Shown here: in pieces, positions 1 to 64,000 of the stretch
Layout: every line of letters begins with the position of its first letter
Numbering within the stretch: position 1 is the first letter of the stretch
Source: Sulfobacillus sp.
GTDB lineage: Bacteria; Bacillota; Sulfobacillia; Sulfobacillales; Sulfobacillaceae
Direction: 5' to 3'
Assembly (NCBI GenBank): GCA_027309085.1
Contig: DAIDDL010000008.1
Span: 1 to 64,000 of the forward strand
Length of the DNA: 64,000 nt
Translations under genes and position numbers: made by a program
Notes under the pieces: generated by a model
The model's input: the letters and a program-made list of their open reading frames with translations, nothing else
Told to the model about the DNA's origin: nothing
The model's database searches: none

Positions 1-384
1 GCGGCCGTGCTGATGGCGCTGAGCGCCCTCATCGTCTGGCAGGCGGTGCGGGCCGGGCGGCAGCCGGGAGCCCGGGAACGGGTGGCGAGCCGGCTCAAAC
101 TGGCGGCAGGCTTGGGCCTCTTGGCGATGCTGGCCGTCATCTACCAGTGGGGGCTGCGCTACGCGTCCCCGCAGGGCCGGTTCGGGGAGATGTACTACAT
201 CATCTCGGGCGCGGACATTGTGTACGCGGTGATCGGGCTCATCATGCTGGGGATTGCGATCTTGCGCAATGCCCGCCAGGATATGGCGCCGGAGCGGTTC
301 TGGACGGCGGAGGCGAGCGCGTACTTCTGGGTGTACGTGGCGCTGGCCTGGATTGCCAGCTGGATTGTGGTGTTCCTGCTGTAA
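1..384 (+). CDS. Cytochrome c oxidase subunit III, C-terminal part (5' end outside window)
   Basis: The reading frame is open from base 1, so the true start lies upstream. The visible part has about four hydrophobic segments. The segment around 'GADIVYAVIGLIMLGIAIL' followed by 'ERFWTAEASAYFWVYVALAW' matches the last helices of heme-copper oxidase subunit III, where a helix with a GxH-type motif precedes an ExxxxYWHFVD-like helix. The family works in the membrane beside the catalytic subunit I of an O2-reducing terminal oxidase. The usual His positions are replaced (ADIVY, YFWVY), so it is a divergent member. It is followed after 45 nt by a small membrane protein and then a strong terminator, so this is the tail of an oxidase operon. 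Confidence in the family is good; the oxidase type is not determined. Confidence 0.72.
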   Translation, partial: AAVLMALSALIVWQAVRAGRQPGARERVASRLKLAAGLGLLAMLAVIYQWGLRYASPQGRFGEMYYIISGADIVYAVIGLIMLGIAILRNARQDMAPERFWTAEASAYFWVYVALAWIASWIVVFLL

Positions 385-429
385 ACGTAAAAAGAGCCGA
401 GAGAGTCAGGAAGAAAGGGCGAGATCACG

Positions 430-660
430 ATGGGAAATGGATTTTGGCCAACGTTGCCACTGAAGATCCCCTACAGCGAGGGCGTGCCGCACTGGTGGGA
501 CCCTGCCTGGTGGATCTTCCAGATTGTGGTGATGACGATTCTGCTGCTGACATTGCGCCGGGTCGCCATGAGCATTGACCGGAGTGACACCGCGGCCAAA
601 GCGAAGTCGGGCCGGCGCCCGGGCGCCGGCGCCGACCAGCCGCCATCAATTCCGGGCTGA
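430..660 (+). CDS. Small membrane protein, last gene of the oxidase operon
   Basis: 76 aa. A Trp-rich N-terminus (HWWDPAWW) leads into a single transmembrane helix (FQIVVMTILLLTL) and a short basic, Pro/Gly-rich tail. It starts 45 nt after the oxidase subunit III gene, with a purine-rich AAGAAAGGGCGAG stretch upstream of the ATG, and is followed 16 nt after its stop by an intrinsic terminator. Position, size and topology suggest a small accessory subunit of the oxidase. No family signature was recognised, so that role is inferred from context. Confidence 0.6.
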   Translation: MGNGFWPTLPLKIPYSEGVPHWWDPAWWIFQIVVMTILLLTLRRVAMSIDRSDTAAKAKSGRRPGAGADQPPSIPG

Positions 661-675
661 TTACGAACCGAATGC

Positions 676-716
676 GACAGGACGGGACGAGAAATCGTGC
701 CCGTCCTGTCTTTTTT
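676..716 (+). terminator. Intrinsic terminator of the oxidase operon
   Basis: Perfect 11-bp stem GACAGGACGGG / CCCGTCCTGTC with a 13-nt loop, followed immediately by TTTTTT. Confidence 0.93.
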
Positions 717-1092
717 GCGGGTACGGCAGCGAGAGCGACGTGGCAATAATTGCCAATCGAATTAGCCCGTGCCATAATGCCTGTGTGGAAATTTATGGAA
801 TTAACCAATCGGGGTGGGAACCGTCTGCGGCGAAATGGGAGGCAGCGCATCGCCCTAATATCCCCTGATGGCCGTACGGACTAGAAAAGCGAAATTTAAC
901 AAGCAAAAATCCAAAGGGGGAGGTTGCGAGGAAGCAGACACAGTTGGCAAGATGGCAGGCGGCAGCAGAGAGTCTTCAAGAGGGGACCGAGTGAAACCGA
1001 GACCAATGGCCGTGAGGGCGCCACGGCTCCTGCCGCTCCGCCGGATTTGGTTGTACCGATGTTCACAAGGCACCAGCAAGAGCTACAAAGGA
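717..1092. other. Intergenic stretch with no supported gene
   Basis: The short ORFs here overlap on both strands, lack ribosome binding sites and resemble no family. It separates the terminated oxidase operon from the regulatory repeat in front of the STAND gene. No clear promoter was identified. Confidence 0.6.
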
Positions 1093-1109
1093 TGAGACAA
1101 ATGTGAGAC
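1093..1109 (+). promoter_or_regulatory. Tandem TGAGAC direct repeat upstream of STAND regulator 1
   Basis: TGAGAC at 1093-1098 and again at 1104-1109 (period 11), about 130-145 nt before the chosen start of the STAND gene and just before an AT-rich stretch containing TTGATA. Three other genes in the window carry the same arrangement with period 12 in the same orientation. Probably an operator; the binding protein is unknown. Confidence 0.5.
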
Positions 1110-1236
1110 GTTTGTTGATACACAATGAATTAAAGTAAAACTACAGAAATGATAGGGACTACTCACCGGGCTGGCTGTGAGAGATCTGGGAGGGATGTGG
1201 CCTTTCCGGATGGTGGGTGTGGAGGAGGAATCGTCG

Positions 1237-3147
1237 GTGATCAGAGAAGCGGAATCATATAGTGACAGCAAAAATCCCATGGAACTGCTGCTCGGACGGG
1301 AAACGGAATGGCAGACGTTGACGGAGGTGCCCCGGCAGTCTTTGGCCCAGCGCCAGATTCTTTACCTGTGGGGACCGCCGGGATCAGGGAAATCCTACTT
1401 GCTGCAAAGATTTTTTGACACATTGGCTGACTGGCCTGGCGAAGTGGTGTTTACCGAGGCCCAGGATGGAGATTTGAGCTATGGGGACCTGGCGGCCGGG
1501 CCCGCTCAAGTGCACCAGACGAAAGGCCCGGAATCCCGGGCCCAGAGATTCGTGCATGCGGTAGAGGCGGTGGAAGACAAGTCGCAGCTGGTCTGGATTA
1601 TCGACGATTATGACGCATGGCACACGCAGCAGGCGTGGCTGTGGCCCAAGGTTGCGACGATGCGCCGCGCAGGCGCCTGCGTTATCTTGGCGGGACGGGA
1701 ATCTCCCCGGAGGCTATGGCCGGGGGAGCAGGCGACCTCTATCGTTTCGAGGCGGCTGAACGACTTTGATGCGGAAACTGCGACCCAGCTGTGCCGGGAC
1801 CTAAACGTCGAGGACCCGCACGTGATTCGCGAAGCCATTGCAATTTCCCGGGGACGCCCGCGCCTGTTGTGCACGATGGTGGACGGCTTCAAACTGCTGA
1901 CCGAGGATTGGCCCGCTGAGAATGACACGGAGCTGGAGCGGATGCGGCCGGGGATGGCATCGTTTCTACTGGAGCAGGTGTGTCATCCCGGCTCCCGGCG
2001 GTTGGCGTGGCGGGCTGGGCAAGGCAGTGACCGGGATGTCGATGCGCTGGTGGCTGCGGCCGCTATGACCCCGATGTTCAACCGCCAGCTTCTGACCGAG
2101 GTGGTAGGGTCGCCCGCTGTCCTGTCCTCGTGGGACGCCTTAGTGTCCTTGCCGTTCCTGGACGCCTATCAAGGAGGATTTTTCAGCATGCCGGCGACGC
2201 TCCGCATCCGGATCCGCCAGGCCGCGCAGCAGGCCCGGCCCTGGATGTGGGAACAGTGGACCCGCAAGATGGCCGCCTATTATCTGCACGATGCTCTGCA
2301 TAAGCAGACGACGCACACCGATGTCTTCTGGGACCGCATCCTCCCCCTCATCCGCACCAAAATTGGCAACCCATTGTTCGCGGAGGACGAGTGGCTGGAT
2401 GGCAATTTCAGGCTGACATGGGGCAGACTCTCCGAACTGCCGGGACTCACGTATGACATGGCTGACCCCTTATACGCCCAGGCTGAGGTGCTGACGGCAT
2501 TTCACCACGACGGCACGGCGGCAGGCTACGCGGTGGTGGACCGGAGCCGGGAGACCATGCTGGTGATTCATGACGTGGTGGAGACGTTTGGCGAGCCATT
2601 TGTCGGACCGATGCTGTTTTCGGTGCTGATGCGGCAATTCCCCTCCCTGGGCAAGGTGCTGTGCGCGGCCAAAATGCAGTCCACCACGCGAATGGCGCCG
2701 ATTCTGGACCATGTGGGCTTCGGCCTGCCGATTTGCAAGGAGGATACGGCCCCTGTGCGCATGCTGGATCTGGAAACCCTAGGCTATCACGCCTGGCTGG
2801 CTCATATTTTGCGCGCTCCCCAGGCGACGGCGCCGGAGAAACCCGTGCCGGTGATTCAGGAAGCCTTGCAGGTGCTGTCCCAGGAATCCCAGTTGGAGGA
2901 AACGGCCCTGGCGGCGTATTGGCAGCAGGTGGGGGGTCAAGGCGGAGTGCAGGCATGGTTCCTGGATGCCCTGACGTCCGCGGACCTGGGTGCAGCCATC
3001 GGGGGCAAGACACTTCTGGCGTTGTACTATCTGGATAAGCAGGGGACGCATGAAGAGCTGGCGGAGCGGCTGCACCTGTCCCGGGCCACATACTTCCGCA
3101 ATCACCGGACCGCTCTGGACCGGATGGCGCAGGCGCTGTTTGGCTGA
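1237..3147 (+). CDS. STAND-type ATPase transcriptional regulator (paralogue 1)
   Basis: 636 aa from GTG 1237, chosen because GGAGGAGG lies 8 nt upstream; the ORF track's GTG at 1177 lacks a site. A Walker A motif GPPGSGKS sits near residue 50 and a Walker B-like 'LVWIIDDYD' near residue 125, followed by a winged-helix-like region. A middle part (about residues 420-520) resembles a GNAT-like fold ('GYAVVDRSRETMLVIHDVV'). The C-terminus ends in a helix-turn-helix-like 'HEELAERLHLSRATYFRNH'. The whole architecture recurs at 37283-39331. Such proteins couple NTP binding to DNA binding in the cytoplasm. The gene converges on a LuxR/GGDEF-like regulator, sharing a hairpin terminator. A tandem TGAGAC element precedes it. 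The target and signal are unknown. Confidence 0.7.
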   Translation: MIREAESYSDSKNPMELLLGRETEWQTLTEVPRQSLAQRQILYLWGPPGSGKSYLLQRFFDTLADWPGEVVFTEAQDGDLSYGDLAAGPAQVHQTKGPESRAQRFVHAVEAVEDKSQLVWIIDDYDAWHTQQAWLWPKVATMRRAGACVILAGRESPRRLWPGEQATSIVSRRLNDFDAETATQLCRDLNVEDPHVIREAIAISRGRPRLLCTMVDGFKLLTEDWPAENDTELERMRPGMASFLLEQVCHPGSRRLAWRAGQGSDRDVDALVAAAAMTPMFNRQLLTEVVGSPAVLSSWDALVSLPFLDAYQGGFFSMPATLRIRIRQAAQQARPWMWEQWTRKMAAYYLHDALHKQTTHTDVFWDRILPLIRTKIGNPLFAEDEWLDGNFRLTWGRLSELPGLTYDMADPLYAQAEVLTAFHHDGTAAGYAVVDRSRETMLVIHDVVETFGEPFVGPMLFSVLMRQFPSLGKVLCAAKMQSTTRMAPILDHVGFGLPICKEDTAPVRMLDLETLGYHAWLAHILRAPQATAPEKPVPVIQEALQVLSQESQLEETALAAYWQQVGGQGGVQAWFLDALTSADLGAAIGGKTLLALYYLDKQGTHEELAERLHLSRATYFRNHRTALDRMAQALFG

Positions 3148-3158
3148 GGGAATGGAAG

Positions 3159-3195
3159 AAGAGAACGCCGCCTACTGTCCGGGCGGCGTTCTCTT
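3159..3195. terminator. Bidirectional hairpin between convergent regulators, inside the 3' end of the minus-strand gene
   Basis: A perfect 14-bp inverted repeat AAGAGAACGCCGCC / GGCGGCGTTCTCTT with a 9-nt loop. It starts 12 nt after the plus-strand stop. Most of it encodes the last codons of the minus-strand gene, whose stop lies in the loop/stem. On the minus strand it is followed by a pyrimidine-rich CTTCTTCC. Confidence 0.75.
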
Positions 3196-3855
3196 GTGAG
3201 AGGCGGAATAGAAGACGACTTGCGCGTAGTCTTCAAGGGCCAGGCGCCGGGACTTCTGGATGGCCTCTCCGAAGTCCTCCCCTGGCCCCGACAAGGTGTA
3301 CCCGACGCCAAATGGCGATTGCCAGGAACGCTCACCGGCGATGCGCCGAGCGACAGCTTGGGCGTCCGCCGAGCGCGCCGCGGGGAGGAAAATGAGCCAT
3401 TCTTTCCGGTCCCAATCGATGATGGCGTCATAATCACGGACGTGCTGTGGAAGATGTGGAGCTATACCATGGGGTCCTGTCCCGTGATTGTCGGGAGAGT
3501 CCATCACCAACACATACACATACGCCCAGCAAGGGTCCAGACGGGTCTGGCTGCGTCTGATATAGGCGTGAATGCGTGCCTCACCGGCCTTGCGGGTCAG
3601 GATGCGACTAGGGGATTCGGCGGGAAACTGCGGTACATTCTGAATTGGCGAGGAATGCAGCGCTGCTGGCCATGCGGCTAGCAGCTTTCTCAATCCCCGG
3701 TGGACGTAGCGCGTGGCACTACTCGGAGATGTATGCATCATCTGGCCTATTGCAGCAGCCTTGTGTCCCTGAGCGGCAAGTTGAATGGCTTCGAGCTCCA
3801 TGGGTGTCAGCGCAGGGATGGCTGCCTCATCTTTTTCATATGCTTTCCGGGACAT
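3172..3855 (-). CDS. LuxR-type HTH regulator with C-terminal degenerate GGDEF-like domain
   Basis: 227 aa. Residues about 16-60 form a GerE/LuxR-type helix-turn-helix ('LTPMELEAIQLAAQGHKA ... SSATRYVHRGLRKLL'). Residues about 95-215 have the strand/helix order of a GGDEF domain, ending with 'GVGYTLSGPGEDFGEAIQKS', but no GGDEF signature, so catalysis is unlikely and a sensory or c-di-GMP/nucleotide-related role is possible. The gene converges on STAND regulator 1, and its last codons lie in the shared terminator stem. Upstream at 3924-3948 is a TGAGAC repeat cluster, also found before both LPEVP-tail genes. The HTH call is firm; the C-terminal call is by fold pattern only. Confidence 0.68.
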   Translation of the reverse strand: MSRKAYEKDEAAIPALTPMELEAIQLAAQGHKAAAIGQMMHTSPSSATRYVHRGLRKLLAAWPAALHSSPIQNVPQFPAESPSRILTRKAGEARIHAYIRRSQTRLDPCWAYVYVLVMDSPDNHGTGPHGIAPHLPQHVRDYDAIIDWDRKEWLIFLPAARSADAQAVARRIAGERSWQSPFGVGYTLSGPGEDFGEAIQKSRRLALEDYAQVVFYSASHKRTPPGQ

Positions 3856-3923
3856 GCGGACTCGCCTTCTCTGCTCAGCTAATGCATTAAAACAACGTCT
3901 TGAGTGTAAAGGCTCGGGCGAGG

Positions 3924-3948
3924 TGAGACAGTCTCACGAAATGTCTCA
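3924..3948 (-). promoter_or_regulatory. TGAGAC direct repeat plus inverted repeat upstream of the LuxR-type regulator
   Basis: Read towards the gene: TGAGAC-ATTTCG-TGAGAC (period 12), directly followed by an inverted copy so that TGAGAC-A-GTCTCA forms a near-palindrome on the plus strand. It lies 70-93 nt before the start codon. A possible promoter follows (TTTACA ... TAATGC at about 3880-3910 on the minus strand). Likely an operator, perhaps autoregulatory. Confidence 0.52.
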
Positions 3949-4129
3949 TTCTGATGTGCTGCGCCAAGGTTTAACTCGTACTCCATCGGAACCCAAGCAC
4001 GCAGGTCATGAGTGGGCCAACTGTCATGCGCGGAGGTGAACAAGAGGAAGGCAACATGGATCTCTGCGCATGTTGTGGGGACCGAGTGAAGGCTATGGTG
4101 AATGTACTACTCGGTCCCCGGGCAACAAG

Positions 4130-4336
4130 TCATACTTGTGCTGCATACTCTCTTGGATGATCCGCATTCAATTTTTGCAAGCACTTTGGACACAGCAACG
4201 CATCAAGTCGAAGTTCGTGGCCCGCAACTGCGGAAAGCCTGACGTTGTGCCACGAACGGATATCTGGCAATTGTCCCTGCCATGATTTTCTTCTGGCGGT
4301 TCCAACAACTTCCAATCCGCAAATATCGCATCCCAT
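4130..4336 (-). CDS. Small zinc-ribbon-like protein
   Basis: 68 aa with CxxC near the N-terminus (CDICG) and a second CxxC (CPKCL) about 45 residues later, a spacing typical of a zinc ribbon or zinc knuckle. AAGGAG sits 8 nt before the ATG, which supports it as a real gene despite its size. It has no operon partner: the next gene upstream is divergent. Function is unknown; a nucleic-acid-binding or metal-site role is only a guess. Confidence 0.55.
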   Translation of the reverse strand: MGCDICGLEVVGTARRKSWQGQLPDIRSWHNVRLSAVAGHELRLDALLCPKCLQKLNADHPREYAAQV

Positions 4337-4610
4337 TGTTTGTGCTCCTTGTTATAGTAATGTGTTGGTCAATGACAAGAAAAATATATCTTATGCCATC
4401 AGTATTTAAAGTCTCATGGCATATCCCAATCTCTATCTCGATCGGCCATGCTGCGTAAAAGATAAAACGCCTTCGCATCGGGGAGAGGGGAGAGCTCAGA
4501 ATCTAGTCCAGCTGCGTCCAACTTGGTAAGGCAATCGGGCTAGTCCAACGAAGGAACGGTTTGAACCGCCGGCGATACTGGAATTGCGACAGCCACTGGT
4601 ACTGTTATGT

Positions 4611-4652
4611 CCTCGACGCTTTGGTACCGTACCAGGTACGAAAGCGTCGAGG
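4611..4652. repeat. Long inverted repeat in the leader of the glycosyltransferase gene
   Basis: CCTCGACGCTTTGGTACC / GGTACGAAAGCGTCGAGG: 18-bp arms with one mismatch and a 6-nt loop, ending 12 nt before the GTG start at 4665. There is no T-run. It could be an attenuator, a protein-binding site or a mobile-element end. The rest of 4337-4664 shows nothing else recognisable. Confidence 0.6.
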
Positions 4653-4664
4653 GGGGAGTAGGGA

Positions 4665-5489
4665 GTGAATGGTCGCCCGACGGCAAGATCACCCATGGTG
4701 GTGAACGGATCCATAGGTCCCGAGACGAATGTGATAGGCGTGGTCATTCCGACTTATAACGAAGTCGAGAATATTGATCCATTAGTGAATGGGCTATTGA
4801 GCAGGGAATCACTTCACGTCATTTTTATTGATGACGGATCTACCGATGGGACCCAGGAATGTATTAAAGAATGGGAAAATCGCGAACCTAGCCGCGTTTT
4901 TTTATTGGCACGAGATCATAAGCTTGGACTGGCAACGGCTTATCTTACAGGATTCCATTATCTTATGACAAACCCTTCTATCAGATGGATTGCTCAGATG
5001 GATGCTGATGGCTCTCACAATGTTGATGACCTTTTCAAGATGGTTGCCGTGGGTTCTACAGGGTATGACCTTGTTGTTGGGTCGCGTTATGTTGATGGTG
5101 GACAGACGGTAAACTGGGCACGGATGCGACGCTGGGTGTCAAGAGCAGGATCGTTATACAGTAGCTTCCTACTCCAGTGCTCAGTAAATGATATGACCGG
5201 AGGGTTTAAATTATGGGATCGGGACTTACTGCGAAATCTTCCGCTAGAGGCTGTTAGGTCTACTGGATATGGTTTTCAGATAGAAATGAATTATTTGGCA
5301 ATGTTGGCCGGTGCTTGCGTGACCGAAGTCCCTATAACCTTTCGAGAACGCATACACGGAAAATCAAAAATGTCCTGGAAAATAGCTCTTGAAGCATTAA
5401 TCATGGTTTGGCGACTACGAATGCACCGAATGAAGCTTCAAGGTCGGATTGACCAGAATGCTAGAGTGATTAACTTAAGGCGAACGTAA
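4665..5489 (+). CDS. Family 2 glycosyltransferase, polyprenyl-phosphate mannosyltransferase (DPM1)-like
   Basis: 274 aa (GTG start after a GGGGGGAG-rich stretch; ATG 4695 is an alternative). GT-A signatures are clear: 'VVIPTYNEVENI' at about residue 25, 'IDDGSTDGT' about 55, 'QMDADGSH' (DxD) about 110, 'VGSRYVDGG' about 140, and a C-terminal 'ERIHGKSKMSWKIALEA'. These match enzymes that load a sugar from a nucleotide donor onto a polyprenyl phosphate at the cytoplasmic membrane face. There is no C-terminal membrane domain. The next gene, a many-spanning protein, could be the acceptor-side glycosyltransferase. The base composition is visibly more AT-rich than its neighbours, pointing to horizontal origin. 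Confidence 0.85.
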   Translation: MNGRPTARSPMVVNGSIGPETNVIGVVIPTYNEVENIDPLVNGLLSRESLHVIFIDDGSTDGTQECIKEWENREPSRVFLLARDHKLGLATAYLTGFHYLMTNPSIRWIAQMDADGSHNVDDLFKMVAVGSTGYDLVVGSRYVDGGQTVNWARMRRWVSRAGSLYSSFLLQCSVNDMTGGFKLWDRDLLRNLPLEAVRSTGYGFQIEMNYLAMLAGACVTEVPITFRERIHGKSKMSWKIALEALIMVWRLRMHRMKLQGRIDQNARVINLRRT

Positions 5490-5561
5490 AACGCCTCTCT
5501 GTGTCACGTGACAATGTCAAAGTTGCACTACTGATCTGATTAAATTACACGGGAGAAAGAT

Positions 5562-7202
5562 ATGAGCGCTATGCCGAAATCGCTTCAAAGGAAAAATACT
5601 TCGTCGTCCCCTAGCCCAGAAAGCGAAGGCTCTGGCCTGAGGAAATCGCGGTTGAATGAACGGAGCATTATGGCAATCGGTACATTGCTATTGTACATTG
5701 GACTTGGTGCTTATTTGACATTTCACGTACACTATTATTCAGGAGATTCTGCATCCCGCGTTGCCAATGCCTATTACGTGATTTTCGGACGGAATGCGCA
5801 TTTAGGAGCTGTTGGCTTTGTGTGGAATCCTTTACCTAGTATATTCGAACTGCCTTTCGTATCCCTATATTCATTTTGGCCAGCACTAGTAAGTAAAGCA
5901 TTTGCTGGAGATATCGTTTCTGCGATTTTTGGAACGATAGGTGTCCTAGCGCTTATGAGAATATTGAATAATTTACGAGCCCCTAGGTTTGGAGTTATAC
6001 TGATCGCTGTCGTGTACGCGCTTAATCCATTAATCGCTCTCTATGCAGCTAATGGTATGTCTGACTTGATGTTCGTATCCTGCACGTTGGCCAGTTTTAG
6101 CGGTGTGTTAGATTATCTGACCACTAATTCTCTGAGTCGACTGAGCGCGGGCGCTTTTTGGATTGCCATAGGATTTGGAATGCGTTACGGGGCTGTGCCC
6201 TTTGGGGCGTTTATGATTATCGGGTTAATTATCGGATTGTTGGGCCGCGTAAAACCATCTCGCTGGATGGGGGCGGCCGTTATCCTGGGCGCCCCGGTCG
6301 TTTACGCAGGAGGTTTGTGGATGTATTTTAGTTGGATGATAATGAAAAATCCACTCTATTTCCTAGACTCATCCTACGGGAATTTGGCCCAAACCTCTAC
6401 GGGTACATACGTAACGCGGAGCACTACATTGGCCATGCATCATGTGCTGGGAACGCTCCTATACGTGGGCCACTTCACCTTTCTCTTTTGGCCTATTCTT
6501 CTCGGTATTCCTCTGACGGCGTTCTTTTTATTTGGAACCAAACGTGATCCGCGTGCTGCTATTTTATTAGCGGGAACTCTTGGGGCTGTGACCTTGGAGT
6601 TAATATTTGTCTACAAGGGAAGCCTTGCTCCATGGGATCGGTTTTATATAAGTTTCATTCCGAATGGGATTCTGTTGTGTGCTTTTGGTATATCCAAGGT
6701 CACAAAAAGTTACACAGACTTTACTAAATACCTGATTTGGTTTGTGGCCGTTTTGGTCTTTGCTGCGGGCGACGTGGGGACTGTGCTGTCTCTCCAGACG
6801 AAGGCTCTGGGGCATCCCGATGGGCGTGTCATTGATACCGCGTGGGCTGGAAAGATTTATCCGGTCGATCCATTCCACTCTTCCCATGCCATCATTCGCT
6901 ACCTTTCCGATCATCCTCACCTCACAGTTCTTGTTGACACGTTTCGAGGCTATTCGCTCGTGATGCGCGCTCCTCATCTGAACCAATTTGTTATTGACTC
7001 TGACTATGATTTTCAGGAGATTCTCCATAACCCCAGAGGACGTGTGGATGCCTTTCTGGTCCCGGAACCATCGGGTGTAGGAAAGCTTGATGCAATAAAT
7101 AGGGCGTGGCCGGGAATGTGGTCAGGGCACGTGCAGTGGGCTATTTTGATTAAGTCTTTTCCGAACTGGCGACTGTATGCCATAACGGAAAACGCTCCCT
7201 GA
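5562..7202 (+). CDS. Polytopic membrane protein, PMT/GT39-like glycosyltransferase
   Basis: 546 aa with roughly ten to twelve hydrophobic helices. The first periplasmic loop carries 'YYSGDSASRVANAYY', with acidic residues placed as in the Asp-containing first loop of dolichol/polyprenol-phosphate-dependent (GT-C) glycosyltransferases. The C-terminal soluble part (after about residue 420) contains 'LVDTFRGYSLVMRAPHLN'. A GGGAGAAAG site lies just before the ATG. It follows the DPM1-like gene by 72 nt and shares its AT-rich composition, so both were probably acquired together and act on the same lipid-linked sugar. The acceptor is unknown; exopolysaccharide or protein glycosylation are both possible. 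Confidence 0.68.
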   Translation: MSAMPKSLQRKNTSSSPSPESEGSGLRKSRLNERSIMAIGTLLLYIGLGAYLTFHVHYYSGDSASRVANAYYVIFGRNAHLGAVGFVWNPLPSIFELPFVSLYSFWPALVSKAFAGDIVSAIFGTIGVLALMRILNNLRAPRFGVILIAVVYALNPLIALYAANGMSDLMFVSCTLASFSGVLDYLTTNSLSRLSAGAFWIAIGFGMRYGAVPFGAFMIIGLIIGLLGRVKPSRWMGAAVILGAPVVYAGGLWMYFSWMIMKNPLYFLDSSYGNLAQTSTGTYVTRSTTLAMHHVLGTLLYVGHFTFLFWPILLGIPLTAFFLFGTKRDPRAAILLAGTLGAVTLELIFVYKGSLAPWDRFYISFIPNGILLCAFGISKVTKSYTDFTKYLIWFVAVLVFAAGDVGTVLSLQTKALGHPDGRVIDTAWAGKIYPVDPFHSSHAIIRYLSDHPHLTVLVDTFRGYSLVMRAPHLNQFVIDSDYDFQEILHNPRGRVDAFLVPEPSGVGKLDAINRAWPGMWSGHVQWAILIKSFPNWRLYAITENAP

Positions 7203-7227
7203 GGAACCGAGAAGAACAAAGCAAAAG

Positions 7228-7263
7228 CGACATATTCCGACGAGACACCCTCGCAATATGTCG
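7228..7263 (+). terminator. Probable terminator after the glycosyltransferase pair
   Basis: CGACATATT / AATATGTCG inverted repeat with an 18-nt loop, 25 nt after the stop, followed by TGGCCTTTT. Confidence 0.6.
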
Positions 7264-7318
7264 TGGCCTTTTGGGAATGATGGTGGGACATAGTGACTGT
7301 GACTAAATAACTCTTTAG

Positions 7319-9313
7319 CTATGAACCCGAACTTATTGTCACAGGAATAATATGTGACGCCAGCCCTTTATAATTGACTATTTGAATGGTCGCCGTGCCT
7401 GGTACCAGTGCTGGCCCAGACAATCCATCGGGAATAACAAGAGAGATGATATTGTTGTGCCACGAAATAATATGAACCTTATAGAAGTTCTGAGGAGCCC
7501 CGTAATTTATTCCGTTTTGACTGATAAGCACGTAGCCTTGTCCTTGGGCGGTGCCGAAATCAGAGCCAGTAACAGTAAGAGGAGAGCCCGGCCGCAGTGT
7601 GCCCGTCTCTATTGATGCATTTAGTTGAGGCGTTGGAACAATGGTGAACGGCTCCGTGTTGGAGACTATCCCGTCATCTGTTGCCAATTCTACAGTGGCT
7701 GAACCATTTTTCAAGCCGGGACCTGAAATGCCGTTGGGAATAGTGAACGTCACGGCTGTAGGATTCCACTCGGTAACGGCAATTCGATAAACATTGCCTG
7801 GCCCGCCATAGTTGACATTATTCTGAGATACTTGAATATAGGCGGGGGTTTTCATCGAGGTGCCGAAATGCAGCCCGTGAAGGACAACAGACTCCCCATC
7901 GTAGACTCTCCCGAGGCTCTCAATAATTGGTGCTTGGTGATAGGCAGTCGCGGAACTCACGGTCTGTGGAGCGGGATTTTGACTGGAAGAGAGCGAGACA
8001 CCTGGACCTGTCAGCGTAGTCGTTGAAAGGGATGCTCCAGCGGCATTGATAGTCTGGCCGTCGACGGTGATGGATTCTGGTGAAGGGCTTTGATTGATAA
8101 GGAATAGCGTATTGCCAGCGTTGCTGCTGACTTGCCCCACCACAAACGTGCCGGTACTCCATGTACGGAGAAGACCTCCATTGCCGATAGCGCTCATGTA
8201 CTGGGATAAGGCTTGCCCGGACGGATACAGTGTATTGGCCGCGAGTTGTGGCGCCAGACCGTCTCCTGAGAGTGCAAACAGGCCAAAGGGCTGGCTAGCG
8301 TCCGTGGCTACGGGCCATTGTGCGGTGGCCCCATGCGCTTGACCGTCGTAGCTCCAAATAAATAACTTATTGGCGCCATAAGATCTCCACAACATGGCGC
8401 TTTCGACCATGGCTGCTCCATAGATGGCACTGGTCGACTGAGATCCCGGTTGTCCATAGGGATTGTACTCTGTCACCCACGTCTGGATATTTTTGGCCAG
8501 CGGAGCCGGAACGTTAGCTGAAATCTCTGCATCAACATAGTTCATGGCGCTGGAAATATAATTGGGAATTTCGGAGAGCAATTCCGAATCCGAGACGGTT
8601 GAAGAAATCGGGTAGTCGTGCACGCTTAGGAAATTTATATAGGGCGCGTCGGTCCGCAACACAGTCTGGTTCCAACTGCGGCTGTATGATCCCGTTCCCA
8701 AAGAAAAGGATACCCCCACTTTCATCGATGGGTCAACGGTGTGTATGGCCTGAGCAATTTGGACAACGCTCTGGGCATAATAGGCAGCTGAATCTGAGGG
8801 ATTCAGGTTAGCCGAAAAATCCCATGGGCCGTACTCTTCGCTGCCAATGACGATGGCCGTAATAGGGAGGTGATGCTGCGTGATGTACTCTGTCAAGTTG
8901 GTAGCATCCTGAGCATCTCCGCCACCAGTAAACGTAGGATTTTCATCATAGTTAAAGATAAATAGGCCGGTGTTTCCGGTGGATTCCAATATCCGTCCCC
9001 AGTCGTTCAGAGATACGGCTCCTTGACCACCGGTGCGGAACGAATTGGTTACCCAACTCCACTGGTTGTCATTGGGGAATTGTTGCATGCCCATCCCGAG
9101 TGTCTCCAGGGTAGGGATAGTGGATGGCAAGTTAAGTTGACTGTCGTATGAAAAGACGTCAATTCCATAATCCCCCTTAGCCACAGTCGTTGTCAGGGAA
9201 GAGGGAGAGCTCAACATAGGTCCAGCTGCTAAAGAAACGGGACTACCCACGGAAAAATAGGATAGCGGGAGAAGCACAGCAACGGCCGCAGCCAATCGTG
9301 TCATCAGTGTCAT
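7319..9313 (-). CDS. Secreted glycoside-hydrolase-like protein with C-terminal IPT/TIG-type domains, under a c-di-GMP riboswitch
   Basis: 664 aa from ATG 9313, chosen because AAAGGAAG lies 8 nt upstream; the track's longer ORF (to 9418) runs into the riboswitch. Signal peptide 'LAAAVAVLLPLSYFSVGSP'. Residues about 40-400 look like a TIM-barrel glycoside hydrolase of the arabinofuranosidase/GH51-like type, with 'VIGSEEYGPWDF' as candidate acid/base region and 'WVTEYNPYG' as candidate nucleophile region. Two similar C-terminal segments ('YIQVSQNNVNYGGPGN', 'YVLISQNGINYGAPQN') resemble IPT/TIG Ig-like repeats. The product is exported and probably processes or binds exopolysaccharide. Expression is predicted to respond to c-di-GMP through the upstream GEMM-I element. 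Confidence 0.75.
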   Translation of the reverse strand: MTLMTRLAAAVAVLLPLSYFSVGSPVSLAAGPMLSSPSSLTTTVAKGDYGIDVFSYDSQLNLPSTIPTLETLGMGMQQFPNDNQWSWVTNSFRTGGQGAVSLNDWGRILESTGNTGLFIFNYDENPTFTGGGDAQDATNLTEYITQHHLPITAIVIGSEEYGPWDFSANLNPSDSAAYYAQSVVQIAQAIHTVDPSMKVGVSFSLGTGSYSRSWNQTVLRTDAPYINFLSVHDYPISSTVSDSELLSEIPNYISSAMNYVDAEISANVPAPLAKNIQTWVTEYNPYGQPGSQSTSAIYGAAMVESAMLWRSYGANKLFIWSYDGQAHGATAQWPVATDASQPFGLFALSGDGLAPQLAANTLYPSGQALSQYMSAIGNGGLLRTWSTGTFVVGQVSSNAGNTLFLINQSPSPESITVDGQTINAAGASLSTTTLTGPGVSLSSSQNPAPQTVSSATAYHQAPIIESLGRVYDGESVVLHGLHFGTSMKTPAYIQVSQNNVNYGGPGNVYRIAVTEWNPTAVTFTIPNGISGPGLKNGSATVELATDDGIVSNTEPFTIVPTPQLNASIETGTLRPGSPLTVTGSDFGTAQGQGYVLISQNGINYGAPQNFYKVHIISWHNNIISLVIPDGLSGPALVPGTATIQIVNYKGLASHIIPVTISSGS

Positions 9314-9327
9314 TGGGTTTCTTCCTT

Positions 9328-9377
9328 TCATGTCCGACGACATGAAACGAGACCGTCCCTGAAGCGGGATGGTCTCA
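9328..9377 (-). promoter_or_regulatory. Expression platform hairpins of the riboswitch
   Basis: Two hairpins lie between aptamer and start codon. The first is GAGACCATCCC / GGGACGGTCTC (9350-9377). The second is TTTCATGTC / GGACATGAAA (9328-9349), whose 3' arm runs directly into the AAAGGAAG ribosome binding site. This suggests translational control by site occlusion. Confidence 0.55.
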
Positions 9378-9394
9378 AACCCAATGTCCCGTTT

Positions 9395-9480
9395 CGGCAA
9401 CTGGCTGGCATTTACCATCGTAGGTAAGAAGCCCCTCTAGTTTTGCGTCCCTGTCTTTCGACTAGGTTTGCCCTTTTCGT
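9395..9480 (-). promoter_or_regulatory. Cyclic di-GMP-I (GEMM-I) riboswitch aptamer
   Basis: On the minus strand the order of conserved GEMM-I elements is present: AAAAGGGCAAACC, a GAAA tetraloop hairpin (TAGTCGAAAGACAG), GGGACGCAAAACTA, a second helix with GGGGC, then ATGGTAA and GCCAGCCAGTTGCCG. The GNRA tetraloop, its receptor and the CGCAAA ligand-pocket strand all match the established class. It sits 80 nt upstream of the glycoside-hydrolase-like gene. The promoter is not clear, though the 9481-9561 stretch is AT-rich. Confidence 0.92.
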
Positions 9481-9561
9481 CCGTTTTCATGTTTCACTTG
9501 GAACACTACTTCCAATAATTTCTAGTCATATATTAGTGCAATGCAAACTGTTTTGCTACAT

Positions 9562-9843
9562 TTAGCAGGGTAATTTAGGAAAAAATTGTTGACGCCATCT
9601 ATCTACCATTTTTTCCCACATATTGCGATGAGCTCCGCCTTCGGCGATGCCGTAAAAACGTTTTAGAGAGCAAACATTACTGAGTTGGTAGCCAGAACTG
9701 CGGTACCTCTGCTTCGGTTCCTTCGACAGCGAAGACTGCCAAGCACTCGAGGGGACCAATCGAGGTACATCGTGCGGCAACAGGAAAGTTTTAACCTTCA
9801 TTTGGCGCCAAATTTTTCCAACCGTTGGCTCACAAGGGTTTCC
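9562..9843 (-). pseudogene. Open frame on the downstream side of the IS1634 insertion (possible 3' part of a disrupted gene)
   Basis: The minus-strand frame is open from the IS end at 9843 to a stop at 9562 ('TVGKIWRQMKVKTFLLPHDVP ...', C-terminus rich in basic and aromatic residues). The other side of the IS also has an open minus-strand frame. They could be halves of one gene cut by the element. No family was recognised, so this is tentative. Confidence 0.3.
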
Positions 9844-11738
9844 GGACAGGGGCTCAAAATTAGTGACTACAACCAGGATTTCATGGCGGTGACAACGGAT
9901 TGCATGGGGCGGTCTTCCAAGACCGCGTCACACTGGAGCGCCGACACATAGGCGCGTTGACTGGGCGTGGGTTCGGTGATCGTGAGGCGGGTTTGGTCCG
10001 TGGATTTCACGCGCAGCCGATTGATCTGGCTGGACGCCAAGGCTTTCAGCACCGTGGAGGGCGATTCCGTATGCTTATGCTGACGGAGCCGGACTTCCAT
10101 GGTGTTGTAGAGGTCATATGCCAGTACACACGCCATTACGTGGGCGCGAATACGTTGGGCCCGCGTCACAAAGAGCGGGCGTAAGGCGAGGGGCGATTGG
10201 ATTTCATGGAAGGCTTCCTCGACGCGATTCTTGCGTCGATACCAGGCAATGATGTCCGACGTGGCTAAGGAGTCTGTCGGCGCATTCGTCTGAAAGCAGG
10301 TGACCCCAAACAGCCGCAGCGCCGCAGAATCGAGGGACCAGGCGATTTGCCAGGATTGAACAGTCGTACGCCCCCGGGGAATAGAGAGGCTCATGAGGTG
10401 ATACTGGACGATGTCGGTGATGTGTTTGTGACGCAGGAGATCCTGCACCGTCCGCTCGAGGGTCTCCCGCTGACGACTCCTTTTCGCTGCGGCCAGTTCG
10501 GTGTTCTTGGTGGCCATCCACGTCTCAATGTCTTGCACCGCCTTCGCTTGCAGGGTGTCTTCGAGATGATAGCGCTGAGCATCGAAAGCCACGACGTACC
10601 GGCGTGCGTCGACAGTCCATTCCCGGTACCAGAGCGTCGCATCCGGATCATAAGGGACCATGTGCCGGTCTTTCACGGTCTCCTGCCAATGATCGGGGTC
10701 CACGGCGGCGGGCCACGCCGTGGCCCAGAACGGCAAGCTCGCCAGGGCATCGCGGTCGACGGCGGAAAGGTAGACATGCTGTGCCGCGTCAATCGCCGCC
10801 AATTTGGCGGGCGGATACCATTCCCCGGTCAAAAACCAAAACACAGGCCCCGAGAGAGCCGCTGCTCCAAATCCTTGACGACCGTCTGCACGGTCGTGAC
10901 ATCCGGGGTATTTCCCGGCCACACCTGCCAGTAAATGGGGGACCCCGTGGCCGTGATCAGCAACCCGATCACGATCTGCGTGCGGTCCGGGCGATGATCC
11001 CGGGAGTATCCGGCCTTGGCTAACGGACTGGTCGTCCCCTCCACATAGGTCGAAGTGAGATCGTAGAAAAAGGTGGGAGCTGGGGCGTCACCCGACGGGG
11101 GCAGATGATGGGCGACCAAGGCTTGTTGCACGGCGGCTTCACGGGTCGCCATCCGGTCCAACACCCGGTACACCGCATAAGGATCCAGAGCGTCCGGGCT
11201 GATCGCATAATAGGCGGGCAACACGGTGGAGGCGGCCCACGAGTGGAGATGGATTTTCGCTTGCGGGTCCAGGAGGCGGTTCAGGACAAGAGCTTCCACC
11301 CAAAAAGCGTCGGGCCCCCAGAACGACCTCCACCCGCTTTCCTACCAGAGCGTATGCCCGACCGCCACATCCAAGTAGGCCGCATGTTGTGTGACCGCAA
11401 TGTCCGTAAACGGCACACTGACCCACTCCGTATCGTGGGTGACGGCGAGGACGGCACGAATTTGTTGGATTTGCTCCGCCGTCAAGTCTCCCAGCGACAA
11501 CAGCACGCGATGTTTCACTCGTCCGCCTTCCCGAAAGGACTCCACGAGTTTGTAATGCGTATAAGTTTTCCCGCGAATCGTGGTGGAAGTTTGGGTTAAG
11601 AACATCTGGTGTCTCTCGTGGCAATCCCGCCGCGGGCCCGCGGCGACCCCGCTCTCTGGTCCCCCATGCGTAGCACCCTGGTGGCCCCCCTCTGTTGACC
11701 ATTTAAGGGAAGCGTAGCGCAAAAGACGCTCCCTGTCC
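9844..11738 (-). mobile_element. IS1634-family insertion sequence, inactive
   Basis: About 1.9 kb, bounded by imperfect inverted repeats: GGACAGGGGCTC at the left and CGCTCCCTGTCC at the right (reverse complement GGACAGGGAGCG). It carries one minus-strand transposase split by at least two frame disruptions. No target-site duplication could be read. Confidence 0.72.
9867..11605 (-). pseudogene. Frameshifted IS1634-family transposase
   Basis: Three consecutive minus-strand frames rebuild one transposase. The N-terminus starts at 11605 ('TTIRGKTYTHYKLVESFR') and stops at 11342. The middle (11299-10829) holds 'FFYDLTSTYVEGTTSPLAK', the first catalytic Asp region of the DDE fold, plus 'RDHRPDRTQIVIGL'. 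The C-terminal frame (10922-9867) has 'WYRRKNRVEEAFHEIQSPL', the Y-(2)-R-(3)-E-type signature of IS4-superfamily enzymes. Breaks occur around 11300-11345 and 10830-10920. Programmed frameshifting is not known for this family, so the copy is most likely dead. Confidence 0.82.
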
Positions 11739-12057
11739 AGCATTTTTTCACCAGAGTAGACAGACCGGGGCAAAATCTTGTATTGTAAATCACATACGTG
11801 AGGGTCTTCGCTGTCACTCTTTCCGAAAGCCAGCCATTAGTATGCACAGTTACGCTGTTTTTCCGCATGGCACCGCCATTTCGGCGGACATCATTAGTGA
11901 CTACGTTTCCGCGACCGAGACCGGAAACCCGCATGGTTGAGCCATTTGGTAAAAAAAGGTGCCAAACATAGGTTTTAAGCTCGGAACAAAAGACAATCAT
12001 GGGCGTCTCCGGTGATTTCGTCGTGTATCGGTTGTCGTTGTTGACGCTGACCAGCAC
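11739..12057 (-). pseudogene. Open frame on the upstream side of the IS1634 insertion (possible 5' part of a disrupted gene)
   Basis: About 106 codons before the IS end ('LKTYVWHLFLPNGSTMRVSG', 'VVTNDVRRNGGAMRK'). No recognised family and no strong ribosome binding site. The frame reads into the element at its right inverted repeat and could continue in the open frame found at 9843-9562. Low confidence. Confidence 0.28.
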
Positions 12058-12213
12058 TTCACCACGTGTCGGCTTCGGGGCCCTTTTCTAGACATACATG
12101 CGGTTATTGTGGCCTAACGACGGTTTGAGCCTTATATCATGGCGGAGCAAATAAAAACTAACAAAGCCTTGTCACTGAAGCGTCCCAAACGAACCCTGCA
12201 AAAACACATACAT

Positions 12214-12219
12214 TGAGAC
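12214..12219 (+). promoter_or_regulatory. Single TGAGAC half-site upstream of the c-di-GMP glycosyltransferase operon
   Basis: ATTGAGACGTTC, 113 nt before the operon start, at a distance and orientation comparable to the tandem repeats elsewhere. The position 12 nt upstream (AAACAC) matches only weakly, so this is a possible half-site only. Confidence 0.25.
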
Positions 12220-12331
12220 GTTCCCCGATACGGCATCTTTTCTCGTTCTTCTTTACAATGATTTTACAGACACGGACAGTTTGTGCCAAATAAAAAAGCC
12301 TGCGCAAACCACGGGAAAAACGAGGTGACCT

Positions 12332-12556
12332 ATGAAAGCATTACGACGCGGCACAGTGATGGCCGGTGGGGTGGCAGTATTTTTGATCGCTATGCTCGTC
12401 ATGTTTTGGACCATTGACATTCTGCCCTTGGTGCTCTTTGGAGGAGTTATCGTCGTCTATGCATTCTTGTCTTCACGCCAAATGAGCCAGCGTAAAACAC
12501 GCGCCACTGGTATGGAACCTCACAGCAAGAAAAACGGAAAGGACGTTGTCTCATGA
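12332..12556 (+). CDS. Small two-helix membrane protein, translationally coupled to the glycosyltransferase
   Basis: 74 aa; GAGGTGA lies 5 nt before the ATG. Two hydrophobic segments ('GGVAVFLIAMLVMFWTI', 'LPLVLFGGVIVVYAFL') are followed by a basic tail. Its stop overlaps the next start (ATGA), so it is co-translated with the MshEN-glycosyltransferase. It could be a subunit or stabiliser of a synthase complex, as small membrane proteins accompany other c-di-GMP-dependent synthases, but that role is inferred from position only. Confidence 0.65.
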   Translation: MKALRRGTVMAGGVAVFLIAMLVMFWTIDILPLVLFGGVIVVYAFLSSRQMSQRKTRATGMEPHSKKNGKDVVS

Positions 12557-14796
12557 GCCTTGAACGGGTCTACTCGGAGGACATGGACAGCAGGATTGAT
12601 GCACCAGCCATCGAAGACGTTGATCTGTTTCCTGTCACTGGACCCGGGGGCCACGTCACCGACCCTGTCGACCCTAGTGCCGCATTCATTCTTGATTCCA
12701 CTGTAGCTCAGCAGGCTGGTGTCATTCCCTTCCGTTTTGAAAACGGCCATGTCTGTGTGGCGGCGGTCTTTCCCCTAAGTAAAGCGGCACAAGACGCTAT
12801 TAAGCGAATTGCCGCTCCAGTGAAAATTTATCGTTCCAGCGCTAGCGCCATTACGCACAGTCACCTGCGGGTCATGGGGGCTAAAGGGCATATGCGGGCC
12901 GCGACGCCATTCGGCGAGGTGGCCAAGAGTCTTGGCTTGACGACCGACGCGGACATTGATGACGCTTTAACTGAACAGGCGAAGAAGGGAGGGCGGCTTG
13001 GGCAGATTTTGGTCAATCACCAGGTGCTGACTTACTGGGATGTAGCAAGCGTGCTGTCGGCACAAACGGCGCTTCCCCTCGTTAATTTGCTCGCCCAGGA
13101 TGTTGCTCACATCGCGTTCACACCCAATACAGCGAAAGTATGGGAAGCATTTTCGGAAGATTTCTGGCGTCGCCACCGGATGGCGCCCATAGGGTGGGAA
13201 AGCCACGCAATTATTTTGGCGGTTGAGAATCCTACGCAGTGGCAAGGGATCGCTGAAGTCGCGCGTCAGTTGCAAAGTCCGGTGAACACTATGATTTCTG
13301 GTAAAAGGGACATTGAAGCAGTTCTCGACGAACGATATCGGCAAGAAGACATGACAACGAGCCGAGATAGCCTGCTCATCTTTCGCCCAGAGGACTCCGC
13401 CAAACAGACGGTCACACGCCGTCAGGGGATTGCCGCCGCAAGTATAGTGGTGATGGTGGCAGGGGCAATGATATGGAAACTGGACCTGACATTCGCTGTG
13501 CTCAGCAGTCTTCTCATTATTATGTACTCTGTGACCATTGGGTACCGATTGTGGATGATTCGTCAAGGCACGGACATTCCTGCTGAATCGCTCAGCACCT
13601 CAGATGAATTGGCTTCTCTGGACGACCGGGATTTGCCGGTGTACACGATTTTAGTTCCGGCTCGCGAAGAAGCGGCGGTTTTGCCAGCACTGACCAAGGC
13701 GCTTGATGAACTGGACTATCCCAAAGACCGCTTGGACGTCAAACTGTTGCTGGAAGAAGATGATGATGAGACCATTCATGCTGCACGCTCAGCGAACTTG
13801 CCTAGTTTCATTGACATCGTCATCGTGCCAGCGGATAATCCCCGGACAAAACCTAAGGCTTGCAACTACGGTTTGCTACGGGCGCGGGGAGAATATGTGA
13901 CCATTTTTGATGCTGAGGATATACCTGAACCGCTGCAACTCAAGAAAGCTATTCTGGCGTTTCGCAAACATGATGATAAACTGGCGTGTGTTCAAGCGAA
14001 ACTATCCTACTTCAACGCAAACCAAAATCTTTTGACCCGCTGGTTTACGGCCGAATATGCGTCCTGGTTTGATTTGTTTTTGCCATCGTTGTACGCAGCC
14101 AAGTTGCCCATCCCCTTGGGGGGCACGTCGAATCACTTTCGCACAGACCGATTACGCGAACTAGGTGGATGGGATCCTTATAATGTCACGGAAGATGCGG
14201 ACCTCGGCATACGTCTGTACAAGGCGGGTTATTATGCCTCGGTCATTGATTCCAATACCTATGAAGAAGCGAATTCAGAGTTTGTCAACTGGGTTCGCCA
14301 GCGTTCACGCTGGATTAAAGGATATATTCAGACATGGTTGGTGCATATGCGCCACCCTCTGAAGCTCTACCAGTCCATGGGGCCCCGCGGATTCTGGGGG
14401 TTTCAGATGTCGATTTTAGGGACTCCTCTCATGTTTCTTCTGAACCCTTTATACTGGTTTTTAACGAGTTTGTGGTTTATGACGAACTGGCATATAATTC
14501 CCTCTCTATTTCCACCGGGCATCTATTACTTGGGAATGATCAATTTGCTTGGAGGAAACTTTATTTTTACCTATATCAATGCACTAGGCGCGGCCAAACG
14601 TGGTAACTGGGAGCTGGTACCTTACACACTGCTGACGCCTATCTACTGGAGCATGATGTCTTTAGCCTCTTGGAAAGCCTTGCTGCAATTGATTACCAGA
14701 CCGTCGCATTGGGAAAAGACGATTCACGGGTTAAGTGCTCCTCATCAACTCCAGACAATTGCGAACGCGGCGCCATTACAGGAATCGACAATGTAA
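12553..14796 (+). CDS. Membrane family 2 glycosyltransferase with N-terminal MshEN-type c-di-GMP-binding domain
   Basis: 747 aa. Residues about 50-230 resemble the N-terminal domain of type II secretion ATPases. They include 'GGRLGQILVNHQVLTYWDV ... LSAQ' at about 146-170, close to the RLGxxLVxxGxxxxxxLxxxLxxQ half-motif of MshEN domains, which bind c-di-GMP. Two transmembrane helices (about 290-335) precede a processive GT2 domain: 'VPAREEAAVLPAL' about 367, 'DAED' about 453 (DxD), 'TED' about 546, and 'QRSRWIKG' about 582 (the Q/RxxRW motif of cellulose- and hyaluronan-type synthases). Several C-terminal helices could form a secretion channel. The likely job is c-di-GMP-activated synthesis and export of a polysaccharide. 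NfrB-type proteins also combine GT2 and MshEN, but in another order. Confidence 0.82.
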   Translation: MSLERVYSEDMDSRIDAPAIEDVDLFPVTGPGGHVTDPVDPSAAFILDSTVAQQAGVIPFRFENGHVCVAAVFPLSKAAQDAIKRIAAPVKIYRSSASAITHSHLRVMGAKGHMRAATPFGEVAKSLGLTTDADIDDALTEQAKKGGRLGQILVNHQVLTYWDVASVLSAQTALPLVNLLAQDVAHIAFTPNTAKVWEAFSEDFWRRHRMAPIGWESHAIILAVENPTQWQGIAEVARQLQSPVNTMISGKRDIEAVLDERYRQEDMTTSRDSLLIFRPEDSAKQTVTRRQGIAAASIVVMVAGAMIWKLDLTFAVLSSLLIIMYSVTIGYRLWMIRQGTDIPAESLSTSDELASLDDRDLPVYTILVPAREEAAVLPALTKALDELDYPKDRLDVKLLLEEDDDETIHAARSANLPSFIDIVIVPADNPRTKPKACNYGLLRARGEYVTIFDAEDIPEPLQLKKAILAFRKHDDKLACVQAKLSYFNANQNLLTRWFTAEYASWFDLFLPSLYAAKLPIPLGGTSNHFRTDRLRELGGWDPYNVTEDADLGIRLYKAGYYASVIDSNTYEEANSEFVNWVRQRSRWIKGYIQTWLVHMRHPLKLYQSMGPRGFWGFQMSILGTPLMFLLNPLYWFLTSLWFMTNWHIIPSLFPPGIYYLGMINLLGGNFIFTYINALGAAKRGNWELVPYTLLTPIYWSMMSLASWKALLQLITRPSHWEKTIHGLSAPHQLQTIANAAPLQESTM

Positions 14797-14899
14797 TGTG
14801 GTGTCCAAGAGTAGGCCCCCCTTTTGTTCTGCCATTCATAGTCTCTTTAAGGGCAGCGAAAAGCATACCAAATCCGGCAGAAGATTCGCGAGGACTATA

Positions 14900-14931
14900 G
14901 AAAACCCTCTTGGTGTCCCAAGGGGGTTTTC
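14900..14931. terminator. Bidirectional terminator
   Basis: GAAAACCCTCTTGG / CCAAGGGGGTTTTC, 14-bp stem with one G-U pair and loop TGTC. T-rich 3' sides on both strands. It ends the glycosyltransferase operon and would also end a transcript of the decayed LPEVP gene on the other strand. Confidence 0.85.
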
Positions 14932-14967
14932 GTAATTGGGGACCGACGTTACCCTACCCTGCCCGAG

Positions 14968-15421
14968 TCATGGGGCAATTGCCGGGATTTCCTGGTAAAC
15001 TGCGAAGGCAGCCAGCACAAGCAACGACAGTTCTGCAGCGTCGGGCACCTCCGGATGCTGTTCGCAACACTTCCACGTGGTCCCCTCTATCTTGGCGGAG
15101 TATGCAGGCGGTCACCAAACGGCCTTCACCCCATCCAAGTCATTCAGTGGTACGAGGCCACGGGAGAGGTCGCCGCTATCGGAGTAAGCTTAGTCTAGCC
15201 CTATTATTACTCGGCATGAAATTGGGCCGTTTTACTCAAAATACCTCTGAGTATTTCCCATCATCAACACCGCTCTGTGCACTAGAAGATTGCAATGCCA
15301 GCACAGTGGTAAAAAGTAAGAGCAAACCACTTTCCCGTATGACCTTCGTTCTGCCAATGGGAGACGGTCTTTGAAAAGCCAGACGTTTTGGCAAAGCGGG
15401 AGTTTTCGCATCCTGAACCAT
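14968..15421 (-). pseudogene. Decayed LPEVP-tail secreted protein gene
   Basis: A minus-strand frame from 15421 encodes a signal-peptide-like N-terminus ('RESGLLLLFTTVLALQSSS') and stops at 15236. About 200 nt further, another frame ends with 'EQHPEVPDAAELSLLVLAAFAV' before a stop at 14968, closely resembling the LPEVPxAAGxPLV tails of the intact proteins at 20135 and 25380. A stop codon and frame changes lie between. A neighbouring frame continues with a basic 'TRKSRQ' tail, as if a frameshift cut off the usual C-terminus. The total span (about 150 codons) equals the 150-aa intact protein. The best reading is a broken third exosortase substrate. Confidence 0.55.
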
Positions 15422-15454
15422 ATCATTACAAGCCCCCCACCATATGTTACCAGT

Positions 15455-15476
15455 CTAGCAGACTCACGGCGTAAAA
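15455..15476. repeat. 22-bp dispersed repeat, copy 1
   Basis: CTAGCAGACTCACGGCGTAAAA; matches 25333-25354 in 20 of 22 positions. It lies just upstream of the decayed LPEVP gene in a gene-free stretch (15422-15636) that also holds a GGACCG / CGGTCC hairpin at 15480-15498. Function unknown. Confidence 0.5.
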
Positions 15477-15636
15477 GGTGGACCGAACTAAGCGGTCCGG
15501 GGGAGGGAAAGGGCCTCCTAAGCAAGCCCTATAAAGGCCGACCTAGAGAAATGCCTGCGACAGCTGAGGTGGATACGGAATAAGGAGATAGTACACTTCT
15601 AATAAGTCCTCCTATGCCGTCAGCCAAGCCGTTGCA

Positions 15637-16710
15637 TTACGAGAGAGCGTTTTGAATCACCTTGGCACTAACATGACCGATTGGATCGAATGAAGGCCCA
15701 TGGCCGGACCGGGGCATCATGACGCCCCACCAATAAAGGCCAAGGGAATGTCCCTGCCATGCTGTCATAGTGGCGGTGTAATAGCGTGCTTGCACGGACC
15801 AATCCGTTGGCCCTGGGGGATTCCACACCCAAGGAGTTTCCCACGCCCCAGCTTTGGGCATGACTCCCACTTCTGTGATGACAAGGTTAGGGATTTTCGC
15901 CCTTTGCGCTACCCATGGTTGCCATGCCTTGACCAATGCAGGCACTGAGCCAGAAGAGGTCGAGAGGGGGTAATAGGCATCAAGGCCAATCCATGTTAGG
16001 CTATGTGTCCATGACGGCAAGGCTGCCAAGCTGGGGCTGTTCCAATTGAAGGAATACAGCATCGGTCCGTGAAAATAGTCGCGAATTTGCCCGATGGTGT
16101 TCTCCCACAACGTTCCGTCATCCTCGAGAGAAGTCAACTCTGTGCCGACATCAAAAGCGCCGACATGATCTTGTTGTGCCAAGATGGCGTATGGAATCAG
16201 TGCTCGGGTATAGCTGCTGAACCAAGCGGGCGCCGAAGTAGGGACAATGTCTCCACGCCAGTGGCCAGACGGCGTCAATGTTCGTTCATCCAGCATCGGA
16301 CGAAGCATGACCGATAGATGGTCCTGGTACGCTTGCTGAATGATGCGGTTTATCACCGCCGGAGGGGGTGTAAAGCTGACAGGCCCAATATTGGTGGACT
16401 GCCAATTGGTCTGTCCGAAAGGAATGACCAACGCTACAACACGTACGTGAAGTTGAGCGACTTTCTGGAGAACCGTATCAATGTCCACAGTGGATGGAGT
16501 GCCCCATACTTCCACGTTGATTCCTGATTGAAAGGCAGGTAAAGGGGGGGCGGTTGCCGGCTTCACCAGAGCTGCCGATTTTGCAGGCAGAGAGGACTTT
16601 ACAGGCCGTTCTGGATGGGTGCTGTGCGAAGAAACCGCAGACGCCGTGCCGCAGCCAGCCAACAAAAGTCCGAAAGTTGTCGCTAACAATATGTTGGTGT
16701 ACTTGTACAT
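15637..16710 (-). CDS. Lipoprotein with GH113-like glycoside hydrolase domain
   Basis: 357 aa from ATG 16710, supported by AGGGGGT 6 nt upstream; the track's longer start adds a leader without a signal sequence. Lipobox 'LLLAGC' near residue 18. The domain has a TIM-barrel pattern typical of GH113 mannanase-like enzymes: 'GINVEVWG' near the N-terminus, 'MLRPMLDE', 'DVGTELTSLE' (candidate acid/base Glu), 'WIGLDAYYPL' and 'LVITEVGVMP' (candidate nucleophile Glu). It would act on polysaccharide outside the membrane. It sits between the exosortase operon and the c-di-GMP glycosyltransferase, consistent with trimming or remodelling the polymer. Substrate not known. Confidence 0.78.
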   Translation of the reverse strand: MYKYTNILLATTFGLLLAGCGTASAVSSHSTHPERPVKSSLPAKSAALVKPATAPPLPAFQSGINVEVWGTPSTVDIDTVLQKVAQLHVRVVALVIPFGQTNWQSTNIGPVSFTPPPAVINRIIQQAYQDHLSVMLRPMLDERTLTPSGHWRGDIVPTSAPAWFSSYTRALIPYAILAQQDHVGAFDVGTELTSLEDDGTLWENTIGQIRDYFHGPMLYSFNWNSPSLAALPSWTHSLTWIGLDAYYPLSTSSGSVPALVKAWQPWVAQRAKIPNLVITEVGVMPKAGAWETPWVWNPPGPTDWSVQARYYTATMTAWQGHSLGLYWWGVMMPRSGHGPSFDPIGHVSAKVIQNALS

Positions 16711-16963
16711 GAGATACCCCCTAAATCGCTTGAGGCCCTGGGTTGCTCTGCCCAACTTCCAACAGGGAGAACGCTCGGTCTTCTTTACAATTCCCTCTTG
16801 GTCAATCACGGCACAGTGGGAGGAGAAATTGCCGCCAACACCAATGTATCGCAAAGAGATGTGTTGTGCCATGGGGCTCATCACGGCCAGCGTGGAATCC
16901 GGGCGAAGGGCGCAGACTCGAACCCCATTTACCTCCATATTCGCAATGCCCGTGTCACAAGAA

Positions 16964-16992
16964 ATTGAAGAAACCGTAACGGTTTCTTCAAT
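16964..16992 (-). terminator. Terminator after the exosortase operon
   Basis: Perfect 14-bp arms ATTGAAGAAACCGT / ACGGTTTCTTCAAT around a single base, 38 nt after the exosortase stop, followed on the minus strand by TTTCTTGTG. Confidence 0.8.
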
Positions 16993-17029
16993 GTGCGAGG
17001 TGATAACTCCGCAAGGCCATTTTTTCGCC

Positions 17030-18655
17030 TTAAGCTTGTGGCTTAAGACTTTGATGCAAAATTTGCTCCGCTAGCCCAATGAGTCCAGACTTGGTGGAGG
17101 CGATATTGCCGTGCCATGTGCCGCGGGTTTGAGGCGCCACCATGGCTTCTGCTACTGTCAAGGGTTCCAGTGATGCGGATGCTGCAGAAACGGCGGTCTG
17201 CGGAGCGCTTTGCGGGAATGCGGCCAGAGACCACCGCAGGTAGCGTACCCCATCCGGCTGCTTGACGGCATCCGTCCACTCCACGTCGACATAGGTGGAA
17301 CGCGGACCTCCCACATAGTTAGCGGGAAGTGTAACGGCGTACACGGTAGCCACCACTCCCGGCACGAGCTGGAAGGACTGCGCGGCTGCAATATTGTCGC
17401 CGTGATACAATAGACAGTTATGAAATCCGTAAGCGGCGAGCATGCTGGCACTGGCAGCGCTCCACACCTCAACCATGGCCTCACGCCCAGTGTTGGTACT
17501 GACATACATATCGGCCAGTGTGGCCGAATGAGGACCTAATATCGACGACTCGTTGGCGTGATAGACGGGCGTGTGTACGAATCCGTTTAAACCCGGAATC
17601 ATGGCTGCCAGCGCATTGTGGTGAATCGGCTGGGGCTTGCCAAAGCTGCCTTTTGTCAGCGAGAACAGGGGTGCTAGCAAGAAGAACACAATACCGGATA
17701 AAACAATGGCGGCTGTGAGCCGTCCCACGCCAGCGCGGGGTATACCAGTTTGGGCTTGGGTTCCCGGCATAAAGAGGCCAAAGGGTTTGATCAGAGCTAT
17801 CAGCAGGACCGTCAGTATGGCAAAGAGAACGAATCCCAGTACGGGATGAATGTAGGCGAAGGTGAAATGCGGGCCGATCACATGGACCGCCAGCACAATG
17901 GCCACCAGCCGGAACCAGTTCAGCACCAGCGCCCCGGTGAGGGCAATGACTGTCAGGTAGGCTTTTGACTGCCACCTTCCGTTCAACAGAAACCATATGA
18001 CGGGAATAACAATAGCCGAACCCAGCAAACTGTCTGCGCCGCTGCAGGCTTGCGCCACAATCACAGGAACTTCCAAACTGCGGTAGGCTATATCAAAGGT
18101 TCCAAAAGGCTGAATGGCATGAATCCAGCTGAACTGAGATGTCGAGACTTGCAGAATCCGGATTGCCCAGTTGACTAAGATTGTTTGTGTTTCGTTGGCA
18201 ATCGCTTCGAACACTGGAGGCCATACCAGGAGTAGATAGATCAAGGGGGCCATCACCTTGCGTGTGGCTCCGATCCCCCAAAATAGCCAGGTCATGGCAA
18301 GAATCCACAGGGGCCAGAGCAACAGGCCGGCGTGGTCAAACACAAATGCGGTGGGCCATCTCGCTGGGCCTACAACCAATGCCAACCCGGTAATGGCGGC
18401 GAGGCTCACGCCTAAAATAGCATCGAGCTCGCTGTCATCCATCCCTTCTGCGGGAAGCGCCAACAAGTTCCAAGATGCCCACCCTATGGCCAGAATCGGT
18501 ATCCAAATCAAATCGGCAATGGGGGTGTCCGCTAAAATGTTCTGCCATAGAGGCGAGGCATAGGCTAAAAGGGGAGCGGTGGAGAGCCCCACCCAGAGAA
18601 GCCAAAACAGGGTGAGACTCCGCCGCTGGATGTTCGAGACCGTACTCCGCATCAT
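17030..18655 (-). CDS. Exosortase with fused C-terminal extracytoplasmic (EpsI-like) domain
   Basis: 541 aa. About eight to nine membrane helices in residues 15-300 are followed by a soluble C-terminal domain of about 200 residues. The exosortase catalytic trio is present: Cys204 in 'AQACSGADSLLGS', Arg249 in 'LVLNWFRLVAIVL' and His270 in 'YIHPVLGF'. Exosortases are membrane transpeptidase-like enzymes that recognise a short C-terminal motif-TM-basic tail on secreted proteins and usually live in exopolysaccharide loci. The C-terminal part ('VEVWSAASASMLAAYGFHN') resembles the EpsI/methanolan-type domain sometimes fused to exosortases. The start overlaps the upstream gene's stop (ATGA). Likely substrates are the two proteins ending in LPEVPxAAGxPL nearby. 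Confidence 0.86.
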   Translation of the reverse strand: MMRSTVSNIQRRSLTLFWLLWVGLSTAPLLAYASPLWQNILADTPIADLIWIPILAIGWASWNLLALPAEGMDDSELDAILGVSLAAITGLALVVGPARWPTAFVFDHAGLLLWPLWILAMTWLFWGIGATRKVMAPLIYLLLVWPPVFEAIANETQTILVNWAIRILQVSTSQFSWIHAIQPFGTFDIAYRSLEVPVIVAQACSGADSLLGSAIVIPVIWFLLNGRWQSKAYLTVIALTGALVLNWFRLVAIVLAVHVIGPHFTFAYIHPVLGFVLFAILTVLLIALIKPFGLFMPGTQAQTGIPRAGVGRLTAAIVLSGIVFFLLAPLFSLTKGSFGKPQPIHHNALAAMIPGLNGFVHTPVYHANESSILGPHSATLADMYVSTNTGREAMVEVWSAASASMLAAYGFHNCLLYHGDNIAAAQSFQLVPGVVATVYAVTLPANYVGGPRSTYVDVEWTDAVKQPDGVRYLRWSLAAFPQSAPQTAVSAASASLEPLTVAEAMVAPQTRGTWHGNIASTKSGLIGLAEQILHQSLKPQA

Positions 18656-18918
18656 GACCGTGCTTGCCGGCGCTGTTTGGCCGTATAGAAGCGCTGCTCT
18701 GCGCCCGTCAGTGTTTGGTGGGAAGTCATTTGATATTGGCGCTCGGAGTTTGATATAGAAAGTTCAATCGGCACAGGAATGCTTTTCGGGCCCAGTGTTT
18801 TGCCTGTTATATGAACGAGCGACGACTTATGGAATTCGGCAATTGTTCTGTCGCGCCATGCATAGAAGGGAATTTTTCCATGTGGCATACCGACGACTTC
18901 TGAGATTGGTGATTTCAT
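18652..18918 (-). CDS. Hypothetical protein coupled to exosortase
   Basis: 88 aa, GGAAGG ribosome binding site, no signal peptide or membrane helix. The C-terminus is basic (KQRRQARS). It overlaps the exosortase start by four bases, so it is translated with it. No family recognised. A cytoplasmic partner or regulator of the exosortase system is possible. Confidence 0.55.
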   Translation of the reverse strand: MKSPISEVVGMPHGKIPFYAWRDRTIAEFHKSSLVHITGKTLGPKSIPVPIELSISNSERQYQMTSHQTLTGAEQRFYTAKQRRQARS

Positions 18919-19010
18919 CGCGTTTATCCTTCCTTCGCTCTTTCTTTATAATTCGCGTGTTGTGTTTCAATTGCCCACAGGTTGAAAACAAACTATTTTA
19001 TAATTGGACT

Positions 19011-19061
19011 GACGGCATACCAGCGCGGGTAGCAGTGCCCGTGTGAGTCCCATCTGCCGTC
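19011..19061 (-). other. Structured RNA element between the diguanylate cyclase and exosortase operon, with one TGAGAC half-site
   Basis: Long-range pairing GACGGCA / TGCCGTC encloses an inner CGGG-N8-CCCG hairpin. It overlaps an inverted pair TGTGAG / CTCACA and a TGAGACGGC half-site (19059-19064) 141 nt before the exosortase operon start. No T-run follows. It may be an attenuator, a terminator of the upstream gene, or only the operator. Confidence 0.45.
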
Positions 19062-19068
19062 TCACAGG

Positions 19069-19809
19069 TTAAACGGAGGATTGGGAATCAGGCAAAGTCA
19101 GGGAGGCACTAGTGGGTGACTGGAGAACACGGCGCTCCCTGTCAATTCCGGGATGAAGCTGGTAAGGGGCCCGCTGCCGGGACTTGCGGGCGCGCTTTTC
19201 CTTATACATGGCTTGGTCGGCCCGGTCTACTAGAAGCTGGAGAGAGTCTCCCGGTTCCCACTGGGCAACTCCGGCGGAAAACTGCAATCCAGGCTCAGCT
19301 CGGCGCAAGCGGTAAAGTGTCTCGCAGGCCGTCTTCCGCAACGTATTGGGTAGGGCAAGAATGAACTCATCTCCCGCCCACCGGATAAGTTGGTCGGTGC
19401 GCCGGATGTTGCCGAGCACCATGTGGACCAGATGACACAGCAGGCGGTCACCTGCCTTGTGGCCATAGGCATCATTGGTCTGTTTCAGATTGTCGACGTC
19501 GATGAAAATGATCGAAAACGGATTCTCTTCACGCGACTGCTGCAGCATGTGCAGCAGCAAAATTTCACCTGTCCGCCGCGTGAGTGCCCCTGTTAAGGAG
19601 TCCCACTCTTCGAGGTGGGGCGCTGACTCGTCCGCCGCTGCAATGGTCCCGTAGCGGCGCAGAAAGTCGGTAAAGACCAAGCGCACCGTGTGGTAAATTT
19701 CTCCGCGTGTAATCTGCAAGGCGGCCACCATGTCATCGATGGAAGCCCCTTGCGCCATCAGCGCGACCGCCTGGTCGTAATGCGAATCAGTGTTCGAATG
19801 GGTGGGCAT
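19069..19809 (-). CDS. Diguanylate cyclase (GGDEF) with N-terminal HTH-like region
   Basis: 246 aa; AAGGAGGC before the ATG. Residues 8-55 form a short helical, HTH-like segment ('QGASIDDMVAALQITRGEIY'). The GGDEF domain follows: 'IIFIDVDNLKQTNDAYGHKAGD' (metal and substrate Asp/Asn) and the active-site loop 'WAGDEF', an AGDEF variant known to be compatible with activity. No RxxD inhibitory site is evident. It would make c-di-GMP in the cytoplasm. It stands directly upstream of the exosortase operon in the same orientation, so it may supply the signal for the riboswitch and MshEN glycosyltransferase. Confidence 0.85.
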   Translation of the reverse strand: MPTHSNTDSHYDQAVALMAQGASIDDMVAALQITRGEIYHTVRLVFTDFLRRYGTIAAADESAPHLEEWDSLTGALTRRTGEILLLHMLQQSREENPFSIIFIDVDNLKQTNDAYGHKAGDRLLCHLVHMVLGNIRRTDQLIRWAGDEFILALPNTLRKTACETLYRLRRAEPGLQFSAGVAQWEPGDSLQLLVDRADQAMYKEKRARKSRQRAPYQLHPGIDRERRVLQSPTSASLTLPDSQSSV

Positions 19810-20070
19810 GAAATACGCCTCCTTGCTGATTCTGCGACTCTACAGGTCAGGTAGGTCAATCCTGAAATTGTCAGCAATTTTTTATGCCGTAATGAGTGGC
19901 GATATTGTAGGACAGTACGAAACCTTTGCCGAATGCCGCCAGAACAGCGAAACTATATCGTTTTATTGCAACCATAGCGGATTTGCGTCTGAGATGCAGT
20001 GCTAATTAGGGTCGCATATTCCGTATCATCTCTGCAGTCGAGCTATGACCCAGTTGTCACCGTGATTAAG

Positions 20071-20120
20071 TTGGCGTCTTCGCAAGCTCTGTTTCCTCTC
20101 GAGAGCTGCGAAGACGCCAA
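20071..20120 (-). terminator. Strong hairpin terminator of LPEVP protein 1
   Basis: TTGGCGTCTTCGC / GCGAAGACGCCAA plus inner AGCTCT / AGAGCT (one extra A between), 11-nt loop. It is just after the stop codon of the minus-strand gene. The 3' side on that strand is ACTTAAT. Confidence 0.78.
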
Positions 20121-20134
20121 GTTTTGCCACCTGT

Positions 20135-20587
20135 TTAATTCTGAGCGCGATGGCGCCATGCGGAGAAAGCCCAGGGAAGCACCAGGACTAAAGGGATTCC
20201 TGCTGCCCATGGCACTTCAGGCAGCTCTCCCGTTGCAAAGTTTGCCTCTTGCATTTCAATTCCCGTATTGGACCATGTGTCGTTCAAAGGAAGGGTAATC
20301 GTGGATGTCGTGTACTGTCCTGATTTCGTCACATCGCCATCGTATGTCGGAAGCGGTGTTATATCTGACGGACTACTTTTGGAAAAAGCGTAGACACTGA
20401 CATATTCCCCAACATCAAGACTTCCCCATGTCCAGGTAGCTGTTCCGGTCGTGGGACTTGTTTCCGTAATGGCTATCGTGCCTTCTTGAGTTGAGGTCGA
20501 TCCGGCCATTGCCAAACTTCCCAGTGCCAGTACGGCTGCAGCGGCAATTCCCACAACACCGGAGAGGCGCCATAGTGGTGACGTCAT
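20135..20587 (-). CDS. Small secreted protein with LPEVP C-terminal sorting-like tail (protein 1)
   Basis: 150 aa. Signal peptide 'GVVGIAAAAVLALGSLAMA', then a short beta-rich domain with Thr/Ser-rich stretches. The C-terminus reads 'LPEVPWAAGIPLVLVL' from residue 122, followed by a hydrophobic helix and 'WRHRAQN'. This motif-helix-basic layout is that of exosortase substrates (PEP-CTERM-like), with LPEVP in place of the usual PEP box. A second intact gene (25380-26027) shares LPEVPxAAGxPLV. A tandem GAGAC repeat (20712-20729) and a TATAAT (20644-20649) lie upstream. It is likely processed and displayed or released by the exosortase at 17030. Confidence 0.72.
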   Translation of the reverse strand: MTSPLWRLSGVVGIAAAAVLALGSLAMAGSTSTQEGTIAITETSPTTGTATWTWGSLDVGEYVSVYAFSKSSPSDITPLPTYDGDVTKSGQYTTSTITLPLNDTWSNTGIEMQEANFATGELPEVPWAAGIPLVLVLPWAFSAWRHRAQN

Positions 20588-20711
20588 GAATTCATCGTTC
20601 CTTTCTCTAAAGACAGCTTGCCGCTAAGTCACCATAGCCTCAAATTATAGGAAAGGCATGATGACGTTTCTAAGATAGTTCACACGAAGGATAAGGGCAG
20701 TAGCGAATGCC

Positions 20712-20729
20712 GTCTCAATAACGGTCTCC
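20712..20729 (-). promoter_or_regulatory. Tandem GAGAC repeat upstream of LPEVP protein 1
   Basis: Read towards the gene: GGAGAC-CGTTAT-TGAGAC (period 12), followed by GGC, 125-142 nt before the start codon. A TATAAT at 20644-20649 (minus strand) is a plausible -10. It closely resembles the element at 26128. Confidence 0.55.
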
Positions 20730-20909
20730 CTTTTTTGCAATTTACGGTCGGGATAATTCGTTGGAGTCAGTAGCGAAACTCGCTTTGTCACCGAGCTTTC
20801 TGCGAGAGGGACGCTCCACGTTTCCTTGACGGCCCGTATGCTCCCCTCGAGACGTTCAAAAAAGTGCCAGAATAATAAAGGTATATGTCGAACCGTGTCG
20901 AATAATGTC

Positions 20910-20950
20910 GTATGGAAAGTTAGGGAAGAGACAGTACTAATTTTCCATAC
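20910..20950. repeat. Inverted repeat before the giant secreted protein gene
   Basis: GTATGGAAA / TTTCCATAC, 9-bp perfect arms, 23 nt apart, ending 12 nt before the GGAGG site. Could be an operator or leader hairpin. Nearby TGTCGAA/TGTCG repeats (20885-20910) are also visible. Confidence 0.45.
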
Positions 20951-20974
20951 ACTATTCGAACGGAGGTTTTTTCA

Positions 20975-23900
20975 CTGTCCACCACCAAACAACTCTGGTC
21001 CAGCATGATTCTGGCTGGATCCTTGGCAACCACTCTCGTCTCCCCTCTGGCTTACGCAGCCTCTCTGCCCGCAGCCCTTACGAATTTGTCCCTGACCGCG
21101 AGCGGTCAGGCGGCTGCCGGTCAGACAGTGACGTTCACAGCAACCTCTCAGGGGTCTCCAGCGGAGTACCAGTTTTGGACTGAGACGGCGCAAGGCTGGA
21201 AAATGATTCAAGACTATTCGCCCACAAGACAGGTCAGTCTGCCTCTTGAGGCAGGAAGCTACATTGTCGCCGTCTATGCGCTGAGCGCGGCAGCGGTTCA
21301 ATCTGGTTCGTTTAGCCAGGCGCTGGTCCGCACGCTGATTGTCAATGTGAATAGCGCGGTTCACCTTACGGCTCCGGCGACCGGCACTCAAAACCAAGAG
21401 ATGAATATTGAAGCGTCCGCCACCAATCTGATAACGCCCGTCTATCAATTCTGGGTGGAAAATCCGCAAGGACAGTGGACGTCCAGTGGGGGGTACCAGC
21501 CGGGGAGCGGGTACGTTTATACGCCGCCCGAAGCAGGGACGTACCGGACCATTGTGTACGCCAAGGATCCTGATGCTCCCAACAATGCCCAGGATGCGGT
21601 CTGGAGCCAGGCGCAGACATTTACCGTGGCTCCCGCAGGGAGTGCCGCGGGACCTTTGACGGCGGCACTTATCAATCCTCTGCCGGCTCTCGACAATCCG
21701 GAGGCCTTGCTGCTTGGACAAATCGCCGAAGTCCGGACAGTGGTGACCGGAGCCAACGGCAATCCCATAGCTGATGTGCCCGTGGTCTTTACCGCCACCA
21801 ACGATTCCAATCCTGCAGACCACGTGACGTTTCCCCAAGGGCTGAACGGCAATGCCGTGACCAATGCCGAGGGCATTGCCACCACTACTATCACCGTGAC
21901 TAATCCTGACGACAGCACGCCTCAGGCCCTGGCCGCCGACCCTTCTGCGGTCACTGCCGTGAGCTACCAGGTATCCGTGCCCTCTGCCTTCGGGACCTCT
22001 GTGGGCCAGGGACAGGTCCTGTTTGCCGCTGTCAATGAGAGCGGCACGGTGGTTAGCGGGTCAACAGGTCCCGTAGTGACGAGCCAGCGGGTGGGAACGG
22101 TGGCGCGTTCGCAACAGTATGCTTCTTTCCAGGCGGTCAGCAGCCCCGGGCAAGTGCCCATGCGGGCGAGTCTGGCGGCACAGTTTATTGTGCCGCAAGG
22201 ATCTGCTTCCTCCAACATTACGGACATCAGCCAGTCTTCGGGGGCCTACGGCCCCGGCAGCAACTGGCAGTCCACACCCGTCAGCATCGCATCTGGATTC
22301 GCAGCCGCCACCGTGCAGGTGGCATCATTGGGACTCTCGTCCGGAACCACCCTGACGATGACCTACACGCCGTCAGACGGCTCTGAGCCTTATACCCGCG
22401 TCCTGACCGGCCCACTCAGCGCATCCAATTTTGGTCTGCAAATCCCGGCGCAAAGTGCGGGAGGGGTCCTGACGTTTGCCTTGGTGGCCCCATCGGAGGT
22501 CGATGCCCAAAATGCGACCGGTGTCGCTTTGCAGTCGCTGACCATACGCAGCGGGGGTGCCGCAGCCGTGCAGGATGTGGCCGTACCTCCAGCCGATGTG
22601 GCGTGGACCGCTTCTCCCGTGGAGCTTACGGCATTCAGCCCCCTGACCGCGACCCAAGCGCAAGAGGACCTGGGCAGCCAGTACAGTGCGGCGTTGCAGT
22701 ATCAGGCGGCTGTGCCGGTATATCCGGAAGTCGGGGATGGCGTGGTAGAGTCACTCAGCGGGACCACAGTCGCCGGAGCATACTGGCTGCCTTCCCATAA
22801 TAATGGCTTCGGTCAAAATGTGCTGGTGGGAGGCCAGAAGGCGGTAGCAGTGCCCCCTTCCGAAGCCTTAACCACTCCAGCTGTGAGCCTTGGGTCAGGG
22901 GGGACGGTCAGTGCGGGACAGGCCGGCAGCGTGGAGCTTCAGGCCACATTGCAGATACCGGGGGTGAGTTTTGCTTTGCCTGGGCTCTACTCTTATGCAG
23001 CATTTGTTCCCGCATCTTCAGATGCGGCCGACGCGCCCGGCTACGCCCTGTCCGGGCAAACGGTCATGCTGACAGCACAGGTGAGAGACGGGAATGGCAA
23101 TCTGGTGCCCGCTGGCACCCCTGTGACATGGCAGGTAAGCGGGCCTGGGGTGCAGGTCATTGAACAGCAGAACCAGACGGGGCCCGAGGGCACCGCATCT
23201 CTTGTCGTGGAAGGCGGTGGCAGCGTGCAGGCGCTGATCTCGGCATTCAGCCAGGGCTATGACACGAGTGTCAGCGATGCGGGCGGCCGGGGATCCGAAA
23301 TTGGCCTGCAGTGGCTACCGGTCAGCCTGAGTTACACCCCGCCGGGAGCGTCCCTAATCACGGTGGCAAACGGCTTTGCCACCGCTCCGCCTTTGAGCCT
23401 CACAGCCGGCCGGCTCTACCAGTTCAGTGTGCAGGCCCTGGCCGGAACCCTCCCTATAAGCAATCTGCCTTTCACTGTCAGTGGAACCGGAAATGGGACC
23501 GTCAGCGCATCTAGCGCCACCTCCAATAACCAAGGACTAATCACGTTTAGCGGCACAGCGGACACTCCCGGAAGTCAAAGTGTCGCACTGGCTTTGAATT
23601 CTGACTTGCCGGGCACCGTGCTGATTGGCGGTCTGCCCGATGTAGGCCAAGGACCCACATCGGACTTTGCCCACCTGACCTTTCCCCTGCTCTGGCAGTC
23701 AGCGGGCGGGACGGAGTCGGTCCAGTGGTCGCCGGTTCCGCTGGCATTGGCGGCCACAGGGCAAACCGCTTGGCTGACCGTCAGTGTGGACAGCCCGGAC
23801 GGGAACCCAGAGCCCGGGGTTCCCGTAGCGTTCTCATTGTCTGGACAGCAAACCGCCGTGCTGAGCGCCTCAGCTGTGACCACTAACGCTGCCGGCCTGG

Positions 23901-24625
23901 CGCAGGTCGGGGTGTCGGCGGGAACACTGGGGGAGAGTGATACGGTCGTTGCCCAGACGCCGGGAACTGCCCAGCCGATTACAGCAAACTTGACATGGGT
24001 GTCGCCTCCCGGTCCCAGTACTTTGGCTCCGGTGTCCGTGGAGCTGAACGCCGGGACCAGTCCCGGCCAACTGACCGTGAATTTTTCACGGAACCTGAAT
24101 CCCGCCTCCGTCCTTCCAGATGGCGCTCAGTTTTCCGTTACAGACATGACAACTCATGACGCTTACCAAATTGAGTCGGCCGAGTGCCAAGGATCCCAAG
24201 TCATTCTAACCCTGTCACCGCAAAATCCCCGCTTGCCTGCAGGAGACCCAGTGGCGGTGGCTGTGGCGGCTGTGACACAAGACGGCGTCACGACGCCGAT
24301 TACGGACAACTATCAGCGGCCATCCCAGGCGGGGCCTGTTACCCTCTTTGCTCCATCCTCCCCTACCATATCCACCGAACTGTCAGGCGGCAATCTGGTC
24401 CTGACGCTCGGTAACGGGTCATCGGGGATTGCTGCCGGCCAGTCAGTGGTGGTCGTGCCGTCGAATACAGCGGGAAGCGTGGGCGGACTAGCGGCTGGCG
24501 ACGTGTATAGCATGGTCACGCAGGCCGCCACGGGGACGGAAACTCTAAGCATTCCCTACACTGCAGAGGGCTCTGTGACTTTTTCCGTTTACTTTAACGG
24601 AATCGAGGCCACAGTAGCGGGATAG
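20975..24625 (+). CDS. Giant secreted Ig-like (Big-1/invasin-type) repeat protein, probable CTG start
   Basis: About 1216 aa. The ORF track starts at ATG 21005, which has no ribosome binding site and would cut the signal peptide. GGAGG at 20962-20966 is 8 nt before an in-frame CTG at 20975, giving 'STTKQLWSSMILAGSLATTLVSPLAYA', a normal signal peptide with a basic n-region. The mature part has several beta-sandwich-like modules; at least three resemble bacterial Ig-like Big-1 domains ('GQIAEVRTVVTGANGNPIAD', 'GQTVMLTAQVRDGNGNLVPA', 'GQTAWLTVSVDSPDGNPEPG'), each with the GxPVxFxxxG-type strand. No Cys-rich or sorting tail is present, so anchoring is unclear. Likely a surface adhesin or matrix protein. 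Confidence 0.78.
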   Translation: MSTTKQLWSSMILAGSLATTLVSPLAYAASLPAALTNLSLTASGQAAAGQTVTFTATSQGSPAEYQFWTETAQGWKMIQDYSPTRQVSLPLEAGSYIVAVYALSAAAVQSGSFSQALVRTLIVNVNSAVHLTAPATGTQNQEMNIEASATNLITPVYQFWVENPQGQWTSSGGYQPGSGYVYTPPEAGTYRTIVYAKDPDAPNNAQDAVWSQAQTFTVAPAGSAAGPLTAALINPLPALDNPEALLLGQIAEVRTVVTGANGNPIADVPVVFTATNDSNPADHVTFPQGLNGNAVTNAEGIATTTITVTNPDDSTPQALAADPSAVTAVSYQVSVPSAFGTSVGQGQVLFAAVNESGTVVSGSTGPVVTSQRVGTVARSQQYASFQAVSSPGQVPMRASLAAQFIVPQGSASSNITDISQSSGAYGPGSNWQSTPVSIASGFAAATVQVASLGLSSGTTLTMTYTPSDGSEPYTRVLTGPLSASNFGLQIPAQSAGGVLTFALVAPSEVDAQNATGVALQSLTIRSGGAAAVQDVAVPPADVAWTASPVELTAFSPLTATQAQEDLGSQYSAALQYQAAVPVYPEVGDGVVESLSGTTVAGAYWLPSHNNGFGQNVLVGGQKAVAVPPSEALTTPAVSLGSGGTVSAGQAGSVELQATLQIPGVSFALPGLYSYAAFVPASSDAADAPGYALSGQTVMLTAQVRDGNGNLVPAGTPVTWQVSGPGVQVIEQQNQTGPEGTASLVVEGGGSVQALISAFSQGYDTSVSDAGGRGSEIGLQWLPVSLSYTPPGASLITVANGFATAPPLSLTAGRLYQFSVQALAGTLPISNLPFTVSGTGNGTVSASSATSNNQGLITFSGTADTPGSQSVALALNSDLPGTVLIGGLPDVGQGPTSDFAHLTFPLLWQSAGGTESVQWSPVPLALAATGQTAWLTVSVDSPDGNPEPGVPVAFSLSGQQTAVLSASAVTTNAAGLAQVGVSAGTLGESDTVVAQTPGTAQPITANLTWVSPPGPSTLAPVSVELNAGTSPGQLTVNFSRNLNPASVLPDGAQFSVTDMTTHDAYQIESAECQGSQVILTLSPQNPRLPAGDPVAVAVAAVTQDGVTTPITDNYQRPSQAGPVTLFAPSSPTISTELSGGNLVLTLGNGSSGIAAGQSVVVVPSNTAGSVGGLAAGDVYSMVTQAATGTETLSIPYTAEGSVTFSVYFNGIEATVAG

Positions 24626-24690
24626 GCTTTTCAATGGCGGGAAGCACGGGAATAAAACAGCAAGTCACCCACTGAATATGGAGTGGTTCA

Positions 24691-24718
24691 GCAGGGCAGT
24701 CCTAAGGGGCTGCCCTGC
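24691..24718 (+). terminator. Hairpin after the giant secreted protein gene
   Basis: GCAGGGCAG / CTGCCCTGC, 9-bp perfect stem, 10-nt loop, 65 nt after the stop; no T-run. A second hairpin GTCCGGC / GCCGGAC follows at about 24791-24808. Confidence 0.55.
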
Positions 24719-24855
24719 TCTGGTGCGCCCGGCGTCAGTGTGCTCTAGGATGACAGTCCTGAGAACCGTTCCAAGTGGTTAAGGGAAGGAAGTCCGGCGT
24801 AAGCCGGACTATACAAAGAAGCAACTGTTCCGTACCCTCAGAGAATGGTTTAGAG

Positions 24856-25090
24856 TCATGGTAACATTCCGGCCCGGAGCATATTGATGGGATGGCCACC
24901 GTCCTTGCCCGTCAACCTTGCATGGGTCCTGGAGAGCATTGCGTGAGAGGTTGCCACTGACTGAGCAAGACGGCGAACATCGTTGGTATTGCTGGTGGTG
25001 GCGGGATTGACGAGCACCACTGCCATCCCCTGACCAGACAGCCATTCCGCTAAATTTCACAAATAAAGGCCGAGCAATTCCCTGCCGACA
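24856..25090 (-). pseudogene. IS110-family transposase remnant
   Basis: A minus-strand frame reads 'NLAEWLSGQGMAVVLVNPA', the hallmark of IS110/IS1111 transposases (LAxxLxxxGxxVxVVNPA), preceded in frame by a TGA and 'RELLGLYL'. It degenerates towards the stop at 24856, where 'LTGKDGGHPINMLRAG' stands in for the DxxDA-type region. Neither N-terminal DEDD residues nor the C-terminal half remain. The rest of 24626-25379 holds no other recognisable gene; overlapping ORFs there are shadows. Confidence 0.55.
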
Positions 25091-25332
25091 GTCAAATTCG
25101 ACAGCGGGTGAGCGGCCTTCCAGTGGTGAACGGTCTGCCGTCGTGCGCAAAGCCTTCGGCATGGGGACACCCGCGCAGGATGCCGGGAGAGCCGCACGCC
25201 TCCTCAGGTGCGGCCTGCTCCCCAAGCAATCTGTGGGCCAGATTGGCCTCCCGCTGATTTAAGCCAGTTGCGGGTTTTCCTTCATACAAAGCGCATCCGA
25301 AGATAGGTACTCAGGATAAAAGCATGGCCCCC

Positions 25333-25354
25333 CTAGCAGACTTGCGGCGTAAAA
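25333..25354. repeat. 22-bp dispersed repeat, copy 2
   Basis: CTAGCAGACTTGCGGCGTAAAA, 20/22 identical to 15455-15476. It lies between an LPEVP gene and the IS110 remnant. Confidence 0.5.
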
Positions 25355-25379
25355 TTCGCCCTCACAGGAATGTCCACAA

Positions 25380-26027
25380 CTATTGCGCTGCCGATCGGTG
25401 ATGCGCATTTCGCCGCAACATCCACAAAGCACCGACTGTCCCCAAAGCCACCAATGGCAACCCAGCTGCCAGTGGCACCTCGGGTAACTGTCCCACCACA
25501 CTTATTGGCGGGGTTTCGTCGTACACGGGAGCGGTGTCGTTTGTCGATGTTGTTAGATACATGTGAAATACCCCAGAATGATGAGGGACCAATTCGATAC
25601 TATATTGATCTCCCAAAGGTCCCAGTTGCGACGTTGGCGATATTGTAAAGGCGTATACAGCTGTAGCACTTTGCGACGGGCCTAGATGGGGATCCGGTGA
25701 GGATACCAAACTCGACGCTGTCACCGTAACAGATTTGTTTGTCGATTTGTTTGTCGAGTTATTGGTGATCTTAATGGTCGGAAGCGCATTGGGGTTACCC
25801 CCAGTTATTGACGGATAGGGAAATTCCCAAGTACCCCCCTTGTTGCCCGTGTCAAGAACAGTAATGGCCACATCCACGGTTGTGTTGGATTTCACCGTCT
25901 GAACCGAATTTATGGACAAACCGGTTACGACAAACTTCGGCGCAGGAGCAGCCAATGCCGTGCCTCCGAGCATGACCATACTGACGGCCATTCCCAATCC
26001 TAACAGCGATCCATACCGCTGTATCAT
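25380..26027 (-). CDS. Secreted protein with LPEVP C-terminal sorting-like tail (protein 2)
   Basis: 215 aa. Signal peptide 'LGLGMAVSMVMLGGTALA'. The mature domain is beta-rich, with an Asn/Thr/Lys-rich stretch ('NNSTNKSTNKS') and the look of an extracellular Ig/CARDB-like domain ('VDVAITVLDTGNKGG'). The tail begins at residue 181 with 'LPEVPLAAGLPLVALGTVG', then hydrophobic residues and 'RRNAHHR'. Only the tail aligns with the 150-aa protein at 20135, which supports the tail being a modular sorting signal. A tandem GAGAC repeat lies upstream at 26128-26145. AGGGGGAT precedes the ATG. Confidence 0.74.
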   Translation of the reverse strand: MIQRYGSLLGLGMAVSMVMLGGTALAAPAPKFVVTGLSINSVQTVKSNTTVDVAITVLDTGNKGGTWEFPYPSITGGNPNALPTIKITNNSTNKSTNKSVTVTASSLVSSPDPHLGPSQSATAVYAFTISPTSQLGPLGDQYSIELVPHHSGVFHMYLTTSTNDTAPVYDETPPISVVGQLPEVPLAAGLPLVALGTVGALWMLRRNAHHRSAAQ

Positions 26028-26127
26028 TTATGCTATCCCCCTATCGTTCTCTGGCAATTTCCATGAATCACAAAGATCGTATCGTAATCGCATTTCCATA
26101 GCAGTCCCGGCTTCGCTATCTAACGGC

Positions 26128-26145
26128 GTCTCGAATATGGTCTCA
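26128..26145 (-). promoter_or_regulatory. Tandem GAGAC repeat upstream of LPEVP protein 2
   Basis: Read towards the gene: TGAGAC-CATATT-CGAGAC (period 12), then GCC, 101-118 nt before the start. The pattern GAGACC-N6-GAGACGSC is shared with the 20712 copy. Confidence 0.55.
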
Positions 26146-26660
26146 CTTTGAAGGGGTCGTAGTGATTCTCATACCAGGTCAGCGCGGCTCCCTCCCGGTG
26201 AAGCGCTGATCGTTCATGAGCTGGCGCACACGCAGGTTTTCTCCGCTTTTTTCCGCAGGGAAAAAATGCCAGAGCCTTCTCAAGGCGACAGGGCATGCGG
26301 AGAATGGCCGCAGGAACAGAAAAGCGCATACCGCCCGGGAGAGGCAGTATCCGTATCCCGGGATCTGATATCACACGCGCCTCCTCCACGAAGCTCAGGT
26401 GATGCTCGCTCCCATGTCTCTACGGGTCTTCGCCCTGTCATTCCTTCGTCCTAACTGTCCATGGCATGGAAGCCGCTCTGGTTTCGGGTCTCATGCCCTG
26501 TGCCTTAAATCTTTCGGGACTCCGCGTGTGTTTGTGGGGGAATTCTAAGAAATATGGCGCACTATGGCACAGCTCTATGAATCCGCCGAATTCTGGGATC
26601 GCCAGCGCCCCCGGCTTGTTGGCGTTTCAAACGGGAGAAATTTTCCGTTTGCCTTTCCCG
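26146..26660. other. Gene-free stretch
   Basis: Short ORFs here have no ribosome binding sites or family resemblance. A small perfect hairpin TTTTTTCC / GGAAAAAA occurs at about 26248-26267. Nothing else was seen. Confidence 0.5.
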
Positions 26661-27437
26661 TCACGGGTTGGAAGGCATGGGGCGCATGGCCGCGGCTAGA
26701 GACACCGCAGCGCTGACGTATCCATCATGACTCTCATTGACCCAGTAGGTATCGGGACCTTGCTGCCAAGATAGGTCAATGGAGTCTTGGCCATTGCCGC
26801 CCGCAGCCCAGTTCAGCACACCGAAGGTGGTAGGGGGGAGGAGTTCCCGGTGCAAGATTTCAGCAATTTGTATGGCTGGAGCTCGCAGCACCGAGGCCGG
26901 AATGCCTGGACTTGCGGACACTTCAATACTCCAGTGGTGCTCTGTCCATGATATGAGCGGCATATTAGCGAAACTGCCGGCGGTAATGCCGTAGCCTAAT
27001 GGGGTGGGGGAACCGGGACCAGGAGTGACGATGACGAGCTGCAACATCTGGCCTGCAGCCTCAACGGCGGATGCATAGTGCTGGCCGCCAAAAGACACGG
27101 CTAGACCGTCTTTGAGCGCTATATCAATGTTATAGCCGCTGCTTCCGGTTTGCGACACCTGCAGCACTCTTTGCACTGGGGAGCCGGTCGGAGCCAGAAT
27201 AGGAAGGGAAGCCAGCGTGAGCTGGTGCATTGCACTGCTTATTGCGGAAGAAAAAACAGCTTGAGATCCCCCGTTGTGGGGATTTGACGGAGAACGGGTC
27301 GCGCTGGGTACTGGCAACCGGGGCGATGACTGGGCCAAGCTCGCTTTGCGGTGATGCTGGCTCGGGGATTGGGCTGCGGTTCCGCAAGCGGTGAGAAGCA
27401 CCGGGAAAACGAGCGCACACCATACGAATTTTTTCAC
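26661..27437 (-). CDS. Lipoprotein of unknown function
   Basis: 258 aa; GTG start with AGGGAGATG upstream. Lipobox 'VLLTAC' near residue 18, followed by a low-complexity linker rich in Ser, His and Pro. The C-terminal domain (about residues 60-258) is beta-rich, with 'SGYNIDIALKDGLAVSFGGQHYA' and 'QQGPDTYWVNESHDGYVSAA'. No family recognised. It marks the end of the surface region; the following 300 nt (27438-27752) hold no gene. Confidence 0.62.
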   Translation of the reverse strand: MKKFVWCALVFPVLLTACGTAAQSPSQHHRKASLAQSSPRLPVPSATRSPSNPHNGGSQAVFSSAISSAMHQLTLASLPILAPTGSPVQRVLQVSQTGSSGYNIDIALKDGLAVSFGGQHYASAVEAAGQMLQLVIVTPGPGSPTPLGYGITAGSFANMPLISWTEHHWSIEVSASPGIPASVLRAPAIQIAEILHRELLPPTTFGVLNWAAGGNGQDSIDLSWQQGPDTYWVNESHDGYVSAAVSLAAAMRPMPSNP

Positions 27438-27752
27438 TGTTTACATCTCCCTTTAGAGAAGCGATTCACCGATATTTGAGGGTAATCATATCACGGGACC
27501 TGAGGGAAAAGGAGACGAATTATGCCGGACAATTTCGGCAGCAGTCTTCTGGTTTCGGGAAGGCCTCTACGCGTTAGCGCTAGCCATAGGGTATCCGCAA
27601 TGCTCCCGCAGCGGATTTTCGAATAGCTTGCACCCAAGTGACTAGGGTTTCAGTGGATGTCGGCGCCATGGGCGGGCATATGTTTTGTAGCAGGATGCTG
27701 TGGAGGCATGATGCTTCGTGCACGGCGCTTGTCGAGACCCCCATCCCGGTTA

Positions 27753-28520
27753 TTACGGTCCTTTGGGGGTGAATGCGGGCAGCCTGACGGCGAATGTGGT
27801 ATTGCTGACGAGCACGGGGGCCGCGTCCACTGTGCCGTGAATTCGCAAGTCGATAGGCATGGACTGCTTGACCGTCACGGTTTGTCCCGTGCCCTTTTTC
27901 GCTTGCGCATAAAACAGTTCTATGGCGTGGAAAGTGGGGAAATGGGCGAACTTATTATTGATCAAGGGGTCCTCCACAATCCATTCGGCGCTTTTGGCCT
28001 CGAGGTGGTACTGCACATGAAAGACTTGGCGGTAGTTTCCCGCCTGCAAATTAATGGCCCAGTCCGAGCCCTTGACGTGTGCAATGGCGATATGCACTGG
28101 GGCGCCTACCGGCAAATTCCGGGCAATGGGCTTCAGGGGCTGGGGAAGCCCTTCGATCCACAGGATCGTCTTGGTTCCGTAGGCGGTCTTTTTTGTCAGC
28201 GTGCCCGCTTGCAGCAGGCTGCGCTGGGGGGCTCCCCCCACTCCCACCCAGACGGCCAATGAGCCGTCCGACACGAGGGTGGGAACGCGCCATGTCGCCT
28301 GTACCGATTCATAGGTTCCCTCCGAATTGACATAACCTGCCCAATTCCGGCTCATTTCGAACGGGCCCCCCGTGGGGGTATTCTGGAGCGTGAAAGGCTG
28401 GGGATCGGGGATAGACACGGGATAGGACTGCGGGCTCAGCCCGGGCCAGTTGATCACCGGATCGGCATTAATGGTTAGAAGACCGAATCCCAGAGCTACA
28501 ATCCAGTACATCGCCCGCAT
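27753..28520 (-). CDS. Secreted peptidase G1 (glutamic peptidase, eqolisin-type)
   Basis: 255 aa from ATG 28520 with AAGGAGGG upstream. N-terminal signal/anchor 'MYWIVALGFGLLTINA'. The G1 fold motifs are in order: 'SRNWAGYV', 'VQATWRVPTL' (candidate catalytic Gln), 'AVWVGVGG', 'WIEGLPQPL', and 'SAEWIVEDPLIN' (candidate catalytic Glu). The family forms beta-sandwich endopeptidases with a Gln/Glu dyad, active at very low pH and known from acidophilic fungi and Alicyclobacillus-type bacteria. An exported acid protease fits an acidophile feeding on cell debris. It is a single gene with no obvious partner. Confidence 0.82.
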   Translation of the reverse strand: MRAMYWIVALGFGLLTINADPVINWPGLSPQSYPVSIPDPQPFTLQNTPTGGPFEMSRNWAGYVNSEGTYESVQATWRVPTLVSDGSLAVWVGVGGAPQRSLLQAGTLTKKTAYGTKTILWIEGLPQPLKPIARNLPVGAPVHIAIAHVKGSDWAINLQAGNYRQVFHVQYHLEAKSAEWIVEDPLINNKFAHFPTFHAIELFYAQAKKGTGQTVTVKQSMPIDLRIHGTVDAAPVLVSNTTFAVRLPAFTPKGP

Positions 28521-28644
28521 AATGCCCTCCTTTCTCCGACCCGCCACCGCAACCGCGCTATCTTCTTAATTAAAGTTTACCCTTGTTTTCACCTAGCGTA
28601 AAACACTGGCCAGACAGTGTTAGAGAATTTGTATGAAAGGAAAG

Positions 28645-28668
28645 CCGGGCCCTATGACAAGGACCCGG
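28645..28668 (-). terminator. Terminator after the permease gene
   Basis: CCGGGCCC / GGACCCGG (one mismatch), 8-nt loop; the minus-strand side continues CTTTCCTTTC. Confidence 0.6.
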
Positions 28669-28700
28669 GAAAGTAGACAAAGAGGATGGAAAGGCTGCCG

Positions 28701-29768
28701 TTACAGCACAAAGTGGCCGATGAGGCCGGTGGCCAGACCGAAGAGCGCGACGGTCACAGCCAGTTTGGCCAGCAAGCTTTTAGGCAGCGCGGTGCTCACC
28801 ATCGCCATGGAGGGCAGGCTGATGGCCGGGAGAGTCATCATCAAAACGGATGCGGGGCCTATGCCCAGACCGTACTGCATCAGCACCTTGACAATTGGCA
28901 CCTCCCCGGCGGTTGGGATCACCATCAGGGTGCCGGCTACAGCGTAGAGGATCCACAGCCACCACATATGCCCGGTGTTGGCGGCGATGGCGGGGAAGAG
29001 CCAGGCGCGGGCCGCGCCCAGAGCCATGACGAGAATAATGTATTCCGGCAGCAGCCGGGTGACGAGTCGCCATAAGGTCTGGAAAAAACGCGTCACAATG
29101 CCGCCGGCGGACGGGTCGGCGGGGGTTTGGGGCAGAGACAATTCTTTGTCGTCCAGTCCCGCAGGCTGCCAGACATCACCCAGTTTGGAGACCAAGAGGA
29201 CGAGAGCCGCTCCCAGCACGATGCGCAGGACCGCCCAGTCCCACCCTAGCACAAATCCCATGAATACGATGGTGGCGGGATTCAATATGGGATTGCCGAC
29301 CCAGTAGGCCAGTACGGCACCGGTCGAGACCTTCTGCCGTTTCAAGTTGACCACAATGGGGGCGGAGCAGCAGGTGCACATCATCGAAGGAATGGCTGCG
29401 AGCCCAGCGATGGTCCGGCTCTTCCACCCGACCCGTCCTAAAACCCGCGCCAGCCAGTCCGGTGGCAACAGGGATTCAATGCCCGACCCGATCACCAGAC
29501 CGGCGATAAGGGCAATCCAGATGTCTTTGAAATAGGACCAGGTATACTCCCATGCCGCCTGCCAGGACGGAGCCGGGGCGTGGGACTGCGATCCGGTGAT
29601 GACGGAGGCGCCGAGAGTATGGTGTGCCGCCACCACAAACACTTTATGGTAGTACGGGTCCCATTTGGCCACATAGACCAGGCCCAGGGCCAGCACGAGA
29701 AACAGCAGCACGGCCCACCGGGGCCAATGGATATGAGGCTGGGACAGTGTGCCAGTTTGCACGGACAT
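28701..29768 (-). CDS. SMCTCC-type permease (DUF318/ArsP-related family)
   Basis: 355 aa from ATG 29768 (GGAGG 7 nt upstream). About nine membrane helices. The signature 'AIPSMMCTCCSAPIVVNLKR' after the second or third helix identifies the UPF0718/DUF318 permease family, which includes organoarsenical exporters (ArsP) and metal-linked transporters. 'GNPILNPATI' is the second typical motif. The substrate cannot be read from sequence. The window also has arsR-arsM, but about 15 kb away, so an arsenic role is only suggestive. A single-gene unit with its own terminator. Confidence 0.8.
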   Translation of the reverse strand: MSVQTGTLSQPHIHWPRWAVLLFLVLALGLVYVAKWDPYYHKVFVVAAHHTLGASVITGSQSHAPAPSWQAAWEYTWSYFKDIWIALIAGLVIGSGIESLLPPDWLARVLGRVGWKSRTIAGLAAIPSMMCTCCSAPIVVNLKRQKVSTGAVLAYWVGNPILNPATIVFMGFVLGWDWAVLRIVLGAALVLLVSKLGDVWQPAGLDDKELSLPQTPADPSAGGIVTRFFQTLWRLVTRLLPEYIILVMALGAARAWLFPAIAANTGHMWWLWILYAVAGTLMVIPTAGEVPIVKVLMQYGLGIGPASVLMMTLPAISLPSMAMVSTALPKSLLAKLAVTVALFGLATGLIGHFVL

Positions 29769-29944
29769 CAGCAATCCTCCTGTTCGCAGCGTAGTGTCTA
29801 AACGTCAAAATGTCAGGAACTGCCATCCATCATACAGTCAGCGGGCGCGGGGCGTGAAAATAAATCCGCACAATAATTGACTGGCAATATAGGCAACTCG
29901 ATGCGGGAGTGGCCCAGAAACTCTGCGGGCAGATGACGGCAGAA

Positions 29945-29967
29945 CCAGAAGCCGTTAAGGCTTCTGG
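29945..29967 (-). terminator. Hairpin terminator after the zinc-ribbon gene
   Basis: CCAGAAGCC / GGCTTCTGG, 9-bp perfect stem, 5-nt loop, 36 nt beyond the stop on the minus strand. Confidence 0.65.
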
Positions 29968-30002
29968 CAGCCATGCGGTGCATTGTCAAAAGGTCGTCAG
30001 TC

Positions 30003-30170
30003 TCAGGACTTTTTTTCTGCAGACACCACAGTCACTTTCATCTCACCAGCATGCTGGATGCGGTCAGATCCGCAGCGGGGACAGACGGTGGCCCGGCTGC
30101 CTTGCGGAAGCAGAAATACCTGGTCGCAGTCAAAGCACTTGTATTCCATTAACGTGATGACATCTCCCAT
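30003..30170 (-). CDS. Small zinc-ribbon protein
   Basis: 55 aa from ATG 30170, preceded by GAGGAGG; the track's earlier start lies upstream of that site. 'YKCFDCDQVF' and 'TVCPRCGSDR' give two CxxC knuckles 18-20 residues apart, a canonical zinc ribbon of the FmdB/rubredoxin-like type. A Glu/Lys-rich C-terminal tail follows. Function unknown; such small ribbons often regulate or bind nucleic acids. Confidence 0.68.
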   Translation of the reverse strand: MGDVITLMEYKCFDCDQVFLLPQGSRATVCPRCGSDRIQHAGEMKVTVVSAEKKS

Positions 30171-30212
30171 AAACTTTTCCTCCTCACATGAATGACCTTC
30201 GTGATACCGCAA

Positions 30213-30734
30213 ACATAACAGACAATTTGTGGATAATGGAAGAGATTTTGGGAAATTTTTTTCTGAGTTTTAGATCCTTGCTTTGTTTGTTAATTATTTC
30301 ACGCGATCTTCTGCCCATGAGCCGCTGGCAGGATGTCGGTTGGCACATGCATATCATAGCTTAGAGGCGGGCAATCGGCCATGGCAAGGCTAAAGTTTTT
30401 TTGCGGCCAGCAAGCTGGTCTTGCGAGTCGCCGTATATCTCCCGGTCATGCATCTGACTGGTAAGCCCCTTTGGCCAAAGAACCGTTCTGCCGCATCTGT
30501 AGTGGGACTTCGGAGTGAAAAATATTGCAGACAGCGAGGGGGAGTGTCCGGTACGGATTTTTAAGAGGCTGCGCCTTCGCCCTTTGCGCCACATAGATTA
30601 TAATGGTGTAAAATAACTAGTTACAATAGTCTATGAAATTCATTTTATTCTTGCTGTGGGGAATGGTAGCGGGCAAGACTGCTGCGGGACAGATGTGAGC
30701 GGGGTACCGCGGTCACAGTCAGGGAGGCATCCAC
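30213..30734. other. Gene-free stretch with the LysR promoter region
   Basis: No convincing ORF. A TATAAT at about 30597-30603 with TTCGCC 17 nt upstream, followed by ATAACTAGTTACAATAG, may be the promoter and LysR site of the downstream gene, but this is weak. Confidence 0.4.
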
Positions 30735-31631
30735 GTGAACGAACAGATCTGGACCACATTCAAGATGGTGGCGGAGGTGGGGTCTATTTCCCAGGCGGCA
30801 CGCGCCCTGAATTTATCCCAATCGGCCGTTAGCCAGCAGATCCAGGTGCTCGAGCAGTCCTACGGCGCTCACCTGTTCGTGCGGACCAGCCAGGGTGTGC
30901 ACCTCACCGAGATGGGGGAAGTGCTGTACCGCTATGTGACTTCCTTGCTGCAATTGATTCACGAATCCCAAAATGCGGTGCAAGAAGTGGCGGACAGCCG
31001 CCCGCAAGTGCTGGCCATCGGTGCGAGTCTGACCATTGCGGAATATCTGCTGCCGGGAATTCTGGCCGAATACTGCCGGGACATGCTGAATGCGCGGTGG
31101 TCGGTGACGATGGCGAATTCGCGGACAGTCTTTGAGCAGGTGCTCAACCACACCTTGGATATTGGATTGATTGAAGCGCCGATGGCGGACCCGCAGGTGG
31201 TGGTGCGGCCATTTTTTGATGACCACCCGGTGGTGATGGTGGCGCGCACGCACCCTTGGGCCCAGCGTGGGGAGGTATCCCTGCGGGAATTCATGGAGGA
31301 GCCGCTGATTTTGCGGGAGCCGGGATCGGGAACCCGCATGGCTTTCGAAGGGGCGTTGGGCCATGCGGGGATCGACCTCAAGCAACTGAACATCCGCTTG
31401 GTGCTGGGCACGACTCACGCGATTAAGCAGATGATGCTGAAGGGTCTTGGCATCAGTGTCCTCTCGCCTCTGACGATCGAGACGCGGGAGGCCGACTTGT
31501 TCTGTGCGGTGCAGGTCGCTGGGTTAAGCCTGTACCGGACGTTTTCCTTGGTCTACCACTCTGGCACCGTGCCGCGCATCGGCGAGCGGTTTGTGCAAAC
31601 TGTCATGAAAGTTTCCGCAGCCACCGCGTAA
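30735..31631 (+). CDS. LysR-family transcriptional regulator
   Basis: 298 aa; the HTH at residues 5-62 is typical: 'FKMVAEVGSISQAARALNLSQSAVSQQIQVLE'. The effector domain follows, with 'REPGSGTRMAFEGAL' and 'LVLGTTHAIKQMMLKGLGISVLS', resembling the CbbR/CysL branch that senses metabolites of carbon fixation or sulfur metabolism. It is isolated: no divergent target gene sits beside it, which is unusual for the family. GGGAGG precedes the start by 9 nt. Confidence 0.85.
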   Translation: MNEQIWTTFKMVAEVGSISQAARALNLSQSAVSQQIQVLEQSYGAHLFVRTSQGVHLTEMGEVLYRYVTSLLQLIHESQNAVQEVADSRPQVLAIGASLTIAEYLLPGILAEYCRDMLNARWSVTMANSRTVFEQVLNHTLDIGLIEAPMADPQVVVRPFFDDHPVVMVARTHPWAQRGEVSLREFMEEPLILREPGSGTRMAFEGALGHAGIDLKQLNIRLVLGTTHAIKQMMLKGLGISVLSPLTIETREADLFCAVQVAGLSLYRTFSLVYHSGTVPRIGERFVQTVMKVSAATA

Positions 31632-31662
31632 AATCCCTGAAAACATCCCCCGCGGAGTTCCT

Positions 31663-32331
31663 TTGTCCAGTACAATAGCCAGTATGGACAAAGCATCCGG
31701 GGGTGGCATTTTGCGAGGTTGGGTCAAGGGGGCTCTCACCATAGGGGGAGGGCTGGCGGGAGCGCTTCTGCTTTATGGCGGCGTGTCTCTGATTTTGCCG
31801 CCAGTGGTGGCGGCGCCTGGACAGGCGGATACAATCTCGACTGTGCGGTCCCGCGGCTCCCACAGGTTGCGCCGTGATAACAGTCCTAAAAGCGTGTCCG
31901 CGATTGCCCCGGTGGGCGCAGACGGGCTGGTGAAAATGGCATACGCGGGCAGCGTCTGGCAAAATGCTCTGGCGCGGGCCAAGGCACTTGGCATACACAT
32001 GCTGCTGCCCAACTCGGCTTACCCGCACACGGTATTGGAAGAAAGTTATATTGAAGGGTCCGTGCTGGATTTGGAATTCAGCGACATGCTGGCCGTGGAA
32101 TCCAATACCCCCATCTCCCCCACATATAAACCGGCCGCCTCCGTGAACGTCAGCCTGGCCGATGGGGTGCCAGCCCAGTGGCTGCTGATTTACGGACTCG
32201 GGGGACCGGCTTACCGGCTAGACTTTCAACAAGACGGCACGTACGTGCGCCTACAGCTGTTTCACAGTTATATTCCTGCGTCTGCTGCTGCCAATGAGAC
32301 CATTGCCAGCGAGTTTTCCCCTGTTTCTTGA
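31663..32331 (+). CDS. Membrane-anchored protein of unknown function
   Basis: 222 aa from TTG 31663 (GGAG 4-5 nt upstream); ATG 31684 is an alternative. One N-terminal membrane helix ('GGGLAGALLLYGGVSLILP') and an outside domain with 'MLLPNSAYPHTVLEESYIEG' and 'LLIYGLGGPAYRLDFQQ', a pattern reminiscent of DUF4367-like domains of secreted stress proteins. Its stop overlaps a TTGACA. It could share transcription with the LysR gene (31 nt gap). Function not known. Confidence 0.55.
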   Translation: MSSTIASMDKASGGGILRGWVKGALTIGGGLAGALLLYGGVSLILPPVVAAPGQADTISTVRSRGSHRLRRDNSPKSVSAIAPVGADGLVKMAYAGSVWQNALARAKALGIHMLLPNSAYPHTVLEESYIEGSVLDLEFSDMLAVESNTPISPTYKPAASVNVSLADGVPAQWLLIYGLGGPAYRLDFQQDGTYVRLQLFHSYIPASAAANETIASEFSPVS

Positions 32332-32337
32332 CAAATC

Positions 32338-32379
32338 TTGCATACAGCTATCCGGGAGATGTACACTACAAATTGTAGT
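32338..32379 (+). promoter_or_regulatory. Promoter with BlaI/MecI-type operator
   Basis: TTGCAT-N18-TACACT is a plausible -35/-10. The near-perfect palindrome ACTACAA-A-TTGTAGT (32365-32379), with the TACA/TGTA half-sites typical of BlaI/MecI/CopY repressors, overlaps the -10 end. A blaI-blaR1 pair lies 1 to 2 kb downstream, so repression by that BlaI is likely. Confidence 0.68.
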
Positions 32380-32406
32380 TTAATTAAACCTTAGGAGGCT
32401 TGCTGC

Positions 32407-33270
32407 ATGTCTAAGAGAAATGTCATCTTGGTAGCCGCGGGCCTGACAGTGGCGCTGGCTGGCTGCGGGACATCGCAGGCGGCAAAGCCTGCGGCCTCGC
32501 CGTCTCAGACGATGGCCAAGACCGCGTCCACGACCACCAAGACGGTGCAGGTGGCGGAATTGCAAACGAATAAGACAGCGCAAATGGTGGAAGCAGGACA
32601 GCAGGCCACATTTGTCGTGACGGCTGCCGGGTCTGGGGGCCAACCGGCTGCGGGCCAGCCGGTGACCGTCTACATCGGGCCGATGGTGCCTCTGGGAGCC
32701 GGCGTCAGCCAATGGTACACCACTGGTGCCGCTGGCGCATCCCGTTATGTCTCCAGCTACTCCAAGAAGACGAATAGCATGGGGCAGGCCACTATCGTCC
32801 TGGCGGGCCAGCCGGTGAAGACCATGGAAATGGTGGGGATTAAGGTCGGGTCGTTCAGCACATTCAGTCCCTCGGCAATGAAGGGGGCCGGCCTGATGGA
32901 TGCCTGGTGGACAACCCCGTCGACCAGCCCCACGGCGCCCGTGGGTGACTATGTGGTCGTCAAGCCATTCGCCAAGGATGTCCCGGCCGGCACAGCGCAG
33001 CCGCTTCTGGTCTCGGTCATGAGCCCATCCGGTCCAGTCTCCGGGGCGAGTGTCAGTGTGACGCCGAAGACGGAAGGATCGTCGTCGATGGGGTCCTCGT
33101 CTTCGATGAGTTCAGCGGGAGGAACCACGATGACCACCAACAGCCAGGGGCAAGTGTCCTACACGGCCAAGGCTGGATCCGCGATGAGCGCTTTGCCGGT
33201 GCGCATTGTGGTGTCAAAAGGCATGGGCAGAATTGCCGGCGGCATGAACGCTGACGTAGTCTCCGAGTAG
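32407..33270 (+). CDS. Lipoprotein with Ig-like (Big-1-type) domain
   Basis: 287 aa, TAGGAGG 7 nt before ATG. Lipobox 'VALAGC' near residue 20. A Thr/Ser/Lys linker follows, then a beta-sandwich segment ('AGQQATFVVTAAGSGGQPAA', 'TNSMGQATIVLAGQPVKTME') and a second, similar segment with a Ser/Met-rich low-complexity loop ('SSSMGSSSSMSSAGG') ending 'TTNSQGQVSYTAKAG'. These repeats look like Big-1-type domains. It is predicted to be controlled by BlaI through the operator just upstream. Role at the cell surface unknown. Confidence 0.7.
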   Translation: MSKRNVILVAAGLTVALAGCGTSQAAKPAASPSQTMAKTASTTTKTVQVAELQTNKTAQMVEAGQQATFVVTAAGSGGQPAAGQPVTVYIGPMVPLGAGVSQWYTTGAAGASRYVSSYSKKTNSMGQATIVLAGQPVKTMEMVGIKVGSFSTFSPSAMKGAGLMDAWWTTPSTSPTAPVGDYVVVKPFAKDVPAGTAQPLLVSVMSPSGPVSGASVSVTPKTEGSSSMGSSSSMSSAGGTTMTTNSQGQVSYTAKAGSAMSALPVRIVVSKGMGRIAGGMNADVVSE

Positions 33271-33280
33271 CATGGAGCAG

Positions 33281-33312
33281 GGCAGCGCCTCAACAGGAGC
33301 GCTGCCTTTTTT
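33281..33312 (+). terminator. Intrinsic terminator of the lipoprotein gene
   Basis: GGCAGCGC / GCGCTGCC, 8-bp perfect stem with 10-nt loop, followed by TTTTTT. Confidence 0.92.
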
Positions 33313-33315
33313 GCG

Positions 33316-34188
33316 TCAGTGGCAGGCAATGGTGATGCAGGCGGCCAAAAACAAGGCGGACCCGGCTGTGGGAAGAGCGATGAAAGGCCACAGCACGCCC
33401 ATTTTGGGGTGGGGGGCAAAGGAGTCTGGCGATGCCAAAGCCTCGATGCGCGCCTGCCAGCCGCTGGTCCATGCCGGCTCTCCCGGCGACGGGGCGGCCT
33501 TATGCTGTTTGAGCGCCCGAATGGTCGCGATCATGGCTTGAATGAGATAGTCGGGGGTCTGTTGCCAGGCGGTCGCATACTGGTCCGCTTTAATCTCGCG
33601 GATAGTGAGGTACTGCGCGTACAGCCGGTTCAGCCCGAACCAGGGCAGGGCCTTGGTCAGCAGGAGAAACAGCTGCTGGGTAGCGTAATCCTGAGCGCGC
33701 ACGTGGTATAGCTCATGGGCTATAATCGCGGACAGGGCTTGAGGGTCCAGCAGCTGCTGCATGGACTGGGAGATGACGATCACAGGACGGCGGGCTCCGT
33801 AGGTAAAGGCATGAGGAGCGCTGTCCCGGAGGGTCATAAACGTCACCCCGCCAATTTGGCCGAGGCCTGGGGGGACGTCGCGCGCGGGCATCGGGCAGAG
33901 ATGGGGCTCCAAGGCTGTTGCCATGCGGCGCCGGTCCTGCAGCAGGAGGCGCGCTGCCCGGACCACACGGTAGAGATACCAGCCAAGCGCTGTGGTGAGC
34001 AGGGCCAACAGGGCCAACAGCCACCAGGGGAACGCGCCAGCCATAGCTGGGTGCATGGAGGCTTTCATGATGGCCCATGCCAGGTGGTGCCAGGCTACAG
34101 CGTCCAGCACGCCTAAGAGCACTGCAGGCAGGGCTGCCAGCGACGAGAGGCCCGCCAGCCAGATCCACGAGGCGGGGGTACTATTCAT
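33316..34188 (-). CDS. BlaR1/MecR1-type membrane metallopeptidase (M56)
   Basis: 290 aa. About four membrane helices and a cytoplasmic zinc peptidase domain with 'IIAHELYHVRAQDY' (HExxH) and 'REIKADQYA' (third ligand region). The extracellular penicillin-binding sensor domain of true BlaR1 is absent, so the signal is probably not a beta-lactam. It overlaps the blaI-like gene by 8 nt. In this two-part system the peptidase, once triggered, inactivates the repressor. The probable regulated gene is the lipoprotein at 32407, with the operator at 32365. Confidence 0.85.
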   Translation of the reverse strand: MNSTPASWIWLAGLSSLAALPAVLLGVLDAVAWHHLAWAIMKASMHPAMAGAFPWWLLALLALLTTALGWYLYRVVRAARLLLQDRRRMATALEPHLCPMPARDVPPGLGQIGGVTFMTLRDSAPHAFTYGARRPVIVISQSMQQLLDPQALSAIIAHELYHVRAQDYATQQLFLLLTKALPWFGLNRLYAQYLTIREIKADQYATAWQQTPDYLIQAMIATIRALKQHKAAPSPGEPAWTSGWQARIEALASPDSFAPHPKMGVLWPFIALPTAGSALFLAACITIACH

Positions 34189-34564
34189 GGGAACGCTCCC
34201 TTCTCGACCGGACTATTTCTTCAAGTTTTTCGAGGGCGCCGGGTTCGACCTCGCCGATGGCATCGACAAAATGGACTAGACCGGCATCGCCGAATTCGGA
34301 GAAGAGATTTTCTACGGATTGCAGGGCGCGCGCCCTGGCCACGGCATCTTCCGGGGTGACGCGGTACACATAGTGGCGGACACCGCCTTGGCGGACGAGA
34401 ATATTTTGGGCCACCAGCCGGTTCATCACGGTGGCTACCGTGTTGATGGAGACCGGACGGGAAGCCGAGATCTCTTCATGCACCGCTTTGACCGTGGCTT
34501 GGCCCCGCGCCCGGATGATTTGCAGCACGTGATTGCGCAGGTGGTTCCTCACCGCTATTGTCAT
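34181..34564 (-). CDS. BlaI/MecI/CopY-family repressor
   Basis: 127 aa. Winged helix in residues 8-75 ('VLQIIRARGQATVKAVHEEI ... SINTVATVMNRLVAQNILVR'), then a helical dimerisation tail. The family binds TACA-N-TGTA palindromes and is removed by cleavage through its BlaR1 partner. The coupled M56 gene is immediately downstream. No palindrome was found in front of this gene itself, but one lies before the 32407 lipoprotein. The signal is unknown. Confidence 0.85.
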   Translation of the reverse strand: MTIAVRNHLRNHVLQIIRARGQATVKAVHEEISASRPVSINTVATVMNRLVAQNILVRQGGVRHYVYRVTPEDAVARARALQSVENLFSEFGDAGLVHFVDAIGEVEPGALEKLEEIVRSRRERSHE

Positions 34565-34626
34565 TAGAATTCACCCATTCTTTTTGTTTGCCGACCATTT
34601 ATTTATTTTAGCATAGGAGGCGGGTC

Positions 34627-35058
34627 GTGGCAGAACGTGCAAGGTGCTGGGGGACTACAGGGGGAGCGGTCTTGATCTATGCGGCGGCAGTGGCGCTCGG
34701 GATCTCCCACCGCCCGGATATTGGCAGGGATGGCGTGATTTTCAACCACGGGGTGGCATTCGGGCTGTTCGCCGCGAGCCCGCCGTGGCTGTTGGCGGGG
34801 GCGTCAGCCCTGGGGGTGGCCGCTTTGGCTCTGGCCATGTGGAACTTTGCGGCATTCCGGATACCTCTGGCCGTCATTTTCGCAGGAGCATTGGCCAACT
34901 GGACCGAGAGGCTGTGGTGGGGCGGGATCGTCGATTTCTGGCATATCCCAGGCTATCCGTATACCTTCAACCTGGCGGACATCGCCATACGCGCTGGCAT
35001 GCTCGCTGTCCTCATTCAGTATGTGCTGGCCCGTTCCGGCACGAGGCGCTCGACCTGA
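34627..35058 (+). CDS. lspA: Lipoprotein signal peptidase (signal peptidase II)
   Basis: 143 aa, GTG start after AGGAGG. Four membrane helices. Motifs: 'FNHGVAFGLFA', 'GALANWTERLWWGGIVDFW' and 'TFNLADIAI'; the two catalytic Asp residues (VDF and FNxAD) are conserved, although the usual NLIDR is NWTER. It removes lipoprotein signal peptides in the membrane, which fits the several lipoproteins in the window. It is short for the family (usually 150-170 aa). Its 3' end overlaps the convergent gene by about 43 nt. Confidence 0.8.
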   Translation: MAERARCWGTTGGAVLIYAAAVALGISHRPDIGRDGVIFNHGVAFGLFAASPPWLLAGASALGVAALALAMWNFAAFRIPLAVIFAGALANWTERLWWGGIVDFWHIPGYPYTFNLADIAIRAGMLAVLIQYVLARSGTRRST

Positions 35059-35252
35059 CGCGTGGCGGCGGCGTCCAAGACGCGGTGGCCCTGGTCTGAC
35101 AGACGCTGGTAACGGACAATCCAGCGGTCGCACTGCTGGCTGTAGATAAGCCGCAGCTGGTCATTCTCGACCCGCACCATCCGCCAGCGCCAATATTCCA
35201 AGGGAACACGGACCACCGCGCAGCGGACCGCATAAACAACATGCTTAACCAT
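35016..35252 (-). CDS. Small hypothetical protein
   Basis: 78 aa from ATG 35252 (GGAG 7 nt upstream). Basic, with 'VPLEYWRWRMVRVENDQLRL' and 'IVRYQRLSDQGHRVLDAAA'. No family recognised. It overlaps lspA convergently. A frame-shadow origin cannot be excluded, but start, length and codon pattern fit a gene. Confidence 0.45.
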   Translation of the reverse strand: MVKHVVYAVRCAVVRVPLEYWRWRMVRVENDQLRLIYSQQCDRWIVRYQRLSDQGHRVLDAAATRQVERLVPERASTY

Positions 35253-35754
35253 TATTTCGCTCCAATCACCATTTTTATCGCATTTCTCATCGTCTAATTG
35301 AGGAAAAGGAGTGGCTATTTTGAGGAGTTCAAGCCCCCCCAAAAAACCACGGTTCATTATTACTCTCATTTTTGCTGTCGTCTAGGCACTTTGCTACCAA
35401 ATTGTGGATGATTGCATCGCAAAGTTCCTCATAATATGACGGTATACGGGAATATTCCACAAGTTCTTTTCCTAAATTTGCCGGATTATTGGGGGCTGGG
35501 GAAAATATTGGGGCAATTTTTGGGGGTGCGGGACGGTCTCGCTTGAAACTCGCAGTGAGACTGTAGTGCTGCGGGGAGCGGCGGACGCCAGGCAGGGGAC
35601 CCTGGGCTTGCCCCGCGCAATTCGTCTAGGCGCCGCTGCTGCGGGAGAGAGTTTCAGAAAAGAAAAAATAAACCTGATGGCTCCTGTTCTTTGCCTGTGG
35701 CAGTCTCCCCTGTGCCCTGCAGGTTAGGGCAACCTGTCGGGGCTGCCGCAGGCT
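35253..35754. other. Gene-free region with G-quadruplex candidate and structured segment
   Basis: Contains a G-run cluster (35491-35525), an inverted GTCTC / GAGAC pair at about 35536-35563, a long GC-rich potential structure (about 35570-35645) and a CAGGTT / AACCTG hairpin near 35719-35735. There is no convincing ORF. See findings. Confidence 0.5.
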
Positions 35755-36324
35755 TCAGGTGCCGTCCGGAGGTTCCGGTGCCGAGAGCAGCACCAGCGAT
35801 AGAGGCGCACGCAGGTCTTTAGGGATGACGGCCACCTTGCATTTGCGGCCCGCGACCGTAGTGTGGCCGACAAAGATCAGGCCGCGCATCCGCAATTGGC
35901 CTATGATGGAAGTGGGGGGCGACTTCTCCCAAAAGTATGAATCTGGTCCTTCATCCCCGACGAGTTGTGAGATCTTGCCATACCGGGTCCACCCCTGTGC
36001 CTCTATAACCGTGGTGAGCGCATCGCGGTGCAAGTCAGACAAGGAATGGACAATGTTGGCGAGATGGCGGGGGTCTGTCAGGTACAGGACGAGGCTGTCC
36101 ACCCTCTCCTGTTTCAGGGTGCCGGCAATCTGATACAGGGCGCAGGTAGCATCGAGCCAGACGGCGGGATTGCGGCTGAGTGCGGTCTTCAAAGATGTCT
36201 GGCGGTTGAGCGGGGACTGGTCGACCTTTTCGTACATATCCCATTCCATGCGCTCCATGAGGGGCTTGGAGTCAATAATCAGGCCGTCGGCGAAGCCTTC
36301 CCCAGCAGAGGGTTTGCGTGGCAC
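35755..36324 (-). CDS. Hypothetical winged-helix-like protein
   Basis: 189 aa from GTG 36324, supported by GGGAGG 8 nt upstream; the longer track start has none. Mostly helical N-terminus, then 'ALTTVIEAQGWTRYGKISQLVGD', resembling a helix-turn-helix, and a wing-like 'QLRMRGLIFVGHTTVAGRKCK'. Likely a DNA-binding or effector protein, but no family was recognised. It is followed by a CAGGTT/AACCTG hairpin that may terminate it. Confidence 0.5.
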   Translation of the reverse strand: MPRKPSAGEGFADGLIIDSKPLMERMEWDMYEKVDQSPLNRQTSLKTALSRNPAVWLDATCALYQIAGTLKQERVDSLVLYLTDPRHLANIVHSLSDLHRDALTTVIEAQGWTRYGKISQLVGDEGPDSYFWEKSPPTSIIGQLRMRGLIFVGHTTVAGRKCKVAVIPKDLRAPLSLVLLSAPEPPDGT

Positions 36325-36520
36325 TTGGATGACCTCCCAATCAATGAGTAATAGGCTGTTCCTACTGATTCGAACGCAAAGTCGGTGGCTTGTCAAATGG
36401 AAAGGAAACCGGGCGGGAGGAAATGGACGGCCCGTACACTGGTTCAGAAAAAAGGCATGGAGGGATGTGCTCTCCATGCCTGGACTGCGCGTTGACTCAA
36501 GAGCGCAGCCGACTTATGTG

Positions 36521-36859
36521 TCAGACGCCAACGATTTGATAGCCCTCTTCAGTGAGGCGCACCAGCGCCTCGCCCGCGGGTTCCATCTTAATGCCCTGAC
36601 CCGTGACGCTGGCGCTCACACCATACTGTTCGGCGTTATACGGGCAGGCTCCCATCGGGACCTCGCCGGAAGAGAGGGACTGCAATGTTTCGGCCATAAA
36701 GCCTTCCGCTTGCCCAGCCAATTTTACTCCCGGTCCAAAAAAGTAGACTTCAATGTCCTGGTTGCGGTTGGCCTTGAGCCGTCCCGCCAAAACGAGATTG
36801 GCCAGAACCTTTTCTTCCAATCCCGGACCAGCGGTGATCCAAAACGCGATTTTCGCCAC
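36521..36859 (-). CDS. DsrE-family protein
   Basis: 112 aa from GTG 36859 (AAGGGGGT upstream). 'DIEVYFFGPGVKLA' and 'GEVPMGACPYNAEQYGVSAS' give the DsrE fold with a single Cys at the position used for sulfur transfer in related proteins. The family moves or senses sulfane sulfur in the cytoplasm. It fits a sulfur-oxidising lifestyle, though no other sulfur genes are adjacent. A single gene. Confidence 0.68.
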   Translation of the reverse strand: MAKIAFWITAGPGLEEKVLANLVLAGRLKANRNQDIEVYFFGPGVKLAGQAEGFMAETLQSLSSGEVPMGACPYNAEQYGVSASVTGQGIKMEPAGEALVRLTEEGYQIVGV

Positions 36860-37282
36860 ACAATAACCCCCTTGCAAATTTTCCGTGCGTGCCGTGCATC
36901 AGCCAGTTCCAAAGAAAACACTTCCAGCACATGTAATACTATATAATGACAAGTGGCAGGTGGCAAGAGAAAACGACGGTCCGTCATATTTCATTGCCGC
37001 CAGCAAGTTTTTGGAGCGCCCAGAGCGGTCAGATGCCCGGGAAAAGACGGTGGGAGACTGCAGTGTTGGTGACCGGAACCGGATACCTAAAATGGTCTCC
37101 CGCCTCTGTGTTCACGCGGCGCGATAAGGGAAGCCCACGCACCGATTTGGCGCAGCATATTGGCAAACATGCTCCATTGCGACTGGCGCAAAAATTTTCA
37201 GCAGTTTTACTAGAAAAGTTGTGGTATGAGGCAGGATATTCCTGCTAAATGACGAATGGTAGTAGGATTAGGAGGATACTGC

Positions 37283-39331
37283 ATGAACTGGCTAGCGGAT
37301 ACCGTCTATCAGGAGCGGTCTGACCGCTTTGTCGGCCGGCAGGCTGAACTGCAGGCCTTTCGAGAATGGGTTGCAGATGAAAAGCCTGCCACTCAAGTCT
37401 GGGACGTGAGTGGCATTGCGGGAATGGGCAAGTCCTCACTGCTGTGGGAATGGATGGCCATGGCCCGTGAGCAGGGGATCCCGCTAGCATGGATGGACGG
37501 GCGCTCGTGCCCCAAACAGCCGACACTGTTCCTGAATTACCTGCATGATACAGTGGAATCGGTGATGGCCGCACCGGCCGGCAATATGGGGGCATGGCCA
37601 GAACGGTTCATCTGGATCATCGACAACTTCAGCGACATGGAGACCATCGAGAGCTGGCTGCGCGAGGATCTGATTAGCCGTGTCCCCGCGCACGGCGGAC
37701 TTTTGGTGTTTTCTTCCCGGCGCGGGCTGGACCGCCTGTGGTATGTGCATCCCGTGTGGTCGCAGCGGGTCAAATCCTTTCCCTTAAACTCCCTGTCCTG
37801 TCAGGATGTGCAGTCCTACTTTATGCGTATGGGAGTGGGCGACAGCCATGAATTGACCGAGATCATCCACAAGCTGCACGGGTATCCCTTGGGCATTGCT
37901 GTGATTGGCGACTATTTTTCGACGCGGGGCAAGGTCAAAGAAGCCTGGGATATGTCGCTGTTGGAGGCGGTGACGGCAGAGCTTCTCCGGGAGGTGACGG
38001 ACCCCTCCCTGCATCCCTTGCTGGATATTCTGACAGTCATTCCCGTGGCCGACCAGGAGACCCTGCAGGCGCTGACCGATCCGGTGAAGGTGACCCCCAG
38101 CCAGTATTTGAGTCTGAGCCGCCTGTCATTTGTGCGTACGGTGCAAGGCGGCATTGCGCTGCACGATGTGGTGCGGTCCCAGCTATTTAATTATATGCAA
38201 GAGTATAATCCGACCGGTCTCAAGAGACTGCGGATCAAAGCGGTGGACTATCTCGGGCGGTTGTACCGGCAGGCGGATTCATTCCGGGAGCGCAGCCACT
38301 ATGCTTTTCAACTGATGGAGATCAGCGCGGCGGCGATGCCGCGGGAGAGTCGCTACGCCGATGTGGGAGCGCTCAGCGCTATAGTCCGGGACCGCCATGT
38401 CGAGCCTTCGGATGTGGAGGCGATGCACCGGATGATTGAATCGTGGGGACGCCAGAGTCTGGAGTTGGCGAGCCCGGCGCTGGCGCATCTCTTGCTGGAC
38501 GCTGTCGTGGCCCAGTACCCGGGGACCATCCGCATGCTCAGAGCGGCTGACGGCGCACCTGTGGGGTTCTTTGCGTCCCTGCCCCTCCACCGCAGGACGG
38601 TGGATTTGCTGGAGTCGTACGCTCCCGAAACCATGGCCCGCTACTTTCCCGGTGAGCAGTTTCCCGAAGACAGCGAGAAAGCGGATACCTATTTTGGAGC
38701 GCTGGTAGGGGTGGACCAGGGGCACCCGCAGTACCATGCGCGCGACTTGCTGGGAATCATCATCCGTGACGGCCTGTCATTTCTGGGCAGCGGGCTGCGC
38801 GGGGTGGTGGGGATAGGGGACCCGGCTCTGAAAGAGCTGCTCCTCTTACTGGGATTCGAGTCGCATCCTCTGGGAATGGACACGGCCGTGGAGGCATTCG
38901 TGCTGGACATGCGGCACCGGGACTTTCTGATTTGGGTGGGGTCGGTGGTGCGGACATTCAACCGCCCGCAGCCCCGGAGCCGGTATGCCCTCGATGAGGA
39001 CATCCTGCGGCGGGCCCTGAAGGATTTTCACAACCGCACGGGTTTTGAGCAGACTCAGCTGCCACAAATTCTGGGATGCACGGTTCAAGAGGCGCAGCGC
39101 ATCTTGTCCGTGCTGCTGACCGAAGACGCGGTGCCGCCGCTGAGCATGCAGGAGCAGCGCGTTCTGCGGATGACCTACATGGAGCGGGCCGGCAATGCTG
39201 ACCGCTTGGCGATGGCGCTGCACTTGAGCCGTCCCACCTATTACCGCATGCTGCGCCAAAGCGTGTCCAATCTCTGCAAGGTTCTGCAGTCGGGAGACTT
39301 TCTCTCCGTGCTGATTGACATGGGGGAGTGA
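37283..39331 (+). CDS. STAND-type ATPase transcriptional regulator (paralogue 2)
   Basis: 682 aa from ATG 37283 (AGGAGG 7 nt upstream; the track start at 37256 is not used). Walker A 'SGIAGMGKSSLLWEW' near residue 50 and Walker B-like 'RFIWIIDNFSD' near 115, then 'LVFSSRRGLDRLWYV' (sensor region), a winged-helix-like stretch (about 230-300), a middle domain including 'GVGDPAL'/'GFFASLPLHRR'-type GNAT-like segments, and a C-terminal HTH-like 'ADRLAMALHLSRPTYYRMLRQ'. It parallels the 1237-3147 gene over its full length. The upstream 350 nt hold GGGAGAC and GTCTCCC in inverted orientation about 35 nt apart, but not the tandem element. Confidence 0.7.
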   Translation: MNWLADTVYQERSDRFVGRQAELQAFREWVADEKPATQVWDVSGIAGMGKSSLLWEWMAMAREQGIPLAWMDGRSCPKQPTLFLNYLHDTVESVMAAPAGNMGAWPERFIWIIDNFSDMETIESWLREDLISRVPAHGGLLVFSSRRGLDRLWYVHPVWSQRVKSFPLNSLSCQDVQSYFMRMGVGDSHELTEIIHKLHGYPLGIAVIGDYFSTRGKVKEAWDMSLLEAVTAELLREVTDPSLHPLLDILTVIPVADQETLQALTDPVKVTPSQYLSLSRLSFVRTVQGGIALHDVVRSQLFNYMQEYNPTGLKRLRIKAVDYLGRLYRQADSFRERSHYAFQLMEISAAAMPRESRYADVGALSAIVRDRHVEPSDVEAMHRMIESWGRQSLELASPALAHLLLDAVVAQYPGTIRMLRAADGAPVGFFASLPLHRRTVDLLESYAPETMARYFPGEQFPEDSEKADTYFGALVGVDQGHPQYHARDLLGIIIRDGLSFLGSGLRGVVGIGDPALKELLLLLGFESHPLGMDTAVEAFVLDMRHRDFLIWVGSVVRTFNRPQPRSRYALDEDILRRALKDFHNRTGFEQTQLPQILGCTVQEAQRILSVLLTEDAVPPLSMQEQRVLRMTYMERAGNADRLAMALHLSRPTYYRMLRQSVSNLCKVLQSGDFLSVLIDMGE

Positions 39332-39420
39332 GTGATCCCGCGTTTGCCCGCCTTTATCAAATGCGCCGTAAAACCCCTTGCTTTAGCGAGGATATAAGGC
39401 GCGGGCCGAAGGCCCCTTTC

Positions 39421-39585
39421 CTAATCTTTTTGGTGATGGTGCAATAACAATTCCACCGCTTCATCGAGGAGTTTTGACTTGGGGATGCGAGAAGATTGTT
39501 GCAGGGCTTCTAATGCTTCCCATAGAGGAGTCGCGAGAGTGCTGGAATAGGCGGTGCGGTTTTTTAAATTGGCACGATTGGACAC
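39421..39585 (-). CDS. Ribbon-helix-helix protein divergent from tnpB
   Basis: 54 aa from GTG 39585 with GGAGGTGAGACCC upstream. 'RTAYSSTLATPLWEALEAL ... SRIPKSKLLDEAVELLL' is a CopG-type ribbon-helix-helix. Its promoter region is shared with tnpB and holds a perfect 14-bp palindrome, CTGTAATATTACAG, over the tnpB promoter spacer, so it probably represses tnpB and itself. Confidence 0.7.
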   Translation of the reverse strand: MSNRANLKNRTAYSSTLATPLWEALEALQQSSRIPKSKLLDEAVELLLHHHQKD

Positions 39586-39635
39586 GGGTCTCACCTCCAT
39601 CCTAGAATAATCGTGCTGGAAGAATAGTGCAAGTT

Positions 39636-39655
39636 CTGTAATATTACAGTATAAT
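39636..39655 (+). promoter_or_regulatory. tnpB promoter with palindromic operator
   Basis: Perfect palindrome CTGTAATATTACAG (39636-39649) immediately before TATAAT (39650-39655). A weak -35 (GTGCAA) is 17 nt upstream. The palindrome lies in the -35/-10 spacer, a typical repressor site, and the likely ligand is the adjacent RHH protein. Confidence 0.62.
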
Positions 39656-39673
39656 AAAGGAGAGGAGGGGCTC

Positions 39674-40756
39674 ATCACGCGAAAGACATTCAAGTACCGA
39701 ATCTATCCGAATAAAGCGCAGGCACGAATCATCCTTGAAACGCTCGAACATTGCCGATTGCTGTACAACCGTCTGTTAGGCGAGCGAAAAGACGCCTATG
39801 CGAAATTTCAGCATACCCTCTCCGCCTATACACAAATTAACTCGTTCCCTGTGCGCAAAGAGGCGATACCCGAATTAAAGACGGTGCATTCACAAGTCTT
39901 GCAGGACGTGGCGAAACGGCTAGACAAAGCGTTTCAAGCCTTCTTTCAGCGCGTCAAAAGCGGAGAGAAACCCGGCTATCCCCGGTTTCAGCCCGTTCCC
40001 CGGTATCATTCGTTCACCTATCCTCAAACAGGCTGGAAACTCTCGGACCGGACGGTCACCCTCTCCAAAATTGGAGAGGTGCGGATGAAACGGCACCGAC
40101 CGATTGAAGGGGTCATCAAAACCGCGACGGTGATAGCGAAAAACGGGAAATACTACGTGGCATTTTCCGGTGAGATTGCTATGAATATCATTCCCGTTAG
40201 CGTTCTCCCGGCTGTCGGGATTGACTTAGGACTAAAGCATCTGGCCACCACGTCAGACGGGGAATTTTTCGAGACGCCGAAACACCTGCGAAAGTCCGAG
40301 CGCAAGCTCAAGCGTCTCCAAAGACAAGTCTCACGGCGCAAGAAAGGGAGCAAGCGCCGTAAGAAGGCGGTCCGGCAATTAGCTCGATGCCATGAGCATA
40401 TCGCGAATCAACGTATGGACAACGCGCATAAAGTCTCACGGGATCTTGTCACGCAGTATAGTCTCATTGCCTTTGAGAATTTGAGAATCCTGAACATGAC
40501 ACAGAACCATCATTTAGCAAAAAGCATTGCGGACGCGGGATGGAACACGCTCGTGCAATTCACGGCATACAAGGCTGAAAGCGCCGGATGTCGGGTTGTG
40601 CTCGTAAATCCCTACAACACCACGCAAGAGTGCTCCCATTGCCACGCGCTGGTACACAAGGAACTCCAGGACCGAATCCATGAGTGTCCGCATTGCGGGT
40701 ATGTGCAGGACCGGGATATCAATGCGGCCGAGAACATTCTCGCCAGAGCGGTCTAA
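39674..40756 (+). CDS. tnpB: TnpB RNA-guided nuclease (IS605 OrfB), start codon not canonical
   Basis: About 360 aa if the frame is used from 'TRKTFKYRIYPNKAQARII', the expected N-terminus. In frame, no ATG/GTG/TTG occurs there: the codons after GGAGAGGAGGGG are CTC ATC ACG CGA. The track therefore starts late at TTG 39758, losing about 28 residues. RuvC catalytic sites are intact: 'AVGIDLGLKHLA' (Asp), 'IAFENLRI' (Glu), 'DRDINAAENI' (Asp), plus the zinc finger 'CSHCHAL ... CPHCGY'. TnpB is the ancestor of Cas12 and uses a right-end RNA as guide. Either an ATC start is used or this copy is poorly expressed. Confidence 0.8.
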   Translation: MTRKTFKYRIYPNKAQARIILETLEHCRLLYNRLLGERKDAYAKFQHTLSAYTQINSFPVRKEAIPELKTVHSQVLQDVAKRLDKAFQAFFQRVKSGEKPGYPRFQPVPRYHSFTYPQTGWKLSDRTVTLSKIGEVRMKRHRPIEGVIKTATVIAKNGKYYVAFSGEIAMNIIPVSVLPAVGIDLGLKHLATTSDGEFFETPKHLRKSERKLKRLQRQVSRRKKGSKRRKKAVRQLARCHEHIANQRMDNAHKVSRDLVTQYSLIAFENLRILNMTQNHHLAKSIADAGWNTLVQFTAYKAESAGCRVVLVNPYNTTQECSHCHALVHKELQDRIHECPHCGYVQDRDINAAENILARAV

Positions 40757-40855
40757 CGGAAGACAAACGGCTCGGATGGAGCCTTCGGGGATCGGATGGA
40801 GAAGACGCCACCGAAATGAACCGAGAAGCCCCTGCCTTTAGGCATGGGGAGTCGT
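40745..40855 (+). ncRNA. Putative omega/reRNA of the tnpB element
   Basis: Established TnpB systems encode the guide RNA at the 3' end of tnpB through the right end. This stretch contains nested hairpins (GGCTC / GGAGCC, then CCCCTGCC-TTTA-GGCATGGGG) and ends at the predicted element end; the flanking bases after about 40855 would be the guide. Extent inferred. Confidence 0.48.
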
Positions 40856-41448
40856 CACGGAAGGGATTCCAGATAGGCTCTGAGCATCTGGAACTCCCGG
40901 GTGTCGGTCTGTACAAACCGCACAGCCATAGTCGCCATGTCTTGCGCCTCTTGTGCCGCGCACCGGAGCACTTGGCCGCGGATCCGCACGGAGGCGCCTC
41001 TTAGGCTAATCGTCATATCGACCGGGGACCCTTCCGCAAAAGGCTTGGGGACTTGGCAGCGGAGTCCCTCCACTGATACGTCTTCCGTTTCCGTCAGCAC
41101 TTTTTTGAGTCCCAGGCGCCCCGTGGTGAAGACGAGGGGAAGAGCCACTTGATAGCGGCGGGTCCGCCGGTTCTCCTCGGCCTGCGGCTCCCCTTGCAGC
41201 ACGACCGACAAAAGGGGCGCTTCCGACAGATCCACCCGCTCCACCACGGCCTCTTGCTGCCACAAGGTCTGCGCCCACTGCCACCGCAGGCTGATGCGGG
41301 TCTCGGGGGACGGCAGGCGCACACCGGCCAAGGGGCTGAGAATTTCCAGATAGCACTGGTCGCGCAAGCGGAGCTTCACGACGGTGCTGACGGCCGTGCC
41401 GCCGTATGTGAATTCCGTATGGGTATTGGCTGATAGGAATACTGCCAT
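40855..41448 (-). CDS. PilZ-domain c-di-GMP receptor (YcgR-like)
   Basis: 197 aa. The N-terminal YcgR-N-like beta domain (about residues 1-85) is followed by PilZ with the ligand motifs 'RRTRRYQVALP' (RxxxR) and 'DVSVEGLRC' (D/NxSxxG). It binds c-di-GMP in the cytoplasm and then acts on a partner such as a motor or a synthase. It is a candidate downstream effector of the two GGDEF enzymes in the window. Its 3' end abuts the tnpB element. Confidence 0.83.
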   Translation of the reverse strand: MAVFLSANTHTEFTYGGTAVSTVVKLRLRDQCYLEILSPLAGVRLPSPETRISLRWQWAQTLWQQEAVVERVDLSEAPLLSVVLQGEPQAEENRRTRRYQVALPLVFTTGRLGLKKVLTETEDVSVEGLRCQVPKPFAEGSPVDMTISLRGASVRIRGQVLRCAAQEAQDMATMAVRFVQTDTREFQMLRAYLESLP

Positions 41449-41542
41449 GGCTCTCGGTTCCCCATTTCTTGATGATGACCCTCTTATTGTACAAGATAGG
41501 AGCGGGCCTGGGAGAATTCTTTAGGCCCTCTTCGGTGGATCG

Positions 41543-43258
41543 TCAGGAATACTGCTGCCATGATACGGCGAGCTGTGCAGTAATGAGGGGATTGGACGCC
41601 GAGGGCACATCATCCGCCACCTCCATCAGCAGCGCCCCCTGAGCCCAGTCGAGGCGGGACTGCACCCCTTCGGTAGGGGTGATGGCCACTACGAACAGCC
41701 CGGAATAGCCGGGCAGAAAGTGCGTGTGCAGATAACGGATGAGGGGGGTGGCTGCCGCCTGTTCGGCACTGCTGCTGCCGCCTTTGACTTCCAGAGTCCA
41801 CTCGCCCTCGTGCCAGAGGAGAACAGGTCCGTGGGACAGGGCATGGCTGGCAAAGAGGGTGCTCGACGGGTACTGGAGACCCGGAAGTCCGGTGGCCAAA
41901 GACACGGGGTGAGGGTGTCCGGCAGGCTGGCGCCAGTACAGATTGCCGGATTGCAGCAAGGAGGCGGTGGGGGCCTGGGCGCTGACCTCCGTAACATGCC
42001 ACGACGCGATGGGGGCGGGCTCGCTCAGATCTTGGGCGATTTCGGGGCTGTTGACGGGGTAGCACTGCTGTGTCTGCCAGATGCTCACACTATACTGGTT
42101 TAAGCTGCCGTGGACTGTCGCGGTGGCTGACAGCCCGGCAAGGGGGCTGTGGGGAATTTTGGCCGGACCGAACAGGGGCAGCGCAATTTTCCCGGCGTCA
42201 GTGTGCAGAGCCTCCTGGATGAGGACATGGGAAGACGCCAGGGCCGCAATGTTTTCAATTTGCGCGAAATGCCAGGTGTTGCCGCCATTCTCGGTATCAT
42301 ACACGGCATCGAGGTGTGCTTGGGACAGCGGGGCAAAAATCTGGCCATCGGCTGGCGATGAAAAATGGATGACGGGGGCGGCATCGCCAGGCCAGAATGA
42401 TGAGGGCAGATGGGCCGATGTCTGTGTCCAGAGCTTTCCCCCGTCCCCAGTGCGGTAAACCAGCAAGGTGGGCTGCATGGCGCTGAGCTCGGCGACATAG
42501 CCCGTGGACGGGCCTACAAAGTCCATGGCGGCATTGCCGGCGGTGCGGGGGAATGCTGGGGAATCAGCGGACCAGTGCGAGGCATTCTGCAGCGCCCACT
42601 GCTTCCCGTGATCAGAAGAATGAAATAGATAGAAGCTCTCCTGAGACGCGGCGGCGTTGCCGGAGGCAAGAAACCATCCTTGCTCCCCTGCGTACGATGC
42701 AGTGCCCGCGTGATCACCCGCAAGGCGGTGGACGGCCTCGGTGGGAGTAGCCAGCGCGGGGTGCCGCCATGTCCGCAGAATAGCTGCTGCGGTTTTGCTG
42801 TCAGCGGGGGGCACGTGGACACTCAGCACGATAAGCTGCCCCGCCTGCGTCAAGATGGTCTCAGAGATGCTGCCAGAGCTGGCCGACCCGGTGTTCAGGA
42901 GAAAAGGGTGCGCCCGACTATTGGTATTGAGGGGCAGCCACAGGCCTCCCTTTGTGAGGCTGGCCGTGAGTTCGGTGACGGAGGCAGATCCTGACGGCCC
43001 CCCTAGAGTCACACTGCGGGACGTTTGCTTGCTGACGGGCCAGGAATCCGGGACGTCCACCTGTGTGGAAAAAATATTCACCGATTTGAATCCGGCGGGA
43101 ACCAATGGCGAACGCTGGGTGAAGCGCACGAATTCCTCATGCGCTGAAGCCGGGGCATGATGGGCCCGGGAGGCGGCGCCCGATGTCAAATTGCCGCATC
43201 CTGCGGCGGATAGGGAGAGAACGACTCCCGCCAGTATCAACCCCAGTCTCAAATGCAT
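41543..43258 (-). CDS. Large lipoprotein with BNR/YCF48-like repeats
   Basis: 571 aa. Lipobox 'SLSAAGC' near residue 21. Residues about 190-350 carry repeats of 'SSDHGKQWALQ', 'TGDGGKLWTQT' and 'DTENGGNTWHFA', the Asp-box signature of BNR or YCF48-like beta propellers. The C-terminal region has no recognised domain. It is exported and anchored; its ligand is not known. The long separation of the start from the GGAGG (11 nt) is slightly unusual. Confidence 0.72.
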   Translation of the reverse strand: MHLRLGLILAGVVLSLSAAGCGNLTSGAASRAHHAPASAHEEFVRFTQRSPLVPAGFKSVNIFSTQVDVPDSWPVSKQTSRSVTLGGPSGSASVTELTASLTKGGLWLPLNTNSRAHPFLLNTGSASSGSISETILTQAGQLIVLSVHVPPADSKTAAAILRTWRHPALATPTEAVHRLAGDHAGTASYAGEQGWFLASGNAAASQESFYLFHSSDHGKQWALQNASHWSADSPAFPRTAGNAAMDFVGPSTGYVAELSAMQPTLLVYRTGDGGKLWTQTSAHLPSSFWPGDAAPVIHFSSPADGQIFAPLSQAHLDAVYDTENGGNTWHFAQIENIAALASSHVLIQEALHTDAGKIALPLFGPAKIPHSPLAGLSATATVHGSLNQYSVSIWQTQQCYPVNSPEIAQDLSEPAPIASWHVTEVSAQAPTASLLQSGNLYWRQPAGHPHPVSLATGLPGLQYPSSTLFASHALSHGPVLLWHEGEWTLEVKGGSSSAEQAAATPLIRYLHTHFLPGYSGLFVVAITPTEGVQSRLDWAQGALLMEVADDVPSASNPLITAQLAVSWQQYS

Positions 43259-43451
43259 GCCGTCAGGTCCCTCCAGGCTAAGTGCAACTTCATTTTATGG
43301 TTAAAACGCCGCTGGTTGCAAAAGGTTTCATCTAGAGGCATAAATTTAGAAAAAAATGGGGCAAATCTTCGGGATTTGGGATGTGAGAGCGGACCGCCGG
43401 GATATGGGCTACTATAAGGGGCAGAAGAGCAGAGCCAAGGGAGTGGAGAGC

Positions 43452-44765
43452 ATGGCCAAAAGCGAGGGCCAGATTTTGGCCAGAAATACCGTGGGGAGAC
43501 TGCTGGCTTTTCACCGGGACCCTTTGGGGACATTGGGCCAGATTGCCAGGGACCAGGGCCCGGTCGCCCGGTTCCGCATGGGAGCTTGGGCTTTTGCGCT
43601 GGTCAGCGGTGGGGCCGAGGTGCAGGAGTTGCTGAATAAGAATGGCAAAGACTTGCAAAAGGGACCGGGCATGGACAGCAAAAACCCGCTGATCGGGCGG
43701 GGGCTGCTAGTGGCCGGGGGTGAGCTGTGGAAGGCGGAGAGACTGGCGGTGCAGCCGCTCTTTGACCATCAGCGCCTCAAAACTTACGGGGCGCAGATTA
43801 CCCATGCGGCTGTTGAGTACCGTGAGCGGTTTTCCCAAAACGCGGTGCCTGTGTCCGTTGATGGGGACATGCTGGCGCTGACGCTGAAGGTCGTGCTGAA
43901 CACGCTGTTTTCCGCCGATGATACCTCTGAAGCATTCCAGGATATTTCCCAAGCTGTGCAGACAGTGATGACCTATTTTTACAAGCGGTCGCGCAGTGTT
44001 GTGCGGTTCCCCTACTCCTGGCGGGTGCCGGGCACTCTGGGGTACCACAGGGCCGCGGACAGCGTGACGCAGTGGATGGAAGGCATTCTCAGAGAGTCCC
44101 CGCCGAGCTTTCTGGCCGGACGGCTGCAAGGGGCTCTGCCGCAAGACCAAGACGCCGTCTTGCAGTCGGCGCTCACTCTGATCATGGCGGGCCATGAGAC
44201 GACGGGCCACGCCCTCAGCTGGACTCTGGCTGTGCTGGCGCAGCACCCCGGGGTCCAGCGCCGCCTCCATGCGGAGGTTGACGCCGCACTGGGAGGACAA
44301 CTCCCCCAGGCGTCAGATGTGGATGTCATGCCCTATCTGCGGGCCGTAATTTTAGAGTCCTTGCGGCTGTACCCGCCGGTGTGGATCATCAGCCGCTCTA
44401 ACCCGGGGCCAGTGGCTGTTGGGGCCGAAGAATTCGCTCCGCACACATTCTTTCTGGTCAGCCCTTATGTCAGCCAGCACTTGCCGTCTGAGTTCCCCCG
44501 CCCAGAGGTTTTTGACCCCGGCCGCTGGACCGGAGATAGCCTTCCCCACGGGGCCTACCTGCCTTTCGGCCAGGGCCCGCGCAGCTGCGTGGGACGAGAT
44601 TTCGCCTTGCTGGAGATGCAGCTCATCTTAGCCACGCTGGCGCAAACTCTGGAGTTTCACGCGGATTTGGCACAGATCTGGCGTCCCGTGCCCCGGCTCA
44701 GCCTGGTGCCCCCGAAAGACATGGTGCTGACGGTTGGTCCGAGGGAATCTGGCGGGCGGCCCTGA
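43452..44765 (+). CDS. Cytochrome P450
   Basis: 437 aa from ATG 43452 (GGAGAGC upstream); the longer track start (43356) would add a noncoding leader. I-helix 'LIMAGHETTGHALSW', K-helix 'ILESLRLYPP' (ExxR), and the heme-binding loop 'FGQGPRSCVGRDFA' with the proximal Cys are all intact. It is a soluble monooxygenase of a fatty-acid hydroxylase-like class by overall pattern. No ferredoxin or reductase partner is adjacent. The substrate cannot be inferred. It reads towards arsR-arsM but has no shared promoter. Confidence 0.88.
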   Translation: MAKSEGQILARNTVGRLLAFHRDPLGTLGQIARDQGPVARFRMGAWAFALVSGGAEVQELLNKNGKDLQKGPGMDSKNPLIGRGLLVAGGELWKAERLAVQPLFDHQRLKTYGAQITHAAVEYRERFSQNAVPVSVDGDMLALTLKVVLNTLFSADDTSEAFQDISQAVQTVMTYFYKRSRSVVRFPYSWRVPGTLGYHRAADSVTQWMEGILRESPPSFLAGRLQGALPQDQDAVLQSALTLIMAGHETTGHALSWTLAVLAQHPGVQRRLHAEVDAALGGQLPQASDVDVMPYLRAVILESLRLYPPVWIISRSNPGPVAVGAEEFAPHTFFLVSPYVSQHLPSEFPRPEVFDPGRWTGDSLPHGAYLPFGQGPRSCVGRDFALLEMQLILATLAQTLEFHADLAQIWRPVPRLSLVPPKDMVLTVGPRESGGRP

Positions 44766-44782
44766 TCGGAAATCATGGCCGC

Positions 44783-44827
44783 TTGACTTCTCGGGTAGCA
44801 CCCCGTATTATATCGATAAACGTCGAT
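44783..44827 (+). promoter_or_regulatory. arsR promoter and operator
   Basis: TTGACT-N17-TATTAT is a near-consensus sigma-A promoter. Immediately downstream is ATCGA-N6-TCGAT (44812-44827), an inverted repeat also present before arsM, the likely ArsR operator. Confidence 0.82.
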
Positions 44828-44843
44828 GAATGGGAGGCAATCC

Positions 44844-45191
44844 ATGGATCCTGTCATGATTTTCAGGGCTCTGGGACAACCGCAGCGCTATGCCCTGTTC
44901 GAGGACCTGCTGCAAGCGCGCGGAGTCTCCTGCTGCTCCGGCATTGCCGCTGAGGAATCCGCGTGCTGTGTGGTGGATTTGACCGCTCGGCACGGACTGG
45001 CGCAGTCGACGATTTCACACCATTTGCAGGTGCTCGCAGAGGCGGGGCTGATAAGCGTGGAACGCCGCGGGACGTACCGGGTCTACCAAGTGAATACCGC
45101 GATCTGGGAGGATTTCCGGCAGCATCTCGCGGGCATGGTCGTGTGTGAAGGGGACGGCCGCATCCCTATGGGGCAGGTGGCCGCCGAGTAA
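44844..45191 (+). CDS. arsR: ArsR-family arsenic-responsive repressor
   Basis: 115 aa from ATG 44844 (GGGAGGCAA upstream). Winged helix with 'HGLAQSTISHHLQVLAEAGLISV'. Two vicinal Cys pairs ('SCCSGIA' and 'SACCVVD') lie at the N-terminal side and can bind As(III). Binding of arsenite would release the operator in its own promoter and the copy before arsM. Next gene is arsM. Confidence 0.87.
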   Translation: MDPVMIFRALGQPQRYALFEDLLQARGVSCCSGIAAEESACCVVDLTARHGLAQSTISHHLQVLAEAGLISVERRGTYRVYQVNTAIWEDFRQHLAGMVVCEGDGRIPMGQVAAE

Positions 45192-45206
45192 TTTTTTTGC
45201 GCAGAG

Positions 45207-45226
45207 GCATCGATATTTATCGATGC
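45207..45226 (+). promoter_or_regulatory. Second ArsR-type operator, before arsM
   Basis: Perfect GCATCGAT-ATTT-ATCGATGC, sharing the ATCGAT core with the operator at 44812. It lies in the 55-nt gap between arsR and arsM, 21 nt before the arsM start. Confidence 0.68.
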
Positions 45227-45246
45227 ATATAAAGGGGACGCTAAAG

Positions 45247-46074
45247 ATGTCAGAGACCAGGGACGCACCTTCAATAAGACAGGAACATGCAAGAACCGTT
45301 CCGGATGCGGAAACCATCTATGAATCCGTCCGCGAGCGGTATGCAGAGATTGCCCTGAGCTCAGGCTGCGGGTGCGGCCCGAGCTGCTGTGACGGCGCGA
45401 GCGCTGCGGGCACCTCACTGGAGCTGGGATACGGGCTGGATGATGTCACTGCAGTTCCGGAAGGAGCCAATATGGGGCTGGGATGCGGCAATCCGCAAGC
45501 GATTGCCGCGCTCCAAGCAAGAGAGACCATGCTGGATTTAGGCAGCGGCGGGGGATTTGACTGTTTTCTCGCCGCGCGCCAAGTAGGTGAAGCGGGCGCC
45601 GTGATAGGGGTGGATATGACGCCGGCCATGGTCGCCAAAGCACGCAGGAATGCGGAGCTCGGATCTTATGAAAATGTCGATTTCCGCCTGGGCGAGATCG
45701 AGAATTTGCCAGTCAGGGACCAGAGCATCGACTGCGTTATCTCCAACTGTGTGATCAACCTTTCGCCCCATAAAGAACGCGTCTTCCAGGAGGCTTTCCG
45801 GGTGCTGAAATCTGGAGGCCGGCTAGCCATTTCCGATATCGTGGCCACGGCGGCATTTCCTGATGACTTGCGCCAGGACATGAATTTGCTGACGGGCTGC
45901 ATGGCGGGCGCATCTCTGACCTGGGATCTCGAATCCGCTCTCAAAGCGGCGGGATTTCAGCAGATCAAGATCCTTCCTAAATCGGCCAGCCAGTCCTTTA
46001 TCAAAACCTGGGCGCCAGGCTCCAATGTCAGCGACTACCTAGTGTCAGCGACCATTGAGGCCGTCAAGCCCTGA
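45247..46074 (+). CDS. arsM: Arsenite S-adenosylmethionine methyltransferase
   Basis: 275 aa from ATG 45247 (AAAGGGGA upstream). 'MLDLGSGGGFDCFLAA' is the SAM-binding motif I; Cys residues in 'SGCGCGPSCC', 'VISNCVINLS' and 'LLTGCMAGA' match the arsenic-binding cysteines of ArsM. It methylates As(III) in the cytoplasm to volatile or less retained species. It forms an operon with arsR and has its own operator. The track's upstream extension (to 45145) is not used. Confidence 0.92.
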   Translation: MSETRDAPSIRQEHARTVPDAETIYESVRERYAEIALSSGCGCGPSCCDGASAAGTSLELGYGLDDVTAVPEGANMGLGCGNPQAIAALQARETMLDLGSGGGFDCFLAARQVGEAGAVIGVDMTPAMVAKARRNAELGSYENVDFRLGEIENLPVRDQSIDCVISNCVINLSPHKERVFQEAFRVLKSGGRLAISDIVATAAFPDDLRQDMNLLTGCMAGASLTWDLESALKAAGFQQIKILPKSASQSFIKTWAPGSNVSDYLVSATIEAVKP

Positions 46075-46303
46075 ACTGTTAAAGCCCGCTGCCCAAACTT
46101 TGTGAAATTCGCAGGGATCTGCGGCTGTGACGGGGCAGGCGGCGTCCCTGCAGGCTAGCGGGGCGCCCCGGCCGTCGACAGATGTCCCGCCCATCCATAA
46201 AATGGAAAGATGGCGTAGTGTATGGGAGTCAGGGAAGATCGGAACACTTGCCTGGCGGGCGGATAGTGGTTGCCACCTGCAGATCAGGAAAAATTCGGGT
46301 ATG

Positions 46304-46333
46304 TTGCGGCAGGCAGGCTCCTGGTGCTATAAT
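46304..46333 (+). promoter_or_regulatory. Promoter of the HAAS membrane protein gene
   Basis: TTGCGG-N18-TATAAT, 54 nt before the ATG at 46387. The remaining 46075-46303 stretch holds no gene. Confidence 0.6.
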
Positions 46334-46386
46334 CACCAAGTTATAAACGGCGCACGAATCCATAACATCGCATAGGGGGTGATTGC

Positions 46387-47259
46387 ATGTGGGAAGATTA
46401 CTTGGAGCAGGCGACAGCGACGATCATGAACAAGTACCACAAGCGGCGGGCCCAGGCGAAAATCCGGCAGCAATTGCTTTCGGTCTGGGCGGAACAGGTC
46501 GGGGACGGTGGCGACACCTTTCAGGCTATGCAGACCGCGATGGCAGCACTGGGTGATCCCCGGGACATGGCGGTGAAGCTGGCTGAGCCCCTGCGCCAGC
46601 AAAGGGGATGGCTCTGGCTGGTTTCGGTGGCGCAGCTGCTGGCTGGCTTGGGACTTTTGGCCGCCTCTTTCCGGACGGACTCCCTGGCTGACATGGCGCT
46701 GGGCCGGGTCTTGACGGCCTGGGGTTTTTTCTCAACCAGTCTCAACAGTTTTCATCACAGCGGCCTCAAACAGAACATCCGGCTGGCAATGCGCAACTGG
46801 CGTTTCAGCCTGAGCCATATGGCCTGGGCCCAGGGCATTGTGGTTATGGCAACGGCGGCGGTCTCCGGGATACTGGCGGCGGTTCTGTGCTCTCTGCCCT
46901 GGGCAGTGGTGCCTAATACGGTCTTCCACCCGGTGGCGGTATCGGATTCTCTCGGGCTGGTATTGTTTGGCACCGCAGCGTGGGCCCCGTGGTGGCTCTT
47001 CCGCAAGCGCTTGCTGACCACTTTTCGGGAAATCACCTGGCAAATCTGGGCCGCATTGACAGCGACTGCCGTGTATACGGTGCTGTTGGTCTGGAACGGC
47101 AGTTTTGTTCCGCCGCCTCTGTTCAACTGGCAGCCTGAACTGTTCGTGTTGGGAAGTTTTGTTTCGTTTTTTGCATCACTGCGGATATTTGCGTTTTTTC
47201 TCAGCATCAAAGAACGCATTGAACCATGGAGCGATGACGAGATCCGCTCGGCTATCTAA
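46387..47259 (+). CDS. Multi-spanning membrane protein with N-terminal HAAS (DUF1700-like) domain
   Basis: 290 aa; AGGGGGTGATTGC before the ATG. A cytoplasmic helical region (residues 1-70, ending 'ALGDPRDMAVKLA', the typical HAAS signature) precedes about six membrane helices. In Firmicutes such proteins often pair with PadR-type regulators; none is adjacent here. Its job is unknown. The family assignment rests on the ALGDP motif and topology. Confidence 0.62.
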   Translation: MWEDYLEQATATIMNKYHKRRAQAKIRQQLLSVWAEQVGDGGDTFQAMQTAMAALGDPRDMAVKLAEPLRQQRGWLWLVSVAQLLAGLGLLAASFRTDSLADMALGRVLTAWGFFSTSLNSFHHSGLKQNIRLAMRNWRFSLSHMAWAQGIVVMATAAVSGILAAVLCSLPWAVVPNTVFHPVAVSDSLGLVLFGTAAWAPWWLFRKRLLTTFREITWQIWAALTATAVYTVLLVWNGSFVPPPLFNWQPELFVLGSFVSFFASLRIFAFFLSIKERIEPWSDDEIRSAI

Positions 47260-47312
47260 GAGAGCTCAGAGCGGGTGGGTTGCTGCCGGAGCGCATTGCG
47301 GCCGGTGAGTGG

Positions 47313-47348
47313 GAGGCGGTCCTTGCAGTGCCGGAGGGCGCCTTTTTT
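47313..47348 (+). terminator. Terminator after the HAAS protein gene
   Basis: AGGCG-TCC / GGA-CGCCT stem (each arm with a bulge), followed by TTTTTTTT. Confidence 0.8.
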
Positions 47349-47389
47349 TTAAGCCAATTCAGCCCGCATGGGCGGGAAGGGGGCCAGCA

Positions 47390-48265
47390 ATGGATCCGGT
47401 GGCAGTAGTGGGGGGAGGCCCTGCGGGCATCTCTTGCGCCATTTGGCTCAAGCGTCTGGGACTCGAGCCGGTCATATTTGACCGGGGGCGCCTGGGAGGG
47501 CAGCTTCACGATATTACCCTGCCGCTGCAAGACGTGCCGGGATTGGGGACGATTGCGGCGGGAGCGCTCGCAGCCAGGCTGGAAGAGCAGCTGCGGTCTT
47601 TGCACATACCCGTTAAGGAGGGCAAGGAGGCCGTGTCCTTCGACTCTGGCAGCAGCACTTTGGGCTGCAAGGACGGCACGTCCTATCCGGTGAGTGCGGT
47701 CGCCTATGCACCGGGACTCAGAACCCGGCAGCTGGCCGTACCTGGCCGGGAGGAGATCACGCGGCTGTCCACCTCGGACTTGATAAGGGAGCGGATAGAT
47801 GGGCTGATTGTGGTGGTGGGCGGCGGGGACCGGGCGTTTGAGGCCGCAATCCGCCTGACCGACGCAGGCCAGTCTGTGATCCTCGTCCACCGGCGGGCGC
47901 ATTTTAGGGCCCGCCCGGATTTTCAGACCCAGGCCGAGAGGCGCCGGTTTCCGGTTTATGTGAATGCCACCGTACGCTCGGTGAGAGCGGGAGCCCAGGG
48001 GATTGAAGTGACCATCGAGCGCGGGGGGCGGCAGCAACGGGTGGCGGCTCGGTGCGTGCTGGCCCGCATCGGCATGGAGCCCGATATCCAGCCGGGTCTG
48101 TGTCCCGAAGCCCTGTCGGACGTCGTCCCTCTGTGGACGCCTGTGGGCATTCGGGTCTTGGGCGATGCGGTCTCCCCGGTTCCCTTCCGGTCCATTGCCA
48201 CGGCGTTTGGGTCCGGCATGGTCGCAGCCAAGGAACTTGTCATGACTTTGTCCCGCACACCGTAG
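47390..48265 (+). CDS. FAD-dependent pyridine-nucleotide oxidoreductase lacking the CxxC redox pair
   Basis: 291 aa from ATG 47390 (GGGGG site). 'VAVVGGGPAGISCAIWLK' binds FAD and 'LIVVVGGGDRAFEAAIRLT' binds NADPH; the C-terminal 'VGIRVLGDAV ... SIATAFGSGMVAA' completes a two-domain thioredoxin-reductase fold. The CxxC of true TrxB is absent. It resembles YpdA (bacillithiol disulfide reductase) and ferredoxin-NADP+ reductases of Firmicutes. Nothing in the neighbours decides between them. Confidence 0.72.
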   Translation: MDPVAVVGGGPAGISCAIWLKRLGLEPVIFDRGRLGGQLHDITLPLQDVPGLGTIAAGALAARLEEQLRSLHIPVKEGKEAVSFDSGSSTLGCKDGTSYPVSAVAYAPGLRTRQLAVPGREEITRLSTSDLIRERIDGLIVVVGGGDRAFEAAIRLTDAGQSVILVHRRAHFRARPDFQTQAERRRFPVYVNATVRSVRAGAQGIEVTIERGGRQQRVAARCVLARIGMEPDIQPGLCPEALSDVVPLWTPVGIRVLGDAVSPVPFRSIATAFGSGMVAAKELVMTLSRTP

Positions 48266-48295
48266 AATAGAAAGTAAGAAAGGGAGGGGCAGGAC

Positions 48296-48844
48296 ATGGT
48301 GGACGACATTATTGCCCAAGGGCTGGACGTGCTGTTTGTCGGCTATAATCCTGGGATATACTCGGACCGGGCCCGCCACCACTTCGCCGGGCCCGGCAAT
48401 CTGTTTTGGGCTCTGCTGGCGGACAGCGGCCTCACGCCCTGGCGCTTGGCCCCAGATGAGGACCGGACGCTTCTGGTGTTTGGTCTCGGCATTACCAACA
48501 TCGTCAGCCGCGTCACACCGGGGTCGGCGGACTTAACTCCCCAGGACCTCGCTGAGGGCGCCAAATGCCTGCAGCTGAAAATCCAGCGCCATGCGCCCCG
48601 CCTGGTCTGCTTTCTCGGCAAAGACATCTACCGCAGCGCCCAGGGACTCAAGCCGGCGGCCAAGGTGTCCTGGGGATACCAGGGACCGGGCCAGTTTGTC
48701 GCCCCGAACCCTTCCAGACGGTCCACCCTGGCTTACGGCATGCGGCTCCAGTACTTCCGGGCTCTGGCCAACCTTATACGGTACGGGCCGGATCCTCATG
48801 CGTTTCATACAGGACCGCAAAGTGCTGGTGCTCAGCAGGGCTGA
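48296..48844 (+). CDS. mug: Mismatch-specific uracil/thymine DNA glycosylase (Mug)
   Basis: 182 aa, GGGAGGGG before the ATG. 'LFVGYNPGIYSDRARHHFAG' followed by 'PGNLFWALLADSG' is the Mug active-site region (GxNPG; the Asn activates water) and 'APNPSRRST' the DNA-reading loop. It removes uracil or ethenocytosine from G-mispairs. It overlaps the convergent symporter gene by 71 nt at its 3' end. Confidence 0.88.
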   Translation: MVDDIIAQGLDVLFVGYNPGIYSDRARHHFAGPGNLFWALLADSGLTPWRLAPDEDRTLLVFGLGITNIVSRVTPGSADLTPQDLAEGAKCLQLKIQRHAPRLVCFLGKDIYRSAQGLKPAAKVSWGYQGPGQFVAPNPSRRSTLAYGMRLQYFRALANLIRYGPDPHAFHTGPQSAGAQQG

Positions 48845-50255
48845 TGCGCTTGCTGGTAGCCAGGCTGACAATCATGAATACGGCGCCGTTGAGAATCAGG
48901 GCGGCGAATCCGGCGTTCATGCCTCCCACCACCCCGTGCCCGGTCAGGAGCAGGGCCGCGTCGGCCGCCCAACCGGCAACCATGCCCCAGAAGGCGCCAT
49001 ACTTGGTGGCTCCCCGCCAGAAGAGTCCGCCGATGACAATGGCGGGAAAGAGCTGGGCAATGAAATCATAGGCCACCAGCAAAATCGCCACAAGCAGAGA
49101 TGGGGCCCCGAGCGCCAGAAACAGGGCCAGGAATGTTAACGGAAACACCAGCAGCTTAGTGGCCCGGTAGATGCGCGCGTCGCTCTGGGGGCGGTGCTCC
49201 GCCCAGACGTTTTTGGCGAGGAGAGACGCCGAGGTCATGATGATGGGACCTGCCGGCACCAGGGCTGCAAAGATGGCGGCCACCACGAAGAATGCGAAGA
49301 ACGGGGTGGAAAAGAGGCGGCGGGCTAAGATGACGATGACGTCGTTGCCGTTTTGATGGGTGCCGAGTACGAGCAGCGCGCCGAATCCGACAATAATCAC
49401 CGCGACCTTGACCAGCTGGTACACAGGCATGAATACGGCCTGGATCTTCAGCGAGCGCGGGCTGCGCGCGGTATACGCCACCCCAAACCATTGCGGCCAC
49501 ATCCACTGTCCCATTCCCGTCATGAGCACGGTGGTCACCAGCCAGAGCAGCCCGAAGTTTTTGGTTTTTCCGGGAAGGGTCATCACTGGCCCCAGATCCT
49601 TGCCAAAGGCGCGGAACATCGGGCCAAACCCGTGAAATTCATGATACGGAAACACAAGGAACAGGGCTCCGAGCGCCACGATCATGAACACGTCTTTCAC
49701 TACAGACTGCCAGGCATTGCCCCGGATGCCGCCCACGTAAACAGCCGTCGCCAGCACAAAAAATCCTAGGATGTCCGACCACATCACTGACAGGCGGCTG
49801 TGGCTGATCACGTGGAAAATGGCTCCCAGCCCGGTGATGTTCAGGTCAATATAGGCGATCATGATGATGGCCGTCGTGAGGGCCACAAACATTCCCAAGG
49901 CCCGGGACTGATAGCGCCCGGCCACGAAGTCGGCCTGGGTGACGTAGCGGAAACGCTTGCCGAGGATCCAGATCAGGGGCAATATCATGAACCCCAGGGA
50001 ATATGCCACGTCATTGAGGGCGACGTTGTAGAATACCGGCCCGCCTTTGGCGTAGGCATATCCCGCCAGACCCTGGAAGGTGAATGCGGTGTAGATTTCT
50101 GTGCCAAGCAGGAACCACACGAGCCACGGGCCCATGTTGCGGCGGTTGACGAGCCACCCGGCCAGTGAGGAGCGTGATTCCCGGGCCCCTGACGCCATGC
50201 CGAGCACAGTGAGCAGGGCGACCCCAATGACGGCCGCGGCAATGACAATACCCAC
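48774..50255 (-). CDS. Sodium/solute symporter (SSS family)
   Basis: 493 aa, GTG start, about thirteen membrane helices. Typical SSS features: 'GTEIYTAFTFQGLAGYAYAKG' (TM2), 'RYVTQADFVAGRYQS' (TM3 loop), 'GGIRGNAWQSVVKDVFMIV' and 'GMGQWMWPQW'. It is a cation-coupled importer, probably of an organic acid, and starts 3 nt after the small DUF3311-like gene, which frequently accompanies SSS symporters. No sensor kinase is fused. The substrate is unclear. Confidence 0.85.
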   Translation of the reverse strand: MGIVIAAAVIGVALLTVLGMASGARESRSSLAGWLVNRRNMGPWLVWFLLGTEIYTAFTFQGLAGYAYAKGGPVFYNVALNDVAYSLGFMILPLIWILGKRFRYVTQADFVAGRYQSRALGMFVALTTAIIMIAYIDLNITGLGAIFHVISHSRLSVMWSDILGFFVLATAVYVGGIRGNAWQSVVKDVFMIVALGALFLVFPYHEFHGFGPMFRAFGKDLGPVMTLPGKTKNFGLLWLVTTVLMTGMGQWMWPQWFGVAYTARSPRSLKIQAVFMPVYQLVKVAVIIVGFGALLVLGTHQNGNDVIVILARRLFSTPFFAFFVVAAIFAALVPAGPIIMTSASLLAKNVWAEHRPQSDARIYRATKLLVFPLTFLALFLALGAPSLLVAILLVAYDFIAQLFPAIVIGGLFWRGATKYGAFWGMVAGWAADAALLLTGHGVVGGMNAGFAALILNGAVFMIVSLATSKRISPAEHQHFAVLYETHEDPARTV

Positions 50256-50258
50256 GCG

Positions 50259-50474
50259 TTATTCATCTCCCTTGGGATTTTGGGCTCGATCGGTCAGATA
50301 CAGAGTCCCCAGGATAACCGGGGTCAGCACGGGCACCAAGGCATACCAGAAGATGATGGCGGGCATACCCAAGATAAAGGGATAGACCCGGTTGAAGTAA
50401 ATGACTGGGCCCAACAGGTAGAGCCCCGCCACCAGACCTACGCCTACCAGCCAGTTTCTCATGGCTGTGCGCAC
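50259..50474 (-). CDS. DUF3311-like small membrane partner of the symporter
   Basis: 71 aa from GTG 50474 (GGGGAGGTG 6 nt upstream). Two membrane helices ('GLVAGLYLLGPVIYFNRVYPF', 'LVPVLTPVILGTLYLTD'). DUF3311 proteins occur next to SSS symporters and may form a small subunit. Gene order and the 3-nt gap to the symporter support co-translation. Confidence 0.7.
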   Translation of the reverse strand: MRTAMRNWLVGVGLVAGLYLLGPVIYFNRVYPFILGMPAIIFWYALVPVLTPVILGTLYLTDRAQNPKGDE

Positions 50475-50524
50475 AGTAATCACCTCCCCGCCTCTATGGT
50501 TATGTGGCGGGGGCATGGCCCGTG

Positions 50525-51532
50525 TCAGGGGGTTATGGCAGACAGGCGGATAAATCCCTGGGAGGTTTGGAAAATGATGCCGGAGGGGCTTTGGCTGAAG
50601 AGGCCGGAGGACTGGGGCAGCGGGTGAAGGTGGCGGGTGCCCCACACCACCAGCTGGCCGGAAGGAGCGAGATTATTGATCACCAGGTGCTGGTCAGACA
50701 GGCCAATTTGCGGTTTGAGTCCCGTTTGCCACCGGTACCAGGAAATGCCGCGGGGGTTTTTAACGATCACCAGGTAGGCGGGCAAGGCCGTAGGCCGTCT
50801 CATCATGACGGCCAAGGTCTGCCCATAGGAGAGAGCATCCACCATCTGCGGCCAGCGGCTGGGACGGACCGTGGCGACAGGGCTGGGGATTCCGGTCTGG
50901 AGGTTTTCCATGGTGATGCGTCCCCCATCATCGTAGACAAAGTCCTGACCGCCGAAAACAAATGGGTGGTGGCCGGCATTGGCGGCTCCTGACAGCCTTC
51001 TGATGGGGTAGGGACTGTGCACCAGTATGGCAGAGCCAAAGACGGTGGTGTAGTCAAAATGGCTGTCTGGGGTGAAATAGGGAAGACTGGCGCCGGCCAT
51101 GAGGGTGCGGTGAAATTCCGGGGCGCTGAGCATCTCGATGGCGCCGCCGTCCTGCCAGGCCAGGCGCTGCCCGTTCGGGGAATAGATGAGGAAACCCACC
51201 GGGTTGGTGGGAGCGCCCGCCAGGTTGTCCTCTGACGCGCCGGCCAGCCAGCGGGCCTGCCCGTCATGGAGCACGTACGTGACGGCGCTGGTGCGCGTTA
51301 TGGGGAGGTACCAGTCCGTGCCCGCCAGGTGTCCTGCCGGAAGCTGCAGGGCTTGGGTGCGGTCTTGGGCGGCAGAGCCCACGGTCAATTCCTGGCTCTG
51401 TTTAGGAGCAAGGATGGGATCGGCTGTCGCCCATTGTGCCACCGGGGTGATGCGGTTTTTGTGAATGGCGGCGGCGGCAATGGCCACCGCCACGACCAGC
51501 ACGCCCAAAGCTGCCCACCATCTGCGTTTCAC
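50525..51532 (-). CDS. Membrane-anchored extracytoplasmic protein
   Basis: 335 aa from GTG 51532 (GAGGAGG 5 nt upstream); the ORF track extends far upstream without a start site. One N-terminal helix ('ALGVLVVAVAIAAAAIH') then a beta-rich, possibly propeller-like domain ('VTYVLHDGQARWLAG', 'LIYSPNGQRLAWQDGG', 'FVFGGQDFVYDDGG'). The repeats resemble TolB/WD-like blades. Function unknown. Confidence 0.65.
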   Translation of the reverse strand: MKRRWWAALGVLVVAVAIAAAAIHKNRITPVAQWATADPILAPKQSQELTVGSAAQDRTQALQLPAGHLAGTDWYLPITRTSAVTYVLHDGQARWLAGASEDNLAGAPTNPVGFLIYSPNGQRLAWQDGGAIEMLSAPEFHRTLMAGASLPYFTPDSHFDYTTVFGSAILVHSPYPIRRLSGAANAGHHPFVFGGQDFVYDDGGRITMENLQTGIPSPVATVRPSRWPQMVDALSYGQTLAVMMRRPTALPAYLVIVKNPRGISWYRWQTGLKPQIGLSDQHLVINNLAPSGQLVVWGTRHLHPLPQSSGLFSQSPSGIIFQTSQGFIRLSAITP

Positions 51533-51687
51533 AACATCCTCCTCGGTACCTTTGATTAGTGATAGAGTACCACATCCCGGCGGACTTGACTGCTTCCCTG
51601 GCTTCACCAAAGCAGGCGGACGCCCCTCATGACCACGGTCATAAGGGTGTCCTTTGGCGGGGGACCGGCCCGCGTGGTGTGGCGCCG

Positions 51688-52959
51688 CTAGAGGTAAGGA
51701 TCTTGGGGCAGCACAACCGATATCAGGTGGGCCATGCCGCGCATAATCTGGAGCCGGCTCTCGCTCCAGCTGTACGGGCCCATATAGTCCGCCCCTATCA
51801 CGGCCCACACGGGGTTGCCCACAGGGAAAATGGCTATGGACTCCGGGGAGCTCAGAGATTTCATGACAGGGCCCTGCAATTCCCAGGGGGAGTCGCTGGT
51901 TTTCTGCAAGATGACAGCCGCTTTCTCCTGAAATGCGTTTACGGCAAAGGTTGGCGGGTCCCAAGGAATGCTATCCTGATAGGAGTGGCCGAGACTGAAC
52001 ACGGGAGCCAGGCCGCCGTCTGTGGCCCTCAGAAAAGTCATGGCGGTGGGCTGCAGAATTTTAAAGGCCGTCGCCATGACTGTCATGAGCTGTTCATGGG
52101 GGGATGCATTGCTCGTCGCCATATTTTCAATCATTAAGGACCAGTGCAGGCGGAAAGGATCCAAAGCATCCAAGGCCTGCGAGGACGATTCCAGGAGTTC
52201 ACTTTGCCGGGTCTGTATCTCCTCAATGACGTGTCCGGGTGCTGAAACCATCCGGTTCCAGGCGCTGGGCCGGGCGAAATAGTAGCCCTGGCCAATTTCC
52301 ACCCCCAGGTCAATGCATGTCAGCAACTCCTCCCGGGTTTCAATGCCTTCCGCAATGAGTTGAAAGCCCAGGAACTTGGCCATGTGGCTCACCGAGGCAA
52401 TGAGGTTGCGCTTGACCGGATACATGTGGCATTCGGCGATAATGGACCGGTCCAGCTTTACGAAATTGGGACGCACCGCCACCAGTTTTTCGAGGCCCGA
52501 GTATCCCGTGCCAAAGTCATCCAGGGCGATGGTGCCGCCCTGATTCCGAAACCCCTGGACCACGGGCTCAATCACGCTCCCGAGCCAGTTTCCGCGTTCG
52601 GTGATTTCAATCACCACGGATCCGGGACGGGTGGCCCGCACCGTATCCTGGATGTCGGCATTGGTCAGCGAATCGGGGTGCAGGTTGATGAACAGGGGGA
52701 AGGAAGGGGCATAGTCACGCAGGAAGCGGGCAATATGCTTGATGATGAGCCGGTCTACGCGGACCGCATGGCCCTGGACGCTGGCCTGGTGGAAAAATGA
52801 TTCCACGGCCAAAGGATGCTGATTCCGGTCGACGGGCCGCGTCAACACTTCGAACCCTACAGGATGGCCGCTGGATAGGGCTAGCAGAGGCTGAAATGCC
52901 AGGTGAAAATGCGGATCGGTGTTGAGCCACTCTGAAATATCCAGAACGTGTATGGACAT
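51688..52959 (-). CDS. EAL-domain c-di-GMP phosphodiesterase with C-terminal GAF-like domain
   Basis: 423 aa. EAL domain in residues 15-245: 'VGFEVLTRP' (EVL variant), 'INLHPDSL', 'VIEITERG', 'ALDDFGTGYSGL', 'VKLDRSII', 'LIAEGIET' and 'GQGYYFARP' retain all metal and catalytic residues. A GAF-like domain fills the C-terminus (about 270-423), with 'AAVILQKTSDSPWELQGPV'. It hydrolyses c-di-GMP, countering the two GGDEF enzymes. There is no clear ribosome binding site before the ATG. It stands alone. Confidence 0.88.
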   Translation of the reverse strand: MSIHVLDISEWLNTDPHFHLAFQPLLALSSGHPVGFEVLTRPVDRNQHPLAVESFFHQASVQGHAVRVDRLIIKHIARFLRDYAPSFPLFINLHPDSLTNADIQDTVRATRPGSVVIEITERGNWLGSVIEPVVQGFRNQGGTIALDDFGTGYSGLEKLVAVRPNFVKLDRSIIAECHMYPVKRNLIASVSHMAKFLGFQLIAEGIETREELLTCIDLGVEIGQGYYFARPSAWNRMVSAPGHVIEEIQTRQSELLESSSQALDALDPFRLHWSLMIENMATSNASPHEQLMTVMATAFKILQPTAMTFLRATDGGLAPVFSLGHSYQDSIPWDPPTFAVNAFQEKAAVILQKTSDSPWELQGPVMKSLSSPESIAIFPVGNPVWAVIGADYMGPYSWSESRLQIMRGMAHLISVVLPQDPYL

Positions 52960-53120
52960 AGGTTGGTGTTCGTGGAAGACTCCACTCTCTCCTTGCTTCA
53001 GAATACAACATGCTTATTGTGCCAGGACTATTGCGGGTTTGTCCATTTTTTGTCGATATTTGTCCGGAGAATTGGAAGAAGTCGTGGCGAACGGTGTCCC
53101 GGTGCTGCGCCAGGGGGCAT

Positions 53121-53657
53121 TTAGGAGAGCCGGGCTAAAATCACCGGGATTATGTCATACAGGCTCTGCTTATCCCGCGATCCAGTTTTGAGAGCATGCA
53201 AGGTGGGCACGGCAATCGCGCCGAAAAGCGCGTAGGCCAGCCATTCTTTGTTGGCAGCGGGCTCGCGCCCGTGGATGTAGGTGGCGACCGGTTCCAGTAG
53301 CCGGCTCAGGAACTGCCCCACCAGTTGTTCCCGGGAGCGGTCCCGCCAGGCTTCGCTCAGGAACAGTCCGAGAAATTCCTGCTCGTCCCAGAAGAAGTCG
53401 ATCCACTGCCGGAGCAGGGTGTCGAGGGAGGCGCCTTGGCCCAGCACATCCGCCGTCAGAACTTGCAGATGGCCCGCCCGGGACTCTACTAGGGCAGTCC
53501 ATATCGCCTCTTTGGATGCAAAGTGGTAATACACCGATCCTTTGGCGACGTGTGAGCGCTGGGCAATGCTGTCCACGGTTGCCCTGTCGTATCCTTGCTC
53601 CGAAAACTCCTGCAGCGCCGCATGCAATATGGCATCACGCGCATTGGATCTGGCCAT
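53121..53657 (-). CDS. TetR-family transcriptional regulator
   Basis: 178 aa. The N-terminal HTH is typical ('AALQEFSEQGYDRATVDSIAQRSHVAKGSVYYHFASKEAIW'). The C-terminal domain is helical and ligand-binding, with 'IDFFWDEQEFLGLFL'. It is divergent from topoisomerase III. Upstream at 53713-53737 is a 9-bp palindrome that may be its operator. The target is unknown. Confidence 0.85.
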   Translation of the reverse strand: MARSNARDAILHAALQEFSEQGYDRATVDSIAQRSHVAKGSVYYHFASKEAIWTALVESRAGHLQVLTADVLGQGASLDTLLRQWIDFFWDEQEFLGLFLSEAWRDRSREQLVGQFLSRLLEPVATYIHGREPAANKEWLAYALFGAIAVPTLHALKTGSRDKQSLYDIIPVILARLS

Positions 53658-53712
53658 CCGCTTTTGAGCTCCTCTTGGGTGCTTTGCTGCCTATAACATA
53701 GACCTCTGGAGG

Positions 53713-53737
53713 CTGTTGGGCAAGTCTAGCCCAACAG
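53713..53737. promoter_or_regulatory. Palindrome between tetR-type gene and topB
   Basis: CTGTTGGGC-AAGTCTA-GCCCAACAG, 9-bp perfect arms. It lies 56 nt upstream of the TetR start and 116 nt before topB. Could be an operator or terminator-like hairpin. Confidence 0.5.
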
Positions 53738-53852
53738 GTCTGGCACTTTACAAAAGAGTTGCAGAGAAAGGCGTGGCCCGCTTGTTCTTTTGCCGTGTGT
53801 CAGGATAGGATAGACGGATGCAAGAGAAATGGGGAAGAGCGGAGGCGCTTTA

Positions 53853-56024
53853 ATGAAGACTTTGATTATGGCGGAAAAACCTTCGGTCGCCCGGGATTTG
53901 GCCCATGTGCTGCGGCCGCAGGCCAAAAAGGGGCCGGACAGCCTGGAATCATCCGATATGGTATTCACTTGGGCTCTGGGCCACCTGCTCTCTTTGCAGG
54001 ATGCCGACGGGTATGATCCCCGCTATAAAGTATGGCGTCTCGACGACCTGCCGATTATTCCCCCCGAGTTGAAATTCCGGACGCTGGCCAAAACCCAGGC
54101 GCATCTGAAGACCGTCGCGGCGCTGCTGAACCGGCCCGATATTGACCGCGTGGTCAATGCGTGTGACGCCGGGCGGGAGGGAGAGCTGATATTCCGGGAG
54201 ATCAGCCGCTACGCCAGTCTCAGCAAGCCGGTCATGCGGCTGTGGCTGTCGGAGACGACTCCTGACGCGGTGAGAAAGGCCTATGCCGGTATGGAGCCGC
54301 AAGCGGCGTATGACCACCTGGCCGAGGCGGCCTTTCTCCGCCAGGAGGCAGACTGGCTGGTCGGCATCAATGCCTCCCGGGTCTTTTCTGTCCGCCACCG
54401 CCAGCGGTTGAGCGTGGGCCGCGTGCAGACCCCGACTCTGGCGCTGCTCGTGTCTCGCGAGCGGGACATTGAGCAATTTGCTCCCCAGACATTCTACCAG
54501 CTGCAGGCCACCTTTGAGACGGTGGGGAAGGAACGGTACCGGGGTCTGTGGGTAATCATGGGAGAGGGCCGCACGGTGGAGCAGGACCGGTTCGGGACCA
54601 GGGAGGAGGCACAGGAGCACATTCACCCGCTGCCGCGCCAGGCGGTGGTGGCGGACGCCACGGAATCGGCGGAGCGGGTGCTGCCCCCCCTATTTCCCAA
54701 CCTCTCCGATGTGCAGCGCGAGGCCAACCGGATGTTTGGCCTGACCGCGACGAAGACCCTGGGAGTCTTGCAGGAACTCTATGAGAAGGGTTATGTCAGC
54801 TATCCGCGAACGGACAGCCGCCACTTGACAGAAAGCCTGGCGCAAGGGGTGGAGGCGCGTCTCGGCGCCCTGCAGTCGCAAGAGGCTTTTGGGCCGGCTG
54901 CGGGTCAGGCGCTGGCCCATCTCGGCCAATTTCACCGCTACGGCAAGCGTTACGTGGACAACACCAAAGTGAGCGACCACCATGCCATCATCGTGACCGC
55001 CAAGTCGCCTCCGGCGTCGCTGGCGGGTCCCGGCGAGCAGATTTACCGCCTCATCGCCCGCCGCTTTCTGGCCGCCTTCTTCCCCCCGGCCGTATTTGCG
55101 GTGCGGGAGGTGATATCCAAAGATCAACAGTTCCAGGACCTTTTCCGGTCGACTCACAAGACGAGGATCGAAGAAGGCTTCCAGGTGCTGTTCCCCCCCT
55201 CCAAGGAATCCTCAGAGGCGGGCGGCAGCGAGGATTTCCTGCCGGCTCTGCGCCGGGGCGATGTGGTGGACGTGGCCGGCTACACCGTGCACGAAGGGGT
55301 GACCAAGGCTCCCGCCAGGTATACGGAGGCAGCGCTGCTAGGCGCAATGGAAACCGCGGGCAGGAAACTCGATGACCCGGCTCTGAAAGATGTGATGAAA
55401 ACTGCCGGCTTGGGTACGCCGGCTACCCGGGCAGCCATTATTGAGCGCCTGATTACGGTGGGCTATGTCCAGAGACAGAAAAAGCTGCTGCTGCCCACGG
55501 ACAAAGGCAAGGCGCTGGTCGCCCTGGTGCCGGACCTGCTGACACAGGTGATGCTCACGGCCCAGTGGGAGGACAAGCTGAAGGCCGTGGAAGAAGGGAG
55601 GGCTCCCGGAGGCGATTTCCGGCAGGCGATCCACGGCTTTACCCGGGACATTGTGGACCAGGCGCGCACTGCGCCTGCCGCTGACTTTCCGGCCGCGGAG
55701 ATCCAGTCAGCGGGCGGCGGCTGTCCCTTGTGCGGGTCGCCGCTGAGGAGTTTCCCAAAGGGATACCGCTGCTCGAAACAAAAAGATCCCGCCTGCGCGT
55801 TTGTTTTGTGGACAACGATTGCCGGGAAGACGCTGACGCCCCTGCAAGTCGAGACCTTGCTGCAGAAGGGGCGGACCCGTGTGATGAGAGGGTTTAAGTC
55901 GAAGGCGGGCAAGCCGTTTCAAGCGGCCCTGGTACTGGAACAGGGAGCAGTCCGGTTTGATTTTGACGCAGCTTCTAAACCCGCCCCTAAAGCCACAAAG
56001 CCTCGGTCCAGGACCAGAAAATAG
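53853..56024 (+). CDS. topB: DNA topoisomerase III
   Basis: 723 aa from ATG 53853 (GGAGGCG upstream). Toprim segment at the start ('LIMAEKPSVARDLAHVL', 'VVNACDAGREGELIFRE'), type IA core with the catalytic Tyr in 'GYVSYPRTDSRHL' at about residue 316, 'GLGTPATRAAIIERLI', and C-terminal zinc-binding 'CPLCGSPLRSFPKGYRC'. It relaxes and decatenates DNA by single-strand passage. Length fits the family (about 700-730 aa). Confidence 0.94.
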   Translation: MKTLIMAEKPSVARDLAHVLRPQAKKGPDSLESSDMVFTWALGHLLSLQDADGYDPRYKVWRLDDLPIIPPELKFRTLAKTQAHLKTVAALLNRPDIDRVVNACDAGREGELIFREISRYASLSKPVMRLWLSETTPDAVRKAYAGMEPQAAYDHLAEAAFLRQEADWLVGINASRVFSVRHRQRLSVGRVQTPTLALLVSRERDIEQFAPQTFYQLQATFETVGKERYRGLWVIMGEGRTVEQDRFGTREEAQEHIHPLPRQAVVADATESAERVLPPLFPNLSDVQREANRMFGLTATKTLGVLQELYEKGYVSYPRTDSRHLTESLAQGVEARLGALQSQEAFGPAAGQALAHLGQFHRYGKRYVDNTKVSDHHAIIVTAKSPPASLAGPGEQIYRLIARRFLAAFFPPAVFAVREVISKDQQFQDLFRSTHKTRIEEGFQVLFPPSKESSEAGGSEDFLPALRRGDVVDVAGYTVHEGVTKAPARYTEAALLGAMETAGRKLDDPALKDVMKTAGLGTPATRAAIIERLITVGYVQRQKKLLLPTDKGKALVALVPDLLTQVMLTAQWEDKLKAVEEGRAPGGDFRQAIHGFTRDIVDQARTAPAADFPAAEIQSAGGGCPLCGSPLRSFPKGYRCSKQKDPACAFVLWTTIAGKTLTPLQVETLLQKGRTRVMRGFKSKAGKPFQAALVLEQGAVRFDFDAASKPAPKATKPRSRTRK

Positions 56025-56160
56025 GGGGAGGGCCCTGGACAACGGTTCTAATGCCCTGTGCGCGGTCCCTTTTATGCGGCACCGTCTTCTAGGCCCGTTC
56101 AAGAGTGTGATACCATGAAAAGAGAACGGAAGGTATAGGGTAGACAGAAGGAGGATGGGT

Positions 56161-57252
56161 ATGCAGCGATTGGCCAGGGCCCGCGAGCGGGTCGGTTCAG
56201 AGCGGGCCGTGATGTTTTTGGCGCCGGGCGATGATTTCCGCTATCTGGTGTCATGGTCCCCGCTGGCGGATGAGCGGGTGACGTTCTTAGGGGTGTCCCA
56301 TGACCGTGTGGTGCTGGTGATAGCCTCGGTCAACGCCCAGGAAGCCCGCGAGCATCTGCACGGCACCGTGGAAATCTTGTCATTTTCGGACCAGGACGGG
56401 CCAGACGCGCTGATGCGTGAGGTCTTTGGCCCGATGGCGCAGGGCAGCTCGGCGCTGTACGTCTCGGATGATGCCCGTTTCGACCATGTGGAGCGCTTGA
56501 AGAGTGCTTGTCATTCGCCTGTGCCCATGGCTGCCGCCTCCACGCTGATGGCGCCCTGGCGCATGGCGAAAGACCCGGATGAAGTCGAGAAGCTGATGGC
56601 ATGCCAGGCGATTAATGACCGGGGAATGGCAAAGGGTCTCGAAAGCATCCGTGTAGGGATGACGGAGATGGAACTGCAGGACATTATCCGGCGGGCCTTT
56701 ATGGCTAACGGGGCAGACCGGGAGGCGTTTATCATTGTCGCCGCCGGATCGCACAGCGCCATGCCGCACCACACCTCAGACCAAACGGTGATAGCGGAGG
56801 GGCCGGTGCTGTTGGATATCGGCTGCTACAAAGATGGCTACGCATCGGATATGACCCGGGTGGCTTATGTGGGCACCCCGCCAGACGAGTTCACGCATGT
56901 GCACCACATCGTCAACCGCGCCGTCGAGGCTGCCCAGGCCCAGGCACGGGCGGGGCAGGAAGCTCAGGTCATCGACCATGCGGCCCGCCGCGTGATTGAG
57001 GAAGCTGGCTACGGAACATACTTTGTGCACCGGACCGGGCACGGCATCGGCTTGTCCGTGCATGAACCCCCGTCTATCATGGAAGGCAACCCCGCCACCA
57101 TTCCGCTGCGCGCTGCCTTTTCGATTGAACCGGGGATTTACCTCCCCAAGCGTTTCGGAGTCCGGCTGGAAGAGGTTGTGATTGCGGGGGCTGGCGGGGC
57201 CGAAATTCTTTCCAAGATCCCGCGGGATATCTACCGGGTGCCCCTCGATTAA
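56161..57252 (+). CDS. Xaa-Pro aminopeptidase-like M24 metallopeptidase
   Basis: 363 aa from ATG 56161; AAGGAGG directly touches the earlier ATG 56155, giving better spacing to 56161. The creatinase N-domain (1-130) is followed by the pita-bread fold with metal ligands in 'DIGCYKDGYASDMTR' (two Asp), 'GHGIGLSVHEPP' (His), 'SIEPGIY' (Glu) and 'VRLEEVV' (Glu). It removes N-terminal residues ahead of proline. A single gene, 35 nt before bcp. Confidence 0.88.
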   Translation: MQRLARARERVGSERAVMFLAPGDDFRYLVSWSPLADERVTFLGVSHDRVVLVIASVNAQEAREHLHGTVEILSFSDQDGPDALMREVFGPMAQGSSALYVSDDARFDHVERLKSACHSPVPMAAASTLMAPWRMAKDPDEVEKLMACQAINDRGMAKGLESIRVGMTEMELQDIIRRAFMANGADREAFIIVAAGSHSAMPHHTSDQTVIAEGPVLLDIGCYKDGYASDMTRVAYVGTPPDEFTHVHHIVNRAVEAAQAQARAGQEAQVIDHAARRVIEEAGYGTYFVHRTGHGIGLSVHEPPSIMEGNPATIPLRAAFSIEPGIYLPKRFGVRLEEVVIAGAGGAEILSKIPRDIYRVPLD

Positions 57253-57287
57253 GGACGGCTGAGACTAGTGAAGGAGTGGATGTCTAA

Positions 57288-57785
57288 ATGACTGTGAAAA
57301 CGGAGACGTGGACCCAAGACAGCATGGTAGGACAGCCGGCCCCGGATTTTACGCGGGAAGGGACAAACGGGACCGTTCACTTGTCAGATTTGCTGGGGCA
57401 GGTGGTGGTGCTGTATTTTTATCCCCGCGACAATACGGCCGGCTGCACTACCGAGGCGTGCGACTTCCGCGATGCGATTCAGGACTTCGCCACGGTTCAC
57501 GGTGCAGTGCTGGGGGTCAGCACCGACTCGCTGGCCAGCCATGAGAAGTTTACGGCCAAATACCAGCTGCCCTTCAACCTGCTCTCGGATCCCGAGGCGG
57601 AAACTGCTAAAGAATACGGCGTGTACAAACAGAAGAATCTGTACGGCAAGGTTTCCTACGGGATTGAGCGGTCCACCTTTATTATTGATGCGCAGGGCAT
57701 CATCCGGTACGTGTTCCGAAAGGTCAAGGTGGCAGGACATGTGGCCCAGGTCAAAGACCTGGTTGGGCGGCTGTCCGGTGAATAA
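57288..57785 (+). CDS. bcp: Thioredoxin-dependent peroxiredoxin (Bcp/PrxQ)
   Basis: 165 aa. 'YPRDNTAGCTTEACDFRDA' holds the peroxidatic Cys and, five residues later, the resolving Cys of the PrxQ group. It reduces peroxides in the cytoplasm. Overlaps the start of nth by 8 nt, so both are translated together, linking oxidant defence and DNA repair. Confidence 0.93.
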   Translation: MTVKTETWTQDSMVGQPAPDFTREGTNGTVHLSDLLGQVVVLYFYPRDNTAGCTTEACDFRDAIQDFATVHGAVLGVSTDSLASHEKFTAKYQLPFNLLSDPEAETAKEYGVYKQKNLYGKVSYGIERSTFIIDAQGIIRYVFRKVKVAGHVAQVKDLVGRLSGE

Positions 57786-58431
57786 AGCCGGGGTGCCAGA
57801 AATTTTGGGGCTGCTGGAAGCGCTGTATCCCCATCCGGTCACCGAATTGGCGCATGATGGACCCTGGCAGCTGCTGGTCGCGACCATTTTGTCCGCGCAG
57901 TGCACCGACCGCCGCGTCAATATGATTACCCCCCGCATCTTTTCCCGCTGTAGGGGGCCCCGGGAGCTGGCAGCGCTGCCGGTGGAGGAGATTGAGGACC
58001 TTATCAAAGATTGCGGACTGTACCACACCAAGGCCCGCAATCTGAAGGCGGCCGCAGAAATTATCCACACCCAGTTTGGGGGGGCGGTGCCCGCGGACCG
58101 GGACGCCTTGATGCTGTTGCCAGGCGTTGGCCGCAAAACGGCGAATGTGGTGCTGTCCAACTGTTTCGGCTTCGATGCGATTGCGGTCGACACCCATGTG
58201 TTCCGGCTGGCCCACCGCATTGGCTGGTCCGAGGCCAAAGATGTGCGGGGCACGGAGGACGACCTGATGCGGGTGTTGCCCCAGGCTAGTTGGAGCCGGG
58301 CTCACCACTGGCTGATTCTGCATGGGCGCCAGGTCTGCACCGCCCGCAGCCCGCAGTGCGGCCGGTGTGCGATCGCCCCCTACTGCAAACAGCGGGGGGT
58401 GGGCGCGAGCTCTCCTGAGGAGGTGTCATGA
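57778..58431 (+). CDS. nth: Endonuclease III
   Basis: 217 aa from GTG 57778, the start that fits the family N-terminus; the track start (57472) is inside bcp. Helix-hairpin-helix 'LPGVGRKTANVVLSN' with the catalytic Lys, the catalytic Asp in 'AVDTHVFRLA', and a [4Fe-4S] cluster motif ('CTARSPQCGRCAIAPYC'). It excises oxidised pyrimidines. Operon with bcp. Confidence 0.93.
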   Translation: MNKAGVPEILGLLEALYPHPVTELAHDGPWQLLVATILSAQCTDRRVNMITPRIFSRCRGPRELAALPVEEIEDLIKDCGLYHTKARNLKAAAEIIHTQFGGAVPADRDALMLLPGVGRKTANVVLSNCFGFDAIAVDTHVFRLAHRIGWSEAKDVRGTEDDLMRVLPQASWSRAHHWLILHGRQVCTARSPQCGRCAIAPYCKQRGVGASSPEEVS

Positions 58432-58432
58432 C

Positions 58433-58777
58433 GTGATCTATGCCTTGGTCTCTGACTTATTTTTTGCCGATACGGTCATGCGGGTGGCCCGCAGTGTGAA
58501 CGAGCCGGTGGTGACATTCACCGATGTCCAGGCACTGTGCCGCGCTCTTTACCAGGGACCGGTTCCCGATATGGCTTTGGTGGAACTGCCGCTGTGGGAT
58601 CCGGCCCTCGGGGAGTGCCTGCAAGGAGTGTCCCATGTGGCTGGATATGGACCCCATGTCGCCCAAGAACAGTTTCAGGCAGCCAGGACGCAAGGAATCA
58701 GCCCGTTATGGGCTAATTCGGCTCTGGTGCAAAAGCTGGGGCCGTGGATTGAGTCCTGCCGCCCGGCCCAGCCCTGA
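58433..58777 (+). CDS. Hypothetical protein with receiver-like fold
   Basis: 114 aa from GTG 58433 with GAGGAGGTG 7 nt upstream, overlapping the end of nth by context only (gap 1 nt). The alternation of strands and helices ('MIYALVSDLFFADTVMRVA', 'PDMALVELPL', 'VAGYGPHV') resembles a CheY-like receiver without the phosphorylation Asp pattern, like one N-terminal domain found beside Nth in some Firmicutes. Not recognised as a defined family. Confidence 0.55.
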   Translation: MIYALVSDLFFADTVMRVARSVNEPVVTFTDVQALCRALYQGPVPDMALVELPLWDPALGECLQGVSHVAGYGPHVAQEQFQAARTQGISPLWANSALVQKLGPWIESCRPAQP

Positions 58778-58856
58778 CGCCAATCTAAATTTCCATGCGG
58801 CGCAGGCGCTGTTCCGGGGTCCAGACTGTAGCGAGTCACAAGAAGGAGGCATGGCC

Positions 58857-59714
58857 ATGCGGGCGCTGGTTCTGGGCGGCGGAGGGATTTTGGGCGTGGC
58901 CGCGATCGGCATTCTGGAAGCGCTGGAAGAGATGAATATGGCGCCGGATATCGTGGTGGGGACTTCGTCAGGCGCATTGATTGGAGCTCTGTACGCTCTG
59001 GGGCTCTCGCCCCGGGACCTGCGGGATATCGGGCTGTCGGTCAGGCGCCGGGATATGGTCTGGAACTGGCGCCGGATGGGCCGGGACCTTCTGACCCGCC
59101 ACACTCTGGCCGAGTCGATTTTGGATCCCGAACCGTTCTGGAGCAAACTTTTCACACATTTTGGCCACCAGACATTCGCGGATACACGCCTTCCCCTGTT
59201 TGTGGTGACCACTTCTCTGACGCACCGGATGAGTGTGGTGTTTGGGTCCCAGATTCCTCCGTCTTTTTACCGCTTGCCCCATGTGTTGTGGGTGGACGGG
59301 ACACACCAGGAGATTTTCCCCGCGGCGCGGGCTTCGTCCGCCATTCCCGGATTTTTTCCTCCAGAGCGCGTGGCGAATATGATTTTGGTGGACGGCGGGA
59401 TGACCGATGACTTTCCCTTGGACGTGGCTCAGGCCGCCGGGGCTACGAGCGCCATGGGGCTGTGGATTGACGAGCCGGCCAGGTGGCAGGTTCCCAGCCC
59501 CCGGCCCCACTTGCTGCAGGTGCTCACCGAGAGTCTGGCGGTGACCATTCACCACATGACCGTGCTGAAGAAAAATACCGTGACAATTCCTTACGTGATG
59601 GTACGGCTGGAGATGGACCACCGCGCGGATATGGCCCGCATACCCCAGATTATCCGCCGGGGATATGAACAGACGATGGCGATGAAAGACATGCTGGCCA
59701 GAGATTACTGGTAA
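58857..59714 (+). CDS. Patatin-like phospholipase
   Basis: 285 aa from ATG 58857 (AAGGAGG 7 nt upstream; ATG 58851 is too close). 'LVLGGGGILGVAAIGILEAL' (oxyanion loop), 'VVGTSSGALIGALYALG' (GxSxG with the nucleophile Ser) and 'VDGGMTDDFP' (DGG catalytic Asp) form the patatin Ser/Asp dyad. It hydrolyses lipid acyl esters, probably at the cytoplasmic side. It continues the bcp-nth run and precedes a GGDEF gene by 5 nt. Confidence 0.85.
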   Translation: MRALVLGGGGILGVAAIGILEALEEMNMAPDIVVGTSSGALIGALYALGLSPRDLRDIGLSVRRRDMVWNWRRMGRDLLTRHTLAESILDPEPFWSKLFTHFGHQTFADTRLPLFVVTTSLTHRMSVVFGSQIPPSFYRLPHVLWVDGTHQEIFPAARASSAIPGFFPPERVANMILVDGGMTDDFPLDVAQAAGATSAMGLWIDEPARWQVPSPRPHLLQVLTESLAVTIHHMTVLKKNTVTIPYVMVRLEMDHRADMARIPQIIRRGYEQTMAMKDMLARDYW

Positions 59715-59719
59715 AGGGG

Positions 59720-60709
59720 ATGAGCCGGGTGGGCGATGCGCCCTCATCTTCATCATTAATGGTTCTGATCCAAGAGTCCCGGCACTGGGCTTCGGTGAAC
59801 CGGGGCTTGGAACTGTTTATCCGGGCCCGCCATGTCCTCCAGAATTCTTTTGGGGTGGACAGCGGGTATTTCGTGTATCAGAAGACGGGGCTGTGGCAGG
59901 GAGTGGCTGATGAACACTTTCGCATCTATACCCCGTGGGGCGTAATGGCCGGCCAGGAAGAGGTCTTGCAGGAACAGGCCGACGTCCAGCTGGCCAGCAG
60001 CCCAGGGCCGCTCCAGCATGTCAGCGGGCGCTGGGTCGGCCTCGGTGAGGCGCCCCCTGCGGTGCGCCAGAACTGGGAATTGTGGGGAGTCAAATCCGGA
60101 GGGTCGTGGCTTTTGACGCTGGGCCCCAAACCGGTGGGTATGATGGTCCTGCGCAGAACGGAGGCCGCCGACGGTGATGACGGCGAGCTCATGGGAATGG
60201 TGGCGGGACAGGTGTCTCTGGTCATGGAGCTCCTGCGCTTCCGGCGTGCGGCGGAGGAGGCGGGCTGGCGGGACGGGCTGACTGGGATTTACAACCGCCG
60301 GGGAGTGGACCGCCAGCTGCAGCTGATGGTCCAGGGCAATCCCGGCCCTAGCGGCACCGCCTGGGTTTTTGGCATCTTTGATGTCAACCGGTTTAAATTC
60401 ATCAATGACGAGCATGGGCATCCTGAAGGCGACCGGGCTTTGGCGCAAGTGGCCAAAGCCCTGAGTGCAGGGCTGAGACCGCACGACATCTGCGGGCGGT
60501 GGGGCGGGGACGAGTTTGTGGTGATGGTGAATGCCTCGAAGAGCCAGGCGCCAGCCGTCATTGCCAGGCTGCAGAACCTTGTCAGTGCCCAAGTGCCCCA
60601 AGTGAGTGTCAGTGCGGGGTGGGCCGTGTGGGGCGTCGACGGAGAAGACCTGGAAGGGTTGTATGCTGTTGCGGACCGGCGGCTGTATGAAGACAAGAAG
60701 CGGCATTAA
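59720..60709 (+). CDS. GGDEF diguanylate cyclase with N-terminal GAF-like domain
   Basis: 329 aa. Residues 20-170 look like a GAF-type sensor; the GGDEF domain follows: 'FGIFDVNRFKFINDEHGHPEGD' and active-site 'GRWGGDEFVVM' intact. It produces c-di-GMP. It follows the patatin gene with a 5-nt gap, so is likely co-transcribed with bcp-nth-patatin. The ribosome site (AAAGGGG, directly before ATG) is close; the later in-frame ATG (59759) is another possibility. Confidence 0.84.
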   Translation: MSRVGDAPSSSSLMVLIQESRHWASVNRGLELFIRARHVLQNSFGVDSGYFVYQKTGLWQGVADEHFRIYTPWGVMAGQEEVLQEQADVQLASSPGPLQHVSGRWVGLGEAPPAVRQNWELWGVKSGGSWLLTLGPKPVGMMVLRRTEAADGDDGELMGMVAGQVSLVMELLRFRRAAEEAGWRDGLTGIYNRRGVDRQLQLMVQGNPGPSGTAWVFGIFDVNRFKFINDEHGHPEGDRALAQVAKALSAGLRPHDICGRWGGDEFVVMVNASKSQAPAVIARLQNLVSAQVPQVSVSAGWAVWGVDGEDLEGLYAVADRRLYEDKKRH

Positions 60710-60744
60710 GGCAGCGTGAACTTGAGAGAGGACGGGAAAGCGCA

Positions 60745-61527
60745 ATGGACACGACGCCTCATGCGGTGATAGTGGGACTGGGACAGATCGGGAGGACTCT
60801 GGGGGAAGGTCTGCTGATGGCCGGCTATACAGTGACGCCGGTGCTGCACGGACGCCCCTTTCCGGCCGGGAAAGGCCAGGCGCCGGTGATCGTCGCCACC
60901 GGCGAGGACGACTTAGCGGGAGCTCTGGCAGGGCTTCCTGGCGAATGGAAGGACTCTTCCTCGGTTGTGCTGCTGCAAAATGAGCTGCTGCCCAGCCAGT
61001 GGGAACCGCTGGGCATTCGCAATCCCACCATTTTTGTGGTGTGGTTCGAACGCAAGCCGGGCCAGCTGATTGTTTCCCTGCGGCCTTCGGTGGTGTACGG
61101 CCCGCAGCAGGAAGCGGTGAAGGCGGCGATGGACTGTCTGGCGCTACCCTGTGAAGTGGCGCCAGACGGCCATGAGGCTATGACCCAGCTGATTATCAAA
61201 AATGTTTATATCTGGGCGACAAACATTGCCAGCCTGCGCACCGGAGGCACCACCGGCGAGCTGGCCAAGAACCACTTTGCGCTGGTCCGGGCCCTGGCTC
61301 TGGAAGCATTGCAGGTCCAAGAGTCGGTCATGGGCCAGCTGTTCGATACAGATGCGGTCATGGACCAGGTGGTGGAAGCGCTGAAGGCGGATCCGTCCCA
61401 CCGGGCGGGAGGACGCAGTGCGCAACGGAGGCTGGAAAGGTTTCTGGCGCACGCCCGCCAGACCGGAGTGGCTGTGCCCGCGGCTGAGGAAATCGCGGGG
61501 GATAAAGGGGTGGCAGCACGTCCTTAA
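60745..61527 (+). CDS. Rossmann-fold dehydrogenase, ketopantoate-reductase-like
   Basis: 260 aa. 'HAVIVGLGQIGRTLGEGLL' is an N-terminal dinucleotide-binding motif. The C-terminal helical half ('MTQLIIKNVYIWATNIASLR', 'ELAKNHFALVRALALEALQ') matches the ketopantoate reductase/6-phosphogluconate-dehydrogenase-like arrangement. Substrate unknown; the catalytic Lys in 'LIIKNVYIW' is in the right place for that family. The last gene before a strong terminator. Confidence 0.62.
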   Translation: MDTTPHAVIVGLGQIGRTLGEGLLMAGYTVTPVLHGRPFPAGKGQAPVIVATGEDDLAGALAGLPGEWKDSSSVVLLQNELLPSQWEPLGIRNPTIFVVWFERKPGQLIVSLRPSVVYGPQQEAVKAAMDCLALPCEVAPDGHEAMTQLIIKNVYIWATNIASLRTGGTTGELAKNHFALVRALALEALQVQESVMGQLFDTDAVMDQVVEALKADPSHRAGGRSAQRRLERFLAHARQTGVAVPAAEEIAGDKGVAARP

Positions 61528-61539
61528 AGCCGCAAAACA

Positions 61540-61580
61540 GACAAGGGACCGCACGGTCCAGTCGGGGGCGGTCCCTTGTC
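61540..61580. terminator. Bidirectional terminator
   Basis: GACAAGGGACCGC / GCGGTCCCTTGTC, 13-bp perfect stem with 15-nt loop; on the minus strand followed by TGTTTTG. It ends both the plus-strand operon and the NRAMP unit. Confidence 0.85.
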
Positions 61581-61598
61581 ACGAGGGGGAAAAAGACA

Positions 61599-61772
61599 TC
61601 AGTGTATCCCCCGGCTGAACCCGATGGCCACTAGCACCACCATGATCAGAATGTACAGGCGCAGCCCCCAGAAGGCTATTTGAATCCATCCCTTGGGCAC
61701 GACCTTTGTCAGCTTGACCGGTGCGTTGTCGTCTGGGGGGAGCACCTGCAGGTTTTTTTGTGTCGACTTCAT
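61599..61772 (-). CDS. 57-aa single-helix protein downstream of the NRAMP transporter (not in ORF track)
   Basis: Starts at ATG 61772 with AGGAGGTAGG upstream; ends at a TGA at 61599. Sequence has a basic N-terminus 'MKSTQKNLQVLPPDD', then one membrane helix ('LYILIMVVLVAIGFS'). It lies 24 nt after the transporter stop. It could be a small accessory subunit or regulator. No family recognised. Confidence 0.62.
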   Translation of the reverse strand: MKSTQKNLQVLPPDDNAPVKLTKVVPKGWIQIAFWGLRLYILIMVVLVAIGFSRGIH

Positions 61773-61796
61773 GAGGACCTACCTCCTTTTGCTGGA

Positions 61797-63134
61797 TTAA
61801 AACCACTTGGGAAAGACCACCGATAACCCGTAAATTCCATTGAGCACCACCAGCAAGCCGACAATGGTGAAGGCAGAGATGTTCTGCCACCGGTGATTGA
61901 CGTGCTCTCCCATAATCCCCGGGTCATTTAACAGCAACAGCAGGAAGAGCATGGCCGCCGGCATGAAAATGGAGGCGATGACCTGGACCGTCAGATTGAG
62001 AAACCCTAGTGGCGCATTGGGAATCAACACGACGCCAGCGGCCAGAAAAGCGCTCAGCAGCCCAGGAATGTAGAAACGCCAAGCCTGCTGGAAGGGAAGG
62101 TTGATGCTCTTGGGCCAGTGGAAGGCCTCCCCCATAGCCCAAGATGTACTCGCCGTCAGCGCTATCGTTGCAATAGTTCCTGCCTCGACCAGGCCGAGGG
62201 CAAAAAGGCTCTGTCCCGTAGGCCCGAGACGCTGCCCGATGACCTGGATGATTTGCTGGATATCGTAGCCTGCGGCGCCAGGGCGTCCAAAAGCGACGGT
62301 GCCGGTCAGAATCACAATGGCCAGTGCCACCACAACCATGGCCAGCGTCCCCAGCGCGGTATCAATCTGTCCGTGCCGCACATCCTTGACGGTCAGCCCC
62401 TTGTCGACCACGGAGGACTGCTGGAAGAACAGCATCCAGGGGGCAATTGTGGTGCCGAAGTTGGCCAAGACGACAAACAGGAAAGCGGCGGTGAATCCTC
62501 CGGGAATCTGCCAGTGCTGGAACGCCCCGACCACCGCTCCCCAATGGGGGTGGGAGATGAGGGCCAACGGCACAAAGATGAGGTTTCCCGCGGCAATCCA
62601 CAAGGATACGCGCTCCCAAGTGCGGTAGCGCAGGACCAAGAGGATAATGGCGTCGACAATAATGCCGCCCAGCGCACTCCAGACAGGGGGGACACCGAAC
62701 ACCGACATGCCTACGGTAATCCCGATAAATTCCGTCACCAGCGTCAGAACATTGGCGACGACCAGGTCAATAAGGGAGAACCAGCCCCAGAAGGCGCCAT
62801 AATGCCCCCAGATCATCTCGGCATGGCCGCGGTGGGTGACGGCTCCCAGCCGGACAGTCATTTCCTGCACCACGTATGCAATAAAACCGCCAATCACGAG
62901 AGCTGGAATGAAAAAGCCAATGCCATAAGTCGCACCTGTCTGGGCATAGGTGATGACACCGCCTGCGTCGTTGTCCGCAATCATCACCAGAATGCCGGGG
63001 CCGATTAATGTCATTAAAAGCATCAGACGCTTGGTCCAGCCGCGGGATTCGCGCAGGGCCGCGACACGCGCCTGGTCCTCGGCCCGAATCTGGTTGTCGT
63101 CCAATGGGGTTGCTGCAGAAATTGTCTTTTTCAC
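61797..63134 (-). CDS. NRAMP-family transporter, divergent metal site
   Basis: 445 aa, GTG start after GGGAGGG, about eleven helices. TM1 reads 'GPGILVMIADNDAGGVITYA' where classical NRAMPs have DPGN, and TM6 has 'FGTTIAPWMLFFQQ' in place of MPHN. Both substrate motifs are changed, a feature of NRAMP-related members that carry Mg2+ or other substrates instead of Mn2+/Fe2+. An N-terminal cytoplasmic extension of about 40 residues is basic. No Mn riboswitch was found upstream. Transport is expected; the ion is uncertain. Confidence 0.8.
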   Translation of the reverse strand: MKKTISAATPLDDNQIRAEDQARVAALRESRGWTKRLMLLMTLIGPGILVMIADNDAGGVITYAQTGATYGIGFFIPALVIGGFIAYVVQEMTVRLGAVTHRGHAEMIWGHYGAFWGWFSLIDLVVANVLTLVTEFIGITVGMSVFGVPPVWSALGGIIVDAIILLVLRYRTWERVSLWIAAGNLIFVPLALISHPHWGAVVGAFQHWQIPGGFTAAFLFVVLANFGTTIAPWMLFFQQSSVVDKGLTVKDVRHGQIDTALGTLAMVVVALAIVILTGTVAFGRPGAAGYDIQQIIQVIGQRLGPTGQSLFALGLVEAGTIATIALTASTSWAMGEAFHWPKSINLPFQQAWRFYIPGLLSAFLAAGVVLIPNAPLGFLNLTVQVIASIFMPAAMLFLLLLLNDPGIMGEHVNHRWQNISAFTIVGLLVVLNGIYGLSVVFPKWF

Positions 63135-64000
63135 GGTATATCCCTCCCTCGGCTGTCCCGGGGCAGGTCACGCACGCAATAAATTACGTAGGAGACGAGA
63201 GCACTCGGGAGAGCACAGCGCGTTCACTGAATCGATTGTAATGGTCTGACTTCTATGGCCTCCAGGGTCTGTATTCACCCGCGTTCCCTCCTTATAATGG
63301 AACTTCTCCATAAAAATATCCTCTTTGCCTGAACAAGAGGATGGCGCGCGAAAAAATTACGCAATCCCCCTGGTGGAGCTTCGGCACTGCATCACGTGAG
63401 AACTCGGTAGAGTTCAGCCACTTTGGAAGAAGCCTTAATCCGGCAACTTCTGGTCTACTCCTTAGCGTCTTTAGACGGTTCGGAGCAGTGGCCTGTGTTG
63501 ATGCAGACGCCTCGCCTAACGAGGATATCAATTAACTTCTTTCTTACCTCACTATATGCTCCTAAGCGGCCGTGTGTCAATGGCCAAGTATGCTATCGCG
63601 AGAAAAAAACGGATAATAGGTTAAAATGCTTCATAAACGGGCTGCTGTTGTCCAAAACGATGAATTTTGACCTTTTTTATGGAGTGACAGGGGACTCTTT
63701 CGGGTCCTATGTTCTTTAATTTTCAGGTGGGTGAATTCTAGGATCAAGAGCAAAGATGTTGGACACACCACATTGAGCAGTCCGCCGCCATGCGGCAATG
63801 GGGGGTCTATTGTCCTTCCGGGAACAAGCGGCCATGATGAAGTGGGAACTGCTTTGAACACAATGGCCGCGCATTCCATCTCACAGACAGGCCTGGCAGA
63901 GTCCGTCTGTGAGATCGGCTGATTCCTGCAGGCACAAGCAGCAAAGGCCGATTCTGCTTCAAGTATTTCCCCCGGGTTGAACATAACGCCTGCGCATTCC
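63135..64000. other. Gene-poor right end
   Basis: No supported gene. It contains a minus-strand terminator-like hairpin at 63318-63342 (ATCCTCTT / AAGAGGAT, followed on that strand by ATATTTTTA) and a perfect 10-bp inverted repeat TCTCACAGAC / GTCTGTGAGA at 63879-63914. The ORFs here (for example 63631-63984 and 63292-63531) have unlikely composition and no start sites; they may be remnants. Confidence 0.5.

Follow-up and report, generated by a model that had tools for sequence, protein, structure and literature searches.

Wang et al. 2016 (PMC5013675) had already reported glycosyltransferases fused to an MshEN domain. In MshE, c-di-GMP is bound by two motifs of 24 residues each that stand 5 residues apart, and changes at the charged positions, including Arg9, cost at most about fivefold; XpsE is a known MshEN protein that does not bind the ligand (PMC5013675). 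NfrB of E. coli combines a GT2 glycosyltransferase with MshEN, and its c-di-GMP binding was shown (Kd 1 uM) and is needed for function (PMC8669469). Compared to the protein described here, however, the order of its domains is reversed (GT2 N-terminal, MshEN C-terminal) and it has a diderm outer-membrane partner, NfrA. Sfz2 belongs to the XagB-type Sfz1-Sfz6 system of stalk-forming Zetaproteobacteria and has an N-terminal EpsE-like T2SS domain (IPR007831, MshEN type) followed by GT2; its cluster resembles ours in holding a glycosyl hydrolase and in coming from iron oxidisers (PMC8250860). Its partner Sfz1 is BcsB-like, whereas the Sulfobacillus locus has a 74-aa hairpin and no BcsB, and adds an exosortase, a GT-C enzyme and a riboswitch.

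Other systems share single features with the locus. BcsA-BcsB has the same processive GT2 fold and motifs and is activated by c-di-GMP, as we propose for the Sulfobacillus enzyme, but BcsA senses by PilZ and not by MshEN, and BcsB is required there. PgaC-PgaD and IcaA-IcaD likewise pair a GT2 synthase with a very small membrane protein whose gene adjoins that of the synthase, although MshEN is absent from them. PgaD is needed for PgaC activity (PMC8461298). In the PEP-CTERM/exosortase systems an EpsH-family enzyme is tied to polysaccharide genes and the sorting tag consists of PExP, a membrane helix and a basic end (PMC1569441).

We analysed by computation a 64,000-nucleotide stretch (the window) of a 4.49 Mb Sulfobacillus sp. 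genome, whose nearest named relative is S. thermotolerans Kr1 with about 71% identity across the synthase. An earlier note on this DNA had placed two open reading frames on the forward strand at 12332-12556 and 12553-14796, and both were found there. The second encodes an MshEN-GT2 polysaccharide synthase of 747 aa, as identified from the reading frame, Pfam and NCBIfam profiles, motifs and a structure model. Profile searches gave MshEN at E=4.2e-18 (65.5 bits against a cut-off of 23.1) and the GT2 family PF13632 at E=3.2e-25, and the Pfam search gave no match to PilZ, which bears out the reading that an MshEN domain, and not PilZ as in BcsA, is joined to a GT2 of the processive type. The GT2 catalytic core (residues 360-600, positions 13630-14352, forward strand) was assigned by Pfam, motifs and the folds of BcsA and hyaluronan synthase. 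It has all the catalytic motifs, namely D403/D404, DAED at 453-456 (DxD), TED at 546-548 and QRSRW at 583-587 (QxxRW), and the top fold matches of the full-length model (pLDDT 87) were BcsA and hyaluronan synthases. The CelA model reached 62 bits against a cut-off of 699 and the NCBIfam NfrB model 30.2 bits against 1170. The layout is thus present, but since NfrB (reversed order) and Sfz2 (same order) precede it, and Wang et al. 2016 had documented it, the fusion itself is not new. Our comparison with Sfz2 and XagB is based on the text of the paper and on the Mariprofundus homologue L011 (38-40% identity), not on the published Sfz2/XagB sequences.

The first reading frame (12332-12556, forward strand) encodes sm74, a 74-aa two-helix membrane protein which we propose as a small synthase subunit on account of its conserved motif, its co-occurrence with the synthase and its ATGA overlap. 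The homologues form a two-helix hairpin with the pattern FW...APL..F.G....Y..LSS. They were found in 20 of the 22 synthase-bearing genomes, so we regard the frame as a real gene, and in one of the 39 genomes without a synthase (Fisher 7e-13, a P value that overstates independence because the genomes share ancestry). This lone genome, G024, has its sm74 match on a contig that also bears a c-di-GMP-I riboswitch, and its synthase may be located off that contig. Against the earlier note's suggestion that the small protein may be an essential subunit, the synthase is present in the S. acidophilus type strain (G011) and no sm74 was recognisable there. PgaD, IcaD or any other known family was rejected for sm74, as it had no significant Pfam or NCBIfam match, and PgaD was not among the matches listed (25 of 52 families) for 22 sm74 members at E<=10.

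The sm74 and synthase frames of the window share 4 bases (ATGA), and the same overlap was observed in seven other loci: S. thermotolerans, three Nocardioides and three more distant Sulfobacillia. Most Sulfobacillia have the sm74 gene closely behind that of the synthase, and three loci (L047, L052, L059) have it adjoining the GT-C gene and not the synthase. The note's claim of a small, translationally coupled membrane subunit stands as regards a conserved partner, but the coupled upstream position is one of several in which the gene occurs.

BcsB (PF03170) had no match in the window's genome, in G002, G003, G004 and G011, or in the three Nocardioides genomes tested. A BcsB-like protein does occur in the genomes of two Clostridium strains, a gammaproteobacterium, Mariprofundus, Paenarthrobacter and Leucobacter (weak matches in the last three); in at least five of them its gene adjoins that of the synthase, and no sm74-type hairpin was found in these loci at E<=1. 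Since the loci with a BcsB-like partner are without sm74, the simplest reading of this small sample is that the hairpin may substitute for BcsB. The S. acidophilus type strain has neither of the two.

We also considered that sm74 could pair with the GT-C (PMT_2) enzyme, or with the export or sorting apparatus, and not with the GT2 synthase. The PMT_2-like GT-C glycosyltransferase (5562-7202, forward strand; Pfam) occurs in 16 of 20 Sulfobacillia loci and also in Clostridium and Micrococcales loci. In about nine loci sm74 adjoins the GT-C gene, and in the three mentioned above it adjoins that gene alone. However, in about 11 loci, including every locus with the ATGA overlap, it adjoins the synthase alone, the GT-C gene of the window is about 5 kb away from sm74, and its complementarity with BcsB favours the synthase as the partner. 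We find a partnership with the GT-C enzyme rather unlikely and keep sm74 as a putative subunit of the synthase.

Next, we looked at the sensor domain. Half-motif I of MshEN (residues 119-142, positions 12907-12978, forward strand; PFGEVAKSLGLTTDADIDDALTEQ) keeps the equivalents of G11 and Q32 and has proline in place of R9. It is followed after the canonical 5-residue spacer by half-motif II (residues 148-171, positions 12994-13065, forward strand; RLGQILVNHQVLTYWDVASVLSAQ), in which the equivalents of R38, L39, G40, L58 and Q61 are kept, L54 is valine and the turn glycine G47 is replaced by glutamine. The hydrophobic contact positions L10, L25 and L54 are occupied by other hydrophobic residues, and the NCBIfam c-di-GMP motif model scored 37.2 bits, slightly below its cut-off of 38. 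Since GT2 dominates the top list of the full-length fold search, the N-terminal region was modelled separately for the MshEN fold search. The second half-motif, on whose presence in a structural model the earlier note had made its reading depend, was there: residues 120-172 form four confident helices. This MshEN_N bundle is sandwiched in the model by MshEN_C-like alpha/beta domains at residues ~36-108 and ~184-277. The N-terminal one (residues 36-108, positions 12658-12876, forward strand) was assigned from the structure models and a partial PilF match and the second from a Pfam stretch (residues 198-266, positions 13144-13350, forward strand). The top solved matches were PilF-GSPIIB and MshE (5htl) with c-di-GMP (E ~2e-7 to 4e-7, TMt 0.76-0.77; c-di-GMP-bound MshE, 5htl_B, E=4.2e-7, TMt 0.76), and the non-binding XpsE was a weaker fold match.

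Across 20 homologues from Sulfobacillia, the residues that make polar contacts with the ligand are kept in 19 (G11) or in all 20 (Q32, G40 and Q61 each), while Arg9, Arg38 and the turn glycines drift. Since these contacts are conserved and the fold matches c-di-GMP-bound PilF-GSPIIB and MshE, the MshEN domain of the window likely binds c-di-GMP. It could alternatively be a structural leftover that has lost its binding activity, in which case the synthase would be constitutive and the riboswitch described below the sole sensor of the signal. The replaced Arg9 and Gly47 of the window, the drift of Arg38 and both turn glycines in the relatives and the precedent of XpsE (PMC5013675) speak for this, as do the Nocardioides homologues, which have lost G11, Q32 and Q61 yet kept the fusion, so an MshEN domain can persist without its ligand contacts. 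However, in Sulfobacillia the polar-contact residues stay invariant or nearly so while their neighbours drift, and changes of the Arg9 type are tolerated in MshE within the limit given above (PMC5013675). We regard the leftover as improbable and a binding MshEN domain as the better account.

A second possible point of c-di-GMP action was found upstream of a neighbouring gene. A c-di-GMP-I riboswitch aptamer lies at 9393-9482 on the reverse strand (RF01051, 67.7 bits against a gathering score of 35) and precedes not the synthase but a gene for a secreted clan GH-A-type glycosidase-like protein with TIG domain(s) (7319-9313, reverse strand), assigned from weak, sub-threshold Pfam matches. The proposed start of this gene is at 9313; its longest reading frame starts at 9418. 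The predicted expression platform (9311-9386, reverse strand; -44 kcal/mol, z -5.6) folds into a stem, CAUUGGGUUU/AAACCCAAUG, that would bury the proposed start codon. The same stem is seen in S. thermotolerans, with one G-C changed to A-U on both sides relative to the window, and in the majority of the other loci a terminator-like hairpin stands 3' of the aptamer instead of a start-codon stem; neither fold decided between ON and OFF control. The riboswitch was upstream of the glycosidase-like gene in all 12 loci where this gene was fetched (some scored best with the related model RF03167). In three Sulfobacillus genomes (G002, G003, G004) it is the only RF01051 match; the window's genome has three c-di-GMP-I riboswitches, the others at G000:C130:3951-4033 and G000:C125:16862-16956. 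The interval from the glycosidase gene to the synthase pair holds a DDE transposase-like frame (9867-10922, reverse strand), a possible cause of local rearrangement.

In Clostridium carboxidivorans (L005:5699-14171) and C. drakei (L006) a c-di-GMP-II riboswitch stands before a compact same-strand run that holds the synthase, in C. carboxidivorans in the order NTP transferase, PMT, GtrB/GtrA, MshEN-GT2, BcsB. Judged by gene order, the Clostridium synthase is thus apparently in an operon behind this riboswitch. With c-di-GMP-I in Sulfobacillia and c-di-GMP-II in Clostridium, riboswitch control near the synthase is therefore seen with two unrelated classes.

The locus also encodes an exosortase of the EpsH family (17030-18655, reverse strand; PF09721 61.8 bits against 25.7, TIGR04178 47.3 against 23). 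An exosortase was found in 21 of the 22 synthase genomes and in 4 of the 39 others, about 190 kb away in G002 and G003. Two proteins on the reverse strand would be its substrates. One, a secreted protein at 20135-20587, ends in a PEVPWAAG sorting tag followed by a membrane helix and basic residues, and the other, at 25380-26027, is likewise recognised by its tag. Both tags fit PEVP[WYL]AA, of which the window's genome has six, and both proteins are probably processed by the neighbouring exosortase. The PEVP tag is present in 3-6 copies in each of five exosortase genomes and was absent from two genomes without an exosortase. Compared to the described PEP-CTERM systems, the host is a member of Bacillota and the PEVP[WY]AA tag is unrecognised by the NCBIfam sorting-signal models, none of which reaches its cut-off. 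In the literature searched, no paper named both "c-di-GMP riboswitch" and "exosortase".

These genes form a recurrent set. Across 20 Sulfobacillia loci we found the synthase together with sm74, a PEVP[WY]AA-tagged secreted protein, the GT-C enzyme (16 loci), the exosortase (16 loci) and the GH-A-type TIG protein (12 loci). The window further has a GT2 enzyme of the polyprenyl-phosphate-sugar synthase type (4665-5489, forward strand; Pfam, NCBIfam and relatives' loci), a GH113 (beta-mannanase family) protein (15637-16938, reverse strand; Pfam) and a GGDEF-domain protein of the AGDEF variant (19069-19809, reverse strand; Pfam and relatives' loci), a possible local diguanylate cyclase. The earlier note was right about the MshEN-GT2 protein and its small neighbour, but had not picked up the remaining parts of the locus: riboswitch, glycosidase, exosortase and tagged proteins, GT-C enzyme and GGDEF protein.

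Taken together, we think with good confidence that this is a synthase-dependent exopolysaccharide locus controlled by c-di-GMP. In the mechanism that we propose, the 747-aa protein would polymerise a sugar nucleotide at the cytoplasmic face and feed the chain out by way of its own membrane helices, like BcsA and hyaluronan synthase. The sm74 hairpin would pack on these helices and do the job of the BcsB anchor or of PgaD. Outside, the GT-C enzyme, supplied by the polyprenyl-phosphate-sugar GT2, would decorate the chain, secreted clan GH-A glycosidases (the riboswitch-linked one and GH113) would trim or release it, and the exosortase-processed PEVP-tagged proteins would enter the matrix. c-di-GMP would act at two points, on the enzyme via MshEN and on one glycosidase gene via the riboswitch. 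Since the synthase has a built-in sensor and a glycosidase gene at the same locus has its own riboswitch, one signal probably acts on the making and the trimming of the polymer in two different ways. That the glycan instead serves protein or cell-wall glycosylation, as the PMT_2-type enzyme, the polyprenyl-phosphate-sugar synthase and the exosortase-sorted secreted proteins might suggest, is very doubtful, since the GT2 has processive synthase motifs with BcsA and hyaluronan synthase as best folds and is accompanied by glycosidases, as in other synthase-dependent systems.

We propose only tentatively the broader view that MshEN-gated GT2 synthases are a class with interchangeable membrane partners, BcsB or a two-helix protein, and that in the acidophilic Bacillota of the Sulfobacillia one signal sets both synthesis, by MshEN activation, and the matching glycosidase, by the riboswitch, within an exosortase-linked matrix. 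As far as the literature searched shows, the hairpin as a partner and its complementarity with BcsB are new, and so are the control of the glycosidase by a riboswitch and the association with an exosortase. The locus would add mineral-leaching Bacillota to the bacteria with polysaccharide synthases gated by c-di-GMP, and would offer a natural example of a single second messenger that may influence synthesis through protein allostery and trimming through an RNA switch. It also suggests a minimal substitute for BcsB, which could make the reconstitution of such synthases simpler.

What a Sulfobacillus biofilm polysaccharide is made of was described only recently, and the exopolysaccharide of the S. 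acidophilus type strain is dominated by mannose (PMC13226494). The chromosome of this strain (G011:C1; PMC3558970) bears the locus. GH113 stands beside the synthase in the window, in two further loci (L002, L057) and in the gammaproteobacterium, and the Clostridium cluster includes a GDP-mannose-pyrophosphorylase-like gene. Because of these neighbours and the S. acidophilus composition, the polymer is possibly mannose-rich or mannan-type, a lead rather than a result. S. acidophilus, whose polymer composition is known, is also the strain without a recognisable sm74, with a changed G11 equivalent and with a second, diverged MshEN-GT2 synthase (G011:C1:674684-676516, 38% identity).

Three further reading frames of the window were noted. 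An 88-aa frame at 18652-18918 was rejected as a gene, since it matched no family and the relatives' loci lack a homologue. A PilZ-domain protein, one of three in the window's genome, is encoded at 40858-41448 on the reverse strand. A surface-type protein of 1206 aa with Big_1 domains is encoded at 21005-24625 on the forward strand and is present at the S. thermotolerans locus too.
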